Origin: Nitrosarchaeum sp. | GTDB lineage: Archaea > Thermoproteota > Nitrososphaeria > Nitrososphaerales > Nitrosopumilaceae | Length of the DNA: 64,000 nucleotides | Direction of reading: 5' to 3' | NCBI GenBank assembly: GCA_023265135.1 | Contig: JAHFUM010000007.1 | Coordinates: 1-64,000 of the forward strand | The notes under the pieces: model-generated | Told to the model about the DNA's origin: nothing | Databases searched by the model: none | Seen by the model: the letters and a program-made list of their open reading frames with translations, nothing else | Part shown: positions 1-64,000 of the stretch, piece by piece | How positions within the stretch are numbered: position 1 is the first letter of the stretch | How the letters are laid out: the number at the start of each line of letters is the position of its first letter | Position numbers and translations under genes: made by a program

Positions 1-1
1 T

Positions 2-1747
2 GTAGCCGGATTGTCTGCTTTGGCAATCGCATTAGATTCTCAAAAAAATATGGTAACCACGCAGCAGAATTTGTTTGATACTGGTTTGCAAAAACAGCAA
101 GAGAATTTTCAAATCCAAGGAGCTTTAAATAGTACCAACTATTTACACGTCTACGTTACAAATAACGGTCAGAATCCAATTAAGATAAACTCTGTCTGGA
201 TACTTGATCCTGCTAATAATGGCGCAAATACTGCCAGATATGATATTGATTATGCAAATTCTCTTATCATGCCTGGAGAAAAATTAAAAGATGTTCTTCC
301 AGCAGGTAATACCACTTCATTCTCTTCAAATTCAACAATAAAGGCAGTATCAAAACTGGGCAGCATTGTAACTGCATCTCTACCTGGCGGAGCAAATACC
401 GCATTACTTGGTGATATATTTGTAATTCCTCAAGATGTAAGACCTAGCGGTGCTTTTACCGTAGCTATGATTGTTACAAACCATGATACTGCAACCATCA
501 CAAATGTTAATGCAAGTACTCCTACCTTTACTACAATACCGTCTGTTTCTCCGATACTGAACTCTTCTTCACCGTCGACAAATTCTACTTTGCTTCCTTC
601 AGAGTCAGTAATATTCAAATGGAATTATAATGGAATAGCAACTGAATTTTCAGGCAATGTAAGTTCATCTGCATCGGCAAATAGTGGATTGTCAACCGGT
701 GTTAAAATGACAACAATTACTGTAAGAAATGATACTAGTGGTACTAATGGTACTAGTGGTGGTACTACCGGTACTATTTCTGATGATCAACTTGTTGATA
801 CAGACAGGCTCTTTAAACCTGAAATCTATGTTATGAAACCAAATCCTATGGGGGATGCCTCCTCTAAAGGATTATGGGGAATAACAATTGCAAATCCCAG
901 CGCTAGTACAATTTCTGTAAATAAGGTAGTAGTTAGTCTCTTTTCTCCTGCTAATCTTCAGACAATGTTTGATGCCAGTGGTGGTTCAGATAAATGTGCA
1001 CCTCAATCCGTCTATCCTGTAACATCTCCTCTGTACCAAACTGGCAACTGGGTTTGTAGTATACAAAATCAACTTGTTTGGACTAATGTTGCTAGTCCTG
1101 AATCTATACCAGCTTATAGTTCAAAAACCATAATGGCAACAGTAAACCCTGGTACTCTTGGTGCTGGGTCTGTAAGCATTCTTGATTCTATTGTTTTACA
1201 CATTGCAGCATATACTAACATCGGTGAATTTGGCAAAGCAGGTTATGGAACTGGAATGTATGATTTAACTTCAGATACAGCTATAGCAAATGTGTTTCTT
1301 ACTAATAACACTGGTTCCAACAATCTTGCTGATATAGTGACGTCGGTTACTTCTCTAAATAATACATCTGTAACATTTAAGGCATCTCTAGCCAATTTTG
1401 AATCTTCTAAAAACATCAGAACTGGTACAAATTTGGTCATAAATATTCCAATCGGGTGGGATAAACCTGTCATTGTAAGTAATTCTGGTTTTTCTGCCCC
1501 CGTTGTTCAAACAGTAGGAGCACATTGGCAGATTGTTGCAACTACATCGGCAAATATTGCCAACACAGCTAAAACAGTAGTGTTTACTTCAGTATCTCCA
1601 GATGTCAAATCCCCAAAATTACAACTTATGTCATTATTGGCATATGGTCTTGCAGATGCGGGAAGCAGTTCGACATTTCCTGTGGCTCCGCTTACTGAAA
1701 TCATCCTTAGCATATGTCCTACAACAACTTCCCCTAATTGTACTTAA
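2..1747 (+). CDS. Secreted pilin-like surface protein, 5' truncated by the window edge
   Basis: The frame is open to the left edge, so the N-terminus is missing; the first visible residues (VAGLSALAIAL then DSQKN) look like the end of a hydrophobic segment, as in type IV pilin-like proteins. The remaining 581 residues are rich in Asn, Thr and Ser with many NxS/T sequons. A Gly/Thr/Ser linker (about 734-783) separates two beta-rich halves, and Cys pairs lie in the second half and at the very C-terminus. It directly precedes an ATPase and two GspF-like genes, so I infer a large exported substrate or structural part of that pilus-type machine. It is far longer than a typical pilin. I do not recognise a specific family. 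Confidence 0.75.
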   Translation, partial: VAGLSALAIALDSQKNMVTTQQNLFDTGLQKQQENFQIQGALNSTNYLHVYVTNNGQNPIKINSVWILDPANNGANTARYDIDYANSLIMPGEKLKDVLPAGNTTSFSSNSTIKAVSKLGSIVTASLPGGANTALLGDIFVIPQDVRPSGAFTVAMIVTNHDTATITNVNASTPTFTTIPSVSPILNSSSPSTNSTLLPSESVIFKWNYNGIATEFSGNVSSSASANSGLSTGVKMTTITVRNDTSGTNGTSGGTTGTISDDQLVDTDRLFKPEIYVMKPNPMGDASSKGLWGITIANPSASTISVNKVVVSLFSPANLQTMFDASGGSDKCAPQSVYPVTSPLYQTGNWVCSIQNQLVWTNVASPESIPAYSSKTIMATVNPGTLGAGSVSILDSIVLHIAAYTNIGEFGKAGYGTGMYDLTSDTAIANVFLTNNTGSNNLADIVTSVTSLNNTSVTFKASLANFESSKNIRTGTNLVINIPIGWDKPVIVSNSGFSAPVVQTVGAHWQIVATTSANIANTAKTVVFTSVSPDVKSPKLQLMSLLAYGLADAGSSSTFPVAPLTEIILSICPTTTSPNCT

Positions 1748-1848
1748 AACATTCCATGCCTGTTATAAAAAAAGGACAATTTTTTTTATTGAATGTATGA
1801 AAAAATACTGAATAAGAGTTAAAAGGCTATTTTGGCAATTATATACAG

Positions 1849-3426
1849 TTGAAATTCAAAATTTTTAAGAATGCCCTAAAGGAACCTACGATCAAACCTA
1901 AAGAAACCCTCGATATAGGACCTGTGCCTACGTATTCTCCACATCAGTTTATGACCATGTCAAATATTGACTTTCTTGGTCGCCAAATTCATGCTGGAAT
2001 AACTAGGGATAAAACTGCTGATGGCGGTATGAAATTTATCGTAATAGAACCAGCACTAAACAAAAGAGAAATCATCGTCTTTGAATTAATAAAAAAACTT
2101 TTGATGACAGAGCTTACAGTTTCCTTAAATGAGATAAAAAACAAAAGTGATGCAGAGCGCAGATTAAAATCGAAAATAACTAGATTGATAAAAGAATACA
2201 AAATGCAAATTCCTGAAAAAAACATTGACAAGATAATCTACTATGCAATTAGAGATTTTGTCTATCTTGGAAAGATAGAGCCTCTGATGAGGGATCATAT
2301 GATTGAAGAGATAAGTTGTGACGGTGTTGGCATTCCATTATACATTTGGCATAGAGAATATGAATCAGTTCCAACTAACATCATGTTTGATACTCCAGCA
2401 GAGCTTGACAATTTTGCAAGAAAACTTGCATATATCAGCGGAAAACATGTCTCCATGGCAGACCCAATCATTGATGCTTCATTGCCTGAAGGAAGCAGAA
2501 TTAATTTAACACTGGGAAATGAAATCACCAAAAATGGCAGTACGTTTACAATAAGAAGATTCCGGGCAGACCCAATTACAATTATTGATTTAATAAAATT
2601 TGGAACAGTTTCAAAAGAGATTGCTGCCTTTATGTGGTATTTAGTTGAGAAACGTGCAACAATGATAGTATCTGGAGGAACTGCAAGTGGAAAAACAACC
2701 ACATTGAATGCACTTTCATCATTTATTGTACCTGGTCAAAAAGTGGTAAGTATAGAAGATACTCACGAGTTGAACTTGCCACATGAAAATTGGATTCCAT
2801 CTGTTTCCAGACAAAACTTTACAGCTACTGCAAAAGTTGGCGAAATCACTCAATTTGATCTTCTAAGAGCTGCCCTAAGACAGAGACCTGATATCATAAT
2901 TGTGGGAGAAACAAGAGGTAGAGAGGCTCACACTTTATTTCAGGCAATGGCAACAGGTCACGGTGGATTCTCTTCACTGCACGCAGATACTATAGATGCA
3001 GCCCTGGCAAGACTGACTTCATCACCGATGGATGTTCCAAATGCCCTAATTTCAAACAGTCTTGATGTCATGACATTACAGCTAAAACTACGAATGGGTG
3101 AAAGATCCGTAAGAAGAATCATCCGAGTATCTGAAATTGGAGAAATAGATGAAAGGACAGGCAATATTAAAACACATGACGTATTTAAATGGAATCCTAA
3201 AACTGACGTTCATGAATATTTAGGAAATAGTTTAGTTATGGAGAAGATTAAGAGTCGATACGGAGAGACAGATGAAAAAATAGAACACGAGTTAAACAAA
3301 AGAAAAACTGCTCTTGAGTGGATGGAAAAAAATGATATGAGAGGACACTTGCAAGTCAATGCAGAAATTAAGGATTTTTACTTGAATTCAGAAAAATACT
3401 ACGAGAGGAAGAAAATTGCTGTCTAA
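1849..3426 (+). CDS. Type IV pilus/archaellum-type secretion ATPase (GspE/VirB11/TadA family)
   Basis: This is a hexameric secretion ATPase expected to power assembly of pilus-like filaments from the cytoplasmic face of the membrane. The 525-residue protein has an N-terminal domain, then a Walker A motif GGTASGKT near residue 276, a Walker B-type stretch DIIIVGETRG near 348 and the family His box GHGGFSSLHAD near 371. The start is TTG at 1849. The stop overlaps the next gene by 11 nt, which indicates translational coupling with the membrane platform proteins. Thaumarchaea carry both archaellum and adhesion-pilus ATPases; without the other archaellum genes nearby I favour a pilus or secretion role. 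Confidence 0.93.
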   Translation: MKFKIFKNALKEPTIKPKETLDIGPVPTYSPHQFMTMSNIDFLGRQIHAGITRDKTADGGMKFIVIEPALNKREIIVFELIKKLLMTELTVSLNEIKNKSDAERRLKSKITRLIKEYKMQIPEKNIDKIIYYAIRDFVYLGKIEPLMRDHMIEEISCDGVGIPLYIWHREYESVPTNIMFDTPAELDNFARKLAYISGKHVSMADPIIDASLPEGSRINLTLGNEITKNGSTFTIRRFRADPITIIDLIKFGTVSKEIAAFMWYLVEKRATMIVSGGTASGKTTTLNALSSFIVPGQKVVSIEDTHELNLPHENWIPSVSRQNFTATAKVGEITQFDLLRAALRQRPDIIIVGETRGREAHTLFQAMATGHGGFSSLHADTIDAALARLTSSPMDVPNALISNSLDVMTLQLKLRMGERSVRRIIRVSEIGEIDERTGNIKTHDVFKWNPKTDVHEYLGNSLVMEKIKSRYGETDEKIEHELNKRKTALEWMEKNDMRGHLQVNAEIKDFYLNSEKYYERKKIAV

Positions 3427-4348
3427 AAAACTTACCACAAAAAAAACTAGAAAAAAATTCTCACGCTCAACTTCTGTAACTCGTCTTCATATTGTAGCAT
3501 ACTTTATGTTCAATGATTATGCAAAATCACTGTATCCAAAATTTACTACTCTGGAAACAACAATAAAACACTCAATGTCCGCTGTACCTTTTGAAGTGTA
3601 TGTGTGTACTATGCTCTTCCTTAGTCTTGTTTCAGGAATAGTAAGTAGCATGTTGACTTTTGTTGCAACTCAGGCAGCAGGTGTGAACATTATTGCCTCA
3701 ATAGTATTTACTTTATTGTTTGGAGTTGGTATAGCGGGAATGATTTTTGGAATTTTATACACCATTCCTGGTTTTATGGTAAAGACCAGAAGAATGAAAC
3801 TTCATGAGGAGCTACCTCACTTTATTGGATACATGTCAACATTGTCATCAAGCGGTCAAAGCATGGAAAATATCTTTAAGACAATTGCTTTAGAAGACAG
3901 CACCGAAGAAATTGTTAAAGATGCAAGATACATTGCAAGAAATATTGATATTTTTGGAATGGATGTACTTACTTCCATCAAAGAAGTCCTAAACAAAACT
4001 CCTGCTGGAGCATATCAAGAATTACTTGACGGTGCAGTCTCTACATTTGAGGCCGGTGGGGATTTAAAAGAATATTTTAATGCAATATCTAAAGTTCAGC
4101 TTGAAGAAAAGAAACTCAGTGTGAAAAAATCCATTGAATCACTTGGAGTGATATCCGAAATTTACACCGTTTTACTCGTAGTTTTTCCACTGTTGACTAT
4201 AATCATGTTATCTGTGATGGCAATAATGACTACAAATCTGATGGGTTTTGATCTTCCAACATTAATTGCTCTTGTTACTTTTGCAATTCTTCCACTTTGC
4301 GGTATTATGATGCTAGTATTGATGGATTCGATGACTCCAAAGAGGTAA
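3416..4348 (+). CDS. Type II/IV secretion membrane platform protein (GspF/TadC/FlaJ-like), first copy
   Basis: This polytopic membrane protein should form the inner platform on which the upstream ATPase acts. A hydrophobic block at residues about 60-120 is followed by a cytoplasmic GspF-like helical domain (about 130-240) and further transmembrane helices at about 253-305, which is the TadC/FlaJ layout. The start is TTG, inside the end of the ATPase gene. At 310 residues it is of usual length for a single-unit GspF protein. A second, different platform gene follows 5 nt after the stop. Confidence 0.88.
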   Translation: MLSKKLTTKKTRKKFSRSTSVTRLHIVAYFMFNDYAKSLYPKFTTLETTIKHSMSAVPFEVYVCTMLFLSLVSGIVSSMLTFVATQAAGVNIIASIVFTLLFGVGIAGMIFGILYTIPGFMVKTRRMKLHEELPHFIGYMSTLSSSGQSMENIFKTIALEDSTEEIVKDARYIARNIDIFGMDVLTSIKEVLNKTPAGAYQELLDGAVSTFEAGGDLKEYFNAISKVQLEEKKLSVKKSIESLGVISEIYTVLLVVFPLLTIIMLSVMAIMTTNLMGFDLPTLIALVTFAILPLCGIMMLVLMDSMTPKR

Positions 4349-4353
4349 ATAAA

Positions 4354-5265
4354 ATGTCAAAAAATACAGCAAAACTCAGAAAACGCGAGCCAAAAAAATC
4401 TACTGCCAAAGACAAAATGAAGTTGATAATAGTTATCTCCGTAGCTATTTCAATAGTAAGTGCAATTTTGACATTAATTTTAATTGACAGTTACGGATTA
4501 ACTAAATATAAAAATTTAGGACTAGTTGGCAGCTTATTAATCGGTGTTATTCCATTTACTATCTTTCAAATGAAAGAAATGAAAAGAAGAGATGGCATTG
4601 ATCAAAATCTGCCATTGTTTTTGCTGGCACTGTTAAGCTCAGTTAGAACAGGAATGGGCATTGAAGATTCAATCAGAACAGCGTCGGAAAGAAATTTAGG
4701 TGCACTTACAGTTGAGTTAAAAAATCTCAACGCCAATATTGGTTGGGGATTTCCTCTGATAGAATGCTTTAAGTTGTTTTCACAAAGATGTAATACCAAA
4801 ATTTCCAAAAGAGTCAGTATTCTTATAGAGATGTCAATACGAATAGGAGGAGACATTACTGAGAATCTTGAAATGATTCAACAACACGTATCAGAAATGA
4901 TAGAGCTTGAGAAAAATAGAAAATCCTCTCTTGCACCACACATGTATACAATATACATTTCATTTGTTGTGTTTTTGGCAATTGCATTATTGCTTACATC
5001 TAATTTTGTTCCTGAGATTGAGAAAGTAAAACTCCAATTTGCACAAAATGCTGAAACCAATGGTAATATGAACACACAGATGTTTGACTCGATTAAAAAT
5101 TTTGATCCACAACAACTCAAAACTATGATGTTCAATATGGCAGTAATTGAAGGAGTCTTTGGAGGTCTTGCAATAGGAAAAATAAGCTCTAGCTCTTATC
5201 TTGGTGGAATTAAACATATTGTGATAATGGTCACAATCAGCGTAGTCGCATTTACACTTATTTGA
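4354..5265 (+). CDS. Type II/IV secretion membrane platform protein (GspF/TadB-like), second copy
   Basis: This second platform protein has a basic N-terminus, two N-terminal transmembrane helices, a central helical domain with a GMGIEDSIR stretch typical of GspF-type domains, and C-terminal helices. I chose the ATG at 4354 because a purine-rich GAGGT lies just upstream and the previous gene stops at 4348; a longer frame open from 4297 would overlap it by about 50 nt. A TadB/TadC-like pair with one ATPase is typical of Tad-type pili and some archaeal pili. The stop at 5265 is followed by a hairpin. Confidence 0.85.
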   Translation: MSKNTAKLRKREPKKSTAKDKMKLIIVISVAISIVSAILTLILIDSYGLTKYKNLGLVGSLLIGVIPFTIFQMKEMKRRDGIDQNLPLFLLALLSSVRTGMGIEDSIRTASERNLGALTVELKNLNANIGWGFPLIECFKLFSQRCNTKISKRVSILIEMSIRIGGDITENLEMIQQHVSEMIELEKNRKSSLAPHMYTIYISFVVFLAIALLLTSNFVPEIEKVKLQFAQNAETNGNMNTQMFDSIKNFDPQQLKTMMFNMAVIEGVFGGLAIGKISSSSYLGGIKHIVIMVTISVVAFTLI

Positions 5266-5300
5266 TGCAAAAAAGTCAGCCCACCATTTTGACTACATTT

Positions 5301-5324
5301 GTACCCGAGAAAAAACTCAGGTAC
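5301..5324 (+). terminator. Hairpin downstream of the pilus operon
   Basis: Arms GTACCCGAG and CTCAGGTAC pair at 8 of 9 positions around an A6 loop, 36 nt after the last operon stop. It is followed by an AT-rich stretch but no long T run. It may be a transcript-end structure or a protein site; the role is inferred. The rest of 5266-5546 holds no gene I can support. Confidence 0.4.
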
Positions 5325-5546
5325 TAAAATTATTTGTGTTTGTGATATTCTTAGATTTGGTTGATTTGAAGGAGTCTAGATTACAAGCCTGTATTACTAT
5401 GAATGAGAAAAATTGAGCCTAAAGAAATCTATCCAAATTGAAAGCCACATACTGTGATACCGTGCATAAAAAATGTTGATTCATGTTAGTATTTCAAATA
5501 ACATACTTGTCTTTTAGTTATGATCCCTCAAATTGATGATATAGGC

Positions 5547-5633
5547 ATGAAAATAATCTCAGTCGACCTAGAAAGTTATACTCAGACAAATCACTCGCAT
5601 ATGGTCTTGTGGCAAACAAGGGAGAGAAAATAA
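5547..5633 (+). CDS. Possible 28-codon leader ORF before a TrmB gene
   Basis: An ATG opens a 28-codon frame that ends one nucleotide before the ATG of the TrmB-family gene. A purine-rich GGGAGAG near its end could serve as the ribosome site for the regulator. The peptide has no recognisable motif. It could be a leader peptide or chance; confidence is low. Confidence 0.2.
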   Translation: MKIISVDLESYTQTNHSHMVLWQTRERK

Positions 5634-5634
5634 A

Positions 5635-6480
5635 ATGATGTCATATCAAGAGCAAATTGGCGGTATATCCTCAGAATTAGAAGATATTCTAGGCCTTGAT
5701 GAATTGGAAGCCAAAGTGTATCTTAATCTATTACGAGTAGGTCCAATCACGGCAAGTGCACTAGCAAAAGAATTAGATACAGACAGAGCACGAATGTACA
5801 GAATAGTAGAGAAGCTAATCAGCAGAAATATTATTTCAACTACGCTTTCCAGTCCTAAATTATGTGTTGCAGCAGATCTAAAAGATATGCTAAAAGTAGC
5901 ACTGCAAAAAAAAGAGCATGAGGTAAACAGGATTAAAAAAGGCGGTGAGGCAATAATTGAAAAAATTAATAATGAAATTGTTACCAAACAAGGTCCAACT
6001 ATTCCCACATTCAGAATGGTTCAAGGAAGAACCAACATTTATGCAGATATTGCACAATTAATTGAAAATTCATCAGGTATAGTGTACATTTCAACAACAT
6101 TTGAAGACATAACTAGAATGTATCACAGTCAAATTCCAGAAAAGATCAAAATCTGTAAAAAGAAAGGTGGTGAAGTAAGACTGCTTGTTGAAATAGATGA
6201 TTCAAAATTAATTCCATTTATGAAAAAATTCAACGTATCTGAAACTAAAATTTGCAAACTTCCATCAAAGGGAAGAATGGTGGTTCAAAAAGATATGCAA
6301 ATGATAATGTCTGATTCTACCGCTGCAAATGTCATGTCTGCCAATTCCGAATCTGATTTTTCTTTGTGTACAAATTCATCAGAGATGACAAATAACATTC
6401 ATAGTCTTTGTAGTCTACTTTGGGAGACAGCTCAACCGTTATCCACATTGAATGTAAAAAAACATTCTAAAAATTCATAA
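5635..6480 (+). CDS. TrmB-family transcriptional regulator
   Basis: The N-terminal winged helix (residues about 15-85, with a GLDELEAKVYLNLL start and a recognition region around DTDRARMYRIVEKL) is the TrmB domain used by archaea to regulate metabolism. The middle residues look like a short coiled linker, and the C-terminal half resembles the TrmB effector or PLD-like regulatory domain. Length is 281 residues. The gene starts ATGATG; I take the first ATG. It stands alone between the pilus operon and a HEAT protein, so targets cannot be deduced. A second TrmB-type gene lies at 11.6 kb. Confidence 0.88.
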   Translation: MMSYQEQIGGISSELEDILGLDELEAKVYLNLLRVGPITASALAKELDTDRARMYRIVEKLISRNIISTTLSSPKLCVAADLKDMLKVALQKKEHEVNRIKKGGEAIIEKINNEIVTKQGPTIPTFRMVQGRTNIYADIAQLIENSSGIVYISTTFEDITRMYHSQIPEKIKICKKKGGEVRLLVEIDDSKLIPFMKKFNVSETKICKLPSKGRMVVQKDMQMIMSDSTAANVMSANSESDFSLCTNSSEMTNNIHSLCSLLWETAQPLSTLNVKKHSKNS

Positions 6481-6578
6481 TAGAAAAAATTTATTTTAAA
6501 AAGTCCTAACTTTAAATTAATTTTCCATGGTATAGAAATTTTTTTAGATATACAAATCAGGGAAAATAAAATAAATGA

Positions 6579-7076
6579 CTATAAAATCTCTGATGGATTA
6601 TAGTCGCCACGATTCTTTAGTCTTTCGAATCTCTTTAGAACAAATGCAGCAGTTTCTCTTACATCGCTACTAGGATCTTCTAGGGCTTTTTGAATCAGAG
6701 GTTCTGTTTCAAATGCTCGCATTAATCCAAGGGATTCAATTGCTTCATGTTTTGCCAGTATGCTTTTGTTGTGTAATGCTGTATTTACTAAAGTAGGGAT
6801 TTTATTTCGCATGTTTCTGGCAGCAACTTGAAAACATGCTTCATGTTTTACGACTCCATTATCATCATTATCTAAAATCCATCCAAGAACATCTGATACT
6901 TTTATGAACATTGGATCGTTATGATCTTTTTTTTCTGCCAATTCTCCAATTAGCCAAACTGCGTCCCAACGTTTTGATTCATCTTTTTCATTTTTCAATA
7001 TTTGCTCACATACTAAAAATCTCTCCTCAGGAGATAGAGCACGAATATCGTTTTCATCCAGTAATTGTATTCCCAT
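6579..7076 (-). CDS. HEAT-repeat protein
   Basis: The protein is built of short amphipathic helical repeats with conserved D-VRETAAFVL and HEAIESLGLM patterns, as in HEAT/PBS-lyase-type repeats used for protein contacts. I chose the ATG at 7076 (165 residues) because a TATA-like ATTTTTAAAAG lies about 25 nt upstream, the spacing of leaderless archaeal genes; an upstream extension to 7184 is open but lacks this support. Partner and function are unknown. Confidence 0.8.
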   Translation of the reverse strand: MGIQLLDENDIRALSPEERFLVCEQILKNEKDESKRWDAVWLIGELAEKKDHNDPMFIKVSDVLGWILDNDDNGVVKHEACFQVAARNMRNKIPTLVNTALHNKSILAKHEAIESLGLMRAFETEPLIQKALEDPSSDVRETAAFVLKRFERLKNRGDYNPSEIL

Positions 7077-7301
7077 TATACAATTTGGAAATGAGATTAC
7101 TTTTAAAAATATCGTTTCACTCATTCTAAGAAAGAAAGCAATAGGCTCAACATCCAATTTCCAAAAATAGGAATTTTGGCTCAACTGCTCTTTAATTTTA
7201 AAACATGAAATACTCCCTCAATTGGGGTTGTTCTACCAAATGAATTAAGGCATATTTTTGAAAAATATTTGGGTTTAAAAAATTAAATTAATTTAAAAAT
7301 T

Positions 7302-7775
7302 CTAGTGTAATTTACGCAATAGGTATGGTGTAAGTAGTGGTTTAAGTTTTATTTGATGCTCCTTATTCAGATGTTTGAATCCTTTGACAATTCCAATGCA
7401 ATTTTTTTCACCACAAAAACACTGAAATGCTTCATTTTTTATTGCTAAATCATATTCAGTTGTAACATAACTAAATGTAATTTCATCACCTGGTTTGATC
7501 GCTCGTATGGAAAAACATCCCATCTTGTCAAAATCAATTCTAACATTTGGCATACAGCTATGATTTAAAAAATCTCTTATCTGTGTTGGTTCCGAATCCA
7601 AAAATGTGTCCTCATCAATTTGCAGTGCCGTAATGGATGCTGTAGAATTAGGTCTAATTGTAACGCCTTGATCAAACTTTAACACCATTTCTCCTTTTTT
7701 CATATGTTTTTTAGAAACCAATCCTTTTCCTTTATTTGGAATATTTGCTAATTTTACATAGGTTGGAATTTTCAT
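7302..7775 (-). CDS. SET-domain protein (putative protein lysine methyltransferase)
   Basis: SET-domain proteins transfer a methyl group from S-adenosylmethionine to lysine. This compact 157-residue protein has the NKGKGLVS start of the fold, the NHSCMPN motif near residue 71, GDEITFSY near residue 95 and a post-SET-like Cys cluster CFCGEKNC near 120. All signature motifs are intact, so activity is plausible. The start is ATG, with a TATA-like stretch about 28 nt upstream. The neighbours give no hint of the substrate; chromatin proteins such as Alba are possible targets by analogy only. Confidence 0.88.
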   Translation of the reverse strand: MKIPTYVKLANIPNKGKGLVSKKHMKKGEMVLKFDQGVTIRPNSTASITALQIDEDTFLDSEPTQIRDFLNHSCMPNVRIDFDKMGCFSIRAIKPGDEITFSYVTTEYDLAIKNEAFQCFCGEKNCIGIVKGFKHLNKEHQIKLKPLLTPYLLRKLH

Positions 7776-7854
7776 CTAAATACATGAAATATTGATAGTA
7801 TATATTTTTAGAGAAAAGACAAACTTAAGAACATATTACTATCTATAGTTTATA

Positions 7855-8634
7855 GTGAAAACGCCTGAAGTAGTTCCAGAGAAATTTGACTCTCCAATTG
7901 ATTATAAAATTTTATTTCTAATTATATTCTCTTCAATTGTATTTCAATTTTTATTAAATGTTTTATTTCCTTCAGATGATCGAGATTTTATTGTCTCAAT
8001 AGTTTCTGTTATCAACCCACTAGCAGCTTCACTTGCAGGGTTTCTTGTTACATTAAGATACCGAGGTTCACTAGTATTTGGGAAATCATATTTAATGTTA
8101 AGTCTAGGATTTTTTTGTGCATTTTTGGGTGAACTTACATACTTAATTTACGATTTAGTTCTGAATATCGAACCATATCCTTCAATTGCTGATGTATTCT
8201 TTTTTGCTTATTCTCCATTTTTAATTGCACATTTAATAATAAATATTAGATTTTTTCAGCCTACAACAAAACTTGTTACCAAAGTCTGGGTTTCAATTAT
8301 TCCGATAGGCATTGTTTTTGCATATATCTGGTTCTCATTACATGAGATTGGTGAAGTAAATTTTGATTTTTATTATGGGACCATTTTTGTGGCAGCAACT
8401 TCTGTAGCATTAACACTTACCATTCTAGGTACTAGAATATTCAAAGAAGGCATCTTAGGTAAATCCTGGCTAATCCTCCTTTTTGGGATTTTATCTTTGA
8501 CAATTGCTGATGACGTGTATTATTATTTAGAGATTCCAGGAAATTATGATCTTACTCATCCAATAAACATTCTTTGGTATGCCGGGTATTGGATAGTATT
8601 TTATGCATTACTCAAACACAAAGAATCTATTTAA
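7855..8634 (+). CDS. Polytopic membrane protein of unknown function
   Basis: The 259-residue protein has about seven to eight hydrophobic helices with short loops and no soluble domain. The pattern resembles the seven-helix membrane sensor modules found at the N-terminus of some archaeal histidine kinases, but no kinase follows. The start is GTG at 7855. It is divergently transcribed from the SET gene, with 79 nt between them that must hold both promoters. I do not recognise a transport signature. Confidence 0.65.
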   Translation: MKTPEVVPEKFDSPIDYKILFLIIFSSIVFQFLLNVLFPSDDRDFIVSIVSVINPLAASLAGFLVTLRYRGSLVFGKSYLMLSLGFFCAFLGELTYLIYDLVLNIEPYPSIADVFFFAYSPFLIAHLIINIRFFQPTTKLVTKVWVSIIPIGIVFAYIWFSLHEIGEVNFDFYYGTIFVAATSVALTLTILGTRIFKEGILGKSWLILLFGILSLTIADDVYYYLEIPGNYDLTHPINILWYAGYWIVFYALLKHKESI

Positions 8635-8844
8635 ATTCATAAATAATGTGTTAAAAATTAAATCAAAAGTAAAGATTCAGAAAACAAAAGGTATTTGAAT
8701 TTTAATAGAATGAAAATAAAATCATGTTGTTTGTTGATCTACAAAATCAATTAAAAATCAATCCAACATGTTATGCAAAATCATCAATTTCAAAAATGAG
8801 GAGAAAATTACTTCAAATTTGAAATAAGTTAAATGATTTTATAA

Positions 8845-9459
8845 TTAAACGCGGACAATTTGAAGTATGGAGCTTTGAACCATAGAGTTTTCTTTTAATT
8901 GAATTTTTACTGCCACTTTATTTTTCTCTATATCCATTTTCACGTTGTTAAATGCAGTTTCGTATTTCTTTATATTTTTACCATCGGCAGCTGTTTCACA
9001 ATCATTTGAAATTAGCAATCCGCTTTCTACCATCTGATTTATTTTTCTATAACCTGAAGTTTGCGGTACTTTACATTGTTCCAAAATATCGGAGATGCTA
9101 AGTGACTTTTCCATGACCGTTCCAATTATTGCTTTTTTATCTTCGTCAGCAAATGACTCTAGAAATGTTTTGGCTAACTCTTGATCCTGAACTGTGACCC
9201 AGTTGTCAGCTGATTTCTTGTGTTGTTTAAGATCAATTATGTTTTGTAGGAATTTAGCCTCCAATCCATCTGCACCAGCTCCAAAAAATTCTCTTAGTAC
9301 ACTATCAAATTTGTAAAAATCTTTTATTGCCTCTCCAATACCCATACCGTGTCTCTCCATTAATCTTTGTTCAATTTTATTTAAAGTGGATTTACCTAGA
9401 TTTACCTCTATAGACTTACGTAAAGATGGTGCAAGTAAGTTATCCAAACTGTTTTCCAT
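8845..9459 (-). CDS. Winged-helix transcriptional regulator, thaumarchaeal type
   Basis: The N-terminal half is helical and without a recognised motif; the C-terminal half (residues about 100-165) has an ArsR-like helix-turn-helix, with SISDILEQCKVPQTSGYRKI as first and recognition helices. The start is ATG at 9459. A perfect inverted repeat overlaps the TATA region just upstream, which suggests autoregulation. The upstream divergent region to 9764 contains no gene. Confidence 0.75.
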   Translation of the reverse strand: MENSLDNLLAPSLRKSIEVNLGKSTLNKIEQRLMERHGMGIGEAIKDFYKFDSVLREFFGAGADGLEAKFLQNIIDLKQHKKSADNWVTVQDQELAKTFLESFADEDKKAIIGTVMEKSLSISDILEQCKVPQTSGYRKINQMVESGLLISNDCETAADGKNIKKYETAFNNVKMDIEKNKVAVKIQLKENSMVQSSILQIVRV

Positions 9460-9477
9460 TGTTGAATTTTAGGGATA

Positions 9478-9494
9478 ATTAGTATTAAACTAAT
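9478..9494. promoter_or_regulatory. Inverted repeat over the core promoter of the HTH gene
   Basis: ATTAGT and ACTAAT form a perfect 6-bp inverted repeat with a 5-nt spacer. Its centre is about 27 nt before the ATG at 9459, where the TATA box of a leaderless gene should be. This is a candidate operator for the regulator encoded downstream. Confidence 0.45.
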
Positions 9495-9764
9495 TGTGTG
9501 TTATTACTGAAATAACAGAATTGTATAATTTTAAAAGTACCTTTTTTATCTGGAATTGTTCTCAAAAACATGTCATCTTGAATAATTTTTTAGATTAAAA
9601 AACATAATCCCGCATGAATTATTACATTTCACTACAATTACATACATTGTAGCTATTTCAGGAGTTTTGTATAAACAGTGTGTGTTAATTTGAACAACAT
9701 AATCTATATCTACAAAAATGGGAATAAGAGTACGTTAGAAAAATGAATAATACGCATACAGGAA

Positions 9765-10334
9765 ATGAGGTTGGTTGATTTGACATTACAAGAAAGTAGA
9801 ATTCTTAAGAAAACAGATAATGTTTCAATAAGAATTGATTCTGATTTGAGCAATAAATTACACGAAAAATGTATTGAGCAAAAAATTAGTCTTAATACTT
9901 TGATCAATCATCTATTGGAAAAACAGATTAACTGGAACGAGTTGACTGCTGAAATGGGATGGATATCTATGTTTAGATCTACATTTCGTGAATTGATGGA
10001 TTCAAATTCTAAAGAAAAGATACAAAAAATTGCAGAAACTACAGGTGCAATTGATCTTAAAAATTCACTGAATTATTTTTATGGCTATGTCGATTTGGAT
10101 TCAATTTTAGATCTTTTCAAGAAAAGATGTCAAGATATGAATGTGCAATTCAGATTGATTCCAGTAAAAAATACAATGCGAATTGTGATTCACCATGATC
10201 TTGGTAAAAACTGGCCTTTTTTCCTAATTACCCAAATGAATTCCATACTAAATGAAGTTGGGTATAGAACCATAAATGAGGATTATAACAATCTAGGATT
10301 CTCATTTGAAATTATTAAGGTAGGTGATGTATAG
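9765..10334 (+). CDS. Ribbon-helix-helix-like putative DNA-binding protein
   Basis: Residues about 18-55 (NVSIRIDSDLSNKLHEKC followed by SLNTLINHLLEKQ) match the strand-helix-helix pattern of Arc/MetJ-type repressors. The rest, about 130 residues, is a mixed alpha/beta region that I do not recognise and that may be a ligand or dimerisation domain. Length is 189 residues with an ATG start. The stop is 76 nt before an EamA transporter on the same strand, so control of that gene is possible but not shown. Confidence 0.65.
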   Translation: MRLVDLTLQESRILKKTDNVSIRIDSDLSNKLHEKCIEQKISLNTLINHLLEKQINWNELTAEMGWISMFRSTFRELMDSNSKEKIQKIAETTGAIDLKNSLNYFYGYVDLDSILDLFKKRCQDMNVQFRLIPVKNTMRIVIHHDLGKNWPFFLITQMNSILNEVGYRTINEDYNNLGFSFEIIKVGDV

Positions 10335-10410
10335 AAAGACAGGCTCAACTATAGTCAAATATTTAAGACAAATTAAAGAATATTATTAAAGGACGAACTC
10401 ATTTCCAAAA

Positions 10411-11559
10411 ATGGGAATGAGTGCGCTAGACCTTGTCAAGAAACCCAGTTTTGGATATTACTTTATAATATTAGCTGCAGCATTAGCGGCATTAATTCAC
10501 GTTATTTGCAAACCAATGTTGGACGGCGGAAACGGTCAAGCTGAGATTAATCCAATTGTAATGGCATTTTTGATTTATTTTATCTCTGGCATATTTATTA
10601 CACCATTGGCAAGAAAATCTTCTATAATTTCCAAAATTGGAAGAAAGGATGTAATGTTTATGGCATTAATTGGAATAGCCGAAGGTGCTGGTCTAATCGC
10701 ATATTTTTATGGAATCAGCGCAACCACTGCAGTAAAAGCATCAATATTTAGCAACAGTGAAATTATTTTTGCGCTCGTTATTGCAATGCTGATTTTTAAG
10801 GAAAGACTGCACATCAAAGAATGCATACCTTTCTCTATGATAATCATAGGCATGATGGTCATTCCTATAGGAAATGATCTTTATCAAAACAATTTTAGCT
10901 TTGGAAATATTGTAACTGGTGATTTAATGATCGTTTTTTCAGGGTTGTTATACGCTATAGACATCACATTATGTAAATATCTAGGAAACAAATTTGATGT
11001 GAAAAAGACAGTACAAATAATATCCTTTATCTGTGCTGCTATTACAATTTCAATTATTGCGTTATTTCAAATTCCAATGAATATAGAGTTATCACAATTG
11101 CCAAATATTTTGGTCATGTCCATACTTGGCACTGGAATGTCTACTTTGTTTTTCTTAATGGGGTTAAAACTCATTGGAGCAGTAAGAACTGTACTGTTGT
11201 TTTCAACTTCATCTATATTTGGAATATTGTTTTCAGGATTGATTCTTTCTGAACCTATAACTCCAGTAGACATATTTTCATCTATGTTGGTTTTTGCAGG
11301 CATATTTTTACTTAGAAATAAACTTGCAGGAACAGAAGAAAATGTCATTGAAACTGAAATTATCCGTAAAACAAATACCTCGTATGTAGTTTTAGCCAAA
11401 AAAATTAACCTATTACCACATTCAATCGTATTAGGCACGCAGCAAAAAATCAAAAACATTCTATTTCCAAATAACATCGATAATTTAGAGCCTAAAAGGC
11501 ACAATTACCATAATGTGGAATTAAGACCGTCAAATAAGCCAATTTTAATAAATATTTAA
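10411..11559 (+). CDS. EamA/DMT-family membrane transporter
   Basis: The first 305 residues contain about ten hydrophobic helices in two EamA halves, the layout of drug/metabolite or nucleotide-sugar exporters. The second half includes the typical GTGMSTLFFLMGLKLIGA and FSTSSIFGILFSGL patterns. A basic tail of about 75 residues follows in the cytoplasm, longer than usual for the family. The start is ATG at 10411. The substrate cannot be told from sequence. Confidence 0.82.
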   Translation: MGMSALDLVKKPSFGYYFIILAAALAALIHVICKPMLDGGNGQAEINPIVMAFLIYFISGIFITPLARKSSIISKIGRKDVMFMALIGIAEGAGLIAYFYGISATTAVKASIFSNSEIIFALVIAMLIFKERLHIKECIPFSMIIIGMMVIPIGNDLYQNNFSFGNIVTGDLMIVFSGLLYAIDITLCKYLGNKFDVKKTVQIISFICAAITISIIALFQIPMNIELSQLPNILVMSILGTGMSTLFFLMGLKLIGAVRTVLLFSTSSIFGILFSGLILSEPITPVDIFSSMLVFAGIFLLRNKLAGTEENVIETEIIRKTNTSYVVLAKKINLLPHSIVLGTQQKIKNILFPNNIDNLEPKRHNYHNVELRPSNKPILINI

Positions 11560-11604
11560 AAAAATAGGCACGAAAAAAATCAAAAAACTAAAAAATTTTC
11601 CAGT

Positions 11605-11616
11605 TGTACGCATTTG
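11605..11616. repeat. 12-bp direct repeat, left copy, before a TrmB gene
   Basis: TGTACGCATTTG occurs here and again at 12523-12534, immediately after the TrmB-family gene, in the same orientation. It may be a binding site at both ends of the gene or a scar; no transposase lies between the copies. Confidence 0.4.
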
Positions 11617-11633
11617 TAACTATATGTTTACAA
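11614..11633. promoter_or_regulatory. Inverted repeat upstream of a TrmB gene
   Basis: TTGTAA and TTACAA form a perfect inverted repeat around the 8-nt spacer CTATATGT, which holds a TATA-like core. It ends 5 nt before the GTG start. TrmB-type proteins bind palindromes near promoters, so autoregulation is a reasonable inference. Confidence 0.4.
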
Positions 11634-11637
11634 TTAC

Positions 11638-12519
11638 GTGATCAGAGTTATTAGTCAAAAACCGATATTTCCATTAATGGAAACTGAATCAAGTATGTTG
11701 CAATTAGGTAATTTTCCTGTTGATAAAGTAAATTATGATGAGATAAAGGACTATTTTGCAACGTTTGGATTAACACCAAACCAGGTAAAGGTATTTGTTT
11801 ACCTTGGGAAAACAGGTCCGAGACTAGCATCCGATATTGCAAAAGCAGTGGACATTCCACGAAGCGAAACATATCATTTGTTAACAGCTCTTCAAAACAA
11901 AGGTATAGTTTCTGCAACATTTGATCATCCTATTAAATTTTCAATAATTCCAATTCAAGAGGCAATTCATGTTTTAGTGAGTACTGAAACAGAGCGTCTA
12001 AAGAAATTAAAAAAATCTGGACCTCTTTTAGAAGAGATATGGGAAAAAATTCCTGGATTTGCTAGTGAATCAAACGATGAACAAGAAGAGAAATTTCAAG
12101 TGTTACAGGGTGGAAATCAAGTAAACAGTAAAATCTTTGATATGATATTGAATGCAAAAACTGAATGCAGAATACTTGGTTCTGAAAAAGACATGATGAA
12201 ATTTTACCATGCTAATTTCTTTGAAGCCTTGGAAGAACGCGCAATTGATTACAAGATATTATCTCCTGTTTCGAAAAAATCTAAATACATTTTCGAGAAT
12301 TTGGATAGTACAAAAATTAAAAAATTATGTCCTGCTGTAAAAGGCAACCTTTGTTTTTTGATTAAAGATGACGATGAAGTACTCCTTTTTATAAAAAACT
12401 CTAATGGAAATAATAAAGAAATGAGAGCCATCTGCACTAATTCAGAAACAATAATTTATTCAAAATCTCTATTGTTTGATAATTATTGGTCAAATGAAGC
12501 AGTTGCAGACTCAAATTAA
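11638..12519 (+). CDS. TrmB-family transcriptional regulator
   Basis: The winged-helix TrmB domain occupies residues about 33-105 (FATFGLTPNQVKVFVYL then DIPRSETYHLLTALQNKGI). The C-terminal half resembles the TrmB sensor region. Start choice is uncertain: GTG at 11638 gives 293 residues, but the TATA-like core at 11620-11626 would put transcription start near 11648, which favours the ATG at 11677 (280 residues). It is related in layout to the regulator at 5.6 kb. Confidence 0.85.
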   Translation: MIRVISQKPIFPLMETESSMLQLGNFPVDKVNYDEIKDYFATFGLTPNQVKVFVYLGKTGPRLASDIAKAVDIPRSETYHLLTALQNKGIVSATFDHPIKFSIIPIQEAIHVLVSTETERLKKLKKSGPLLEEIWEKIPGFASESNDEQEEKFQVLQGGNQVNSKIFDMILNAKTECRILGSEKDMMKFYHANFFEALEERAIDYKILSPVSKKSKYIFENLDSTKIKKLCPAVKGNLCFLIKDDDEVLLFIKNSNGNNKEMRAICTNSETIIYSKSLLFDNYWSNEAVADSN

Positions 12520-12522
12520 CTC

Positions 12523-12534
12523 TGTACGCATTTG
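12523..12534. repeat. 12-bp direct repeat, right copy, after a TrmB gene
   Basis: This is the exact second copy of TGTACGCATTTG, starting 4 nt after the TrmB stop codon. Confidence 0.4.
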
Positions 12535-12624
12535 AAATCATAGAAATATTCTGTTTTTACTAATCATTTGTTAAATTACACATGATCTCAGAGCAGAATG
12601 TTTGATTGAATACAAAAATAACTG

Positions 12625-13026
12625 TCAAATTAGTGATTCGTCACTTACTTCAATTGGCTTTCTACCCATAAATCCAGACTCTTTTTCATGCCAGAATTTA
12701 ATTTCTGTCTCACCATATTTCCAACAAAGCCAAACTTCTTCATCAAATCTCTTTGATGGAAAATCAAGCAATCCCTGTTCTATGCTTTTAACTACTACTC
12801 CTGTGTTTTCAAGCACTTCTACAGATTCGTAAAACTTTGTTATTGCGGAATTGAGTTTTTGTTTGAGGGAAACATATTCTTCAAAGGTGTTTGTAGTAGC
12901 AAGACTCATCTGAAGTTCTTGTTCTAGTTTGGCGATATCATTTTTTTTTGCCATCGCAAATTCAAATTTTTTTATTACATCAGGTAATGCCGTATTTGCT
13001 TGATTTTTGGTAAAATATGAAAACAT
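12625..13026 (-). CDS. DUF2203-family protein
   Basis: The 133-residue protein starts FTKNQANTALPDV, has a central coiled-coil-forming helix and ends with GVVVKSIEQGLLDFPSKR followed by EVWLCWKYGE. That order is characteristic of the DUF2203 family found in archaea and some bacteria. The molecular function is not known. It is divergently arranged with a small conserved gene at 13098. Confidence 0.8.
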   Translation of the reverse strand: MFSYFTKNQANTALPDVIKKFEFAMAKKNDIAKLEQELQMSLATTNTFEEYVSLKQKLNSAITKFYESVEVLENTGVVVKSIEQGLLDFPSKRFDEEVWLCWKYGETEIKFWHEKESGFMGRKPIEVSDESLI

Positions 13027-13097
13027 GTCCTAATCACAATGTCCTTGATTAAATATCTTAGGCGCAGATTTATTAGCAATAATTTTACTGTCAAATT

Positions 13098-13376
13098 ATG
13101 AATGAAGACCAAATGGAGATGGTAATTACTCAAACTATCAATGGTGCAGTTTTAACAATTCCATCTTATCTAGAAGACATAAGACAGAATAAAGAAGCAC
13201 TCAAAGTTGAGAATCCACAAGAATTTGTCTACGGAATGATCATGGGAATGGCATTAGGTATGAGTGGTGCGCTGCTAAGTGCACAAGAAGAAATGCCTAC
13301 GGCAGAAGAACAAATCAAAGTACGAGATATCATATACAAGTATATTCCAGAAATTAGAGAACAAATCTATAGTTGA
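13098..13376 (+). CDS. Small conserved protein of unknown function
   Basis: This 92-residue acidic protein is mostly helical with a Met/Gly-rich centre (YGMIMGMALGMSGALLSAQ) and no recognised motif. Its stop overlaps the TTG start of the next gene (shared TTGA), so the two are probably translated together. The partner is a flavin-type oxidase fold, but no function can be assigned from that. Confidence 0.65.
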   Translation: MNEDQMEMVITQTINGAVLTIPSYLEDIRQNKEALKVENPQEFVYGMIMGMALGMSGALLSAQEEMPTAEEQIKVRDIIYKYIPEIREQIYS

Positions 13377-13771
13377 TAAAATTTAACCAATCTGAAAAAG
13401 AATTTCTTGAATCCTTGGAGGAAGCAAGAATTGCAACATCTCATGCAGACATACCACATGTAAAGCCGGTGTCATTTATTTATTGTAATGATATTATTTT
13501 TATTGCAACAGATTATCACACCAGGACATTTAAAAATATCAAAATAAATCCAAAGGCAAGTATCACAATAGATGTTTATGAGCCTGGAAAACACAAAGCT
13601 GTCTGTATTCAAGGAAAAGTAGAAATTTTAGAAAAGGGGCAGGAATTTTTAGACATATACAAAATGTTTGAAAAAAAATTTGCCTGGGTAAGAAATGAGC
13701 CGTGGAAAGAAAACGAAGCACCATTTCTCAAAATTATTGCCACAAGCAAAACAAGTTGGGGTTTAAAATAA
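13373..13771 (+). CDS. Pyridoxamine 5'-phosphate oxidase-like, FMN-binding split-barrel protein
   Basis: The 132-residue protein shows the split-barrel pattern: an N-terminal helix, PHVKPVSFIYCNDIIFIAT, the TFKNIKINPKASITID strand-helix-strand, and AVCIQGKVEIL. Such proteins bind FMN or F420 and reduce small substrates or heme; the substrate here is unknown. The TTG start overlaps the previous stop. It is a single-domain member of normal length. Confidence 0.82.
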   Translation: MIKFNQSEKEFLESLEEARIATSHADIPHVKPVSFIYCNDIIFIATDYHTRTFKNIKINPKASITIDVYEPGKHKAVCIQGKVEILEKGQEFLDIYKMFEKKFAWVRNEPWKENEAPFLKIIATSKTSWGLK

Positions 13772-13807
13772 GACATTATGCAAATTTAAAAATATAAAAG
13801 AATGAAC

Positions 13808-14170
13808 TTAGGATGTAAGATTGGGTTCTAATTGGGATAAAAGATTTTGAATTGAAATAGGTTTTTGCAGTATAGAGTCTACTCCTAAGTCTCTGAGAAA
13901 TTTAATTTGATACTCGTCTAGTTCCGGTGAATCTACAACAGTAATTTTTTGAATGTTTGTATGCCTTTTCTTTAAATCCAAAAGAAAATCAATTCCACTG
14001 TAATTAGGCATAACCAAATCAATCAAAATTAAATCATAATAATTATTTTGAATCATAACGAGAGCTTTTTTGCCATCCATTACACTTTCAAAATCATGAT
14101 TTTTTGTTTTTAAAATATTTGAAAATTTTTTAATTGTTTCAGAATAATTACCAATATGGAGTATCTTCAC
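13808..14170 (-). CDS. Degenerate response-regulator receiver protein
   Basis: This stand-alone 120-residue receiver keeps the phospho-acceptor Asp region LILIDLVMP (near residue 53) and the Lys in ILQKP near the end. The N-terminal acidic pair that normally binds magnesium is missing: the strand reads ILHIGNYSE. Phosphorylation may therefore be weak or lost. The start is GTG. A decayed copy of its N-terminal third lies at 15378-15488 and still has Asp at the position that is Gly here. No histidine kinase is adjacent. Confidence 0.82.
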   Translation of the reverse strand: MKILHIGNYSETIKKFSNILKTKNHDFESVMDGKKALVMIQNNYYDLILIDLVMPNYSGIDFLLDLKKRHTNIQKITVVDSPELDEYQIKFLRDLGVDSILQKPISIQNLLSQLEPNLTS

Positions 14171-14267
14171 AATAATAAATCGTCATGTATATTCATAGAG
14201 TTTAGTTTGTGCAATTGTACAAACTATTTTAATTCAAAAACATGAATTTAGTTTAGGCTCAATTAAT

Positions 14268-14501
14268 TTACGAATAGTTTTCAGATAGTTTACGAATGTG
14301 GCTGGTGTCTTTTTTATACGCCAAATCCAACGCTCTTTGTATCTCATCGAGGTTCTTTTTTGTGTTTGTTTGATTTTCTTTGACTATTTTACAATCCTGA
14401 ATTACTGGCAATTCGCAAAAATTTTGATATTGTTCATAAGTTACTACACAATAATGAATTTTTGGATCATCTTCAAACTTGTATTGGATTTTAAATGGCA
14501 T
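14268..14501 (-). CDS. Small conserved protein of unknown function
   Basis: The 77-residue protein begins with a beta-rich half (KIQYKFEDDP, IHYCVVTYEQYQNF) and ends with a charged helix (LDEIQRALDLAYKK). The start is ATG. The last eleven codons recur in decayed form at 15590-15622, inside the duplicated block. No family is recognised. Confidence 0.6.
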   Translation of the reverse strand: MPFKIQYKFEDDPKIHYCVVTYEQYQNFCELPVIQDCKIVKENQTNTKKNLDEIQRALDLAYKKDTSHIRKLSENYS

Positions 14502-14711
14502 GTTTGATTTGAATATTTTAGAATTTATAACTTTTAGGTAAATTTACACTACCTGAAACTAGAAAAATACTGTATTATGGGTTAAGATATCAATTACTAT
14601 TTTTTTGATCAGGCTGACTTTACAAGTGAAACCCGTATGACATTTTAGCCTCCGCCTAAGTTTTGTTCATTTGTAAACTTAATAATCATAATTTATTGGA
14701 TATATTATAAA

Positions 14712-15332
14712 ATGAACATACTTCGAAAAACGAAGAACAGAAAAGCAGTATCCCCAATTATTGCTACTCTATTGCTAGTAGCTATTGCTGTAGTGGGCGG
14801 TGCATTGATTTTTTCATTCGCACAAGGTTATTTTACCAGCTCACAAACAAGCGGTAGACCAAACATAGAGCAGTACAAAATTAGCGGATATGACGCAAGC
14901 GATACCGGCCTTCTCAAATTACATGATGGCAATACAATGACTACAACTGCATTCACAAACAGTGGTACAGCTGGTCTAAAAGCCAATGATGTAATATCTG
15001 TCTATGTCGAGAATAAGAGCGCTCAAAAGATCACAATAACTGATCTATTGTTTGGTGGCACCAAGTATACCTATCTAAAAGGTACTGGAACCACTGCAAT
15101 CGCAGCACTTGTAAACCCTGCAACTAGCGGTCAATTTGCATTAGTAACTGACGCAACAACAGAGTTTTCATCTGCAGCAACTGGCGCAGAATTCCAACCA
15201 GGACAATCAGGTACACTAGTACTCAAACTGACAGAAGACATCAAAGACGGACGAGATGTACAACTAAGACTCGCAACCGGTAACGGTAATGTTTTAGTAG
15301 GAACCATCATCGCTGGACAACAAGAGGGTTAA
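14712..15332 (+). CDS. Type IV pilin, copy 1
   Basis: This 206-residue protein has a class III signal peptide: a basic leader MNILRKTKNRKA followed by VSPIIATLLLVAIAVVGGAL, the hydrophobic assembly helix of archaeal pilins (Pilin_N type), cleaved by an archaeal prepilin peptidase. The mature domain is beta-rich with Thr/Ser/Gly. It should form an adhesion pilus or filament at the cell surface, possibly assembled by a machine like the one at 1.8-5.3 kb. It differs from copy 2 at three residues near the C-terminus only. Confidence 0.92.
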   Translation: MNILRKTKNRKAVSPIIATLLLVAIAVVGGALIFSFAQGYFTSSQTSGRPNIEQYKISGYDASDTGLLKLHDGNTMTTTAFTNSGTAGLKANDVISVYVENKSAQKITITDLLFGGTKYTYLKGTGTTAIAALVNPATSGQFALVTDATTEFSSAATGAEFQPGQSGTLVLKLTEDIKDGRDVQLRLATGNGNVLVGTIIAGQQEG

Positions 15333-15377
15333 TCCTTTTTTTCTTTTTTATTTTGGTAAAATGAAAATATATCGCAT

Positions 15378-15488
15378 TCATGACTTTTTGTCATCCATAG
15401 TACTTTTAAAATCCTGATTTTTTGTTTTTAAAATACTTAAAAATGCCTCAATAATTTCAGAATTATTGTCAATATGGATTATCTTCAC
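15378..15488 (-). pseudogene. Fossil of the receiver gene (N-terminal 36 codons)
   Basis: The frame starts with GTG like the intact gene and reads VKIIHIDNNSEII, parallel to MKILHIGNYSETI of the gene at 13808-14170. Similarity continues through the ILKTKN region to MDDKKS, then a TGA ends it at the duplication junction. The frame has stayed open despite many substitutions. It retains Asp at residue 7 where the intact gene has Gly. Confidence 0.75.
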
Positions 15489-15589
15489 AATAATGAAAAG
15501 ACATGAATATTCATAGAGATTATTTTTTACAATTGCACAAATTAAAAATTTAATTTAAAAATATGGAATTTTAGCCCAGACTCAATTTA

Positions 15590-15622
15590 TCAAGAATAGT
15601 TTTCAGACCGTTTGTGAATGTG
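15590..15622 (-). pseudogene. Fossil of the C-terminus of the 77-residue gene
   Basis: The reverse strand reads HIHKRSENYS and a stop, matching HIRKLSENYS at the end of the gene at 14268-14501. Upstream sequence of that gene is missing here. This marks the deletion inside the second duplication copy. Confidence 0.65.
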
Positions 15623-15761
15623 AGTAAAAAAACAATTACCCCTTGTTTTTTGATTTGGTTAATTTGATGAGCAAAATTAAGATGACATTTTAGCCTCAAT
15701 CTTTGATTTTGTTCATTTAAACAAACTAAATAATAATAACACATTCCATTAAAAAAACACA

Positions 15762-16382
15762 ATGAACATACTTCGAAAAACGAAGAACAGAAAAGCAGTA
15801 TCCCCAATTATTGCTACTCTATTGCTAGTAGCTATTGCTGTAGTGGGCGGTGCATTGATTTTTTCATTCGCACAAGGTTATTTTACCAGCTCACAAACAA
15901 GCGGTAGACCAAACATAGAGCAGTACAAAATTAGCGGATATGACGCAAGCGATACCGGCCTTCTCAAATTACATGATGGCAATACAATGACTACAACTGC
16001 ATTCACAAACAGTGGTACAGCTGGTCTAAAAGCCAATGATGTAATATCTGTCTATGTCGAGAATAAGAGCGCTCAAAAGATCACAATAACTGATCTATTG
16101 TTTGGTGGCACCAAGTATACCTATCTAAAAGGTACTGGAACCACTGCAATCGCAGCACTTGTAAACCCTGCAACTAGCGGTCAATTTGCATTAGTAACTG
16201 ACGCAACAACAGAGTTTTCATCTGCAGCAACTGGCGCAGAATTCCAACCAGGACAATCAGGTACACTAGTACTCAAACTGACAGAAGACATCAAAGACGG
16301 ACGAGATGTACAACTGAAACTAACAACCGGTAACGGTAATGTTTTAGTAGGAACACTCATCGCTGGACAACAAGAGGGTTAA
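15762..16382 (+). CDS. Type IV pilin, copy 2
   Basis: Same architecture as copy 1: class III signal peptide, assembly helix and beta-rich domain, 206 residues. The DNA is identical to copy 1 from the ATG for about 550 nt; six nucleotide differences all fall in the last 70 nt and change R to K, A to T and I to L. The promoter region differs from copy 1, so the two copies may be expressed differently. The stop is 30 nt before a large membrane-anchored surface protein, with which it is probably co-transcribed. Confidence 0.92.
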   Translation: MNILRKTKNRKAVSPIIATLLLVAIAVVGGALIFSFAQGYFTSSQTSGRPNIEQYKISGYDASDTGLLKLHDGNTMTTTAFTNSGTAGLKANDVISVYVENKSAQKITITDLLFGGTKYTYLKGTGTTAIAALVNPATSGQFALVTDATTEFSSAATGAEFQPGQSGTLVLKLTEDIKDGRDVQLKLTTGNGNVLVGTLIAGQQEG

Positions 16383-16412
16383 TAACCCCCTTTCCTTTTT
16401 ATTTTGATTAAA

Positions 16413-19259
16413 ATGAAAGCAAAAATAATTCCAATTGTAATCACCATAATACTACTTTCATCTGTAATTGTCATTCCATTTCAATCATCATATGCGTTTG
16501 ACCTTGCCGGACTTGACTTGAATCTTACAATAACTCCCTCAAAAATTGAATCAGGAAAAGCAGAGCACAAAATAGGCTATGTCTCTTTAACTCACAAAGG
16601 AATCTTAGTTAATCAAAAAGAAGATGCTGAAATCAAACTATCTTCGGATTATCCAAACATTGTATCTGTCCCAGAATCAATCATCATTGAAAAAGGCTCC
16701 AGTTATACACAATTTTCTATCAAGACAACAGATGAAATTGGAGAATCTACAATTTCTGCAACTGTAAATAATCTTATTTCAAGTCAGAAAGTTACAATTG
16801 GAAGCAGTAATTCATATCTGCCTGACAACCTCTCATTGAATCTTTCTTTACCAAGTGAAAACATGCACATTGATTCAGATATGCCTTTTACAGTATTTCT
16901 AAAGACTCCAGATGGCGCCATAGTCAGGGCTCCGAGAGATATTGATATTAGATTAGAATATGATAAAAATAATGCATTCCCTACAAATGACACACTAACA
17001 ATCAAAAAAGATACTTACTATGCATGGGGTGTGTTGCATTCTGGAAATAATCCAGGCAGTGCATATTTGAGAGCCATTCAAGATGAACTTGATCTTGATG
17101 CTGCAAAAAGCATTCGACTTACATCAACATTACCTACCGCACTTCAAATTAATGTATTTCCAAAACTTATATCTGAAGATATTGGAAGAGACGTAAATGC
17201 GTTTGTAAGTCTGCTTGATGCAAATGGAAATCCAACTGTGGCTCCAAATGATATTCCACTAGAGTTTTTTGTAGACAGCCGTAATCGAGTAAGTGAGGCA
17301 ATAGATACATTTTCAAAAACATCTCACCCTGTAATTAAAAAAGGTGAGTTTGGATATCTTTTCAAACAAAAGTTAGATGTGATTGGAACTGAAGTACCTG
17401 TCAAATATACTATTGGAGTAAGTGCTAAAGGTTATGGAATTGCAACAGATTATTTTAAATTTGCAAAACAAATACTTACTTTTAAAACAATTGAAAAATT
17501 CAACAACCAAATTAGCAAAATTGATCTTACAGACACAACCGAGGACCAAGTAAAAATAAATTATCCATATGTAGTTGTTATGTTTGGACCTGATAAAATT
17601 CCCCCAAACTCCGATTCTGTAATTGGTTATCAGATTGGAGTTTTAGAAGATAATGATGATGATGATAATACTCTATATCCAGGTCATAGTACCAATTATG
17701 AGGTAGAAACTGATCCATCCGTATGTGATGAAACTAGAACAAACGAAGATATCCTTTCTGGCAATTCTGACTCTACAAATACCGATAACACAAGTACTAG
17801 CAATACAAACAGTAATACCAATAGCGATACTACAAACCAGGATCAAGCTAAATGTGAAATACCAATTCCTACTATAGATTATCTCCCCGACAAATATTTT
17901 TATCCTATTCAGGCAAATGAACATTCTAATTCTGATGGAACGTTTTTTGAAAAAACAGCTCTGTATTCTTCTGACAAAAACCTTGTATCAATAGTTGATG
18001 CAGGGATACTTCCAAGCACTCAATCAAATGGATTTGGAATAATTCACAGTGGATCGTATTCTGGAACTGGAAATGTTTCTGCTACCATAAGTGGAGTAGG
18101 TTCTCAATCAGTTTCAACTACTGTGATAAACTCACTTGAACAAAAAGAGACAAGAATGTTCTCTCCTGTGGGCGATGATATATTATTGACAACTTCTGAT
18201 GGATACTTTGACGTTTTTCTTGTAGCAATTGATCAAAGTGACAGACCAAAAAAACAGTTTGATGATACCCAATATCTTGTATCTCCTACAAATTCTATTG
18301 TAGAAATTAAAAAAGATCAAACATTTAGTCTTGCAAAAATTAGAGGAGAAGATTTCAGTAACATGACTAATACTGAAACTACCACTACAAAAAATAAATC
18401 TGACAATGATCAATTCCTTAAAGAAACAAAATTCGAAGTAACTCAAGTAGGAAGTGGATCAATCAAAGAACTTGATACTAAAAAAACATTCAAGATTCAA
18501 CCATCCGCATCAATTCAAATAACTTTGCCAAATCCATTAATTGGAGCAAAAACCAGTGGTAACTTGGGAGTAGTGCAACTAGTAGATCTTCAAGGCAATC
18601 CTATAGTTGCAACAAAAAATATGCCCACTAAGATCTTATCATCTGATGGTGCAGTTTTAAGAATATTGGATTCACCAACAATTCCAAAAGGATACTCATA
18701 CGCTTACTTTGATATTGAAGCATTAGACAAACTGGGAACAAGCACACTGACTGCAAGTGCTAGAGGAATTACACCTTCAACACTTGAAGTAAATACACAT
18801 CCAACATCATCAAATCTTGTAGTATCTGTAGGTGATCTTCCGGAATCTCTAAAGATTGGTGAACCATCTGAAATTACAGTATATGTGGATGATTCTAACC
18901 AAAATTCTGTATCTGATGTTAGAGTAATGGCATCAAGCAATGATATGGTGGAATTTGAGGCAAAAGAAATTGTTACTGGAGATGACGGCAGCGCCAAACT
19001 AAAAATTACTGTAACTGGAGGAACTCAGGTAGAAATCACACTTGACGCATCAAAGAAAGATTACTCTGATGCCACAAAGAGTTTCTTTTTGGATGCAAGC
19101 CCTGCCGCTGGAAGCAATTCTCTTCTTTCTGGCTTTGCATTTGGTCCTTGGATGATATATGTAGCAATTGCCGCTGTAGTAATTATTGGTATTTTTGTAG
19201 CCCTATTTTTCAGAAAGACAAAAGAAATTGAAGAATGGGATGAAGAAGATGAGATTTAA
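16413..19259 (+). CDS. Large exported, C-terminally membrane-anchored surface protein
   Basis: The 948-residue protein starts with a signal peptide (MKAKIIPIVITIILLSSVIV) ending near SYAF. The body consists of beta-rich, Ig/invasin-like segments, interrupted near residues 440-480 by an Asp/Asn/Ser/Thr linker. A transmembrane helix near residue 912 (MIYVAIAAVVIIGIFVALFF) is followed by a short acidic tail facing the cytoplasm. I chose the ATG at 16413 over an upstream TTG. The 30-nt spacing from pilin 2 suggests a pilus-associated adhesin or anchor; this is inference. Confidence 0.8.
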   Translation: MKAKIIPIVITIILLSSVIVIPFQSSYAFDLAGLDLNLTITPSKIESGKAEHKIGYVSLTHKGILVNQKEDAEIKLSSDYPNIVSVPESIIIEKGSSYTQFSIKTTDEIGESTISATVNNLISSQKVTIGSSNSYLPDNLSLNLSLPSENMHIDSDMPFTVFLKTPDGAIVRAPRDIDIRLEYDKNNAFPTNDTLTIKKDTYYAWGVLHSGNNPGSAYLRAIQDELDLDAAKSIRLTSTLPTALQINVFPKLISEDIGRDVNAFVSLLDANGNPTVAPNDIPLEFFVDSRNRVSEAIDTFSKTSHPVIKKGEFGYLFKQKLDVIGTEVPVKYTIGVSAKGYGIATDYFKFAKQILTFKTIEKFNNQISKIDLTDTTEDQVKINYPYVVVMFGPDKIPPNSDSVIGYQIGVLEDNDDDDNTLYPGHSTNYEVETDPSVCDETRTNEDILSGNSDSTNTDNTSTSNTNSNTNSDTTNQDQAKCEIPIPTIDYLPDKYFYPIQANEHSNSDGTFFEKTALYSSDKNLVSIVDAGILPSTQSNGFGIIHSGSYSGTGNVSATISGVGSQSVSTTVINSLEQKETRMFSPVGDDILLTTSDGYFDVFLVAIDQSDRPKKQFDDTQYLVSPTNSIVEIKKDQTFSLAKIRGEDFSNMTNTETTTTKNKSDNDQFLKETKFEVTQVGSGSIKELDTKKTFKIQPSASIQITLPNPLIGAKTSGNLGVVQLVDLQGNPIVATKNMPTKILSSDGAVLRILDSPTIPKGYSYAYFDIEALDKLGTSTLTASARGITPSTLEVNTHPTSSNLVVSVGDLPESLKIGEPSEITVYVDDSNQNSVSDVRVMASSNDMVEFEAKEIVTGDDGSAKLKITVTGGTQVEITLDASKKDYSDATKSFFLDASPAAGSNSLLSGFAFGPWMIYVAIAAVVIIGIFVALFFRKTKEIEEWDEEDEI

Positions 19260-19283
19260 ACTATAATCTTTTAGTAAAATCAG

Positions 19284-20177
19284 ATGCTCACTTATTGGAT
19301 TAGAGTAATTCGAATTAGATTTCTTTTAGCTTCAGTAATTGCTGTATCTACAGGCATTGCAATATCTTTCTTTAATGGGATTTCTATCAATCCCATTTAT
19401 GCTGCATTAACAATGGCAGGAGTAATTTCACTACATGCAAGCGTTGATCTGCTAAATGACTATACTGATTTTAAGCGAGAAATTGACACTAGCACCACAA
19501 GAACAAAGATGAGTGGCGGAACGGGAGTCCTTCCAGAGGAACTCTTAAAGCCAGAATCAGTTAGAAGGGCAGGAATTGCATTTTTAATAATTGGTGCTGC
19601 AATTGGCAGTTTTTTTATAATTACTAATGGAATTATAATTGCACTGCTTTTGGGATTTGCAGTAGTGTCAATCTACTTTTATTCTACAAGAATTGTTGAC
19701 CTGGGGCTGGGCGAAATATTTGTTGCAATAAAGGGAACGTGTATAGTTTTGGGAACTTTTTTTATCCAGTCAAACTATCTCTCTATTAATGCAATCATTG
19801 CAGGAGTGACTGTGGGGGTTTTATCCTCACTGGTTTTGTTTGTAACTTCTTTTCCTGATTATTCTGCAGATAAACACAAAGGAAGAAAGAATCTGGTAAT
19901 TATTGCAGGAAAAAAAAATGCATCCAAAATATACTGGATTTTTCCTGTTCTGGCATATTCTTTGATTATTTCTGGAGTAATTTTTAGAGTATTTCCAGTA
20001 TCTGTGTTGATCACTTTGCTAACTGTACCCTTGGCTATAAAATCAGGAATTTTATTGAACAAAAACTATGATGATCATACAAATATCGTTCCTGCCATGG
20101 AAAAAACTCTGCTGTTTAGCAGAATCACTGGCGCTTTATTGGTTTTAGGCTTTATCATTGGAATGGTTTACAATTAA
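19284..20177 (+). CDS. UbiA-family prenyltransferase (MenA-like)
   Basis: UbiA enzymes join a polyprenyl diphosphate to an aromatic or other acceptor in the membrane. The 297-residue protein has about nine helices and both Asp-rich motifs: LLNDYTDFKREID near residue 56 and FPDYSADKHKGRKNL near residue 190. The order and the KGRKNL motif resemble the MenA branch, so a role in quinone synthesis is likely, but other lipid prenylations are possible. It begins 24 nt after the surface-protein gene. Confidence 0.85.
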   Translation: MLTYWIRVIRIRFLLASVIAVSTGIAISFFNGISINPIYAALTMAGVISLHASVDLLNDYTDFKREIDTSTTRTKMSGGTGVLPEELLKPESVRRAGIAFLIIGAAIGSFFIITNGIIIALLLGFAVVSIYFYSTRIVDLGLGEIFVAIKGTCIVLGTFFIQSNYLSINAIIAGVTVGVLSSLVLFVTSFPDYSADKHKGRKNLVIIAGKKNASKIYWIFPVLAYSLIISGVIFRVFPVSVLITLLTVPLAIKSGILLNKNYDDHTNIVPAMEKTLLFSRITGALLVLGFIIGMVYN

Positions 20178-20203
20178 ATGAAGTAAGATAATTACAAATA
20201 TCA

Positions 20204-21301
20204 TTGATACCTGGATTTGCATCAGAGAAAGGAACTGATATTTTTGTCCAAAATTCACCTGCAAACAAAGCAAACTATAGAAAATTTCAAGACTTGAGCT
20301 TATCCAATGTAGGTGTCGGAACATATCTTGGTAATGCTGATTCAGAAACTGACGCTATGATGAAAAATGCCATCAAATCATCCATACTTTCTGGAATAAA
20401 TGTGATTGACACCGCAATAAATTATCGGGCTCAAAAATCAGAGAGATCAGTAGGAAAAGCACTACAAGAACTAATCGAAGAAAAAAAGGTTACACGAGAT
20501 CAAATTTTCATATCTACAAAAAATGGCTATATTACAAATGATGCTGATGTAAAACAAGAATTTTGGGAATATATCAAAAATGAATATACCCAAAAAGGAG
20601 TAATAAAAGAAGGTGATGTGACATCTGGATATCACTGCATGACTATACCATACCTTGATGACCAACTAGAACGCAGTTTGAAAAATTTGGAATTGGATTG
20701 CATTGATTTATTGTATCTTCACAATGCAGTTGAAGGTCAAATTAAAGATGTTTCAAAAGAAAAATTTATGGAAAATCTCAAACTAGTTTTTGAATTGTAT
20801 GAACAAAAAAGAAAAGAAGGAAAAATCAAATTCTATGGAATGGCAACATGGGAATGTTTTCGTGTTTCTTCTGATAATCCCCAGTATTTATCCCTAAATG
20901 ATGTGATTGAATTGGCAAAAAAAGTTGGAGGTAATAATCATGGTTTTAGATTCATTCAGCTTCCATACAACATGTATTATGATCAAGCATTACTTGCAAA
21001 AAACCAAACCCTTGATGGAAGACAGGTCTCCATATTGGAAGCTGCACTCAAATTGAATGTTGGCGTATTTACAAGTGTACCATTAATGCAAGGAAGATTG
21101 TTAACTCCTGGTGCAATGCCTGAATTCAATAGTCTAAAGCCATCTGTCCGTGCATTGCAATTCATTCGTTCATCGCCAGGCATTTTAGCACCACTTGTAG
21201 GGCAAAAGTCTCCTGAACATGTTTCTGAAAATCTGGAAATAATGAAAATCCCAGCAATGCCTGAAGATGAATTTCTTGCACTAGTCAAGAAATTAACATA
21301 A
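20204..21301 (+). CDS. Aldo/keto reductase family protein
   Basis: The TIM-barrel NAD(P)H oxidoreductase pattern is clear: VIDTAINYRAQKSERSVG carries the catalytic Asp and Tyr, ISTKNG the Lys and LLYLHNA the His. At 365 residues it is somewhat longer than usual, with an insertion of about 30 residues after the Lys motif. The start is TTG at 20204, 26 nt after the prenyltransferase gene, so the two may share a transcript. The substrate is unknown. A second, distinct family member lies at 56.3 kb. Confidence 0.88.
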   Translation: MIPGFASEKGTDIFVQNSPANKANYRKFQDLSLSNVGVGTYLGNADSETDAMMKNAIKSSILSGINVIDTAINYRAQKSERSVGKALQELIEEKKVTRDQIFISTKNGYITNDADVKQEFWEYIKNEYTQKGVIKEGDVTSGYHCMTIPYLDDQLERSLKNLELDCIDLLYLHNAVEGQIKDVSKEKFMENLKLVFELYEQKRKEGKIKFYGMATWECFRVSSDNPQYLSLNDVIELAKKVGGNNHGFRFIQLPYNMYYDQALLAKNQTLDGRQVSILEAALKLNVGVFTSVPLMQGRLLTPGAMPEFNSLKPSVRALQFIRSSPGILAPLVGQKSPEHVSENLEIMKIPAMPEDEFLALVKKLT

Positions 21302-21386
21302 TAATCTTCTATCGTCACTCTTGCTTTCAGGTTGTTGATTTCGTAGAAAGCTAATAAATGGGTCATTTGCGAATACATGTAGAAAT

Positions 21387-21752
21387 TTGTCAACTAAGAT
21401 TTTTGATTATGCAAAGATTTGTAAAACTGTCTTGGCACTGGACCCCAAAATACGATTTGCTGGCGTGATTAATGAGAGAGGCAGATTAGTTGCAGGTGGA
21501 ATGAAAGAAAACGTGGTACCACTAGAAAATGAAAAAGATGATGAAATGATCTACATGGAACTTGCATTAAGAGTAAAAATGAGAAAAGAGTTTGACAAAC
21601 AATTAGGACGTGTGAATTTTGCACTTGCATCAAGGGAACGTGCATTGGCAATGAGTTTTCTAATTAATGATGATATTTTGTATGTAGTTTCAGAACCTGA
21701 TGCAGATTACGGATTACTTCCAAAAAAGATATTGCAAATTATTCACTGCTAA
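21387..21752 (+). CDS. Conserved thaumarchaeal protein with roadblock/profilin-like pattern
   Basis: The 121-residue protein starts with TTG and contains KIRFAGVINERGRLVAGGM, followed by helices and then ALAMSFLINDDILYVVSEP. This resembles a roadblock/profilin-type alpha-beta fold and a family widespread in thaumarchaea (I believe DUF6659, from memory). No enzymatic motif is visible. It may be a small signalling or scaffold protein. Confidence 0.6.
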   Translation: MSTKIFDYAKICKTVLALDPKIRFAGVINERGRLVAGGMKENVVPLENEKDDEMIYMELALRVKMRKEFDKQLGRVNFALASRERALAMSFLINDDILYVVSEPDADYGLLPKKILQIIHC

Positions 21753-21809
21753 TTAGGAACTCTAGCAAAAATCATAGTATATGGATCCAAGACGAAGATA
21801 CTAGAGATG

Positions 21810-21827
21810 TAAATGTAATAAATGTAA
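21810..21827. repeat. Two tandem copies of TAAATGTAA
   Basis: A 9-bp unit is repeated perfectly, about 110-128 nt before the RTX-like gene. It may be an activator or repressor site; no further copy was seen nearby. Confidence 0.3.
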
Positions 21828-21899
21828 CACAAAAATGATCGTAATATTTTAGAATAAAAAATAAAACTTTGATCAAAATTTCATGTTTACCAAAATTTG

Positions 21900-21922
21900 G
21901 AGATCATTGATAAATAGATCTC
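21900..21922. promoter_or_regulatory. Inverted repeat framing the TATA box of the RTX-like gene
   Basis: GAGATC and GATCTC form a perfect inverted repeat whose 11-nt spacer (ATTGATAAATA) contains the TATA-like core. That core is about 26 nt before the ATG at 21938. The arrangement is that of an operator over a leaderless promoter. Confidence 0.4.
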
Positions 21923-21937
21923 AGAAAATAATATGTA

Positions 21938-22378
21938 ATGACAAACAAAAAAATACTTATCGGAAGTATAATTGCAGGTATTGCAGCCCTCATGGTAATT
22001 CCAGTAGGAACATCATATGGTGGAATCCCAAATTGTACTACTGGACAAATCCCAGTTTGGAATGGAGCAGTCTACGTTGTGGATGGCACCAAAAATGCTG
22101 ATATAATTAACTGTGGTAACCTTTCAGTGAATCTCCTTATCAACGGAGCTAAAGGTGCAGATACAATCACAGGTGGTTCTGGAAATGATGAACTACGAGG
22201 TGGTGACGATGGTGACACATTGAACGGCGGTTCTGGTGCTGATACTTTGTTGGGTGGTCGTGGTGGAGACACTATTGACTGTGGTACAGATGCAGTTACA
22301 GACACAGTAGAAGGTGGTCTAGGCATTGACAATACACTCAACTGCGATGCTGATATCGTATCTCTAGGTCAACAATAA
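21938..22378 (+). CDS. Exported RTX-like calcium-binding repeat protein
   Basis: A signal peptide (residues 1-28) is followed by a domain with four to five glycine/aspartate nonapeptides of the GGSGNDELRGG type (near residues 78-125), the calcium-binding parallel beta-roll found in RTX proteins. Cys residues flank the roll (NCTTG, INCGN, IDCG, LNCDAD) and may form disulfides, which is unusual for RTX proteins. Length is 146 residues, with no C-terminal type I secretion signal expected in archaea. Probably a secreted or cell-surface structural protein. Confidence 0.82.
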   Translation: MTNKKILIGSIIAGIAALMVIPVGTSYGGIPNCTTGQIPVWNGAVYVVDGTKNADIINCGNLSVNLLINGAKGADTITGGSGNDELRGGDDGDTLNGGSGADTLLGGRGGDTIDCGTDAVTDTVEGGLGIDNTLNCDADIVSLGQQ

Positions 22379-22523
22379 GGAATTTAATTCCGCAAACTCT
22401 TTTTTTATTTTCTAAACTCTTTTGTGCCTATAATTTTTTTCATATAATGTGTTTAATAACGACAAGCTCACATTTTATTAAAAAATATCAACTTTTATCT
22501 TGTTTGAAATTTGTAATAAATAA

Positions 22524-23708
22524 ATGAATAAAATTCTTACATCGTGCATTTTAGGAATTATATCTATTGCTATGCTTTACTGCATTGACATTCAATATCT
22601 GGATTTAAAATTCTATCAAAATGTCTATGCTTTAGATGATAAAATGGATTCAATTAGATTTGGTGTTCTAAACACAGGAACTATTGCTGTGAATCAGCAA
22701 ACAAACCTAGTTTATGTTACCAACTTTAAAAACGGAACAGTATCTGTCATTGACGGAGATTCTAATGATGTGATAGATATTTTCAAAGTGGGAATAACAC
22801 CATTTGGACTAGGTATCAATGAAAAAACCAATATGATCTATGTTGGAGCAGAATACAACAATACACTTTTTGTGATAAACGGCCTTACAAATACAATTAA
22901 GGATTCCATTGAGATAAAGGAACCCTATGATATTGCAGTTGATCCCAACACTAACATGGTTTATGTTACAAGTGACGGCTCAAAGTCAGTTTATGTAATT
23001 GATGGAAATACAAATCAAATTATAAAAACTTTTGAGGTCTTCGACCCATGCGGGGTAGCAGTAAATACAGAGACGGACATGGTATATGTGACAAGTGAAT
23101 CGACTAACAAGGTCCATGTAATTGATAGTAAAAAAAATGAAATTGTTGGAATAATTGATGTATCAGAGAGCCCACGAGGGGTCATAGCAAATCCGACAAC
23201 AAATACCATTTATGTAACAAATCAAAAGTCAGATACCATTTCTGTAATTGACGGTTCTACAAATTCTGTGATTGATTCAATAGATGTTGGGAATAATCCA
23301 AAAAGAGTAGTTGTAAACCCTGAATCAAATATCATTTATGTGACAAACCAAGACTCTAATTCGCTTTCAATTATCAACGGTTCTACAAATTCTGTGATTG
23401 ATTCCATACCTGTTAATAGCCCATTTGAGATGGCAATCAATCCTGATTCAAATAAAATCTATGTAACATTTTATGGAACAGGTGAATTAACAGTTATTCC
23501 AGGATATGAACCTGGTAAACAAAAAATCATTACATTGCCTGATAATTACCTTCCACCTGTCAAACAAATGAAATTAGGAATCTCTTCCATAGATGTAACA
23601 TGTGATGCAGGAAAAAAATTGATGTTTAAAAATTCTGATGGTTTAGCAGCTTGTGTAAAAGCAGAAACTGTAGAAAAATTAATTGCAAGAAACTGGGGTC
23701 ATCAATAA
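22524..23708 (+). CDS. Exported YVTN beta-propeller protein
   Basis: After a signal peptide come about seven blades with the repeated NTNMVYVTS and SVIDGSTNSVIDSI patterns that define the YVTN propeller of archaeal surface proteins. The last 50 residues form a separate module (DVTCDAGKKLMFKNSDGLAA followed by CVKAETVEKLI) that I recall being attached to many thaumarchaeal exported proteins. Length is 394 residues. It probably sits at the cell surface or S-layer and mediates contacts; no catalytic motif is seen. Confidence 0.88.
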   Translation: MNKILTSCILGIISIAMLYCIDIQYLDLKFYQNVYALDDKMDSIRFGVLNTGTIAVNQQTNLVYVTNFKNGTVSVIDGDSNDVIDIFKVGITPFGLGINEKTNMIYVGAEYNNTLFVINGLTNTIKDSIEIKEPYDIAVDPNTNMVYVTSDGSKSVYVIDGNTNQIIKTFEVFDPCGVAVNTETDMVYVTSESTNKVHVIDSKKNEIVGIIDVSESPRGVIANPTTNTIYVTNQKSDTISVIDGSTNSVIDSIDVGNNPKRVVVNPESNIIYVTNQDSNSLSIINGSTNSVIDSIPVNSPFEMAINPDSNKIYVTFYGTGELTVIPGYEPGKQKIITLPDNYLPPVKQMKLGISSIDVTCDAGKKLMFKNSDGLAACVKAETVEKLIARNWGHQ

Positions 23709-23897
23709 TCTTTTCAAATAAATTCTAAACTTTTTTTGTGACTAGGACAATTACCTGCAAATGTGAGAAATATATCTAAATATCATGGAATACCACGATC
23801 TATTTTGTGTTACATTATATTATGTTTTTTTAAAATAATTCATCTTTTCCAAAATCAGTAGATCATTGCTATATACGATGATAGTTTTTGTAATGCA

Positions 23898-24119
23898 ATG
23901 AATAAAACAATAGTAATAACTACAATCGTAATGTTTGCAGTTATTTTAGGAATGAGTGCAATGTCACCAGCAATGGCAGCTGTAGGCGGAACTCCGGGAA
24001 CTTCATGGACAAACACTCACGCGCCTTATACAACCACTGATAAAGTTCCAGTAGCTGGCGAGATTTGGATAAATCCTGATCATGTAAAGCACCCCAATGA
24101 ATGCAGAGCATTACCTTAG
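23898..24119 (+). CDS. Small exported protein of unknown function
   Basis: The 73-residue protein has a clear signal peptide (hydrophobic stretch from residue 5, cleavage likely after MAA). The mature part of about 45 residues is rich in Pro, Thr and His with one Cys near the end. Two His and one Cys (HVKHPNEC) could bind a metal such as copper, but this is speculation. It stands alone with 189 nt of gene-free DNA upstream. Confidence 0.6.
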   Translation: MNKTIVITTIVMFAVILGMSAMSPAMAAVGGTPGTSWTNTHAPYTTTDKVPVAGEIWINPDHVKHPNECRALP

Positions 24120-24180
24120 ATACTAACTTTTTCTTTTTTCTTTTTCCTAAAATAATACACTAATACAGTCTTAATAATAA

Positions 24181-24240
24181 TTAATTTTCAAGAGATAATT
24201 TAGGAACATTTCCCATTAGCCATTCATAATTATTAGAATT
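24181..24240 (-). pseudogene. Short gene remnant, related to 27456-27520
   Basis: The reverse frame reads NSNNYEWLMGNVPKLSLEN between two stops and lacks a start. A diverged copy with stops inside lies at 27456-27520. The NYEWLM-N-PKL pattern recalls the start of small DUF5678-type proteins, but this is a tentative resemblance. Confidence 0.3.
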
Positions 24241-24315
24241 TTATTAAAGACAAATCACACCTTGACACATCCATATGCATATTTTTTAACATGTGTTAAA
24301 ATTTATTTTTAAATA

Positions 24316-25608
24316 TTATTGAGCATTTAATCCAACGTTAAATGTTCCAACATAACCGAGATCATCCTTAGTCATATTTAGCATAAGATGCGTTCCAGTA
24401 TTACTTTGCATCAAACCATCAGTTGATGCCCCTGTGTATATTCCATCATCGTTGTTTTTAATCAAAGGCAATCCATGACTACTATACGGAGACTGTCTGT
24501 GAACATCTTCATTTGTAGAATCCTCCAAGTAAAACTGCGAGGTCCATTCCAAAGTTTTCTCAGAACCTTCTAAAGTGCGAACCTTGATGTGAATATGTAT
24601 CGCTCTACCTTCATACCAACCAGGATAAACAGTAACAAATTGAACTTGTCCGTTTTCATCTGTTGTCTGATACCCCCTAAGGAATGTTTTACCAAGGGTA
24701 CCAATACCTGCAATATCCGAATACAAACCAAAGGTGTTTGCGTGCCAAATATCTACATGTGCTCCTCTAAGTGGAACGCATACTCCATTATTGTTATCAT
24801 AGACATGAATTTGTAGACGTAGTGGAATTCCTTGCTCTACTAATCCTGTACTTTGATCCGATCTTATATCCGAACGTTCAAGTAATTCGTCTACAAAATA
24901 CGGTCCTTCTGTTTGCTGTGGTGTATCCTCCAATTCAATTAATGAAGGAGTTAAAGTACATCTTTGATTTGCAGTTCCGGTTTGAGTCATAATTTGATTT
25001 TGAGAACCATTAAATCCATTTTGCGCTCCAAATTGACCTTGCGGCGGACCATTTCTTTGGTTTGATATTGGTGCAAACAGTCCAAATAAAATCAGTCCTG
25101 CTACAATTGCTACAAGAATTACATTCAATTTTTTGGAAAAGACTTTGTTTAGTGCAATCTTTCTTTGATTCCTGTTTGCTTTTTTGTAAAATAATAGTAT
25201 GATTGAAAACCCAATGAAAATCAGCTGACTTAGTTCAATTGGAATTGCCTGTCCTCCAATCATAAAACCTCCACCTCTGTTTCCAGGCGGTCCACCACCT
25301 GGAGGAATTCCTGCAGGGGGCATTCCTATACTAGGAAGAATATGTAGTCTATCAAAAAACCACAGCAGTACAAATGTTATCGTTCCAACAATACCTATAA
25401 TTTGCCATACTCTTCCCCATTGTTTTATGACTGGAATTGTCCAAAAAACTTGCAATATGCCTCCAACAAGAAAGAGAATTCCTTCTAATGGTTCACGCGA
25501 AAATGAACGTTGAACCATTGCCAGATGTAACACCCCTCCAATTATGGTAGCTGTTGCAGCTATTATTGATAATATGAAAATTTTTTTATCAATACTAATT
25601 TGACTCAT
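24316..25608 (-). CDS. Membrane-anchored intradiol dioxygenase-like protein
   Basis: Intradiol dioxygenases open catechol-type rings using Fe(III) held by two Tyr and two His. The C-terminal 200 residues show TEGPYFVDELLERSDIR, VDIWHANTFGLYSD and the GWYEGRAIHIHIKV signature with the Tyr and His ligands in place. The N-terminal half has about six membrane helices and a Gly/Pro/Gln/Asn-rich linker, so the catalytic domain is tethered, probably outside the cell. I chose the ATG at 25608 (430 residues) because a TATA-like stretch lies upstream; a TTG at 25671 is also open. The true substrate is unknown. Confidence 0.85.
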   Translation of the reverse strand: MSQISIDKKIFILSIIAATATIIGGVLHLAMVQRSFSREPLEGILFLVGGILQVFWTIPVIKQWGRVWQIIGIVGTITFVLLWFFDRLHILPSIGMPPAGIPPGGGPPGNRGGGFMIGGQAIPIELSQLIFIGFSIILLFYKKANRNQRKIALNKVFSKKLNVILVAIVAGLILFGLFAPISNQRNGPPQGQFGAQNGFNGSQNQIMTQTGTANQRCTLTPSLIELEDTPQQTEGPYFVDELLERSDIRSDQSTGLVEQGIPLRLQIHVYDNNNGVCVPLRGAHVDIWHANTFGLYSDIAGIGTLGKTFLRGYQTTDENGQVQFVTVYPGWYEGRAIHIHIKVRTLEGSEKTLEWTSQFYLEDSTNEDVHRQSPYSSHGLPLIKNNDDGIYTGASTDGLMQSNTGTHLMLNMTKDDLGYVGTFNVGLNAQ

Positions 25609-25764
25609 CTTATCTGATTTTGTATAAATTATTAAAATAGATTCCTGTATCTCAAAATTTAAATGATTCAAAGTCAGATGGTGTCAAAAAATTGATATTT
25701 TAAATTTTCAATTTCTCACCTAAAAAACTAAAAACAGATAAATTCCTTCAATTTAATTGACATC

Positions 25765-26235
25765 ATGGTAAAACCAATTCCTGATGGGTACCATTCTGTT
25801 ACTCCTACTTTGACTATAAGTGGTGCCTCTGATGCAATAGAGTTTTACAAAAAAGCATTTGATGCTCAAGAAATTTACCGATTTCCAGGATTCGATGGAA
25901 AATCAATAATGCATGCAGAAATTAGAATTGGAGATTCTGCAATCATGCTTTGTGATGAAATGCCAGAAATGGGGTGTCTGTCTCCAAAATCAACAGGGGG
26001 ACCAAGTGGTGCAATATACCTGTATGTCAACGATGTAGATTCTGTTTTTAGTAAAGCTGTTTCAGCCGGGGCACAACCAATGATGCCTATGATGGATGGA
26101 TTTTGGGGAGACCGTATAGGTGTACTTGTTGATCCTTTTGGTCATAGATGGACAATAGCAACCAGAAAAAAAGACATGACAGTAGAAGAAATACAAAAAG
26201 CTGGCACTGAATTTATGAACAGTCAACGCAAGTGA
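25765..26235 (+). CDS. VOC-family protein (PhnB/glyoxalase-like)
   Basis: The 156-residue protein shows the paired beta-alpha-beta-beta-beta units of the vicinal oxygen chelate fold: VTPTLTISGASDAIEFYKKAF, HAEIRIGDSAIMLCDE and DRIGVLVDPFGHRWTIAT. The pattern matches PhnB-like members, which are often called glyoxalase or bleomycin-resistance-like without proven activity. The start is ATG. It is divergent from the intradiol dioxygenase gene. Confidence 0.82.
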   Translation: MVKPIPDGYHSVTPTLTISGASDAIEFYKKAFDAQEIYRFPGFDGKSIMHAEIRIGDSAIMLCDEMPEMGCLSPKSTGGPSGAIYLYVNDVDSVFSKAVSAGAQPMMPMMDGFWGDRIGVLVDPFGHRWTIATRKKDMTVEEIQKAGTEFMNSQRK

Positions 26236-26422
26236 CTTTTTAATTGTAATAACATCAAACAGATGAACTTTAATAAGAAATTATTTTTCTAGTCTCAATT
26301 GTGATTATTATATGATTAATTTTTATGATTCTTGATTGATGTCTAAATTATTTCTGATTTTATGGTATATTTCTGACATATTTGAGAAAAGTAAAAGAGT
26401 AATTAGAATAAAAAATTCACCA

Positions 26423-27274
26423 TTACACAGTCAAATTAATTGATATTTGTTCATCATCAAATATGCTAAACGAACCATCTTCTAATTCTTTCACTGTAAT
26501 TTTATGTGATTCCAATTGTTTTATTGCATCATTTATCTTGTCTTTGCTTGAAAATTTAATTGTAAAATAATCAAGACCCACAAAATTCCTTGATGCTTTT
26601 GATATGTGTTCTCCAAGCCAGACATTAGTAGCTATATGATGATGATATTTGCCTGCAGCAAAAAATAATGCTCCTTGCATACTGGCAGTATTTTCAAACC
26701 CTAGTATTTCCGAGTAGAATTTTTTTGCCTTTGTAAGATTTGATACATGCAAATGCACATGTCCTATTGTTGTCTCGGCTGGAAATCCAGTCCATACACT
26801 AGATTCTGTAAGCAATCCTTTCATGTCAAGTGGTTTAACTGCCATCATTACTTGACTGCTATTCCATTTCCATTCTGAGGGCAATCTATCTCGGTAAATC
26901 TCTATTCCGATATTATCTGGATCTCGAATGTAAATTGCTTCAGACACAAGATGATCTGCAAAACCGTCTATTTTTATCTCATTTTCATGTTCCAATAAAT
27001 GTGAAAGAAAATCTGCCAAGTTTTTTCTTTGCGGGAGTAATATTGCAAAATGATACAATCCTGCTCTTTTACTTGAATTATTTGATCTTGCCTTGGACAG
27101 CGCTATGAGATATGGGAATTTATCATCAGATGCAAGAAATACTGTCTGGGGTGTTTTTTTAACTATTTTGAAACCAAGAAATGATTCATAAAACTGTAGA
27201 GATTGATTAATGTCTGATACTTTGAGATGAACTTGCCCTATTTTGGCATCTGAGTCAATTGAAAATTTATCCAT
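26423..27274 (-). CDS. Two-domain VOC protein (catechol 2,3-dioxygenase-like)
   Basis: Two VOC modules are visible: residues about 12-130 (IGQVHLKVSDINQSLQFYES) and about 165-280 (TIGHVHLHVSNLTKAKKFYSE). The second has the metal-ligand His and a YHHHIATNVW stretch, and the first ends IGIEIYRDRL with the Glu ligand, as in the CatE-type subgroup of extradiol dioxygenases. Length, 283 residues, fits this group. The proximity to an intradiol dioxygenase suggests turnover of aromatic compounds, but both could act on other substrates. Confidence 0.82.
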   Translation of the reverse strand: MDKFSIDSDAKIGQVHLKVSDINQSLQFYESFLGFKIVKKTPQTVFLASDDKFPYLIALSKARSNNSSKRAGLYHFAILLPQRKNLADFLSHLLEHENEIKIDGFADHLVSEAIYIRDPDNIGIEIYRDRLPSEWKWNSSQVMMAVKPLDMKGLLTESSVWTGFPAETTIGHVHLHVSNLTKAKKFYSEILGFENTASMQGALFFAAGKYHHHIATNVWLGEHISKASRNFVGLDYFTIKFSSKDKINDAIKQLESHKITVKELEDGSFSIFDDEQISINLTV

Positions 27275-27455
27275 AGTTGATAATATGTGATGAATAATAT
27301 ATGAACAGCGGCATATTGTTCTTTTTATTAAAAATCACATTTTATTTTATATTATTTTACACCTAACTATAACTTTCTAGTAAAAACAATACAGCATTAT
27401 CTACATAGCATGTACAAAAAATATTATCAGATAATACTTGCATCAATCTAATGGT

Positions 27456-27520
27456 ATCTATTTTCAAGAACTAATTTAGAAAAATTCATCTATGGTCATT
27501 CATAATTTCTAATCTGAACT
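27456..27520 (-). pseudogene. Second short gene remnant, related to 24181-24240
   Basis: The reverse frame reads NYE, a stop, P, a stop, then MNFSKLVLEN, aligning with NYEWLMGNVPKLSLEN of the other copy. DNA similarity covers about 55 bp. The rest of 27275-27571 contains no gene. Confidence 0.3.
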
Positions 27521-27571
27521 TTTTCATCTGATTCTACATATCTATAAATAGAATTGATCAGTGAAAAATTT

Positions 27572-27718
27572 GTGCCAGTAGATCCTGTTTGTGGAATTGA
27601 GCTTGCTGAAGAGTTAGCTGTAACTCATGAATATGAAGGAAAAAAACTCTTCTTTTGTTGTAATGGGTGCAGAAAAATTTTCATCAGAAAACCAAAAAAA
27701 TGGAAAAAAAATATCTAA
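27572..27718 (+). CDS. YHS-domain mini-protein
   Basis: A 48-residue frame starts with GTG, 26 nt after a TATA box (TATAAATAG near 27543). It reads VPVDPVCGIELAEELAV, then YEGKKLFFCCNGCRKIF, which is the YHS domain: DPVCG, a Tyr/Phe-rich strand and a Cys pair that can bind metal. Free-standing YHS proteins are often linked to copper or other heavy-metal handling. Its stop overlaps the stop of the convergent PP-loop gene by 4 bp. A TTG at 27554 would add six residues. Confidence 0.75.
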   Translation: MPVDPVCGIELAEELAVTHEYEGKKLFFCCNGCRKIFIRKPKKWKKNI

Positions 27719-28659
27719 ATTGGAAAAGCTCCGCACATTTGACAAAATTTTGAGTTCTCAACACTGAAATTACAATAAGGGCAGGAATTAGTTTCTTGTT
27801 TCTTTGTAGGCACTCCATACAATCTTCTATAGATTTCATAATAATGCATAGACTCTTTTGTTCTAATTGTGACCCCGTCTGATTCTAGTATCTTCTTTTT
27901 CTTTTCTAAAAACAGTTGATCATTTATCACTGAATCAAACAAATTTGTAAGTCCTACAGTTCCTGCACCATCTTGCATTGGTGATTTTTCCCTCCATGCA
28001 ATTTGCATAGGTATGTATTTTTCAAATGTTTTTCTTAGAATCCATTTTCCATATTTTTTAGCATTTTCGTTTCTTACCTTGAATTCTGAAGGAACTATTT
28101 TTGAAAACTCTATTATTTTTTCATCAAGAAATGGTGATTCTATTGCAATTCCCAACGCTTTGCCTATTTTCTGTGTTGGAAAATGCATTACAGAGCATAC
28201 TCTTTGAATCTCTTTTTCTAGTTCCTCTTTGGGCTTGTTTATCAAAAAATTATATCCTGCAAATAATTCATCTGCCCCATCTCCTGTAATTATCCCGGTA
28301 CTGTTTTGCTCTTTTGTCCACTGTATTGCTAAATACATTACAATGTTGTTTCTAATTTCTATGTCGTTAAAGTTTTTTAAAATTTTTATTGTTTCTTCTA
28401 TTGCACTTAGAATGTCTGCGGTACTTGTTTGATTTATTGTAAGTGGCATGTCAAATTCCTTTGCAACTCTCTGGCAATATGTGAGATCATTTGCAACAAA
28501 GTCTTTTGATATGATTGCAACTGCATTTGGTTTTAGATTTTTTAGAAAATATGCTATTATCGTACTATCTAATCCTCCTGAGAGCGCTATTGTGTCTGAC
28601 TTGCATGACTCACATGACTCTTTTAGCATCTGGTACAATTTTTTAGAAATATCCTCCAA
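27715..28659 (-). CDS. Asparagine synthase-like PP-loop enzyme with C-terminal zinc ribbon
   Basis: This 314-residue protein resembles only the synthetase half of AsnB: the ATP-pyrophosphatase loop SGGLDSTII near residue 24 and GDGADELFAGY near residue 125 are intact. The N-terminal glutaminase domain of AsnB is absent, so ammonia or another nitrogen source would be used. A zinc ribbon (CPYC, CQMC) forms the last 25 residues, more typical of a nucleic-acid or protein binder. The start is TTG with a TATA-like box about 25 nt upstream. Amidation of a metabolite or modification of RNA are both possible. Confidence 0.8.
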   Translation of the reverse strand: MEDISKKLYQMLKESCESCKSDTIALSGGLDSTIIAYFLKNLKPNAVAIISKDFVANDLTYCQRVAKEFDMPLTINQTSTADILSAIEETIKILKNFNDIEIRNNIVMYLAIQWTKEQNSTGIITGDGADELFAGYNFLINKPKEELEKEIQRVCSVMHFPTQKIGKALGIAIESPFLDEKIIEFSKIVPSEFKVRNENAKKYGKWILRKTFEKYIPMQIAWREKSPMQDGAGTVGLTNLFDSVINDQLFLEKKKKILESDGVTIRTKESMHYYEIYRRLYGVPTKKQETNSCPYCNFSVENSKFCQMCGAFPI

Positions 28660-28773
28660 CGACTCAATTATTACTTTGAAGCTAAAATAGGTTAGCCTAA
28701 TGTATTGTTGGATTTGTAATTCCCAAAATGTTCATTGCAAACTTTAAATCCCTTATCGAAACTTTGTGGGTTA

Positions 28774-29190
28774 ATGTTACTTCCCGCAGAAATTGAATCA
28801 AAAACTCTAATCCCTGCATTACGAGCAATTCTTGCTAAAAAATTAGCAGACGATCATAATATTCGCGAAGATGAAATATCTAAAATGCTCGGCGTTACGC
28901 AAGCAGCTATAAGCAATTACATTCGTGGAACACGCGGTGACCCATCTTTGATTGCAAAACTTTTGGCAGAAAAACAAGTTTCTACTTTAATCAATGAACT
29001 CACTGATAGTCTCTCATCTGATATGGCATACACTCCATCCAGTCTTTCAAAATTCATCGGTCTTTGCAATTATATCAAATCAAGCTTGTTGATTTGTGAA
29101 ATTCATCACAATCTTGAATCCAACATTGATGAAAAAGTTTGCAAAGAATGTGAAAATATGCTTCTAAAAGGTCCTGGAAGCGTTTACTGA
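28774..29190 (+). CDS. XRE-type HTH transcriptional regulator with C-terminal Cys motif
   Basis: A helix-turn-helix (residues about 30-60: IREDEISKMLGVTQAAISNY) is followed by a helical region and a C-terminal segment with CEIHHN and CKECENM Cys clusters that may bind zinc or an iron-sulfur cluster. The pattern matches the archaeal predicted regulators of COG2522. I chose the ATG at 28774 (138 residues), about 25 nt after a TATA-like TTTAAATC; an upstream TTG at 28735 is open too. It ends 7 bp into the convergent Alba gene. Confidence 0.8.
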   Translation: MLLPAEIESKTLIPALRAILAKKLADDHNIREDEISKMLGVTQAAISNYIRGTRGDPSLIAKLLAEKQVSTLINELTDSLSSDMAYTPSSLSKFIGLCNYIKSSLLICEIHHNLESNIDEKVCKECENMLLKGPGSVY

Positions 29191-29501
29191 GTTTTTATCA
29201 AAATAATTTCAATATTTGAAGTCATTCTTCCAATACCTGCGGCAGCTTCTGTATCTAGTTTTATTTTTTCAATTTTGGAATTTCCATGCAACATCTTTTC
29301 TGTTATTATGTTTGCAACTGCAACTGCATTTGGAATTGAATTCCCTACTGCTCTGAGAATTACTTTCTTATTTTTCCCCAATACTGGCAGGAGATCTATG
29401 GCTGACTGCATTACTGGTTCGTTTCGAATGTAAATTATGGTGTCCTCAGATTTATTGATCTGCTCCTGACCATGTTCTTTTTTAATCTCTTCCATGAGCA
29501 T
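29184..29501 (-). CDS. albA: Alba DNA/RNA-binding chromatin protein
   Basis: Alba coats DNA or RNA as a dimer and is regulated by lysine modification. The 105-residue protein has TIIYIRNEPVMQSAIDLLPVL, then VILRAVGNSIPNAVAVANII with the glycine of the loop and the long helix, and ends IEIILIKTQ, the complete Alba fold. The N-terminus adds about 20 charged residues. The start is ATG at 29501 or 29495. Its convergent neighbour overlaps its stop. Confidence 0.92.
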   Translation of the reverse strand: MLMEEIKKEHGQEQINKSEDTIIYIRNEPVMQSAIDLLPVLGKNKKVILRAVGNSIPNAVAVANIITEKMLHGNSKIEKIKLDTEAAAGIGRMTSNIEIILIKTQ

Positions 29502-29556
29502 TATTCAATAATTCGCAATTTTGTGTTCTATTAAGTTTTATCGACGATTGATTCAC

Positions 29557-30072
29557 TTAATCAAAGTAATCAATTGGTATATTTTGATAATCCCCATTTG
29601 GAAGCACTCTTCGTATAGTAATTGGAATTACTCTTTGCTCTAATTCCTCCATTGCAATATCTAATGATATTCTTGCATTTTTTGGAATTGGAATGAATGG
29701 TGGTGCACCTAGTGATAATTGCAATGCTCTTGCTCCCATTATCCTTGCTTTCTCAAATCTAGTTAGGGTTGGTGGTCCAATTGTTATCTTGCCTTTTTCA
29801 CAAGGAATCTCAACTGGTTCATGTTCTTCAATAGTTTCTACGACCTCTCGTGATTCGATCTCTTTGATTCTTTTTTCAAGTGCTTCTTGTTGTTTTTCAG
29901 TTAATGGTTCTAGCCCTTCATTTTTTTCAATTAATTTTCGATAAGTGTCTAATGCTTTGTTTAATCCAGTATTTACCTCGATATCTCCTTCAAAAACTTC
30001 CTCAGTTTCTGTTGGTTCTACATATTCTTCTGGCTCTTCAACAATTAGCTCAGCTTCGTTAGCATCCGACAA
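29557..30072 (-). CDS. rpo6: RNA polymerase subunit Rpo6 (RpoK) with acidic N-terminal extension
   Basis: The last 70 residues contain the Rpo6/omega core: LTRFEKARIMGARALQLSLG, then ARISLDIAMEELEQRVIPI and TIRRVLPNG. About 100 residues precede it, very acidic with a coiled-coil-like helix, similar in spirit to the acidic tail of eukaryotic Rpb6. I chose TTG at 30072 (171 residues) because a palindromic TATA box lies 26.5 nt upstream; a longer open frame to 30234 would overlap the divergent gene. The subunit stabilises RNA polymerase assembly. Confidence 0.9.
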   Translation of the reverse strand: MSDANEAELIVEEPEEYVEPTETEEVFEGDIEVNTGLNKALDTYRKLIEKNEGLEPLTEKQQEALEKRIKEIESREVVETIEEHEPVEIPCEKGKITIGPPTLTRFEKARIMGARALQLSLGAPPFIPIPKNARISLDIAMEELEQRVIPITIRRVLPNGDYQNIPIDYFD

Positions 30073-30094
30073 GTACACAAATTCTTTCAAAGCG

Positions 30095-30102
30095 TTATAT
30101 AA
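30095..30102. promoter_or_regulatory. Palindromic TATA box shared by two divergent leaderless genes
   Basis: TTATATAA is a perfect palindrome centred at 30098.5. The TTG start of rpo6 (30072) and the TTG start of the cyclophilin-like gene (30125) both lie exactly 26.5 nt from the centre, on opposite strands. This is the normal TATA-to-start distance for leaderless archaeal mRNAs, so one site may serve both directions. Confidence 0.65.
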
Positions 30103-30124
30103 TCCAATAATTCTAAAGTACGAA

Positions 30125-30511
30125 TTGAGTTCGCCCTCAGTCTCAAGAAAACAGACAATCTTGGAAATAAAAGGAAAAGCAAAGATCCACTGTGATCTAA
30201 AACGACATTTATCCCCAAGAACCGTTGGTACCATAATGAGATCTTTGCCGTTAGAGGGACATGCACATTTTCTAGGAAAAAATATCGCCTACTTTGAAAC
30301 TGCAGTTGATTCTGGAATTGAAAGATCCACAAAGGAATTCAAAAAAGGAGACATTGCATTTTTATCATCATCTGGAAGTATTTGTTTTTTTATTGAAGAT
30401 GCTTCTCCTGGAAAAATTATGACACCTATTGGAAAAATGTTAGAAAACATTGATGCACTAAAAGATGTTAAGTCTGGAGATGTTTTTTATCTTTATGAAG
30501 AAACTACTTGA
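30125..30511 (+). CDS. Cyclophilin-like fold protein (TM1367 type)
   Basis: The 128-residue protein follows the small cyclophilin-like barrel pattern: EIKGKAKIHCDLKRHLSP, RSLPLEGHAHFLGKNIAYFE, KKGDIAFLSSSGSICFFIE and a C-terminal KSGDVFYLYEE. Members of this group have an unknown ligand and are not proven prolyl isomerases. The start is TTG at 30125, from the shared TATA box; a longer frame open from 29945 runs antisense to rpo6 and is not used. The last 19 bp overlap the convergent S25e gene. Confidence 0.78.
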   Translation: MSSPSVSRKQTILEIKGKAKIHCDLKRHLSPRTVGTIMRSLPLEGHAHFLGKNIAYFETAVDSGIERSTKEFKKGDIAFLSSSGSICFFIEDASPGKIMTPIGKMLENIDALKDVKSGDVFYLYEETT

Positions 30512-30813
30512 TAAATATGATGACCGCTATATCCGCCAACCCGTTTGACTAATCCTTTCTTTGTTGAATCTATTAAAAATGCATTTGCAGCTGAAATTTT
30601 AACTCCTGTCTGTCTTGCAAGGTCATGAACTGTTACAACTTTGGAACCTTGAATAATCTTCATTGCCTCTTTTTCATTTACCATTACTGTAACTTCTGCC
30701 TTACGTGGACCACTCTCTCCCTTGTCTTTTCTTCCTTTTTTAGTATCCTTTGTATCTTTTGAGTTTTGAGCTTTATCTTGCTTTGCAGGACTTGTTTTTT
30801 TTGATCCACCCAT
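30493..30813 (-). CDS. rps25e: Ribosomal protein S25e
   Basis: The protein has the S25e pattern: a Lys-rich, disordered N-terminus (residues 1-40) and a winged helix with EKEAMKIIQGSKVVTVHDLA, TGVKISAANAFL and GLVKRVGGYSGHHIYQ. It belongs to the small ribosomal subunit and is shared with eukaryotes. I chose the ATG at 30813 (106 residues), about 26 nt after TTTATAAG. It overlaps the convergent cyclophilin-like gene by 19 bp. Confidence 0.93.
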   Translation of the reverse strand: MGGSKKTSPAKQDKAQNSKDTKDTKKGRKDKGESGPRKAEVTVMVNEKEAMKIIQGSKVVTVHDLARQTGVKISAANAFLIDSTKKGLVKRVGGYSGHHIYQVVSS

Positions 30814-30957
30814 AAACACAGAAAAAAATATTCCTCTTATAAACGATGTATAATAGTTGAATCTGATCCTGTTTTTTTAACCTGATTTGATAAAAATCGT
30901 ATTATAGTCGTCTAAAATTTTTTCAAATATAAATAACATCTAGTTTATTGATAATCA

Positions 30958-31170
30958 ATGGGTATTGTTTCAAAAGGTGCTAAATGCAATGTTGAGGGCT
31001 GCGATAAAGAAGGCGCACGTTCACTAACTACCACCAAAGTAGAAAATGCCGGATTGCGTGTAAGTTCTGTTGGAAAAAAATCTGTTCTTTGTAAAGATCA
31101 TTATAAAGAATGGAAAAAAGAGTCTAAAGATGATAGAGACTTGGAACGAGCACGCTTCAACAAATTTTAG
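30958..31170 (+). CDS. Small zinc-finger-like protein
   Basis: This 70-residue basic protein has CNVEGC near residue 10 and CKDHYKEW near residue 45, a Cys/His set that could hold one zinc. The start is ATG with a TATA box (AAATATAAAT) about 26 nt upstream. The highly charged C-terminus (KESKDDRDLERARF) may contact nucleic acid or the ribosome. Its placement near S25e and Rpo6 suggests information processing, without proof. Confidence 0.65.
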   Translation: MGIVSKGAKCNVEGCDKEGARSLTTTKVENAGLRVSSVGKKSVLCKDHYKEWKKESKDDRDLERARFNKF

Positions 31171-31270
31171 TTTTTCTTCTTTTTCTTTGTTTTCTATTGA
31201 TGCCAAGAGTTTTCAAATAATCTATGTAGTTTTTGTAACTCAAATTTTTTATACCGACTTTTTACTTCTC

Positions 31271-31369
31271 TTAATTTTTGATTGCTAAGAATATACAATG
31301 CAAAATAGGAAATGCAATTGTTGCATCTGTATAACCTGTAATCCTATCTTCTAATCTATCTTTTTTATT
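31271..31369 (-). pseudogene. C-terminal fragment resembling deoxyhypusine synthase
   Basis: Directly behind the stop of the TrkH gene the reverse strand encodes about 32 residues without a start, containing RITGYTDATIAFPIL. This resembles the conserved C-terminus of deoxyhypusine synthase (human: YADASLVFPLLVAE). The frame opens at a stop within the last codons of TrkH, so the rest of the gene is missing. I interpret it as a remnant of a truncated or moved copy. Confidence 0.4.
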
Positions 31370-33164
31370 TCATGAGTTTTGGAACAAATATGTATACTAG
31401 CAACACTATCTCTGCTTTTCCAAGAATCATCATAATTCCAAAAATCACTGTTATGAACGGATCAAGTGCAAAGCTAATTGTTCCAGCCCCGTGACCCGTC
31501 CCTGTTATTGCAGAGACGCCATCAAAGAAAGCATTTTGAAAATCATATCCAACATTTGACAAGTATGTTGCAACCAATAAAGGCATTATAAGCAACGGTG
31601 CCAATATTATGATTCCAGAAATAATGTCTTTTTTATCTGACACTGAGATTTTGGATTTTTTGTTAAAAATATGCCTAACTTTAGCCAATTGTGTCAATCT
31701 CAAAATCTTAATGCCTCCTGCAGTGGAGAATCCACATCCTCCAATTATCATGGCAATAATTGTGATTGAAAATATTATTGGACTGGATTTTTCAAAACTC
31801 ATTGTACTAAATCCTGTGGTAGTACTTGCTGAAATAATATTGAATACGCTATCTAGCCAGTTTGCATCCCTTGAGAATATGAATATGATACAAAATACAC
31901 TCAACATAACAAAATATGTAATGACTTCTTTTGTCAAGCTAATTGAAAGAAATTTTGTTCTGACAAATGAATAATGAAATCCAAATGGAAGTGCACCTAA
32001 TATCATTCCTGAAATTACTACGATATATTGAGGTGTTGTAAAATTATCAAATATTTTAGAATCTGGAAGAGTGCCTCCAGTGGACAGTGCACTAAACGCA
32101 ATAGCAAAATCATCAAATATGTCCCCCACTCCTAAATAGAATAAAAGTAATGCAATGATTACTGCATAAATAGAAAAGATTATTGTAATTATTGAAAATA
32201 ATTCTTTTAGATGTGGGACATTTCCTGAAATGAATCCCTTCATTGTGTTGATTCGCTTTTCTGAATAAAATGCGGTTACAATCAGGTATATGAAACTCAT
32301 TCCACCAACGAACTGAGCATAGCCACGATAAAACGTAAAACCATTCGGTAACTTTTCTGGATTTGGTAAAAGTGTATATCCTGTGGTTGATAATCCTGAT
32401 GAGCTTTCAAAGAATCCATCAGCAAATAATTTTACAGGATCATTTGTGTCAAACGGTATTACAAAAAGTTGTGGTATCATGCCAAACAATACTAGAATTA
32501 CAAAGCTTGCAAAGACAAGAATTGCAGTTCCTCTCAATGTGATGGGTTGCTTTTCACCATACGAATTCATGAAAAAACCGGAAACTATGAGCAGGACTGA
32601 CATCAGGTATATTCCGGTTGCAACTAGAGGTTCATTTAGCAACGTTGCGACAACTCCTGGAATGAACATCAATACTCCCGTGAATTGTAAGACTACTCCC
32701 AGATTCCAAATGACTCCCCAAAGTGTAGATTGTTTTTGTTTTTTTACAAGTGATTTTTTGACAAGGTTAACTATTGTATCTAGGTAAAGCATTCCAACAA
32801 CTAAATTACTGCTTGATAATACAGCCAACTTTCTAATCTTTTTCTCACGCATTATTTCAAGTGCTTCTGAAAGATTTCGATCCTCTCTGATTGAAATTAA
32901 AGGAAATATCATAATGTCGCCCAATGTTGTTTTAGAAGGATTAATCAAAGACTCGCTTATTTTTGTCAAAATATCTTCGTCAGTAACTATCCCTATTGGA
33001 TTGTACGAATCATCAACTACAATAATCTCATCAACGTCTTTCTTTTTTAATACAGTGCATGCTTCTGTAATTTTTACAGCCTCTGATAACATTAGAATAC
33101 TTGGTTTATAATATTGTGATACTCTTTTACTCAAGTAATCTGTAAGGTTATTTTCTTGTGACAA
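31365..33164 (-). CDS. TrkH/KtrB-type potassium transporter with N-terminal CBS pair
   Basis: Residues about 15-135 form two CBS domains (AVKITEACTVLKKKDVDEII; LIVREDRN-type second repeat near TTLGDIMIFPLISIRE), which sense adenine nucleotides. The rest is a TrkH-type channel subunit with four pore loops visible as SSGLSTTGYT near 265, FSALSTGGTL near 362, SASTTTGFST near 447 and AITGTGHGAG near 558. The fusion puts the nucleotide sensor on the pore protein instead of on a separate TrkA/KtrA ring; no TrkA gene is adjacent. The start is TTG. Total length is 599 residues. Confidence 0.9.
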   Translation of the reverse strand: MSQENNLTDYLSKRVSQYYKPSILMLSEAVKITEACTVLKKKDVDEIIVVDDSYNPIGIVTDEDILTKISESLINPSKTTLGDIMIFPLISIREDRNLSEALEIMREKKIRKLAVLSSSNLVVGMLYLDTIVNLVKKSLVKKQKQSTLWGVIWNLGVVLQFTGVLMFIPGVVATLLNEPLVATGIYLMSVLLIVSGFFMNSYGEKQPITLRGTAILVFASFVILVLFGMIPQLFVIPFDTNDPVKLFADGFFESSSGLSTTGYTLLPNPEKLPNGFTFYRGYAQFVGGMSFIYLIVTAFYSEKRINTMKGFISGNVPHLKELFSIITIIFSIYAVIIALLLFYLGVGDIFDDFAIAFSALSTGGTLPDSKIFDNFTTPQYIVVISGMILGALPFGFHYSFVRTKFLSISLTKEVITYFVMLSVFCIIFIFSRDANWLDSVFNIISASTTTGFSTMSFEKSSPIIFSITIIAMIIGGCGFSTAGGIKILRLTQLAKVRHIFNKKSKISVSDKKDIISGIIILAPLLIMPLLVATYLSNVGYDFQNAFFDGVSAITGTGHGAGTISFALDPFITVIFGIMMILGKAEIVLLVYIFVPKLMK

Positions 33165-33328
33165 TTATGATTGATCTTAAACTACTACAGATTAATCTTA
33201 TGCTCAAAGATCCCAAAATAATTTCAAACCAAACATTTGTCTTTGATTGAAAAGTTGTAAGCATTTTCTTCATTGAATGACCTTTTAGACTAAACTTTAA
33301 ACTCTGAATCATTAAACTTAAGATAAGC

Positions 33329-33673
33329 ATGAGTATTTCTGATACATCGTTTGGATTGACTGAATTGGAACTATCTGATTTGATACAGCATGACGAAAAT
33401 CTGGTAGTTTGTGATCTGAGAAAAAAGGAAGATTTTGCCAAAGGTCACATTAAAAAATCAATTTTAGTTCAATACAATCAAGAAAACATACTTGATGTTC
33501 CAAAACTCTCAAAGATAGTTTTGATAAGCAAAGATGAGGAACAATCAAAAAAAATGGCTAATGCATTACGCTCTCATGACTTTAATGCATTTTATCTAAT
33601 TGGTGGAATAAAAAACTGGTCAAAGGGGTTTTACTATACAAATATTTCTTATGTGGGAACAGGATACATATAA
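33329..33673 (+). CDS. Rhodanese-fold protein lacking the active-site cysteine
   Basis: The 114-residue protein has the rhodanese layout: LVVCDLRKKEDFAKGHIKKS near residue 25, a strand KIVLISKDEEQSKKMANAL and FYLIGGIKNWSKGF near the end. The loop after IVLI, which normally carries the catalytic Cys, reads SKDEEQS, so sulfur transfer is unlikely. It may bind a partner or an anion. The start is ATG. A small conserved gene follows 6 nt later. Confidence 0.78.
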   Translation: MSISDTSFGLTELELSDLIQHDENLVVCDLRKKEDFAKGHIKKSILVQYNQENILDVPKLSKIVLISKDEEQSKKMANALRSHDFNAFYLIGGIKNWSKGFYYTNISYVGTGYI

Positions 33674-33679
33674 CACAAA

Positions 33680-34027
33680 ATGAATATCGTTGATTTACAT
33701 GACCCTCAAAGAATAAATCGCAAGCCTGATAGTGTAGAGGTATTATTTTCATCCAGCAATTTTGTCGACCAGGGATTTTCTATATCTAAAGTTGAGCTTC
33801 GTCTCTATTTGGAAAAAACAGATGAGAAATTAGGGCGTTATTCATTAATTACATCATTTGTTGAAACTGATAAGGGGTCAGTAGAGATGATTTATGATGA
33901 AGGATTTCGTGGAGAAGATTCACTTAATCGTACGGTACAGTTTCTGACATTGAATCTTGGTATATCTGGATTAATTTTACGTTCAATTATTACACTACGT
34001 GATAGAATTGAATCTAAAAAGGCATGA
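33680..34027 (+). CDS. Conserved protein of unknown function
   Basis: The 115-residue protein is alpha/beta, with SVEVLFSSSNFVDQGFSISK and a C-terminal helix ending in a basic tail. I see no known motif. It follows the rhodanese-like gene by 6 nt, so the two probably form an operon that ends at the hairpins just downstream. Confidence 0.6.
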   Translation: MNIVDLHDPQRINRKPDSVEVLFSSSNFVDQGFSISKVELRLYLEKTDEKLGRYSLITSFVETDKGSVEMIYDEGFRGEDSLNRTVQFLTLNLGISGLILRSIITLRDRIESKKA

Positions 34028-34078
34028 CTATATTGAATCATGACCTATTCATGCCTGCATAATGCATGTCTTTTTTAT
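34021..34078 (+). terminator. Inverted repeats and T run after the rhodanese-like operon
   Basis: GGCATGA (34021-34027) pairs with TCATGCC (34049-34055), and directly after it TGCAT and ATGCA (34056-34066) form a second short hairpin followed by a run of six T. This is a plausible transcript end for the + strand operon. Confidence 0.45.
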
Positions 34079-34157
34079 TATATAATTCAAAAAGTAAACT
34101 TTTCAATCATATTTTATTATGATCCCGAATTAAATTCATCCTGCTTTTAAGAATTTC

Positions 34158-34556
34158 ATGAAAGGCGACGTTTTACTACAAAATATCAAAGTCAGCGTAG
34201 TTCCCGCATCTGCTGGAAAAAAAGCCAAAGAAAGTAAACTACTGATTCGTGAAGCTGTTCTTACTAAACTAGGAAAAAATGTTGATAATGTAAGAAAACG
34301 ATGTACTGGAAAACCTCTTTCTATTAGTATTGCTTTTTTCTTACACAAATCAACACATACAAAAAAAGATCTAGATGGACTTGCAGACACTCTCATCAAA
34401 ATTCTTGGAGAAGAAATGTCCTCAAAAAAAGATGCCCTGAAAGGATTGGAAATTGTAACTAATACAAATCTGATTCACAGGATAATATTGGAAAAAAGTC
34501 TAGTTCCAAAAGATGCTAAAGAAGAGTTTTCTTTCTCAATATATGAATGGGATTAA
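34158..34556 (+). CDS. RusA-like protein, function uncertain
   Basis: The 132-residue protein has a central segment KPLSISIAFFLHKSTHTKK followed by DLDGLADTLIKIL, similar to the acidic xPDxDNLxKxxLDxL motif of RusA Holliday-junction resolvases. RusA proteins are of the same size (about 120 residues). The second acidic cluster is less clear, so activity is uncertain. The start is ATG at 34158, about 27 nt after AATTAAATT. It stands between a terminator and ThrRS. Confidence 0.45.
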   Translation: MKGDVLLQNIKVSVVPASAGKKAKESKLLIREAVLTKLGKNVDNVRKRCTGKPLSISIAFFLHKSTHTKKDLDGLADTLIKILGEEMSSKKDALKGLEIVTNTNLIHRIILEKSLVPKDAKEEFSFSIYEWD

Positions 34557-34704
34557 TCATAAGATGTTGGATTTTTTATTTATCTTGCATGTTTCTTGCT
34601 GTTCTGAAAACTATGCAAATTTAGGCATGATTTAAAATTTTTTACGTTAGAATACAGTAAAAATCAGCCAAAGATTTAATTCAATTATTATTTGGTTTGA
34701 GATT

Positions 34705-36579
34705 GTGCGTATATTACAACTACACTGCGACAGCATAGAATACACTCCTACAAAAAAGGAGATAAAAAGTGCTGAAGAAATCACCCCTGAAACAAAAAGA
34801 ATAGAAGAAGTAGTTGTTGCATTTGTGGCAATTGAGCAGGGAGACGATTCCTCTGTTGCACAAAACGCAATATCCCAAATAAAAAATTCTATGGAAAAAA
34901 TTGGTTGCAAAAAATTACTATTATATCCCTATGCACATCTTAGCTCAAATTTGGCAGCCCCTACAATCGCATTATCTCTACTTAAAGAAATGGAATCTCT
35001 TGCACCCGAATTAGATGTCTCTCATTCCCCCTTTGGTTGGACAAAATCTTACAAAGTTCAAGTGAAAGGACATCCGCTTGCTGAAAGCTCCAAAGTAATA
35101 ACAAAAGAAAGTACTGGAGAAAAAAGTTCAGGCGAAGAAAAGGAAATGACTTCTGATGCTCTAAAAGGCGAATCAAAAATTACATCCTTTTGGAAAATAC
35201 TTTCCCCCGATGGAACTTTAAGCAATATAGGCGATTTTAATTTTTCAAAATATCCAAAGCTAGAGGTACTTGCAAAATACGAATCTGCAAAAAAGAGAGC
35301 TGTAGATGAGCCACCGCCACATGTCGCATTAATGAAAAAAATGGCAATTGCTGATTATGAACCAGCTTCTGATTCTGGTAACATGCGATTTTTTCCAAAT
35401 GGACGTTTGATTAAATCATTAATTGAACGATATGTCACAGACAGAGTCAAAGAGTATGGTGGATATGAAGTCGAGACTCCAATAATGTATGACTCTCATC
35501 ATCCAAGTATGGTAAGTTATTTCAATAGATTTCCGGCAAGACAATACAACATTGATTCTGAAGGAAAAAAGCTATTTTTGAGATTTGCTGCATGTTTTGG
35601 ACAATTTCTAATGGCAAATGAATATCAAATGTCCTACAAGAATCTCCCTTACAGATTATACGAATTAACTCGTTACAGTTTCAGACGTGAACAATCTGGA
35701 GAATTAGTAGGATTGAGGAGACTACGTGCATTTACAATGCCTGACTGTCATGCTTTTTGCAAAGACATTGAACAATCAATTCAAGAAATTAAAGTTAGAT
35801 TTGATTTATCTCGTGATGTTTTAAAAGAACTTGGTATTGGAGATTCTGATTATGAAATGGCAATACGATTCACTGAGGATTTCTATACTGAAAACAAATC
35901 TTCCATAGAAGAACTTGTCAAGAAACATGGTAGACCTGTACTAGTTGAAATGTGGAAAGAAAAGTTCTTTTATTTTGTTTTGAAATGGGAATTTAATTTT
36001 GTAGATAATATGGGAAAAGCATCCGCGCTTTCCACTGATCAAATTGATGTTGAAAATGGAAACCGTTATGGAATTGAATTTGTTGATGAACATAACGTCC
36101 GTAAAAACCCTATAATTTTACACAACTCTCCAAGTGGTGCAATCGAGAGAATAATTTATGTGCTATTGGAAAAAGCAGCACAAGATATCAAGGAAGGAAG
36201 AAAACCTCAATTCCCATTATGGCTTGCGCCGACTCAAGTACGAGTAATTCCGCTAAAAGAAGAATTTGCGGGAATGTGTGATGTTTTAACTGCTAAACTA
36301 TCTTCTCACAATATTAGAGTCGACATTGATGATAGAAACGAAAGCATTGGAAAAAGAATTCGAGATGCAGAGAAAGATTGGATTCGTTACACTCTTGTAA
36401 TTGGAGAAAAGGAAGCAAATTCGGAAAATCTAAGTATTAGAGACAGACAAACAGGAAATGTTAAAGAATTGGCATTTAATGATTTTATTAATGAAATAAG
36501 TGAGCAAACAAAAGGCAAACCATTTACTGGACTGAACCTTCCAAAATATCTCTCACATAGACCTCAACTGATGGTGTAA
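34705..36579 (+). CDS. thrS: Threonyl-tRNA synthetase, archaeal type
   Basis: The enzyme charges tRNA-Thr. Residues 1-140 match the archaeal N-terminal editing domain related to D-aminoacyl-tRNA deacylase (MRILQLHCDSIEYTP). The class II core follows, with motif 2 around YSFRREQSGELVGLRRLRAF and motif 3 around NSPSGAIERIIYVLLE, then a C-terminal anticodon-binding domain from LAPTQVRVIPL. Length is 624 residues, normal for archaea. The start is GTG. The agmatinase gene begins 2 nt after the stop. Confidence 0.95.
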   Translation: MRILQLHCDSIEYTPTKKEIKSAEEITPETKRIEEVVVAFVAIEQGDDSSVAQNAISQIKNSMEKIGCKKLLLYPYAHLSSNLAAPTIALSLLKEMESLAPELDVSHSPFGWTKSYKVQVKGHPLAESSKVITKESTGEKSSGEEKEMTSDALKGESKITSFWKILSPDGTLSNIGDFNFSKYPKLEVLAKYESAKKRAVDEPPPHVALMKKMAIADYEPASDSGNMRFFPNGRLIKSLIERYVTDRVKEYGGYEVETPIMYDSHHPSMVSYFNRFPARQYNIDSEGKKLFLRFAACFGQFLMANEYQMSYKNLPYRLYELTRYSFRREQSGELVGLRRLRAFTMPDCHAFCKDIEQSIQEIKVRFDLSRDVLKELGIGDSDYEMAIRFTEDFYTENKSSIEELVKKHGRPVLVEMWKEKFFYFVLKWEFNFVDNMGKASALSTDQIDVENGNRYGIEFVDEHNVRKNPIILHNSPSGAIERIIYVLLEKAAQDIKEGRKPQFPLWLAPTQVRVIPLKEEFAGMCDVLTAKLSSHNIRVDIDDRNESIGKRIRDAEKDWIRYTLVIGEKEANSENLSIRDRQTGNVKELAFNDFINEISEQTKGKPFTGLNLPKYLSHRPQLMV

Positions 36580-36581
36580 AA

Positions 36582-37466
36582 ATGAGTTTTCTAGATTTAT
36601 ACATGAACAGAAATCCACTAATCACGGCTTCCTCCGGAGATTCTGAGCCTGTGGCAACTGTCTTTGGCATTCCTTTTGATTCTACTCACTCTTACAAACC
36701 TGGATGCAGATTTGGACCTGATGTCATTCGTGACGCATTTAACAATATTGAGATATTTCATCCACAGTTTGGAATTGATTTAGAATCTGTAAACATTGAA
36801 GATTTGGGAAATACAACTCATACGGTTTTGGCAAGTGAGATGATTGACATGGTTGGAAAAATCACAAAAGAATTAGTTGCCAAGAAAAGACAACTGTTCA
36901 TTTTAGGAGGCGAGCACTCTATAACATATGGTACATACATGAGCTTTCCAAAAGATACCGGTTATGTCGTATTTGATGCTCATTATGATTTACGTGATGA
37001 GTACGCAAACATCAAACTAAGTCATGCTGCATACCTTAGAAGAATTGTAGAACAAAGAGGTGCAGATAATATCTTGCATGTTGGAGCCAGAGCATTTGTA
37101 AAAGAAGAGTTAGAATTTCTAAAAGAACATAACATCAAAACAATCTCTGACAGACAAGTAATAGAAGGTAATGGTCCACAACTTCTAAAAGATTTTGTTT
37201 CTTCATTTGATTCGATGTATACTAGTTTTGATCTTGATGTCTTGGATCCTGCATATGCTCCAGGTGTTGGAAATCCTGAAGCTGCAGGTATGACCTCCCG
37301 CGAACTATTTGATATGATTTATTCGCTTGAAAACAAAAAAGTAGCAGGTGTTGACATTGTGGAACTAAATCCACAATATGATAATGGAGCCACTGCATCA
37401 ATTGCAGCAAAAATAATGTCTACCTTAATTGCTATGAATTTGGCTAGATTGAACTACTTTCAGTGA
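36582..37466 (+). CDS. speB: Agmatinase-type ureohydrolase
   Basis: This metalloenzyme family hydrolyses agmatine or arginine with a Mn pair. The ligands are visible in GGEHS (near residue 108), DAHYDLRDEY (near 132) and SFDLDVLDP (near 215). The DLRDEY extension is typical of archaeal agmatinases. Length is 294 residues. It is tightly coupled to thrS, an arrangement probably driven by co-expression rather than shared pathway. A second ureohydrolase lies at 44 kb. Confidence 0.87.
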   Translation: MSFLDLYMNRNPLITASSGDSEPVATVFGIPFDSTHSYKPGCRFGPDVIRDAFNNIEIFHPQFGIDLESVNIEDLGNTTHTVLASEMIDMVGKITKELVAKKRQLFILGGEHSITYGTYMSFPKDTGYVVFDAHYDLRDEYANIKLSHAAYLRRIVEQRGADNILHVGARAFVKEELEFLKEHNIKTISDRQVIEGNGPQLLKDFVSSFDSMYTSFDLDVLDPAYAPGVGNPEAAGMTSRELFDMIYSLENKKVAGVDIVELNPQYDNGATASIAAKIMSTLIAMNLARLNYFQ

Positions 37467-37558
37467 ATTTGTTAATTCGATATGCCCTCTTTGCAATACA
37501 AAAAATTTCTTATTGAAGCAACCTGTACTGTATTAAAAAACATGGATGGAAAAATTTC

Positions 37559-38140
37559 ATGTTAAATAATCTCAGGGGGACATTACAGCCCATACTTGAA
37601 AAGATTGGCAAGGCATTTGCTTCTACCGGTCTTTCGCCTAACTTTTGGACTTTTCTAGGTCTTGTGTTTGCTCTTGCATCTGCACTAGTATATGGATTGG
37701 GCATTGAATTTGGATTGATTATTGGTGGGCTTCTATTGCTCGTGTCAGGATTTTTTGATATGATAGATGGGCAAGTTGCAAGAGTGACTGGCAAAACATC
37801 TCTGAAGGGCTCTTATCTTGATTCAATGTTTGATAAGATAGCTGAAGTTGCAATATTTCTTGGATTGTTGATTGGAGGATATGCAGAACCTTATCTGGTA
37901 CTTCTTGCAATCACTCTGTCGCTATTGGTAAGTTATGCTAGAGCAAAATCTGATGCATTAAACATAAAGTTACAAGGGGTAGGCATTGGGGAAAGAGCAG
38001 AACGCCTACTGATAATTGCAATTATTGGAATAATTGGATACATGGAGCCTGCGGTGATTATCGTGGTAGTGATTGCAGGAATTACGCTTGTTCAAAGAAT
38101 GATTGTAACTGCAAAAAACATCAAAGAAAAAACTGAATAG
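37559..38140 (+). CDS. CDP-alcohol phosphatidyltransferase family protein
   Basis: This membrane enzyme family transfers a phospho-alcohol from a CDP-linked lipid. The signature D-G-x2-A-R-x8-G-x3-D-x3-D is complete in DGQVARVTGKTSLKGSYLDS and MFDK (near residues 69-92). About five to six hydrophobic helices follow the family layout. In archaea the likely job is synthesis of a polar lipid such as archaetidylinositol phosphate, but the head group cannot be read from sequence. Length is 193 residues, ATG start. Confidence 0.88.
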   Translation: MLNNLRGTLQPILEKIGKAFASTGLSPNFWTFLGLVFALASALVYGLGIEFGLIIGGLLLLVSGFFDMIDGQVARVTGKTSLKGSYLDSMFDKIAEVAIFLGLLIGGYAEPYLVLLAITLSLLVSYARAKSDALNIKLQGVGIGERAERLLIIAIIGIIGYMEPAVIIVVVIAGITLVQRMIVTAKNIKEKTE

Positions 38141-38410
38141 TTGCTATTTATGAAAATACTTTTTCCATATTGATTTTGAGTGCCATTTCCAATTAACTAA
38201 CGTTTTTTTATATTGAAGAGTTTTATTAGATTGCCTAACAATGAAGAATAATAGAGCATTGATTGTTGTACAAAATGATTCACTGTTTCACGATCTGAGC
38301 TAGGCAAAAATAAATTTTTAAAATAACTTGATTCTACCAATTCTATCCCTCTAAAATGATAAAATTGGGAAACAACTATTATAATTTAAAATCACTAACA
38401 CAGAATAATT

Positions 38411-38698
38411 CTATCGAAGTTTTCCGCGTTGTCTTCTACTGTCTTCAGATCTAATTTTTAGAATCTTGAAGTGAATTGCACATGAAATACAATACCATTT
38501 CAATACTGTTGGTGATGCAATGTATGCTCCTTGAGCACGTAGTTCTTTAGCCAAAGTGTGTTCTACTAGATTTAGTCTAGAGGTAACTTTTTTTGCTTTA
38601 TCTTTTGGTACTGTTGAACCACAGTTTGTACACTGTATAGTGCCTGATGATCCTTTGCCTCCTTTTGTACGTCCTCTACTTGCTCGCTTAAGTGGCAT
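38411..38698 (-). CDS. rps26e: Ribosomal protein S26e
   Basis: The 95-residue basic protein has the S26e zinc motif: CTNCGSTVPKDKA near residue 23 and CISCAIHFKIL near residue 70, with RLNLVEHTLAKELRAQGAY between. It sits near the mRNA exit of the small subunit. S26e is shared by eukaryotes and a subset of archaea including thaumarchaea. The start is ATG. The 270 nt upstream of its stop (38141-38410) contain no gene I can support. Confidence 0.93.
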   Translation of the reverse strand: MPLKRASRGRTKGGKGSSGTIQCTNCGSTVPKDKAKKVTSRLNLVEHTLAKELRAQGAYIASPTVLKWYCISCAIHFKILKIRSEDSRRQRGKLR

Positions 38699-38777
38699 GC
38701 AAATAATCGAATTTGCCTACTTATATTCTTGTATAAATCAAAGTATGCCTCTTTATATGAAGCAAAATGAAAATTCA

Positions 38778-39023
38778 TCAAATGTTAATTTTATTGGGGT
38801 TTTTTTCTAAATTTTCTCCACTAAATTTCTCCCAACAATAGTCATGAAACCAATTAGAATCAAAAATTATGATCTTTTCTTGAACCTCCATTTCTTCTCT
38901 ACAATAAAGGCAGGACACAATTTTGTTATTCTTTGTTTTTGTACCTATAACCTCATTAGCAGTTACACCCTCATTAGAAGCGAATTTAGTATGTTCGACT
39001 GAATCAATTATTTTTGTATTCAT
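38778..39023 (-). CDS. Small CxxC zinc-binding-like protein
   Basis: The 81-residue protein has CLYCREEM near the middle and WFHDYCWEKF near the end, giving a CxxC...HxxC metal site in the style of LIM or treble-clef fingers. I chose the ATG at 39023. The N-terminal 35 residues are polar and variable. The function is unknown; it is one of many small zinc proteins in this window. Confidence 0.6.
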   Translation of the reverse strand: MNTKIIDSVEHTKFASNEGVTANEVIGTKTKNNKIVSCLYCREEMEVQEKIIIFDSNWFHDYCWEKFSGENLEKNPNKINI

Positions 39024-39343
39024 AAACAAACTAAATTTTCTGCAGACATAAGTTAACAGGCGTCATAATTTAAAATTACACCAGCCAATACTCGTTTTAC
39101 ACATTACCTCGTATGGATCATGTATAATTTTTTAAATTCTCCCATTTTCTAAAATTGAATTGTTATCTTAAACTGTGTTTTTATGACTTCAATAACGATG
39201 TTTATTTCTAGTCCAATTTTTAACAGGTAGGCAGTAATTGACTAAATTCTTGAATAAAATTATGAAAATAAGATGATTGAATCTAATTTTATCAAAATTC
39301 ATTATATTTTAATGATAGATTCAATATCTCTCATTGTTAGAAA

Positions 39344-39451
39344 ATGCGCGGTTTATGTCATGTTTGCTTTGATTCCAATGTTGATTTGGTTATAGTAAAA
39401 GGCAGCATATTATGCCAGAAATGTTTTGAAAAACAAAATGCAAAAAACTAA
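39344..39451 (+). CDS. 35-residue zinc-ribbon mini-protein
   Basis: An ATG frame reads CHVC near residue 5 and CQKC near residue 24, a complete two-knuckle zinc site in 35 residues, with VDLVIVKGSIL between. It ends 24 nt before the PfkB gene, so it may share its transcript. The rest of 39024-39343 is AT-rich with no gene seen. Confidence 0.6.
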   Translation: MRGLCHVCFDSNVDLVIVKGSILCQKCFEKQNAKN

Positions 39452-39475
39452 ATCGATATTGTTTGAAACTAATTC

Positions 39476-40345
39476 ATGAAACTAGCGGTGTTTTCCCACT
39501 GTGCTATTGATACTATTACCGTCAATGGCATAACTCATGAACAAATTGGAGGGGCTGCATGCTATGGTGGAATAACTGCAAGACAACTCAAATTTGATGT
39601 AGATCTATACACAAGATTTGGCAAAGACTTTCCAAAACAGTATCTAACTCAAAATAAAATTAATTTTGAAAATGCGCTATCTGAAAAACTTACAACCCGA
39701 TTTGCAATAGATATCACAGGTTCAGACAGAACATTAAAGGTGATAAATGAATGTGACCCAATTGAGTACACTGGCATAAACGCGGATGGTTCCTTAGTAA
39801 CTCCAATATTTCATGAAATCTCATTTGATACTTTTGATAAAATAAAAAAAGATTCTAGTTTTACTTTAGTTGATCCTCAAGGATTTTTGAGACGAGTTGA
39901 TTCAGATAAAAATGTGACTTTAGAAACCACCGAACTTGATTTATCTGGCGTAGATGCAATCAAGGTAAATCCTGAGGAATCTCAGAAAATTGTTAATGGT
40001 TCTTATGAAGAAATGATGATGGCACTACAAAAAAAAGGTGTAAAGTATGTTGTTTTTACAAATAAAACTGAAGTTTCATTATTAGTCAAAGACAAAATTT
40101 ACTCCATAACATTACCTAACAAAGAAGTTTATGATACCACTGGTATTGGTGATATTTTTTGTGCTACGTTTTGTTGCACAATGCTAAAAGAAAAAGACTT
40201 TCTTTGGGCATTATGTTTTGCAGGAGGTTCTGCACAGGCTGCACTCGATTCAAAACAGATTGGTCTACTTAAAATACCTCCAAAAATTGCAATTGAAACT
40301 AACGCATCTTATTTTTACAATCTCGTAAAATATAGAACGATTTAG
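39476..40345 (+). CDS. PfkB-family carbohydrate kinase
   Basis: Ribokinase-fold enzymes phosphorylate sugars or nucleosides. The C-terminal signature DTTGIGDIFCATF (near residue 222) carries the catalytic Asp and anion hole, and the N-terminal substrate region GGAACYGGITARQL is present. Length, 289 residues, is normal. The substrate is not obvious. Spacing of 39 nt to the NAD kinase gene suggests a transcript that includes it. Confidence 0.88.
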   Translation: MKLAVFSHCAIDTITVNGITHEQIGGAACYGGITARQLKFDVDLYTRFGKDFPKQYLTQNKINFENALSEKLTTRFAIDITGSDRTLKVINECDPIEYTGINADGSLVTPIFHEISFDTFDKIKKDSSFTLVDPQGFLRRVDSDKNVTLETTELDLSGVDAIKVNPEESQKIVNGSYEEMMMALQKKGVKYVVFTNKTEVSLLVKDKIYSITLPNKEVYDTTGIGDIFCATFCCTMLKEKDFLWALCFAGGSAQAALDSKQIGLLKIPPKIAIETNASYFYNLVKYRTI

Positions 40346-40384
40346 CACTTTATCCTTTTATTGTACTCATAGTTTCATTTCTCT

Positions 40385-41386
40385 GTGCAAATAGGAATCT
40401 ATGGCTCTGGTACTACAGACGCTACTGCAAAGACAATAAAAAAAATTTTAGATGATGCTGAAATTGAATCATTTGTCATTACTGTAAAATCAAAAGTGAA
40501 ACCGGCTGATTGTATTTTGGTGTTAGGGGGAGACAAGGGAGTCCGAAATTATTTTCACAGGTTTTTTGATCCAACAACACCTGTTTTAGGAATAAGTGAA
40601 GGTGAATCTAGTGGATTTTTAGCTCAGGTAGATCTTAGGGAGTTTTCATCATATGTACGAATATTAAAAAAACAAAATTACACCGTGGAGGAAGTCCCAA
40701 GACTTGGTGTAAAAATTGACGGGAAAAACGTCTATCCCGTATTAAACGATGTTGCAGTATTTTCATCAAAAAGTGCGATGCTCATGGAGCACACATTACG
40801 TGTAAATGACGAGGAGGTGTGGCATGATAACAGTGATGGAATCATAGTATCTACCCCAATTGGTTCTTCTGCATATTCAATGTCTGCAGGTGGGCCAATG
40901 CTGTTTCAGGACTCTGGTGTGTTTGAAATAATTTCCGTTAACTCTTTAGATATTACCCGAAGGCCGATTATTGTATCAAATAAAAGTTCTATTCAAATTA
41001 GTGATATTTCAGCTAGATTACATTGTGAAGTTGTTCTTGATGGACTGGAAAGATACAAAGTAAACAACATGGTAGAATGTACCCAATTTTTACCGCCTGC
41101 AAAAATAATTCGACTCAAAAAAGATTCTACTGCAATCTCAGCCCTTGCAAAAAAGGTCCATCTGGCTGAAGAATTGCTCAGTATGCCTCCAAGCTCTAAA
41201 TTATTGCTAAAAACATTAGAATACGAAGGAGCGCTTACACAAAAAGATCTTGCAAACAAGACTTTGCTACCTGCAAGAACAGTTAGATTGGCACTTAGTC
41301 ACTTGTTGAAAAAAGGCTATGTCAAAAAGAAGGTCTCAATAAGAGACGCACGTCAAAAAATCTATGAAATATCAAAGATAGGATGA
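40385..41386 (+). CDS. NAD kinase with C-terminal winged-helix domain
   Basis: NAD kinase makes NADP. Residues 1-255 match the fold: LVLGGDKGVRN near residue 48 (the usual GGDGT reads GGDKG here), LNDVAVFS near 120 and the strong signature DGIIVSTPIGSSAYSMSAGG near residue 150. Residues about 275-333 add a winged helix (GALTQKDLANKTLLPARTVR) of MarR/ArsR type. Such a fusion suggests DNA binding or NADP-linked regulation. The start is GTG. The enzyme role is supported; the HTH role is inferred. Confidence 0.85.
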   Translation: MQIGIYGSGTTDATAKTIKKILDDAEIESFVITVKSKVKPADCILVLGGDKGVRNYFHRFFDPTTPVLGISEGESSGFLAQVDLREFSSYVRILKKQNYTVEEVPRLGVKIDGKNVYPVLNDVAVFSSKSAMLMEHTLRVNDEEVWHDNSDGIIVSTPIGSSAYSMSAGGPMLFQDSGVFEIISVNSLDITRRPIIVSNKSSIQISDISARLHCEVVLDGLERYKVNNMVECTQFLPPAKIIRLKKDSTAISALAKKVHLAEELLSMPPSSKLLLKTLEYEGALTQKDLANKTLLPARTVRLALSHLLKKGYVKKKVSIRDARQKIYEISKIG

Positions 41387-41517
41387 CTTTTGTCACTTTA
41401 TTTTCAATTTCATGAAATATCCTGATCTTTCTGATATGAGGGTGGCTTCCTCTTAAAAATTTGTACTGTTGAAAATGCTGAAACTATCTAATTTATTGTT
41501 ATGAATTTAGGTATTTT

Positions 41518-43119
41518 CTATTTGTGTGATGCAGCTTTTACAAATGCCTCAAATACTTGCTCTGGATATCCTGGTCTACTATTGAACTCTGGATGGAACT
41601 GTACCCCCAAATAGAACTTGTGAGACGGAATCTCTAACATTTCCATTCTTTTCCCCCCGTCACTCTCGGCTGAAAATATTAATCCTTTATTCTCAAATTC
41701 TGGAATGTATTTTTTATTGATTTCATATCTATGTCTATGTCTTTTGCTAATTGTGTCAGAATTGTAGATTTTGTGTGCTATGGTATTTTGTTTTATTTGA
41801 ATATCGTTTGCACCAAGTCTTAATGAGCCTCCCATATCTGATACGTCTTTTTGTTCTGGAAGTAAATCTACAATTGGATTTTTGGCATCCGATTTTATTT
41901 CAGTAGAATTCGCATCATCTAATTTCAAAACATTTCTTGCAAACGCAATTGAAGCTAATTGAAATCCAAAACATATGCCAAGGTATGGTATATTTTTCTC
42001 CCTTGCATAGTTTGCAGTTTTTATGATTCCTTCTGATCCTCTAATTCCAAATCCTCCTGGAACTAGTATACCATCATATTTTGATAAAATATCATAATCT
42101 GAAATTGATTCCGAATCAATCCAATCAATCTCAACTGATTTCCCCAACTTTGCTCCAGCATGTTTTAGTGCATGATTTACACTGACGTAACTATCAGCAA
42201 GTGTGACATATTTCCCAACCATTGCAATTTTCACTTTTTGGTCTTCATGATTTATCATAGATTCAGCAATACTATTCCATTTATCCCAATTTGCAGATGC
42301 ATTTACCATTCCAACTTTACCAAACTTTCTAAATAGCGAATCCATTATTCCTTGGTCATACAATATTTGCGGTACTTGAAAAATTGATTTTACATCATGA
42401 CATGAAAGTACATCATTTGCAGTAACATTAGTGAATAAAGCAATTTTTTTCTTTGTTTTTTCTTCAAGGGGTGTTGTACATCTTACTGCCAAAAAATCAG
42501 GCTGAATACCAATTCTTCTTAATTCTTGTGCACTGTGCTGTGTAGGTTTTGTTTTTTGCTCGCCTACCACATCCAATGACGGTGCAAGTGTTACATGAAC
42601 AAAGATCACATTCTGTGGACCTTCTTCAACTCTCATCTGTCTTAGAGCTTCTAAAAATGGGAGTGATTCTATATCTCCCACTGTACCGCCACACTCAACT
42701 ATCAAAAAGTCCAACTTTTCCTCTTCAGCAATTTTTCTAATTCTATTTTTGATTTCATCTGTGATATGTGGAATTATTTGAACACATGCTCCTAGATACT
42801 CTCCTTTTCTTTCTGCATCGATTACTGCTGAATATACCTGAGCTGTAGTGATGTTGTGGCTTTTTGGAATGTTTTGATTTAGGAATCGCTCATAGTTTCC
42901 AATATCCATATCACATTCTCCCCCATCATCTGTCACAAAGACCTCTCCGTGAGCAACTGGATTCATGGTTCCTGCATCATAATTCAGATAGGGATCTATT
43001 TTGATACAAGATACTTTTTGGCCTGCTAATTGTAATAATTTTGCAATAGATGAGGTTGTTACGCCTTTTCCAAGACCTGACATTACACCTCCTGTAACAA
43101 AAATAAGCTTTGTCTGCAC
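41518..43119 (-). CDS. pyrG: CTP synthase
   Basis: CTP synthase aminates UTP using glutamine. The amidoligase domain starts [20 protein letters not shown], and the C-terminal glutaminase has GICFGFQ with the nucleophile Cys and GVQFHPEF with the catalytic His. I chose GTG at 43119 (533 residues, the family length), since homologues begin a few residues before TKxIFVTGG; an upstream start at 43170 would add 17 unlikely residues. Confidence 0.94.
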
Positions 43120-43362
43120 ATTAATAAAACAAGTATCTGGTTTTTGTATGTTTTGCTGATCACACTTCAATGAGATCTATGATTCTCTATGAGATCTTAA
43201 ATTTGTATGAAATTTTTTATTTTTTTTAACAGATGTTCGGACATTATATGCTGTATTTTTTATGTCTCAATACACATCAATTAATTGAGCACATCTAGGT
43301 AGTGTGCCTGAAACAGTTCCCCCAACCCGATTTAATACAGGCCACTACTCTTTAACGAAATG

Positions 43363-43647
43363 TTATAGTTTATCGCTAAATCTTGATCTGAATGCATCTA
43401 CCCTGCTTTGGGTTTTGTATTCTTCTGGATGTGAGTCTTTTCTTGAACGTTCCTCTAGCTTATGTTTGTGTTCTTCTCTGGCATGATGCAGCCTGTCTTT
43501 TTCATGGATGAATTCTTTTTTGCAATATTGGCATGCTACGATAGTTTTATGATGTTTATGTCTAACGTGTTTTACCAAGTCATCGTGATTATCAAACTTT
43601 GAATCACACTGTATGCAGTCGTTTTTCTTGTTATGAAAAAACTTCAT
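43363..43647 (-). CDS. C2H2 zinc-finger protein with two fingers
   Basis: Two classical fingers are visible: CIQCDSKFDNHDDLVKHVRH followed by KH, and CQYCKKEFIHEKDRLHHARE followed by EH. A basic tail of about 30 residues follows. I chose the ATG at 43647 (94 residues) because TTTAAATATA lies about 24 nt upstream; a longer open frame to 43755 lacks support. C2H2 proteins are rare in prokaryotes but occur in archaea. A DNA- or RNA-binding role is likely. Confidence 0.8.
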   Translation of the reverse strand: MKFFHNKKNDCIQCDSKFDNHDDLVKHVRHKHHKTIVACQYCKKEFIHEKDRLHHAREEHKHKLEERSRKDSHPEEYKTQSRVDAFRSRFSDKL

Positions 43648-43802
43648 TATCTTACTATTATGACATGTATATTTAAACTCGATATGTAGTATCCGTTTTA
43701 AAACTTTGTTGAACTTGATTGGTTTTATGTAAAATGATTTTGCATATACACTCAAAGTTTACATCGTTATTCGATAATATTACAACTTTCCGGAATTAAA
43801 TT

Positions 43803-43889
43803 ATGATGGTAGAGCCTGAGTCTTGTAGTCATGAGTATGCTCATAATGGAACATTATCGTGTAGAAAATGTGGAAAAATTCGTTATTAA
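43803..43889 (+). CDS. 28-residue zinc-ribbon mini-protein
   Basis: The ATGATG frame encodes 28 residues with CSHEYAHNG followed by CRKCGKIRY, enough for one zinc site. A TATA-like AATATT lies about 25 nt upstream of the first ATG. A hairpin follows 36 nt after the stop. It would be missed by usual length cut-offs. Confidence 0.5.
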   Translation: MMVEPESCSHEYAHNGTLSCRKCGKIRY

Positions 43890-43925
43890 CTATTTGAATT
43901 TTTAAAAACAACATTAAATGATTTC

Positions 43926-43945
43926 ATATCAAATGAATTTGATAT
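43926..43945. terminator. Perfect 8-bp hairpin between convergent genes
   Basis: ATATCAAA and TTTGATAT pair perfectly around a TGAA loop and are followed by T-rich DNA. The position between the mini-gene at 43803 and the ureohydrolase on the minus strand fits a shared transcript end. Confidence 0.5.
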
Positions 43946-43981
43946 TTGTTCTTTGATATTGTTTATTTTATTATATTATGT

Positions 43982-44872
43982 CTAATTCTTTTTATGGGTT
44001 TTTGGGACTTTTTTTGTGAATTTTATTGAAGACAATACTTCACCAATTAATCTTGAAGCTAAATGAGATGTAAAATCTTGAATATCAAATGGAGGACAAA
44101 TCTCCATTATGTCCATTCCAATAATTCCATGTTTGGCTATTTCATTTACCATTGTAAGTGATTCTGCACTTGATAGTCCAAATGGGACTGGAACAGAGAC
44201 ACCTGGAGCAAATGCAGGATCCAAACAATCCATATCAAAAGATAGGTATACCTTTGAACCTGTTGTTTTTAGTATTTCATTAATTGTATTTTTAATTCCG
44301 TTATACTGTATATCTTGTGGAGAAATTACTTTGATTCCATATTTTTGAATATTTATAATCTCTTCTTGCTCCGGACTTCTCATTCCTACTAAAACGCTGG
44401 ATTTTTTATCAATGTATGGCAAAATATCGTATAATACTGAACCATAAAAATCGCGAGTTGAACTAAGAAAGTCAGGATGAGCATCAAAATAAATCAACGA
44501 AATTGGCTCTTTATGTTCTACAAATGATTTTATCAATGGTGTAGTCAGTGAATGATCTCCTCCTATGCTAATTGGAATTTTAGAATCTTTGGCAAATTTA
44601 GCAAAAGTTTTTGTAATGTCTTTTCTTGAAATGTTTCCATAATCAAAAATCTTTATACTGTTTTTACCTGAATTGGTATATGCAATTGATTTGATCTTAT
44701 TTTCTACATAGACATCTCTTTTGTTAGATGCTATTCTTACTGCATTTGGTGCTAATTCTGTTCCTTTTCTAATTGAGTGAGAGTGTGATTGGTCTGGAAT
44801 TCCGACTATGACAATATCTGATTCTTCATAACTGCTAGAATTTGCCCAACAAATTTTTTTGTCTTGAACCAT
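43982..44872 (-). CDS. Arginase/agmatinase family ureohydrolase
   Basis: The Mn-binding motifs are present: GGDHS (near residue 103), YFDAHPDF (near 128) and SFDMDCLDPAFAPG (near 212). Length is 296 residues. It differs clearly from the agmatinase at 36.6 kb, lacking the DLRDEY motif. In thaumarchaea paralogues of this family may act on agmatine, arginine or a guanidino compound; the substrate is not decidable here. The start is ATG. Confidence 0.85.
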   Translation of the reverse strand: MVQDKKICWANSSSYEESDIVIVGIPDQSHSHSIRKGTELAPNAVRIASNKRDVYVENKIKSIAYTNSGKNSIKIFDYGNISRKDITKTFAKFAKDSKIPISIGGDHSLTTPLIKSFVEHKEPISLIYFDAHPDFLSSTRDFYGSVLYDILPYIDKKSSVLVGMRSPEQEEIINIQKYGIKVISPQDIQYNGIKNTINEILKTTGSKVYLSFDMDCLDPAFAPGVSVPVPFGLSSAESLTMVNEIAKHGIIGMDIMEICPPFDIQDFTSHLASRLIGEVLSSIKFTKKVPKTHKKN

Positions 44873-44926
44873 TTTTGATTTGGGCTATTTTATTGATAAA
44901 TAAAACTATTATGTTGATTTTCAGAT

Positions 44927-45730
44927 CTACTTTATGACGGTTTGTCTTTTGAGGCTTTTTGTAAATGCCTCGATACTTGACTCCCGTTTGTTTTGAGGGG
45001 TATCTTCAATAAGTTTTAAAAATGCACTTCCTACAATTACTGCATCTGCTCCCGCTTTGATATATTTTTTAACATCCTCTGGAGTTGAAACACCGAACCC
45101 AACGCCAACTGGAATCTTTCCTCCGATTATTTTTTTGACATCTTTTATTGCTTTTAGAGAATAGTTTTGTATCTCTGTTTTTACACCAGTTGTACCATAC
45201 ACTGCAACTAAATATAAAAATCCTGAAGATATTTTTGCAATTTTTTCAATTCTTGATTTTGTTGTGTTTGGTGACACTAAAAATATTGTATCTGCCATGT
45301 TTTTAGCAGATGCAATGTATTCTTTTGATTCTTCAATTGACATATCTGGAAGAATAAATCCATCAATTCCGGCATTTTTAGCCTCGGTAATAAATTTTGA
45401 ATACCCTTTATGGTACAAAATATTGGTATATGTCATTAGAACTAGAGGTATGTTTGTCTCTTTTCTAATTTTTTTTACAATATTAAAAAATCGGTTTATT
45501 TTAGTGCCATTATTCAAAGATATCATGCTGGCATTTTGAATTACAGGGCCATCTGCCAGAGGATCTGAAAATGGAAATCCTAATTCTATAATGTCTGCCC
45601 CTCCTTTGATTAATCCTCTGACTGCAGCCATTGTGGCATTTTCATTTGGATATCCTACCATGATGTATGCAATTAACGCCTTTTCTTTTTTGGCAGATAA
45701 TTCTGCAAATTTTTCTTTAATTTTTGACAT
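44927..45730 (-). CDS. trpA: Tryptophan synthase alpha subunit
   Basis: The alpha subunit splits indole-3-glycerol phosphate and channels indole to TrpB. The catalytic Glu and Asp lie in [19 protein letters not shown] near residue 48, and [13 protein letters not shown] with [11 protein letters not shown] forms the phosphate site. Length is 267 residues. Its start overlaps the end of trpB by 14 nt. It is the last gene of the trp operon. Confidence 0.95.
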
Positions 45731-46907
45731 GTTTGTTTAGATACCTTTGTACTTCTTCTACGTCCTTGTCTCCTCTTCCTGAAAGTGTGACTACGATTGA
45801 TTCTGATTTTTTACTCCTTTTTGCAACCTTCATTGCTTCAGCTATTGCATGAGCTGATTCAAGAGCTGGAATTATTCCCTCAGTTCTAGTTAACATCAAA
45901 AATGCATCAATTACTTCAGCATCTGTTGCAGAGTGATACTTTACTCGTTTAGTATCTTTTAGATAAGAGTGCTCTGGACCTACACCTGGATAATCTAGCC
46001 CTGCTGAAATACTATGTGTCTCTGTAATTTGTCCTTCTTCATCTTGTAATAGATATGTCATCATTCCATGTAAAACGCCTTTAGTGCCAGCAGATAATGT
46101 CGCCGAGTGATATTTTGATTTTAATCCTTTACCTGCGGCTTCAACTCCAATTAGTTCTGTATTTGTATCTACTAGCGGATAAAAAGTTCCAATGGCATTT
46201 GATCCTCCTCCAACACATGCAATTACAGTATCTGGTGATTTGTTTGAAATTTTTTTCATTTGTACTTTGATTTCCTCACCTATTACACTCTGAAAGTCTC
46301 GTACCATTACAGGATATGGATGAGGTCCTACTGCAGAACCTAGTAAATAATATGTAGTCTCTACATTTGTAATCCAGTCTCTGATTGCCTCATTGATTGC
46401 ATCTTTGAGAGTTTTAGAGCCTGATTTTACTGGGTGGACCTTGGAACCTAACATGTTCATTCTATAGACATTTAGCTTTTGTCGTATCGTATCTTTATAG
46501 CCCATATATACTTCGGATTTAATTCCTAAAACCGCACATGCCATTGCAGTAGCTACTCCATGCTGCCCTGCACCTGTTTCTGCAATGATTCTTTTTTTAT
46601 TCATTTTTTTTGCAAGTAATGCCTGACCTAACGTGTTGTTTATTTTGTGAGCCCCCCCGTGCAAGAGGTCTTCTCTTTTTAGATAAATTTTAGCGCCACC
46701 ACATTTTTCTGATAAATTTTTTGCATAGTATAATGGAGTTGGCCTTCCTGCATATTGTTTGAGATAATAATCCAGTTCTTTTTTGAATTCTTTGTTGTCT
46801 TTAAATTTAAGATAATTTTCTTCTAACTCTTCTATTGCAGGAACCAATGTCTCTGGAATATACTTTCCACCAAACTCTCCAAATCTGCCCTCTTTAGGAT
46901 ATTTCAA
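45717..46907 (-). CDS. trpB: Tryptophan synthase beta subunit
   Basis: TrpB joins indole and serine with pyridoxal phosphate. The PLP Lys is in [20 protein letters not shown] near residue 86 and the phosphate loop GGGSNAIG near residue 229. It begins [20 protein letters not shown], like the standard TrpB1 type that pairs with TrpA. Length is 396 residues. The ATG overlaps the end of trpC by 4 nt. Confidence 0.96.
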
Positions 46908-47683
46908 TATGAGTTCACCAGTTTTCTTACATGGTCTTCGATATTATCGCTTTTCATTATGCTTGATCCTACTAGGAATGCATCTGCTCCACACTTTTTT
47001 AAATATTGTATGTCTTCAGGTGTCTCAACTCCGCTCTCTGAAATTATCAGTCTTGTCTTTTTGTATCCTTCAAGAACTTTTTCTGTAGTTTTAAGGTCGA
47101 TCTCCAGCGTATCTAAATTTCTATTGTTAATTCCAATAAGATCTGATTCTGTTTTTAATGCATTTTGAAATTCTTGTTTGGTGTGCACTTCCAATAGAAC
47201 CTTCAGACCCTTTTTGTGACCGTATTTTATGAATTCGTCAATATTCTTGAGAAATCCCTGATCAAATAACGATTGAATGACTAAGATGTAGTCCGCGCCA
47301 ATTTTTTCTGCAGCATCAATCTGTATTGTATCAATCATAATGTCTTTCATTAACAGTGGAACGTCTAACGCTTGCCTTATCTGAATAAAGTATTGCGGTG
47401 ATCCATTAAACATATGAGGTTGGGTAAGCACAGACAGAGCTTTTGAGCCTCCTGCAATCATTTGTTTTGCTATGCTTATTGGGTCTGATAATGTTCTAAT
47501 TTTGCCCAAAGATGGGGATGAAAATTTTACCTCTGTAAGCAAAGTTGCATGTTTGTTTGATTTTATTATTTGTAACAAATCCTTTTCTGATTTCTGTAAT
47601 TTTATGTCTACATCATACACTCCATCGTCAATTGCAGTTTGTGAATTGTTTACTAGTTTTCTTAGAATGTTTTCAGCCATCAT
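46904..47683 (-). CDS. trpC: Indole-3-glycerol phosphate synthase
   Basis: This TIM barrel closes the indole ring. Recognisable parts are [17 protein letters not shown] near residue 48 with the catalytic Lys, [10 protein letters not shown] near 108 and [20 protein letters not shown] near 212. Length is 259 residues. The start is ATGATG overlapping the trpD stop (ATGA), with an upstream AAGGAG ribosome site. No trpF domain is fused. Confidence 0.94.
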
Positions 47684-48720
47684 ACTATCTCCTTTAATTT
47701 TGAAATATTCCCAGTACCTGCAACAAATCTTTCTAAAAGTTTGAATGCTTTTCCGTTTTTAATTGTGTTTAATGCCAATTCTACCCCTTCTTCAAAATTA
47801 TTCACAATGTTTGAAACAATTAATCCCCCCGCTGCATTAAGAGCTGTTGTTTCTATCATGGCTTGATTTGCAGTATTGTTTAACACTCCAACAAATGCAT
47901 TTATCGCATCATCTCTAGTCTTAACTTGAATCTCTTTTAGTGTTGATTTGTGCAGTCCTACCACATGAGGATCAATTGAATTCATCAATACTTTATCATT
48001 TCTTAAAACACATACTCTATTTGTTGCACTGGTTGAAAATTCATCCAACCCATCATCTGAGCGAACTGTCATTATATTTTCAGCTCCATTTCTTTTTAGA
48101 ATCAATGGTAGTCGGTCTAAAAATTCAATTGAAGAAACACCTATCATTTGATTTTTAACACAAGCTGGATTTGAGAGAGGACCTAACAAATTGAATGCTG
48201 ATCTTTTTCCTATGTACTTTCTTGCATTTGATACATGTTTCATTGCAGGATGAAATTTTTGTGCAAACATAAAACATATGTTGTATTTTTCAAGTATCTC
48301 TGCAATTTTATCTGGCTCTGAATTTAGATCATATCCAAAATATTCAAAAATATCTGCACTTCCAGAAACGCCCGAACTGGAACGATTCCCATGTTTTGCC
48401 ACAATTCCTCCAGCGGCTGTTACTACAAAAGATGCCGCAGTGGACACGTTAAATGTCTGAAGATTATCTCCTCCCGTACCACACATATCTATGATCCTCC
48501 CTTTGTTTTTAGGCTCAACTTTGAGGGAAAATTCTCGCATTTTATCTAGCATGCCCAGTAATTCATCATCTGTTTCTCCTTTTTCCGTTAGACTGGATAG
48601 AAAATCTAGATTTTCTTTGTCGTTTGTTTTACCAGATAAAATTTCAGTCATAATGTAATTCATCTGATCATATGTCAAATCCACCTTATGTTGTAGTTTT
48701 AAAATAAAATCTGAAATCAT
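47680..48720 (-). CDS. trpD: Anthranilate phosphoribosyltransferase
   Basis: The enzyme attaches phosphoribose to anthranilate. The PRPP-binding motif DMCGTGGDNLQTFNVST (near residue 82) and KHGNRSSSGVSGSADIFE (near 110) are intact. Length is 346 residues. It overlaps trpG and trpC by 4 nt each, so all are translationally coupled. Confidence 0.95.
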   Translation of the reverse strand: MISDFILKLQHKVDLTYDQMNYIMTEILSGKTNDKENLDFLSSLTEKGETDDELLGMLDKMREFSLKVEPKNKGRIIDMCGTGGDNLQTFNVSTAASFVVTAAGGIVAKHGNRSSSGVSGSADIFEYFGYDLNSEPDKIAEILEKYNICFMFAQKFHPAMKHVSNARKYIGKRSAFNLLGPLSNPACVKNQMIGVSSIEFLDRLPLILKRNGAENIMTVRSDDGLDEFSTSATNRVCVLRNDKVLMNSIDPHVVGLHKSTLKEIQVKTRDDAINAFVGVLNNTANQAMIETTALNAAGGLIVSNIVNNFEEGVELALNTIKNGKAFKLLERFVAGTGNISKLKEIV

Positions 48721-49310
48721 TTTTTATTTTTCACCTGTTCAATGAAATTTGAGAGAATTTTTTTCCCGTCTTCTGTCATTATTGATTCGGGGTGAAATTG
48801 TACTCCTTCTATTAGATATTTTTTGTGTCTAATTGCCATGACCTCACCATCATCAACTGCAGTTGCTGTCACTTCTAATACGTCTGGAATTATTGATTTA
48901 TCCCCCACCAATGAATGATACCTTGTAGCTCTGAATGGATTCTTGACATCTTTGAATAATTCTGAATTTATGTGCTCAACTGGACTTGTCTTACCATGTC
49001 TTACGCAACCTGCATTTGTAACCTTGCCTCCAAAAGCTTCAATTATTCCCTGATGTCCAAGACATACTCCCAATATTGGAGTGGTGGGACCAATGTCTTT
49101 GATTACATCACTACATACTCCAAAATATTTTCTGTCTGCGGGTGTTCCTGGACCAGGTGATATTATTATCGCATCATATTTTCTTTGTTTTATTTGTACT
49201 AGTGTTATCTTGTCATTTCTTATAACATCACAATCTACTCCAAGCTCACCCAAGTACTGTGCAATATTGTACACAAACGAATCATAATTATCTATAATTA
49301 GAAATTTCAT
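48717..49310 (-). CDS. trpG: Anthranilate synthase glutaminase subunit
   Basis: TrpG supplies ammonia to TrpE. The nucleophile Cys is in ILGVCLGHQGIIEAFGG near residue 80 and the catalytic His-Glu in GVQFHPESI near 171. Length is 197 residues. It overlaps trpE and trpD by 4 nt. The same subunit type can also serve aminodeoxychorismate synthase. Confidence 0.94.
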   Translation of the reverse strand: MKFLIIDNYDSFVYNIAQYLGELGVDCDVIRNDKITLVQIKQRKYDAIIISPGPGTPADRKYFGVCSDVIKDIGPTTPILGVCLGHQGIIEAFGGKVTNAGCVRHGKTSPVEHINSELFKDVKNPFRATRYHSLVGDKSIIPDVLEVTATAVDDGEVMAIRHKKYLIEGVQFHPESIMTEDGKKILSNFIEQVKNKK

Positions 49311-50656
49311 TTTGTTGCCTCCCTCAGTGCTTGAAGCATTGCACCAGCTTTATGTTCAGTTTCTTTGAATTCATTTTCTGCTACAGAATCTGAAACAATT
49401 CCTGCCCCAGATTGTACAAATCCTTTATTTCTATTAATGAATATACTTCTAATTGCAATTGCAAAATCACAACATCCATTAAATGAAAAATATCCAACTG
49501 CTCCTGCATATGGCCCTCTTGCTTCTGATTCTAGCTCATCAATTATCTCCATTGCTCTGACTTTAGGAGCTCCTGATACGGTTCCTGCTGGAAATACTGC
49601 CTTAAATGCATCAAACATGTCATTTTCAGGCGCCAAATTGCCTACCACATGTGTTACTATGTGCTGTACATGGCTAAATCGTTTGATCTGCATTAACTCT
49701 TCTGTGTGCACTGTTCCATACTTGCATACTCTGCCTATATCGTTTCTACCCAAATCCACTAACATGGTGTGCTCTGCCAATTCTTTTTCATCATGAAGTA
49801 ATTCATCAGATAATTGTTTATTTTTTTCTTCATCATCTGTGATTTTTCTGGTTCCTGCAATTGGGAATGTTTCTACTTTCTCATTTGTTATTCTCACTAA
49901 CATTTCTGGCGATGCGCCGATGATAGTTTTTGTGTCTTGTTTTAGGTGATACATGTAAGGTGACGGATTAAGTCTTCGTAGTGTTTTGTATAGTGTTAGA
50001 TTATCCCCATTTGTATCAAATGCAAACTTTCTTGATAACACAACTTGGAATATATCTCCATCATGGATGTATTGTTTTGCCTTGTTTACAATATTTGAAA
50101 ATTTTTCTTTATTCATATTTGGTACGACTTCAGTTGCTTTAAAATCTCCAAATGAATCACTATCCATTTTAAATTGTTCAAATCTATTTTGATCGTGATA
50201 AAAATAAAATAATTTCTTGTGTAAATTATCATACAGTATCCCATCATCATAAATTCCAAACTCCATTAATGGCTGTGGTGAATCATGAGTATCTGGAATG
50301 TTTTCCACTAATCTTACTGCATCATAGTTTACAACACCAACTGCTCCTCCCAGATATCTATAACTTTGATCTTCTGACTTTCCTAGTAGTTTTTTTAGCT
50401 CCTCAAATGGATCATTTGTTTGAATGGTTTCTGTTTTATTGTTTTTTATGATTTCTACTTTATTTGAATATCCTTTTAGGATTATTTTAGGATCAAATCC
50501 CATCACCGATGTTTCAGCCAGTACTTCTGGACCTGTTAATGATTCAAAGAGAAATGAGTGTGAATAGTTCCTGGAGATTTTATTGTATATTTGAAATTGA
50601 TTTTCAGATAACTCTAGTGGTATTACTTTCGGTTGAGAATTTCCAAAGGTGTCCAC
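49307..50656 (-). CDS. trpE: Anthranilate synthase component I
   Basis: TrpE converts chorismate to anthranilate. The chorismate-binding core is clear: DGDIFQVVLSRKF, FPIAGTRKITDDEEKN, HTMLVDLGRNDIGRVC and FPAGTVSGAPKVRAMEIID. Length is 449 residues. The start is GTG at 50656, about 30 nt after TTTAAATAATAAA. It heads the operon trpEGDCBA; no leader peptide with Trp codons is seen upstream. Confidence 0.95.
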   Translation of the reverse strand: MDTFGNSQPKVIPLELSENQFQIYNKISRNYSHSFLFESLTGPEVLAETSVMGFDPKIILKGYSNKVEIIKNNKTETIQTNDPFEELKKLLGKSEDQSYRYLGGAVGVVNYDAVRLVENIPDTHDSPQPLMEFGIYDDGILYDNLHKKLFYFYHDQNRFEQFKMDSDSFGDFKATEVVPNMNKEKFSNIVNKAKQYIHDGDIFQVVLSRKFAFDTNGDNLTLYKTLRRLNPSPYMYHLKQDTKTIIGASPEMLVRITNEKVETFPIAGTRKITDDEEKNKQLSDELLHDEKELAEHTMLVDLGRNDIGRVCKYGTVHTEELMQIKRFSHVQHIVTHVVGNLAPENDMFDAFKAVFPAGTVSGAPKVRAMEIIDELESEARGPYAGAVGYFSFNGCCDFAIAIRSIFINRNKGFVQSGAGIVSDSVAENEFKETEHKAGAMLQALREATK

Positions 50657-50754
50657 CCATAGACAAAATTTTACTCGTTTATTATTTAAATTGATAAGTT
50701 GCTAATTTAGCACATTTTTTGGTACATGGCTATTTTTCCATATTAAAGCGTATT

Positions 50755-50772
50755 ACGGTATGGTACGGTACC
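50755..50772. promoter_or_regulatory. Helically phased direct repeat, candidate operator
   Basis: ACGGTA occurs at 50755-50760 and 50765-50770, exactly 10 bp apart, and the second copy ends in the palindrome GGTACC. The site lies in the divergent region between trpE and the small zinc gene, about 35 nt before the ATG at 50806. Confidence 0.4.
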
Positions 50773-50805
50773 TTTATATGATATTAAGTCGTAAATAAAA
50801 TTACA

Positions 50806-50994
50806 ATGAAAGGTGCAAAATCCTCTCTGATGCAAGATCTATATTTTAAAAAACCGTCTGAAGTACAATCAAGTGCTTCTGAAGTGCAGTGTTATATTTG
50901 TGGCAAAGGATTGCAAGATGGATTTCGTATAACTGCTAAGATGCTGTCTAATGGAATGGCATTATTTTGTGATGCGCATTATTCATTACAATGA
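50806..50994 (+). CDS. Small zinc-binding protein
   Basis: The 62-residue protein has CYICGKGL near residue 29 and CDAHYSLQ at the end, a CxxC...CxxH zinc site. The N-terminal half is polar. The start is ATG, with a TATA-like TTTATATGATATTAA upstream. It is divergent from the trp operon, and the repeat at 50755 may control one or both. Function unknown. Confidence 0.65.
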   Translation: MKGAKSSLMQDLYFKKPSEVQSSASEVQCYICGKGLQDGFRITAKMLSNGMALFCDAHYSLQ

Positions 50995-51070
50995 TTTTTG
51001 ATTTTCTCTAGTTGAAACAAAATCCATTTTATGAAAGGAATTTCATATAGTAGTTTGTTCAATTCATTCT

Positions 51071-51151
51071 ATGTCAAGAAATAGTTTGATGATTCTATTT
51101 GGTGGAATCATGTTGATTCTAATGGGATTAAAACTGATGGGTGCCTTCTAA
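51071..51151 (+). CDS. 26-residue single-helix membrane peptide
   Basis: The ATG frame encodes SRNSLMILFGGIMLILMGLK plus five residues: a short polar start and one hydrophobic helix. A TATA-like CATATAG lies 25 nt upstream of the ATG, the spacing of a leaderless gene. It ends 12 nt before the convergent gene. Such peptides often act as small subunits of membrane complexes; its partner is unknown. Confidence 0.5.
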   Translation: MSRNSLMILFGGIMLILMGLKLMGAF

Positions 51152-51163
51152 TCAAATGCGACC

Positions 51164-51349
51164 CTATCTTAGTGACTTTGAATTTTTTTTACAAAATTGA
51201 CAAATCAACGAATTTGTTTTACGCCCACACGAAATACATTGAGTCGTTTTTCCCAGAAAAATTGGCTTATTTGGGTTTCGAATTAATTTTATTATGATAA
51301 AGGCAATAACTGCAACAATTATACTTGCAATAATAAGCCCTAGTACCAT
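51164..51349 (-). CDS. Small membrane protein with C-terminal zinc ribbon
   Basis: The 61-residue protein has a transmembrane helix at residues 3-22 (LGLIIASIIVAVIAFIIIKL) and a C-terminal CISCGRK...CQFCKK zinc ribbon in the cytoplasm. The start is ATG at 51349. This tail-zinc-ribbon layout recurs in archaeal membrane proteins with unknown roles. Confidence 0.65.
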   Translation of the reverse strand: MVLGLIIASIIVAVIAFIIIKLIRNPNKPIFLGKTTQCISCGRKTNSLICQFCKKNSKSLR

Positions 51350-51420
51350 TGTTTATGGTGTATTTTATTGCTATTCAAACCTTCTCTAATGATGATTGCG
51401 TTGAATTTTTGAAAATGGCG

Positions 51421-52578
51421 TTAACTCCAAACTTTTTCTTTAAATGTCCATTTTTTATTTAAAATAAAATTGCTAAATGCCGCAGTTGCAACTGCTAAAA
51501 CAAGTGCAATTGGATATGATACACTAAACTCGTCGACTAAATAATACACCATTCCAAGCTGGACTAGTGCTCCGATGGAGCTAAACCCTGCAAATTTACC
51601 ATACTGGACGATTGTTCTTTTTGAACTAAAGTCTCTATCTTCAAATGTCCAAAATTTATTCAAAAAGAAATTACTCGTGATTGAAGACATTATACCAAGG
51701 ATTGTTGCGTGTAGATACCACATGTCTAAACTAGATGTAAATAAAATGGATGTAAGGTAATTAACTCCAAGCCCAATCGCTCCAACTGAAAAGAATCTGG
51801 CTGCCTTTGACAAGAATTTGACCGATGGTCTCTTCTCGTTTCGCTGTTCTATCTTACCATATCTGTAAAGTTTTCCAACTGCATGAATATATTCTAAAAT
51901 TGTTTTTACACCAAGCTTACTTTTTCCATTTGTTCTGTCTGAAAATGTATATGGAATTTCCTTTATCGATACCCCTTTTACTTTGACAATCATTTCTAAT
52001 AAAATCTTGTAGCCTATTGCATCAAAATTAATTCCTTTGATAACCTCTTTGTTAAATGCAAAGAATCCAGACATTGGATCTGATTCCTTAATACCAAGGC
52101 CTCTTTTTGCAATGATTGTAGCGATCCTGCTTATCATTTTTCGTTTTATTGACCAACCTTGAATTGAACCTCCATTGAGATATCGCGATGCAACTACTAT
52201 GTCTGATTTTGATTGTTTTAAAACATCAACAAGTTTCGGTATTAATTGTGGTGGATGTGAAAAATCACTGTCCATTACAACAACTATCTTTCCCTTTGCT
52301 TGTTGTATTCCATTTAGTATTGCAGAGCTGAGCCCTTCTCTTGTTTTTCTATTGATAACATTAACTGTATATTTTGTTTTTTCTATTAATGACTCAAAAT
52401 AATCTTCGGCAATTTTAGCAGTGCCATCAGGCGAGTTATCATCAACTACAATTGCTTCCACTATGGTATTTTTTGGCAGGTGCTCTTTAATCAAATGTAA
52501 TATTCCTTTGATGTTTTCAGATTCGTTATAAGTAGGAATTATAATTGATACTTCTGCATTTATTGTACTTGCCAACAC
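51421..52578 (-). CDS. Family 2 glycosyltransferase fused to a GtrA-like membrane domain
   Basis: Residues 1-230 are a GT-A glycosyltransferase like dolichol-phosphate mannosyltransferase: VSIIIPTYNESENIKGIL, VVDDNSPDGTA and the VVMDSDFSHPP metal motif. Residues about 258-385 are a GtrA-like domain with four helices ending FILNKKWTFKEK. The fusion makes a lipid-linked sugar at the membrane, probably for protein N-glycosylation or surface glycans. The start is GTG at 52578. A GT39-like gene lies 2 kb upstream on the same strand. Confidence 0.88.
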   Translation of the reverse strand: MLASTINAEVSIIIPTYNESENIKGILHLIKEHLPKNTIVEAIVVDDNSPDGTAKIAEDYFESLIEKTKYTVNVINRKTREGLSSAILNGIQQAKGKIVVVMDSDFSHPPQLIPKLVDVLKQSKSDIVVASRYLNGGSIQGWSIKRKMISRIATIIAKRGLGIKESDPMSGFFAFNKEVIKGINFDAIGYKILLEMIVKVKGVSIKEIPYTFSDRTNGKSKLGVKTILEYIHAVGKLYRYGKIEQRNEKRPSVKFLSKAARFFSVGAIGLGVNYLTSILFTSSLDMWYLHATILGIMSSITSNFFLNKFWTFEDRDFSSKRTIVQYGKFAGFSSIGALVQLGMVYYLVDEFSVSYPIALVLAVATAAFSNFILNKKWTFKEKVWS

Positions 52579-52759
52579 GAATTTAGAATATTTGTCTCAT
52601 ATTCAAATATAGCTTTGCGTAATTAAACCCTTTATATAATAAAAATTTGAGCGATCAAAACTGAATTTTATCGTAATTTTCTAATTTCTTCTGGAACATG
52701 TGAGGATCATGACAGTATATTTGAAACCTGCCCGTATTTGCTCTAATGTTAATTTCTTG

Positions 52760-52795
52760 TTATTGTAATTTGGCAAAAATGTATTTTTTAATCAT
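52760..52795 (-). CDS. Possible 11-codon ORF behind a strong leaderless promoter
   Basis: An ATG lies exactly 26.5 nt from the centre of the CTTAAG core of a TAAATCCTTAAG promoter and opens only 11 codons (MIKKYIFAKLQ). The promoter is better supported than the peptide; the transcript could instead be a small RNA. The rest of 52579-52859 has no gene. Confidence 0.3.
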   Translation of the reverse strand: MIKKYIFAKLQ

Positions 52796-52818
52796 AATTA
52801 TCAAGATGGTTGTTTTTC

Positions 52819-52830
52819 CTTAAGGATTTA
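52819..52830 (-). promoter_or_regulatory. TAAATCCTTAAG promoter word, copy 1
   Basis: The sense-strand sequence TAAATCCTTAAG is identical in four places in this window. Here it lies 26.5 nt before an ATG on the minus strand. Confidence 0.5.
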
Positions 52831-52859
52831 TGAATAAAGTTTAGAAAATAAAAGAGAGA

Positions 52860-53609
52860 TTATGAACAGCCTGGATAGGCTCCAACAGGATTTCCGATGC
52901 ATCCTGCAAAGATTGCATTACTAAGGTCTGCACCACTTAGGTTTGCACCACTTAGGTCTGCACCAGATAGGTTTGCGTAATTAAGATATGCTGCAACAAG
53001 GTTTGCATCATTGAGGTGTGCTGCAACAAGGTTTGCACTGTCAAGATGTGCATCACCTAAGTTTGCATTATGGAAGTTTACCGTACCTAAGTTTGCATTA
53101 TGGAAGTTTGCACCGTAGAGAATTGCATCAGTAAAGTCTACATCATAAAGGATTGCACCAGTGAAGTCGACATTATGAAAATCTGCCCCACTTAGATCAC
53201 ATCCATGTAAATCAATGTTAGGCTTAGGAATTGCAGAACATCTATCTGCATCGGTTGTTGTTGGATTTTGTGTTGGTTGCGTATTTTGAGATTGTACTTC
53301 AGTGTTTTGGGCTGGTTGAGTATTTTTAGATTGTAATTTGACAATATCATTTTTTAATTTAGTGTTTTCGGATTGCAGTTTTGTGTTTTCATTTTGAAGT
53401 TCTTTAATTTTTGGAACTGTAATTATATTATTGTCAATTAGAAAAGATAACCCATCGCCAAACTCATCATCTGTAATTTTTCCCTCTGACCAAAATCCTG
53501 CAACTCCTTTTACCCATGCAGGAATGTCATACTTGCTTTGAGCTGAAATTGAAGCGACAGATACGCTAAGAACAACAACTAAAACAGATATTATTAGAAC
53601 CTTATTCAA
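52860..53609 (-). CDS. Exported pentapeptide-repeat protein
   Basis: After a signal peptide (TTG start; hydrophobic residues 4-22) comes a domain IPAWVKGVAGFWSEGKITDD that I recall from many thaumarchaeal exported proteins. Then a short coiled coil (repeated ENTKLQS) and a Gln/Asn/Thr linker lead to about 16 pentapeptides of the ADLSGANLSGA type (residues about 130-240), which fold as a right-handed beta helix. The protein is probably a structural or binding protein outside the cell. A Cys pair at the end may form a disulfide. Confidence 0.82.
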   Translation of the reverse strand: MNKVLIISVLVVVLSVSVASISAQSKYDIPAWVKGVAGFWSEGKITDDEFGDGLSFLIDNNIITVPKIKELQNENTKLQSENTKLKNDIVKLQSKNTQPAQNTEVQSQNTQPTQNPTTTDADRCSAIPKPNIDLHGCDLSGADFHNVDFTGAILYDVDFTDAILYGANFHNANLGTVNFHNANLGDAHLDSANLVAAHLNDANLVAAYLNYANLSGADLSGANLSGADLSNAIFAGCIGNPVGAYPGCS

Positions 53610-53632
53610 TAATTATGTAATTTTTGGGTAGA

Positions 53633-53644
53633 CTTAAGGATTTA
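53633..53644 (-). promoter_or_regulatory. TAAATCCTTAAG promoter word, copy 2
   Basis: The centre of the CTTAAG core lies 26.5 nt before the TTG start of the pentapeptide-repeat gene. The word overlaps the stop codon of the TPR gene. Confidence 0.6.
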
Positions 53645-54094
53645 GGACCAGATTTTAGACTTATCTTGTGTCTTCAAGTCTAGAGCTTTTTCATAACATT
53701 TTTTTGCTTCTTCGTGTTTGTCTAACCTATCAAATGCGATGCCTTTGCCTGTCCAAGTGTCAAAATCATTGGGATTGATTTCTAATGCTTTATCAAAACA
53801 TTTGATTGCTTCTTCATGATTGTCTAGTTTACTTAATGCATTTCCTTTGGAAGACCAAGCATCAGCAAGAACTTCTAGATTGATTTCTAATGCTTTATCA
53901 AAACACCCTAAAGCCTCTTGATATTTTTCTAACCTAGACAATGCAGAACCTTTCATCACCCAAACTACGGGATCATCTGGATTAATGTCAATTGCTTTAT
54001 TAAAATACTGTAATCCTTTTTCATCTTTTGCGTATGTAAGATCTAACCCCTTTTGTAATAAATCCCATACTTTTTGCTTCTCAAACAATCCCAT
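53642..54094 (-). CDS. TPR-repeat protein
   Basis: The 150-residue protein contains three to four tetratricopeptide repeats (KYQEALGCFDKALEINLE, NHEEAIKCFDKALEINPND, KHEEAKKCYEKALDL). TPR superhelices bind partner proteins. The start is ATG at 54094, downstream of a TAAATCCTTAAG promoter. The pentapeptide-repeat gene follows 32 nt after the stop with the same promoter word, so the pair is probably co-regulated. Confidence 0.85.
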   Translation of the reverse strand: MGLFEKQKVWDLLQKGLDLTYAKDEKGLQYFNKAIDINPDDPVVWVMKGSALSRLEKYQEALGCFDKALEINLEVLADAWSSKGNALSKLDNHEEAIKCFDKALEINPNDFDTWTGKGIAFDRLDKHEEAKKCYEKALDLKTQDKSKIWS

Positions 54095-54115
54095 AAGTTC
54101 TAAGTTTTGTAATAA

Positions 54116-54127
54116 CTTAAGGATTTA
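54116..54127 (-). promoter_or_regulatory. TAAATCCTTAAG promoter word, copy 3
   Basis: The core centre is 24.5 nt before the ATG of the TPR gene. The remaining gene-free region to 54419 shows no ORF and no RNA gene. Confidence 0.6.
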
Positions 54128-54419
54128 GGAAGAACATTTTACACATTTACAAGTAATTATTCTATTATCTTCCACGTCCTACATTGAATGACTTTTGCTC
54201 GAATGTGTTCCATTTTTGTATTAACTTAGGGTTAAAATCAATGTATTTTGTGATTATATTTAGGATCTTTCTCAAACATACTAGTAAACCCACGACTTGG
54301 CGGTTCGAAATTCTTTGACATGACTATCTATGGTTTTTAATGCATTGATAAACTAAATAATATTATTTCTGCCAATGGCTTGAAATTATCTTTTCAAATT
54401 TCTAAATTGTAGAATTTGA

Positions 54420-55859
54420 CTATTTTACATGTGTACCTTCACGTATCTCTATCTTACCAGCCTCTCCATTTGCTTGCATGTTTGTATATGGATATATTTT
54501 GGAATTAAATTTATTTACTGTTCCCTCAAAAGTCTGTATCACTGTTGTTCTATCCAGGGCAGTTTGTAATTGCGGACCTCGTTTTAGATCTATGCGATAA
54601 TGCTCATCTACCATAATGACTGTTTTTTCAGTGTTTATTGGATGAAACAAAATAAACGAAAAATCTTTCGGAACATTTTCTCGTTCAAACATATCATACA
54701 ATATCCATGAATAAACCGGACTTGTAAGAACTGTAACACTGTCATCATAATTTTCTAAAACATATGATAATGCCTGAAATTGATTACTTGATATATTATT
54801 GATAATCAAAAGTGTTGTACTGACAAAGCTAAAAATTAAAATCACAGATACAATTGCTGTGAATGCGATATTTTTTTTGATTATGTTGTATTTATGAATT
54901 GATTCTAGTAATACACCTGCTGCAATACACATTACTGGTATTACCATCATCCAATGAAAATATTGCTTGTATCCAATAATACTTAGAAATACTACAAATG
55001 GAGCAAACCCCAACAAAAGAAATTTATCTTTCCGTAATGCTGCAATAACCATTCCTGATAATCCTAAGATAAACATCAATGGATCAATTACTGCAAAGAA
55101 TCCAAATATGTCTAATACGCTATTTGTCCTCTGTGTTTGCCACAACACACCTTTCTGCCAAAGATCAAACTGATCAAGTGTAATTGCATTGACAGGCCAT
55201 ATTAAAGGAATCAACAAAAATGGAATCAATAAAAGCAAAACATCTGAAAACTTTTTTCTATCCGAATATACAATCCATGCAACAACAAAGATCATTGTAA
55301 ATGCTGGTATCTTTGTAAATACTGCCAAACCCAATAAACACCCTGAAAAAATAATTAGCACAGATTTTTGTTTTGTTTTAGTAGAATAGATTGCAAGTAA
55401 AATTGCACCTAATACCAGAGGCATCAAAATTGAATCGAGCAATATTCTTTTGAAAATCCATGTAAATGGTAGTACTGCAAAGAGTGATGCAGATAGAAAT
55501 GGTGCAATTCCTCCGTATCTGAGTTGAACAATTTTATAAATTAGAAATGTATCTAAAACTGCTAACAATCCCATGAATATTCTTGGAATCATATACAATG
55601 ATTGTAATGATTCTGGATCTGTTGATGGTTTAATGTCTGAATAATTTGTTATTGCAAGAATTGAAGCAATTGCAATTTGACCAAAATATGGATGATCATA
55701 CACATTACCTTCTTGTGGATTTGCAGTATGCAATAGATTCACTGCCCGCCTCATGTAAATTCCCTCATCAAAAAATACGTCTGGATATCCTACTGGATTC
55801 CAGAGGTGAGTAAAACCTGATAGTAAAAGTGGAATCAACAAGAAAAATAATTTATTCAA
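54420..55859 (-). CDS. GT39-like membrane glycosyltransferase
   Basis: The 479-residue protein has about eleven membrane helices and the N-terminal acidic motif FFDEGIYMRRAVNLL in the first external loop, as in PMT/ArnT-type GT-C enzymes that use dolichol-linked sugars. YDHPYFGQIAIASI follows, the second conserved loop. The C-terminal 120 residues are soluble. It probably glycosylates surface proteins or lipids. The start is TTG at 55859. Confidence 0.84.
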   Translation of the reverse strand: MNKLFFLLIPLLLSGFTHLWNPVGYPDVFFDEGIYMRRAVNLLHTANPQEGNVYDHPYFGQIAIASILAITNYSDIKPSTDPESLQSLYMIPRIFMGLLAVLDTFLIYKIVQLRYGGIAPFLSASLFAVLPFTWIFKRILLDSILMPLVLGAILLAIYSTKTKQKSVLIIFSGCLLGLAVFTKIPAFTMIFVVAWIVYSDRKKFSDVLLLLIPFLLIPLIWPVNAITLDQFDLWQKGVLWQTQRTNSVLDIFGFFAVIDPLMFILGLSGMVIAALRKDKFLLLGFAPFVVFLSIIGYKQYFHWMMVIPVMCIAAGVLLESIHKYNIIKKNIAFTAIVSVILIFSFVSTTLLIINNISSNQFQALSYVLENYDDSVTVLTSPVYSWILYDMFERENVPKDFSFILFHPINTEKTVIMVDEHYRIDLKRGPQLQTALDRTTVIQTFEGTVNKFNSKIYPYTNMQANGEAGKIEIREGTHVK

Positions 55860-55971
55860 TTGCTATCTTATCTTAGTTGATAATCAGACTTTTAAATTAA
55901 TTAGACCATGATCCAATCTGGCAAAGTTATTACTATACTTCCTTACATCAATCAAAATTTTGTCATTGACA

Positions 55972-56220
55972 CTAACTACGCATTGACATTTCATTTCCTA
56001 CAGATGCCTGCAAACCGAGCCCTGCTCCTGGCTCTTTGGCTATTATCATCAAAGTTTCGCATGAAAGACATAAAACTGATGGAGTATAGTCTGTGTTTTC
56101 TTGAGTTGGTCCAGTTGAAGCTAATATTGCATCCTCTACGATGTTTTTACTATTACAATCAATACATGTTGATGGTTTGTCAGAAAGACGTTTTATTTTT
56201 TTGATATAGTAATGGACCAT
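55972..56220 (-). CDS. Small zinc-ribbon protein
   Basis: The 82-residue protein has CIDCNSKN near residue 19 and CLSCETLM near residue 51, a two-knuckle zinc ribbon, followed by a Gly/Ala-rich tail. The start is ATG. An opposite-strand frame covers nearly the same DNA, but it has no recognisable motif, so I take this one as real. Confidence 0.62.
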   Translation of the reverse strand: MVHYYIKKIKRLSDKPSTCIDCNSKNIVEDAILASTGPTQENTDYTPSVLCLSCETLMIIAKEPGAGLGLQASVGNEMSMRS

Positions 56221-56338
56221 GAATGTTCTACCTGTTAGTAATTCTTAAATTAATTGATTGGTCTTTAATGAGGCTACCTTACGATTAACTTTCATTGTTT
56301 TGCATACTCATAAAATACAGTTCAATTAATATGATTTA

Positions 56339-57334
56339 ATGTCAAATTCAAAAATCGCTCTAGCTGACGATTTGTCCATATGCAGAATCTTAAATGGAAT
56401 GTGGCAGATATCTGGTGGACACGGACAAATAAATCGTGAATCTGCCATTTTGGAGATGTTAGAATATCACAAATCTAGTTTTACTACGTGGGATTTGGCT
56501 GATATCTATGGTCCTGCTGAATCATATGTTGGAGAATTTAGAAAACGATTGTCATCTGAAGAATTATCAAAATCACAAGCACTGACTAAATTTGTACCAA
56601 ATCCCGGTCCTATGACAATGTCTATTGTAGAATATCACATTGATCAATCCCTTCACAAAATGAACACTGACTCACTTGATTTGGTCCAGTTTCATTGGTG
56701 GGATTACAATAATGCAAGCTATCTTGATGCCCTTACCAATTTATCGAAACTACAAGATTGTGGAAAAATCAAGCATATTGGGTTGACAAATTTTGATACC
56801 CCACGAGTCAAAATAATGGTGGAAAAAGGATTCAACTTAATATCAAACCAAATACAATACTCCATTTTAGATCAAAGACCGGAAAAGTTAATGGCTCCAT
56901 TCTGTCAAAAATATGGAATTCACCTTCTCACATATGGCACATTACTTGGTGGATTCTTATCTGAAAAATATCTAAACTCTGCAGAACCTCATAGAGCAGA
57001 CTTGACTAATTACAGTCTCCAAAAATATTATAACATAATTAATGCATGGGGCGGTTGGAAATTATTCCAAGAATTACTGCTCATCTTATCTCAAATAGCA
57101 AAAAAACATGACTCTAGTATAGCAAATATATCTACAAAATTTATTTTAGATAAACCTGCAGTTGCGGGGGTAATAATTGGTGCAAGACTTGGATTATCAG
57201 AACATAGAAAAGACAATGCCAGAGTCTTTGATTTGCAATTGGACTCTGAAGATCACTCCATGATAAATTCAGTTACTGGAAAATCAAATGATCTTTTTGC
57301 TACAATTGGGGATTGTGGAGACGAGTATAGATAG
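56339..57334 (+). CDS. Aldo/keto reductase family protein
   Basis: The 331-residue TIM barrel begins LADDLSICRILNGMWQISGG and has TTWDLADIYGPAESYVG with catalytic Asp and Tyr, then DLVQFHWW with the His. The Lys position reads QALTKFVPN. Substrate-binding GLTNFDTPRVK and NQIQYSILDQRP segments are typical of the bacterial and plant-like members of the family. The start is ATG. It shares little detail with the reductase at 20.2 kb. Confidence 0.86.
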   Translation: MSNSKIALADDLSICRILNGMWQISGGHGQINRESAILEMLEYHKSSFTTWDLADIYGPAESYVGEFRKRLSSEELSKSQALTKFVPNPGPMTMSIVEYHIDQSLHKMNTDSLDLVQFHWWDYNNASYLDALTNLSKLQDCGKIKHIGLTNFDTPRVKIMVEKGFNLISNQIQYSILDQRPEKLMAPFCQKYGIHLLTYGTLLGGFLSEKYLNSAEPHRADLTNYSLQKYYNIINAWGGWKLFQELLLILSQIAKKHDSSIANISTKFILDKPAVAGVIIGARLGLSEHRKDNARVFDLQLDSEDHSMINSVTGKSNDLFATIGDCGDEYR

Positions 57335-57791
57335 TATCTTCTAGAAACTCGTAACTTGTATAAAAATTCTATAACTCGGTAAGAACAATCGTTTTGAATC
57401 CTATGAATACATGTAAAATTCTGTACATTAGAATATACAATAATACAGTCAATATTTTTAAAAAATATGGTAAAAACTAGATAGTAATCAAAACCAATCA
57501 GTTATCCATTGACAACTGAGCATCAATTCCATTTTTACATTCCATTGATGTTTGGAATTATTTGATTACTACCTGATTTATTACCTTATAATGAAATAAA
57601 AGGACATCTTTGTAAATTCTTTACATTTGTTTATTTTTATAAAAAATTATTTACGAAATTAAATCATAGTTATAACATATTTTTTCATCATTAAATCACG
57701 TCTATAAAAAAATAAATTACGAATAAAAAGTGTTTGGAATATAAAATAATAGTGGTTACAAAAGAATTGTATGGGCTGGAAATATTTTAAT
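57335..57791. other. Gene-free AT-rich region
   Basis: This 457-bp stretch is very AT-rich and has only frames under 30 codons without motifs. I see no tRNA, hairpin terminator or repeat that I can support. Confidence 0.5.
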
Positions 57792-58142
57792 TTATTCGTT
57801 CCATATTGGTTGTTTTTTCAACCAGGATATCAAATCTCTGTAAAGATGGCTTTTTTGTACATTTAATACATTGATTTCCATATTAGTCGATAATTTTGCT
57901 GTCTTGGTATAGTTGTCATATTTTGCAAATATGACTTTGTCAAGATATGTCTGACCTTGAATTTCTTTTTTTGCTAATTCCTCAGATTCTGTCATGGCAA
58001 AACATGCAAAGAGAACTCCGCCAACCCAATACGCACTACCTGATTCAAGTGATGCCATCATGCTTAGCAGATCATCTAGACTCAGTTTAATCAAATCTCT
58101 CACATAGACGGTTTTGTATGGCTCGTGAATAAATTCGGTCAT
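57792..58142 (-). CDS. Conserved protein of unknown function
   Basis: The 116-residue protein is alpha/beta, with SLDDLLSMMASLESGSAYWV and KVIFAKYDNYTKTAKLST. No motif is recognised. The start is ATG at 58142. It follows the nuclease gene on the same strand with a 50-nt gap, so they could be one operon. Confidence 0.55.
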   Translation of the reverse strand: MTEFIHEPYKTVYVRDLIKLSLDDLLSMMASLESGSAYWVGGVLFACFAMTESEELAKKEIQGQTYLDKVIFAKYDNYTKTAKLSTNMEINVLNVQKSHLYRDLISWLKKQPIWNE

Positions 58143-58192
58143 AGTATATCCAATTATGAATTTTTTTGACTTTATTAATCCTAGTCTAAAAT

Positions 58193-58873
58193 CTAAAATT
58201 TATTGATTGCCGTCTCATTTTCATGGAATTTTTCTATCTTTTCAATTAATTTCTCTTTAAAATCAAATGCTATTTTGATAAATTCTGCTATATTCCCTGT
58301 TTCTTCAGAGCCAATAATTACAATTTGATCTATTTCCATCCCAGTTCTTTCCTTCCACATAAGAGAATACGCTGTTGCTTGCATGAAATATTTCTGAACT
58401 TTGTCATAATGTTCCATTAGTTTGTTCTTGCTAGTCTTAAAATCAATAATTGAGAAATCTCCATTATACTCTGCAATACAATCACAAGTTCCTGCTATTT
58501 CAAACTCATCACTATATAGTGGAATCTCGATTCCTCGTATGTTGTTAATTTTGTGCAGGTATGGCTTTAGATTTTTAAAATGATTGATTGGAATATCTAA
58601 AAAATCTCCGTTAGATTCTTTATTGTTAAGGTAATTTTCACATAATTTATGGGTCATCGTTCCATGGATTTGTGCTTCTTTGATTGTCTGCTCTGCAACT
58701 TCGATTCCTACTCTTTCTCTCCAGTCATCAAGACCCGACATATCTGATGTCTTTGATAATATCGTGGTAATTGACGGGTATAGTTTTCCTTCCGGGGTTT
58801 CATAGTATCTGACCCCATTTATTTCTGTTTGAAGTGCTAGTGGAATGGTTGTATTGTGGTGGACGAATTGCAA
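58193..58873 (-). CDS. PD-(D/E)XK-superfamily nuclease
   Basis: The 226-residue protein has the RecB/Cas4-like order: GTMTHKLCENYL near residue 70, a conserved EIAGTCDCIAEY near residue 124, FSIIDFKTSK with the catalytic Asp and Lys near residue 137, and QATAYSLMW near residue 165. The pattern resembles small viral and mitochondrial (MGME1-like) exonucleases and lacks the Cys cluster of Cas4. A role in DNA repair or trimming is likely. The start is TTG. Confidence 0.75.
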   Translation of the reverse strand: MQFVHHNTTIPLALQTEINGVRYYETPEGKLYPSITTILSKTSDMSGLDDWRERVGIEVAEQTIKEAQIHGTMTHKLCENYLNNKESNGDFLDIPINHFKNLKPYLHKINNIRGIEIPLYSDEFEIAGTCDCIAEYNGDFSIIDFKTSKNKLMEHYDKVQKYFMQATAYSLMWKERTGMEIDQIVIIGSEETGNIAEFIKIAFDFKEKLIEKIEKFHENETAINKF

Positions 58874-58952
58874 TTATTCATAATGTATCAAGGCAATAAA
58901 AAAATCAAGCGTTTAAGAAAACACTCGTTGCTTTTTATAGATTTTATGCTAA

Positions 58953-59633
58953 TTAATTTTCAAAGCTTTTTTCAATTTCTTGTGCAAATGATTCTAACTT
59001 AGTCATATCTCCTAGATTTCTGTAAGTCAATTTTTCTAGTGTCTTGATTATGCTAATCGCTGCTCTATATTGTGGAATATCTGGATGATTCAATTCTCCA
59101 TACATTCCCATTCCCTGAATGCCGTTTTGTTTTGCAAAACCTAAGATCAAGCCGTTAAACCCTGTAATTATTGATCTTTGTGGGGTTGTTAAAACTCCCA
59201 ACCCTTGCATTTGTTTTGTTAATTCTATTGATGTGGTTGTGACAAACGTTTTTGGATTTTTGTCCAGTACTCTGTTTGTATGAAATCCCCCAAGTGTGTA
59301 GATGAATTTAGCAGAGTATTTTTTAGAAACATCTATGACGTCTTGACAAAGTGAATATAGTTCTTGACTGTCTTGTGGTTGACCTGTTCCGCCACCAAAA
59401 ATAATTAGCCCCTCAGCATATTTGTACTCCCAACTTTCATTTGGCAAGTCAATATGACCTCCTACATCCACAACATATGTTGGATATGGGGTCTTTGCAA
59501 TTCTGAAATTTTTTGTTTTCAAACTATTGTTGATAAAATTCACCACGATACTCCCTACATTTCCCATGTCTTGCATTGCCGCAATGACTATCGGTTTTTC
59601 AATCACTGGTTCTTCAGTTTGAAAAAATTCCAT
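58953..59633 (-). CDS. PAC2-family protein
   Basis: This family is related to proteasome assembly chaperone 2. The pattern is clear: IVIAAMQDMGNVGSIVVNFI near residue 15, YAEGLIIFGGGTGQPQD, FIYTLGGFHTNRV and ITGFNGLILGFAKQNGIQGM. Length is 226 residues. Archaeal members occur beside proteasome or translation genes, but the neighbours here give no such link. The start is ATG. Confidence 0.85.
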   Translation of the reverse strand: MEFFQTEEPVIEKPIVIAAMQDMGNVGSIVVNFINNSLKTKNFRIAKTPYPTYVVDVGGHIDLPNESWEYKYAEGLIIFGGGTGQPQDSQELYSLCQDVIDVSKKYSAKFIYTLGGFHTNRVLDKNPKTFVTTTSIELTKQMQGLGVLTTPQRSIITGFNGLILGFAKQNGIQGMGMYGELNHPDIPQYRAAISIIKTLEKLTYRNLGDMTKLESFAQEIEKSFEN

Positions 59634-59702
59634 TATTTTCTCTAGATTTTACTTATTTAAAAACTACGGACGGTCTTTGTCGACAAAAAAACTTGAGCGA
59701 TT

Positions 59703-59882
59703 TTAGTCACGAGTTGAAGTGATGATGTTGTGTTGATACTTGCATACTTCACAGAACCATGTTGAATCTAAGATATTCTTACACTGGCCACAACGATATA
59801 CTATATTGTCTATATCTCCTACCTGTCTATGTATCTCATCTATTAGTTCCGATGTTATTGATATTTGATGATTTTCATTCAT
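59703..59882 (-). CDS. 59-residue zinc-ribbon mini-protein
   Basis: An ATG frame reads ISITSELIDEIHRQVGD, then CGQC near residue 31 and CEVC near residue 44, ending in a polar tail. The two CxxC knuckles are 9 residues apart. It stands between the PAC2 gene and another zinc-ribbon gene on the opposite strand. Function unknown. Confidence 0.62.
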   Translation of the reverse strand: MNENHQISITSELIDEIHRQVGDIDNIVYRCGQCKNILDSTWFCEVCKYQHNIITSTRD

Positions 59883-60021
59883 GCTCTTTCTTACTGTTCT
59901 ATCTCTTCTAGTTATCTTTTTTTACTTTCTTTGTTTAGGCGAATTAGTGTTTTATTCTTAGGAAAAAACCAGATCAAAGCATAGAATTTAGTTAAACTTT
60001 CTTCCTTAAGATTTGTATATA

Positions 60022-60249
60022 ATGAAAAAATTAAATGTTTTGTTAATGATTATCGGTAAGATAGAGAAAAATGAGAAAAAAATCAAATTTCATCTAGATA
60101 TCAATTGTACAAAATGTGGGAAAACAGTACCTGGAGGAATGCATGCATCTGAGAAATATTTTGGCTCAGACTTATTTAAAGCAGAAATCGATAATTTCAA
60201 GAAAAATTATCTCTGCGGCATATGCAGAGATAAGAAAAGAAGAAAATAA
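60022..60249 (+). CDS. Small zinc-ribbon protein
   Basis: The frame has CTKCGKTVPGGMHASE and a second CGICRDKK knuckle near the C-terminus, with a basic end. I chose the ATG at 60022 (75 residues); a TATA-like TGTATATAATG overlaps it, so an internal start is also possible. Function unknown; it is one of five small zinc-type genes in 2.6 kb. Confidence 0.6.
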   Translation: MKKLNVLLMIIGKIEKNEKKIKFHLDINCTKCGKTVPGGMHASEKYFGSDLFKAEIDNFKKNYLCGICRDKKRRK

Positions 60250-60319
60250 ACGACTTGTTTTAAATTAAATAATTTGAAATATCCCACCAAATAATTTCTA
60301 AATTATTCTGGTTTCTTGA

Positions 60320-60961
60320 TTACCATACAGGGTGAACTAATTCTTTAAGATTTCTTCTGGGCTTTGGAAATTTTTCTTGTTTAGGATATCCTATGCATAA
60401 TACTGATGACGGAATCAACTCGATATTTAATATCTTCATTATTTTTTGCTCATCAAACATTCCAATCCATATGGAACTTAATCCCAAAGCCTGAGCCGCA
60501 AGCTGAGAGTATGCAGCAGCTAGTGTCGCATCTTGTATAGCAAATTTTTTCAACACCTCTTCAGGGAAATCAAATTTTACTCTTGCAGGATTTTTACAAA
60601 AAACTAGTACAACGGGTGCATTTACGTATGGTTGATTGTTACATGCCTCTACTAATTGCTGTTTTTTTTCAGGACTCTTGACATAAAATATCTCAAAGCC
60701 CTGAAAGTTTCCTGCAGTAGGTGCAGTATCTGCGGCTGCTATGATTTTGTCTATTTTTACTGTCTCTACTATTCTATCTGTAAATTTTCTAGTTGAACGT
60801 CTTTTTGACATTACTGTAAATAAATCAGTGTTGATAAATTCGGTTGGAGATGATTTCAGTATCTCGCTGAGCAATAGATTTCTAACATTACCTTCAGTAT
60901 GGGTCTCTTTTGGCTCATATCCTGATGGATATATTTTTTCAGGATTGTCTTTAGAGTCCAT
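60320..60961 (-). CDS. Nitroreductase-family FMN oxidoreductase
   Basis: Nitroreductase-fold enzymes bind FMN and reduce nitro compounds, quinones or flavins. The FMN-binding SKRRSTRKFTDR is near residue 52, then TAPTAGNFQGFEIFYV near 80 and AALGL-type QALGLSSIWIGMFD near residue 157. A polar N-terminal extension of about 45 residues precedes the fold. Length is 213 residues, ATG start. Substrate unknown. Confidence 0.86.
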   Translation of the reverse strand: MDSKDNPEKIYPSGYEPKETHTEGNVRNLLLSEILKSSPTEFINTDLFTVMSKRRSTRKFTDRIVETVKIDKIIAAADTAPTAGNFQGFEIFYVKSPEKKQQLVEACNNQPYVNAPVVLVFCKNPARVKFDFPEEVLKKFAIQDATLAAAYSQLAAQALGLSSIWIGMFDEQKIMKILNIELIPSSVLCIGYPKQEKFPKPRRNLKELVHPVW

Positions 60962-61043
60962 GATAAGTGATAAAAAAATATCTTATTAAATAATTCTTAA
61001 TGTGTTTGTTTTGATGCTATCTCTATGTTTTGATTAAATGTTT

Positions 61044-61223
61044 TTATTTTTTATTGATATTTGGTATGTAAGCAGATTCTATTGATACGCATTGAGGATG
61101 ATATTGTTTTTCAGTAATATTTCCACATGCATGACAACTAAAAGTAATTGGTAAATTGCAAGTGCTACATTTCTTCTCTGCTTCTAATTCTTTTCCACAT
61201 CTTCTGCATGAATCAAATCTCAT
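61044..61223 (-). CDS. Small double zinc-ribbon protein
   Basis: The 59-residue protein has three CxxC pairs (CRRC, CSTC, CHAC) and a final HPQC, enough for two zinc sites. I chose the ATG at 61223 because a TATA-like GTTTAAAT lies 27 nt upstream; the ATG at 61247 lacks this. Function unknown. Confidence 0.65.
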   Translation of the reverse strand: MRFDSCRRCGKELEAEKKCSTCNLPITFSCHACGNITEKQYHPQCVSIESAYIPNINKK

Positions 61224-61614
61224 ATTGAGTGTTATTCTACATTTCATTTAAACCCTGTGAAAATTAGGCTACATTAATTAGCTTGTTCTAATTTTTGATA
61301 TGAGTTGGTCTTGTTCTATAGAATGAGAATAAATCGGCAAACTCAATTTTAGCCTCTGATTTGCTTGTTTGTTTTACACCCACACTTTGAATTACACTGG
61401 TTAAAATTTTTAATTTTATATTGTTTCTACCTCAAATACTATCTGATTGTTTCTAAGATAATCTATGATCATATTATTCATATCCGTTAATTACAAAATT
61501 TGTTTAAAACAATGTTAGAATTATTAGTGAAAAAATGCGTTGTTTCAAATTATATTATGGCATTAGAAAATTTTTTACCGATATTTTATATAAAAAAACT
61601 GAGTAAATTGTACT

Positions 61615-61710
61615 ATGACACAAATATCAATTTAACAGGCAAAAAGAAGATCACTATTATTCATTGGAATTGTTATAGCAATGGTAATAGTGATCTTTGC
61701 TCTTGTCTAA
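61615..61710 (+). pseudogene. Small single-helix membrane ORF interrupted by a stop
   Basis: A TATA box (TTTATATAAA, centre about 61589) lies 25 nt before an ATG, but the frame stops at codon 7 (TAA) and then continues QAKRRSLLFIGIVIAMVIVI to a second stop at codon 32. Replacing TAA by CAA would give a 31-residue membrane peptide. This may be a nonsense mutation or a sequencing error. The rest of 61248-61614 has no intact gene. Confidence 0.35.
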
Positions 61711-61764
61711 ATGTACTATGTATTCACATAGGGATGAATTTTTTATGCTTGATTTGAATATTTT

Positions 61765-61908
61765 TTATTTATACACTTGATGTAAAGTGGAACCACAACT
61801 ATTGCATTTTTTACTTTCAATATAATTTTGGATAGTTTGACCCTCCCAGATCAAAGCATTTGCTTTGTGACCCTTATCACATTTAATTTTAAATAACATG
61901 CTTGTCAT
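61765..61908 (-). CDS. 47-residue zinc-ribbon mini-protein
   Basis: An ATG frame reads MLFKIKCDKGHKANALIWEG near the start and CNSCGSTLHQVYK at the end, giving a CxxxH...CxxC zinc site. A second ATG at 61899 would shorten it by three residues. It was found by reading the gap and is below usual length cut-offs. Confidence 0.6.
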   Translation of the reverse strand: MTSMLFKIKCDKGHKANALIWEGQTIQNYIESKKCNSCGSTLHQVYK

Positions 61909-61969
61909 AATTGGTCTTTCTAATTTTTTTCTGAACTTAAATATGTTGTTTTAAAACTAATAGAGCAAT

Positions 61970-62320
61970 TTATTGGCTTGAAATTGCATTACCTGCATCG
62001 CTTGATTCGTCTTGCTTTTTGAATACCCTGTATTCTCCAATGACTGAATTGCATTGTTGGCATGTGTATTGCCCTCTTTCTACAAGAATCAAATTATCTG
62101 CAACTTGTTCATTTGTATTTTCTTCCAGATGTATCTTTGGCGGGTTGTTGAATTCTACTTCACATGTTTTACAGTAATGCTTTGACATTTTTTGTTCTTC
62201 AAGTTTGCCTACTGGTGCTAAAAATAGTTTTCCAACTCCTAAATCAGCTTTTTTTGCTTGGTCTTCAGTCAAATCAGCTATAACATATCCACCTGAGCCC
62301 TGCAACTTGAATTCTGCCAT
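61970..62320 (-). CDS. Conserved zinc-ribbon protein
   Basis: The 116-residue protein starts MAEFKLQGSGGYVIADLTED, then has CKTCEVEF near residue 50 and CQQCNSVIGEYRVF near residue 87. I chose ATG 62320, about 27 nt after a TATA-like TATTTTAAGG. The N-terminal half (GVGKLFLAPVGKLEEQKMSK) looks like a small beta domain. I believe it is a conserved thaumarchaeal family, but the function is not known. Confidence 0.7.
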   Translation of the reverse strand: MAEFKLQGSGGYVIADLTEDQAKKADLGVGKLFLAPVGKLEEQKMSKHYCKTCEVEFNNPPKIHLEENTNEQVADNLILVERGQYTCQQCNSVIGEYRVFKKQDESSDAGNAISSQ

Positions 62321-62371
62321 TTGCATTTCTATTTATTCTGACCTTAAAATACCATGTCTTTGAAAATTGGC

Positions 62372-62578
62372 TTATTGTTTTGTTTTTGATTTTCTTATTT
62401 GATAGAGTAATGAAAAACCTAATCCTGCGATAAATAAACCAAAGCCAAACATGCTCAGAAAAACCATATTTGCAATGCCACCTGGTGGATTTAACAGTAT
62501 TGTAAACCCAATAAACGTCGAGACAATTCCTAAAATAATCAACAAAATACTAGGACATTTGAGTTCGATTATTTTCAA
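62372..62578 (-). CDS. Small membrane protein with two helices
   Basis: The 68-residue protein has two hydrophobic helices (about residues 10-28 and 38-58) and a basic C-terminus. The start is TTG, with the TAAATCCTTAAG promoter word 26.5 nt upstream. It shares this promoter with the TPR and pentapeptide-repeat genes at 53-54 kb. Confidence 0.6.
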   Translation of the reverse strand: MKIIELKCPSILLIILGIVSTFIGFTILLNPPGGIANMVFLSMFGFGLFIAGLGFSLLYQIRKSKTKQ

Positions 62579-62601
62579 TGTTTTTCTAAATTTTGTATTT
62601 A

Positions 62602-62613
62602 CTTAAGGATTTA
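62602..62613 (-). promoter_or_regulatory. TAAATCCTTAAG promoter word, copy 4
   Basis: The core centre is 26.5 nt before the TTG start of the small membrane protein gene. Confidence 0.6.
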
Positions 62614-62641
62614 GAATGGGGTTTGTGTTGTGATTTTTATT

Positions 62642-62989
62642 TCATTTGAAATGTTTCTGATACTCTTGCTCTATGTTGCTTGGAATTTTCATTATCCCTC
62701 TGACCCAACTATCATATTCAGTAATCTGCGATTCACTCCAAATATGATTTTTAACATCCGAATATAATTTTTCTTGCTTTGCTAGAAGATCCTCTAGAGA
62801 TTTTTTGTATGTTTTTTCATCTAATGCCCCTTTGTCAAATTTTATTTTTGTCTCGTTAAATTGCTCGTTAATTTCAGAAAGTCTATCTTTGAATGATTGA
62901 GTTATTGGAATTGAACTTTGATAAAATCCAAAATACCCGACAATTCCTGCAATGATTCCTATAATTATAATGACTTTTACAAATTTCAT
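62642..62989 (-). CDS. Membrane-anchored helical protein of unknown function
   Basis: One N-terminal helix (KVIIIIGIIAGIVGYFGFY) anchors a 90-residue external or cytoplasmic domain that is mostly helical and charged (KTYKKSLEDLLAKQEKLYSD). The start is ATG. A CTTAAAG core about 27 nt upstream resembles the promoter word of the neighbouring gene. No family recognised. Confidence 0.6.
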   Translation of the reverse strand: MKFVKVIIIIGIIAGIVGYFGFYQSSIPITQSFKDRLSEINEQFNETKIKFDKGALDEKTYKKSLEDLLAKQEKLYSDVKNHIWSESQITEYDSWVRGIMKIPSNIEQEYQKHFK

Positions 62990-63201
62990 CTATTTTCTAA
63001 ATTTTCTTGAAACTTAAAGATATATGATCAAAGAATTCGAACATTAATGAAATAATCTCTTTATTTTGGACTGTGAAATTATGATGCGTATTTACATCTT
63101 CTTTTAAATTACTTCTATTATTCACATTATGTTCAATTAGCAAATTCACTCTACTTTTAATGCCATCTTGTTGAGTTTCTAAATGTGTTCCTAAAATTCA
63201 C

Positions 63202-63675
63202 TTAATTTTGATTACGCTTTTCTGCATCCTTTTCATAAAAGAATTCTTGTTTTTTTAAATCTTTTTCTGAAATTATTTTACATTTTCTCATGGGAACTAG
63301 ACGTGATATTTGCTCATACGTATTCATATCCCTTACATCTGCAGCATATGCAATTTGTAATAATGGTGATTTTTCTTCAATCATTGGCTTTACTTGCTCA
63401 TATCCACCGCTTTGGCGCATACCTGTGCGATACAATCCGATATTTTTTCTACTCTTTGAAATCTGTGGATCCTGATAACAGCAAATTGAATACTCTCCGT
63501 TTTCTTTTTCAATTATGGTTAATCTTGTAAATTTATCACTCCATTCTTTGATCTCTTTTGCAATCTCCATTGCCTCTTTTTTATCCTCAAAAACTGTAGA
63601 TACTACTAGCCTGTCTTTTTCATATGCCCATGATATCCCATAAAAATTCCCGTGCCATTCTATATCAAAAGACAT
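63202..63675 (-). CDS. Conserved protein of unknown function
   Basis: The 157-residue protein has a beta-rich N-terminus (MSFDIEWHGNFYGISWAYEK), a long helix and a mixed C-terminal half (QIAYAADVRDMNTYEQIS). There is no signal peptide and no catalytic motif I recognise. The start is ATG at 63675. The region 62990-63201 before its stop contains no gene. Confidence 0.58.
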   Translation of the reverse strand: MSFDIEWHGNFYGISWAYEKDRLVVSTVFEDKKEAMEIAKEIKEWSDKFTRLTIIEKENGEYSICCYQDPQISKSRKNIGLYRTGMRQSGGYEQVKPMIEEKSPLLQIAYAADVRDMNTYEQISRLVPMRKCKIISEKDLKKQEFFYEKDAEKRNQN

Positions 63676-63741
63676 GTTGTATTTCTACAAATTTATCAAA
63701 TTAACACTTTCGAATTACATCTAACAATAATTTTGGTTTTT

Positions 63742-63999
63742 CTATACGTATTTTTCATACAATTCACCAAGCATCGAATTGATTTTTTCAATTTCATTGT
63801 CTCCCCAAGAATCTGATTTTATGCGAATGTGTATGTTATTTTCCTCAAGATTATGTATGATCTTTGGATACATCATACCAATAAAGAAGGATTTTTGATC
63901 TAAATTCATCTGCTTTGCTTTATGTTGAAAATAGCTTATCCACTCTCTTTTTTCATCCAGAAAAGTTTCTAAAACTATGGCTTGAATTTCCTCTTCAAG
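63742..63999 (-). CDS. Partial gene at the right edge, C-terminal 85 residues
   Basis: The frame is open to the right edge and ends with TAG at 63742. It reads EEEIQAIVLETFLDEKREWI, then FFIGMMYPKIIHNLEENNIH and a charged end LGELYEKYV. It is helical and polar; no family is recognised from this part. The N-terminus lies outside the window. Confidence 0.6.
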   Translation of the reverse strand, partial: LEEEIQAIVLETFLDEKREWISYFQHKAKQMNLDQKSFFIGMMYPKIIHNLEENNIHIRIKSDSWGDNEIEKINSMLGELYEKYV

Positions 64000-64000
64000 T

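Follow-up and report, generated by a model that had tools for sequence, protein, structure and literature searches.

In the genome of Nitrosarchaeum sp. (assembly GCA_023265135.1) two tandem pilin genes, here called A and B, lie within the 64,000 nucleotides of contig JAHFUM010000007.1 that we analysed (the window), and they raise the question of how two neighbouring genes can be identical over most of their length while the sequences that surround them, products of the same duplication, have diverged. A sequence-only reading of this locus had proposed recent gene conversion between the copies. This proposal is supported by the contrast between flank and gene body and by the mosaic structure of B, which a third copy, pilin C, made visible; as judged from these comparisons, a recent conversion of B by A would very probably be the best explanation of the pattern. 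The features concerned are collected in Table 1.

Table 1. Features of the pilin duplication and of the surrounding pilus locus (window coordinates)
Feature	Positions	Strand	Remarks
Pilus assembly ATPase (T2SSE)	1849-3426	+	PF00437
Two TadC-like platform proteins (T2SSF)	3416-5265 (3416-4348, 4297-5265)	+	PF00482
Intact response regulator	13808-14170	-	PF00072; 5' part included in duplication
5' flank of A unit	14067-14300	.	homologous to 15385-15622; 79% over 239 columns
NitrOD1 ORF, 77 aa	14268-14501	-	PF18549; mostly deleted in B unit (alignment)
Upstream (promoter) region of A	14601-14711	+	conserved blocks ATGACATTTTAGCCTC and TTTTGTTCATTT in common with B
Identity tract, A side	14711-15265	+	555 nt
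Pilin A	14712-15332	+	ORF; 206 aa archaeal type IV pilin; likely donor of converted tract
Decayed 5' flank of B unit	15385-15622	.	homologous to 14067-14300
Response-regulator remnant (gene start)	15385-15488	-	34 in-frame codons, no stop
Upstream (promoter) region of B	15646-15761	+	diverged from upstream region of A
Identity tract, B side	15761-16315	+	555 nt
Pilin B	15762-16382	+	ORF; 206 aa; apparent mosaic, A-type nt 1-554, C-type nt 541-621
Putative unconverted 3' end of B	16316-16382	+	equals pilin C (B=C nt 541-621); six sites unlike A
Large secreted Ig-like protein gene	16404-19259	+	downstream of B; conserved partner of pilin

Both ORFs are intact and 621 nt long. The products of A and B matched PF07790 with 31.3 and 31.7 bits, respectively (cut-off 25.2), and A also matched TIGR02537 with 42.2 bits (cut-off 20); we assign them to the archaeal type IV pilins, which makes them filament subunits by prediction. 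The earlier description of an identity of about 550 nt from the ATG that included synonymous sites, with six differences all in the last 70 nt, proved accurate: there was no mismatch at nt 1-554 and none at the 136 synonymous sites of this body, and the six mismatches were located at nt 555, 557, 561, 562, 594 and 595. Three of them are synonymous and three non-synonymous (R186K, A188T and I199L), and the probability that all six would fall by chance inside the last 67 nt of the gene is 1.3e-6. The dS between A and B was 0 over codons 1-184 and 0.19 beyond. At the other end, the unbroken match between the two copies extends by a single base beyond the ATG in the upstream direction.

The flanks behaved differently. 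A BLAST alignment of 14067-14300 with 15385-15622 showed 79% identity over 239 columns, which ruled out that the flanks are unrelated sequences and identified them as diverged parts of the same duplication; 18-21% of the sites mismatched in the homologous flanks. When the segment 14067-14226 was compared with 15385-15544, 29 of the 160 sites differed, against 0 of 554 in the body of the pilins and 6 of 67 in their tail (body vs. flank, Fisher P = 2e-20). The same difference was evident in the count that the sequence-only reading had called for, synonymous sites of the body vs. sites of the flank (0/136 vs. 29/160, P = 6e-9). The large deletion that had been claimed together with the diverged flanks was also found, as about 300 bp are gone from the B unit, including most of the NitrOD1 ORF; the codons of the B-side remnant resemble the start of the intact response regulator. 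On the 3' side, 28 columns of the flanks of A and B align, up to the start of the Ig-like gene.

Pilin C was found by a search of the whole genome. It is split between two contigs, C12 and C18, whose ends overlap by 120 nt, and once pieced together over this overlap it reads as a full ORF. Contig C12 has a further overlap with the contig that contains the window, at the left end of the latter. By this chain of overlaps C maps to the minus strand at approximately -4802 to -4182 (window coordinates), about 19 kb left of A and inverted relative to A and B. Pilin C has only its ORF in common with the other two copies, and not the flanks. Protein and DNA searches of the same genome returned no copies beyond A, B and C, a hidden copy being possible in contig C24, whose 2525 bases are N throughout. 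In a phylogenetic tree the three pilins grouped together in a single clade, which had 100% support and a long branch.

The break between C12 and C18 lies one base before a cluster of variants that distinguish C from A and B (nt 172-174). It may correspond to a branch of the assembly graph originating from a further recombinant, or to an ordinary assembly break. We dropped the idea that it is a sign of a mixed population, since contig-end overlaps of 119-121 nt, with one partner each, are frequent in this assembly.

Aligning the three copies yielded 43 variable sites that fall into two unbroken blocks, an arrangement expected by chance with a probability of about 6e-6. At the first 37 sites (nt 1-540) A equals B and C differs; at the last six (nt 555-595) B equals C and A differs; and at none of the 43 does B have a difference of its own. 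Moreover, A and C diverge evenly over the length of the gene (37/540 vs. 6/81, P = 0.82), whereas B and C do not (37/540 vs. 0/81, P = 0.009), which points to B as the recombinant. From this alignment, B appears to combine an A-type with a C-type gene at a single junction, which lies within the 14 bp of nt 541-554. Pilin C also provided a measure of how freely synonymous sites change in this gene: dS between A and C was about 0.16 throughout, and 0.16 over codons 1-184 vs. 0 for A and B (about 20 of 136 synonymous sites against 0 of 136, P = 9e-7), so synonymous change is free in this pilin. Two marks of gene conversion, a sharp-ended tract of identity amid diverged homologous surroundings, and an identity that extends to synonymous sites free to vary, are both present at this locus.

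The history that we propose would start with the tandem duplication of a unit comprising the start of the response regulator, NitrOD1, the pilin together with its promoter, and the initial bases of the Ig-like gene. The units would then have drifted apart, the flanks by about 20% and the pilins by about 7-9% (dS about 0.16-0.19), before a recent non-reciprocal homologous exchange, carried out presumably by enzymes of the archaeal RadA recombination pathway, allowed A to overwrite B from approximately the start codon to nt 541-554. Under this mechanism B would have kept the diverged promoter that it already had, as well as its final 70-80 nt, where it matches C, and the tract would end just upstream of the ATG, where the homology between A and B falls. 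The six mismatches between A and B would then be the unconverted end of B, where B equals C. The promoter and tail of B are homologous to those of A yet distinct from them, which indicates that a pilin was present at that place before the tract arrived. In the genus and the family the large Ig-like gene is normally preceded immediately by a single pilin, and this conserved adjacency implies that B occupies the ancestral place relative to that gene and that A is the extra copy.

With respect to the direction of the exchange, transfer from A to B is the one that we consider probable, with reservations. The simplest history would be that B was formerly C-like, so that C presumably resembles B before conversion, and was overwritten by A; the mosaic structure of B and the even divergence between A and C favour A as the unchanged donor in a non-reciprocal transfer. 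A conversion of A by B accompanied by a separate exchange between B and C is possible, and would need a second exchange ending within the same 14 bp. As for the tail, the residues K186 and T188 of B and C (two of the three differences) are those common in orthologues; therefore, A is probably the copy that changed at these sites. A few hidden differences between A and B, or polymorphism in the sampled population, may exist, as the data come from one draft genome of one strain.

Exchange with crossing over, instead of conversion, could also be invoked, the mosaic being then the product of an unequal exchange between A and B together with an inversion between C and the A/B pair. The inverted position of C some 19 kb away agrees with this, and so does the order of the genes between C and A/B, which is rearranged with respect to seven relatives. 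In three of these (G001, G015 and G017) the locus reads UbiA-Ig-pilin-four pilus genes and continues with the divergent ATPase-TadC-TadC as far as PNPOx; in genomes that have kept the regulators, a response regulator, NitrOD1, a second regulator and a Hef-type helicase come next. The other four (G002, G029, G031 and G091) have the same order with some losses. In the genome studied here the helicase is followed by C, the second regulator, the four pilus genes and ATPase-TadC-TadC; after these come the first regulator, NitrOD1, A, B, Ig and UbiA. One breakpoint falls between NitrOD1 and the ATG of pilin A, in the 5' flank of this gene, but the other lies between RR2 and NitrOD1, more than 1 kb from C, and at least two inversions would be required to reach the present order. 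Furthermore, an unequal exchange giving a gene with the head of A and the tail of B in a two-copy array loses one copy, and a later re-duplication would yield identical flanks, while the actual ones differ. We consequently regard crossing over as improbable. The role of C and A/B as substrates of the inversion of the locus was likewise reduced to a possibility because of the distance between that second breakpoint and C. As an observation of its own, the rearranged pilus locus (about -4802 to -4182 and 1-19259) carries pilins near both ends, in inverted orientation.

An assembly artefact has a somewhat smaller chance of accounting for the identity of A and B than crossing over. According to this explanation, the assembler merged two similar gene bodies and wrote one sequence twice, so that the genes in the cells differ. 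The assembly is indeed in draft state, with 25 contigs, and contig ends share 119-121 nt with one another, as happens in short-read de Bruijn assemblies. However, pilin C, which is 6-7% different from A and B, was assembled separately, and bodies of A and B as different as their tails should have been too. Moreover, if the body had been merged, the assembled path would be the sole linear route through both unique flanks and tails. A similar pattern is also present in G089, a genome in a single contig. Even less probable is a second recent duplication in which the pilin ORF of A alone was copied into the older, decayed duplicate site: the identity between A and B does begin 1 nt before the ATG, and C likewise resembles A and B in the ORF and not in the flanks, but the diverged homologous promoter and the C-like tail of B indicate that a pilin was already in place, and replacing the body of a resident pilin is gene conversion under another name. 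Finally, that A and B are held equal by strong selection, at the nucleotide or the protein level, with no exchange has a negligible probability. Pilins are abundant, repetitive structural proteins whose N-terminal part is conserved across the family, but C departs from A and B over codons 1-184 at about 20 synonymous sites and 18 non-synonymous ones (dS 0.16), which rules out synonymous constraint as the cause, protein identity among orthologues is only about 50%, and the six mismatches are crowded at the end of the gene.

Conversion of B by A thus being the preferred reading, other genomes of the family give indications of comparable events. A single-sequence scan of genome contigs with pilin A recovered no relative, while an alignment-based scan did match records; more than one pilin copy is present in 7 of the 53 family genomes that have this pilin. 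In G089 (L079:14475-16517) the tandem pilins share 245 identical nt, 47 upstream and 198 coding (dS 0), followed by a strongly diverged middle (dS 0.41) and by a block of 100 nt in the 3' flank that is identical again; this pattern could result from homogenised ends or from the import of a divergent middle. G026 harbors three dispersed pilins (L072, L073 and L074) that are 90-95% identical, one of which alternates between the other two as a mosaic (runs, P = 2e-4). What the pilins of G026 have in common is the ORF, about 70 nt before it and about 11 nt after it, and no more of the flanks, as if the pilin were a cassette-like unit. Recent copies clustered by genome in the genome studied here (G000), in G026 and in G089, a grouping that recent duplication alone would also give. 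In G041 and G042 the older paralogues clustered across both genomes, each species being represented by one genome in this comparison, and exchange therefore seems confined to recent, similar copies.

Gene conversion in archaea has been documented for genes of methanogens (PMC4632066, PMC6053082), and tandem duplication of archaeal pilins was already known (PMC4858521). The tandem mtrA copies of methanogens (PMC4632066) are also archaeal paralogues in which one part is similar and others have diverged; however, there the conversion was recurrent over very long times and across species, whereas here we observe what appears to be one recent tract, in the pilins of an ammonia-oxidising archaeon, with donor, recipient and third copy still visible. 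Likewise, in the long-lasting concerted evolution described for prokaryotes (PMC6053082) paralogues are closer within a genome than to their orthologues, but the event described here is recent and comes from a single genome. That report lists a tandem flagellin pair in Alteromonadales, and its seven archaeal genes are all from methanogens, none being a pilin. Among the titles and abstracts listed we found no report of gene conversion in archaeal pilins or archaellins, which is weak evidence given that few subscription papers were covered. In the antigenic variation of Neisseria pilE/pilS (e.g. PMC4877100) tracts of type IV pilins are also exchanged by homologous recombination, and there, as in A and B, the differences lie towards the 3' end. 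In contrast to Neisseria, A and B are both complete ORFs preceded by promoter-like blocks, the protein and DNA searches of this genome found only A, B and C and no silent partial donor cassettes, and the effect at A/B is homogenisation instead of switching.

The locus offers a clear and fresh example of a known process, and an unusually clean natural record of it in a non-methanogenic archaeon, in which donor, recipient and third copy are all preserved and the junction can be located to within 14 bp. Together with the comparable patterns of G026 and G089, it suggests that the pilins of these abundant nitrifiers evolve in part through recombination among copies, and trees or dates derived from such pilins would mislead. 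A switching role for the pilins is possible. It seems unlikely, on present indications, that the three pilins, two direct and one inverted and flanking the apparatus, act as a recombining set whose exchanges reshuffle pilins, invert the segment of the apparatus and give surface variation. Nevertheless, the locus raises the question of whether surface filaments vary through such exchange in environmental archaea.

In G026, G089, G214, G216, G222, G231 and G018 the pilin, the Ig-like gene or both were found flipped or displaced with respect to the four pilus genes. Because these changes recur in several genera, the neighbourhood of the pilin is prone to rearrangement.

Follow-up and report, generated by a model that had tools for sequence, protein, structure and literature searches.

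The window, the whole stretch of 64,000 nt of a Nitrosarchaeum genome that was analysed here, contains four exact copies of the 12-nt word TAAATCCTTAAG, at positions 52819–52830, 53633–53644, 54116–54127 and 62602–62613. All four are on the minus strand, as the initial annotation of this DNA had claimed, and none of 100 dinucleotide shuffles reached four copies (mean, 0.03). No copies with one mismatch were found in the 64,000-nt window. The copy at 54116–54127, in which TAAAT is a putative BRE and CTTAAG a putative TATA element, stands before ATG 54094 of a gene for a 150-aa TPR protein (53642–54094, minus strand; Pfam TPR_1, 5.7e-36). The copy at 53633–53644 overlaps the stop codon of this TPR gene and precedes the TTG at 53609 of a gene for a 249-aa pentapeptide-repeat protein with an N-terminal hydrophobic segment (52860–53609, minus strand; Pfam Pentapeptide, 1.6e-30), such that each of the two genes has its own word. 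A near-identical N-terminus is encoded by a second pentapeptide gene, located behind a one-mismatch word at L068:15815. The copy at 62602–62613 precedes the TTG at 62578 of a gene for a two-helix membrane protein of 68 aa (62372–62578, minus strand), whose sole Pfam match, TMEM_230_134, is sub-threshold (5.4e-4); TTG is thus the start codon at two of the four sites. Lastly, the copy at 52819–52830 precedes the ATG at 52795 of an 11-codon frame (52760–52795, minus strand) that was read from the sequence, is doubtful as a gene, and may represent a leader or a non-coding transcript.

Counted from the centre of CTTAAG, the start codon begins after 26.5, 26.5, 24.5 and 26.5 nt at these four sites, in order of position, which agrees with the 24.5–26.5 nt given in the initial annotation. 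This spacing also fits its description of the four sites as leaderless starts, a property deduced from position, except that the 11-codon frame may not be a gene at all.

We scanned the source genome (1.82 Mb, 25 contigs) with the reversed word as a control, and found 22 exact copies of TAAATCCTTAAG as compared to two of the reversed word. Among one-mismatch copies the word (21) was outnumbered by its reversed form (49), and the excess is thus confined to the exact word, with some of the one-mismatch copies sitting in true promoters. At 14 of the 22 copies, a frame of 25 aa or more opened at a distance of 27–33 nt, rather than the copies being scattered at random positions, which was the outcome that the initial annotation had set against its own proposal.

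The comparison was extended to 61 genomes of relatives, 18 of Nitrosarchaeum and 43 others. The Nitrosarchaeum genomes contained 113 exact words (40 reversed), with the word present in 17 of the 18, and the 14-mer TAAATCCTTAAGTT, which is the word followed by TT, occurred 86 times in the genus and its reversed form not once. The 43 relatives outside the genus showed no excess (16 words vs 21 reversed). In a scan of 84,980 species, which may leave out the window's own genome, TAAATCCTTAAGTNNNTANAAAA matched 43 stretches: 31 thaumarchaeal (19 titled Nitrosarchaeum and 12 from other bins), one from Nitrosotenuis and 11 from unrelated bacteria. Of the 12 other thaumarchaeal bins, 11 match Nitrosarchaeum genomes, and casp-thauma3 was not placed.

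To describe the spacing across the genus we read 109 of the 113 sites, the remaining four having not been fetched or lying too near a contig end. Counting from the C of CTTAAG, start codons of frames with 25 aa or more were located at 28 nt in 14 sites, at 29 nt in 36 and at 30 nt in 10, which amounts to 60 of the 109 sites, whereas the background is about 1.7 per offset. When frame length was disregarded, 82 of the 109 sites had a start codon at 27–31 nt (17–37 in shifted controls), leaving 27 genus sites, including six of the 22 in the source genome, with no start codon in this interval. The aligned sites gave the extended consensus TTCC-TAAATCCTTAAG-TTnnTAnAAAA, often with TTTAGAA; this downstream element was present at 40 of 109 sites as compared to 10.9 after shuffling. 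The words in L117, L124, L126, L129 and L144, some of which are alike between species, were not followed at the typical spacing by a frame of 25 aa or more and could precede short peptides or small RNAs. A non-coding RNA at such sites was looked for in 13 sources (the window and 12 other loci), with no Rfam match.

Conservation of the word was evaluated in orthologs of two word genes, which were picked through their proteins, irrespective of the word (12 and 15 loci, of which 10 and 15, together 25, were from the genus, and two from outside it). The ungapped mismatches to the word were 0, 0, 2, 2, 1, 0, 3, 3, 0 and 1 at the 10 genus loci of the first gene, and 0, 0, 1, 2, 1, 0, 1, 0, 0, 1, 5, 1, 2, 2 and 0 at the 15 of the second, so that two of the 25 had three mismatches and one had no recognisable word. 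The two orthologs outside the genus had no word, with four and five mismatches as compared to four and six for the reversed word. Agreement with the commonest base among the 25 genus promoters was 0.91 over the word plus TT but 0.46 in the furthest-upstream 16 nt, in families that were selected for having members with the exact word, which favours conservation somewhat. The word was thus kept while its flanks diverged, with TAAAT--TTAAGTT nearly invariant and more variation at the two C's.

Alternatively, the word might be an operator that overlaps the TATA box and is bound by a sequence-specific repressor or activator. The strong over-representation of the exact 12-mer, and not of its single mismatches, would suit this explanation, as would a second element, TCTAAACTC, upstream of some words (29 of 106 within one mismatch vs 0.6 in shuffled sequence). 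However, the word is not palindromic beyond CTTAAG, unlike the usual operator of a homodimer, and the orthologs vary bases inside the word while its TATA-like shape stays. Moreover, TCTAAACTC had no word or near-word behind it in 12 of its 18 copies in 445 kb, as judged by eye. We consider an operator improbable. TCTAAACTC was also rejected as a part of the promoter, as it stands elsewhere too, at times near gene ends, and we treated it as a separate, terminator-like element. A TTCTAAACTCTTTTTGTGCC-like element was seen at 22411 (plus strand) in the window and in L060, L063:8565, L065, L069:16874 and L077, in some cases just after the end of a long frame, and looks like a terminator or 3'-end signal of this genome.

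We compared the word with the general promoters of the genome. In 445 kb, partly picked around matches, CTTAAG at −29 was the strongest single hexamer, whereas in 224 kb that, the included window aside, were not picked around matches, degenerate forms such as TTAAAT, ATAAAT and TTATAA led. Samples of 200 kb from a second Nitrosarchaeum genome (G014) and from a genome of genus g12 (G105) showed general TATA-like forms only, with CTTAAG at −28 to −30 found zero times and once, respectively. As G014 also contains one word only, the class is small in some species. The general TATA hexamers were likewise enriched at 28–30 nt, and this shared −29 position raises the possibility that the word is an ordinary core promoter, namely the best-affinity form of the general one, served by the housekeeping TFB and TBP and used by genes that are not regulated together. 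The tolerance of variants in ortholog promoters is in keeping with this, and one TFB, C11a, is 96–100% identical in 16 of the 18 genus genomes (best match outside the genus, 84%), as would suit a housekeeping factor. We nevertheless judge this explanation to be rather unlikely, although less so than an operator, because the 1.8 Mb contain only 22 exact copies, which mostly precede accessory genes; because the largest contig seen (623 kb) holds only one of the 22 (p = 0.0012); and because the CTTAAG-type set is sharply apart from the degenerate TATA forms. Together, the genome and genus counts, the fixed spacing, the contrast with general promoters and the ortholog footprints support the proposal of the initial annotation that the word goes beyond a generic TATA box and is a special BRE/TATA pair.

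The genes behind the word are diverse. The 73 proteins with a start at 27–33 nt fell into 44 unrelated families, and 40 of the 73 had a membrane or signal segment by a hydropathy rule. When families were counted once (proteins of at least 60 aa), 16 of 32 had a membrane segment, as compared to 133 of 521 background genes (p = 0.006), which is a moderate bias towards membrane and secreted proteins. When ten genes of the source genome behind a word or near-word were compared with Pfam, few matches passed their cut-offs, namely LEA_2, Mrr_cat, TSP_3, SNase and Peptidase_M10. In three species (L088, L089 and L090) the word precedes a 35-aa membrane gene, and a TFB gene of the same orientation follows about 330 nt further downstream; in G000, G016 and G009 the word genes point instead at the 3' end of TFB C11a.

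Word sites were also clustered, with eight pairs within 1.3 kb as compared to 0.33 expected. This tandem arrangement would be expected if the copies had been spread by duplicated genes or by a mobile element carrying the promoter, and the near-word before the pentapeptide paralogue, as well as the likeness of the flanks at 52819 and in L011, point the same way. Nonetheless, the 44 families are unrelated, flanks differ beyond the promoter, and the extended word pattern had no matches in viral contigs, making spread by duplication very unlikely. That the word marks a regulon, as the initial annotation had suggested, is supported only indirectly, by the 44 unrelated families on one promoter, the membrane and secreted bias and the tandem clustering; these genes may be regulated together.

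The word resembles the archaeal BRE/TATA promoter, which depends on TFB and TBP, in having an AAA-containing element that adjoins the upstream side of an AT-rich box, and in a spacing that would suit leaderless genes. Such a box is centred about 26 nt upstream of the transcription start, and the distance of CTTAAG to the start codon fits this value. The TAAAT that provides the AAA is conserved in ortholog promoters. The archaeal BRE consensus is RNWAAW; the base before TAAAT is mostly C, where RNWAAW has a purine. The word differs from this general model in having CTTAAG at the TATA position and in being genus-restricted, and it differs from other promoters of the genome in being far less degenerate. 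We regard the word promoter as one of ordinary mechanism (BRE/TATA) but unusual sharpness and gene set. The explanation that we favour, at a probability of about 0.78, is that TAAATCCTTAAG is a BRE/TATA core promoter of a distinct class in Nitrosarchaeum that stands before many accessory genes unrelated to one another. According to this model, TAAAT would be the putative TFB-recognition element and CTTAAG would take the TATA position; transcription would start at or beside the start codon, making most word genes leaderless; and the class would serve accessory genes, among whose products small membrane and secreted proteins are over-represented.

Related systems have been described in other archaea. 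For Halobacterium NRC-1, two reports describe expanded TFB and TBP sets, gene sub-sets that depend on a TFB–TBP pair such as TbpD/TfbA, and BRE bases proposed to sort TFBs (PMC2121645, PMC3542263). The Nitrosarchaeum TFB/TBP set is similarly expanded, but the Halobacterium classes were defined by knockouts and ChIP and differ slightly in their BREs, whereas the word is near-fixed and its class was defined from sequence. A report on Nitrososphaera viennensis, likewise an ammonia-oxidizing archaeon, describes a copper-limitation motif that several genes share in their upstream regions, that is conserved among related species and that is found largely before genes of unknown function (PMC7785015). 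That motif differs from ours in sequence and begins between −35 and −70, in either orientation, suggesting an upstream regulator site and not a core promoter. Literature searches found no paper on a promoter such as ours in ammonia-oxidizing archaea and no transcriptome paper on Nitrosarchaeum limnia, and the exact word gave one unrelated Streptococcus paper.

We then considered which factor might read the word. The source genome has about nine TFB and three TBP genes (from 18 and six repeat matches). In L202:612-2115 (G000:C2) a TFB gene is followed 22 nt on by a TBP gene, a pair that is conserved in Nitrosarchaeum and also adjacent in seven genomes of genus g12, and is thus not limited to word-bearing genomes. 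This operon was rejected as the sole reader, as g12 has the operon while its genome G028 has no words, and G008 has five words without a close paired TBP. The word was likewise rejected as a TFB autoregulatory site, as the starts of 11 TFB genes were inspected and the exact word was present at none of them. TFB C11a belongs to a clade of genus rows only in a tree of 57 TFBs (57 of 62 rows, with five left out), and the two genus genomes that have no close C11a match are 78% and 61% complete.

In both of these genus TFBs, C11a and the one paired with a TBP gene, a Ser precedes VTEVTIRNR in all 27 genus rows and in none of 33 outside rows, the 33 best matches outside the genus having Asn (29) or Gly (4) in this column. 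No other of the 304 columns has a residue that is invariant in the rows from the genus and missing from those outside it, and this column aligns beside the conserved VTEVTVRNR helix of Pyrococcus TFB in structure 1d3u, a helix which we take to contact the BRE. We tentatively propose one or both of these TFBs, in which the BRE-recognition helix begins with a Ser specific to the genus, as the likeliest candidate for the reader of the word, although the odds are against it. The rows are closely related and the Ser may reflect a single event in one clade, making this correlate of the word a lead and not proof; in the TFB tree the two Ser-bearing TFBs may, but need not, form one clade.

Ammonia-oxidizing archaea have 4–11 TFBs and 2–5 TBPs (PMC7554672). 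A genus-restricted word together with a genus-specific TFB residue would offer a direct and cheap test of TFB paralogues as promoter selectors. We speculate, with still less confidence than for the reader itself, that in the ancestor of Nitrosarchaeum a TFB residue change (probably Asn to Ser) where the BRE-recognition helix begins and a new BRE/TATA word together gave rise to a sigma-factor-like class for envelope and accessory genes. If this were true, the ancestral TFB change would represent the traceable birth of a general-transcription-factor regulon.
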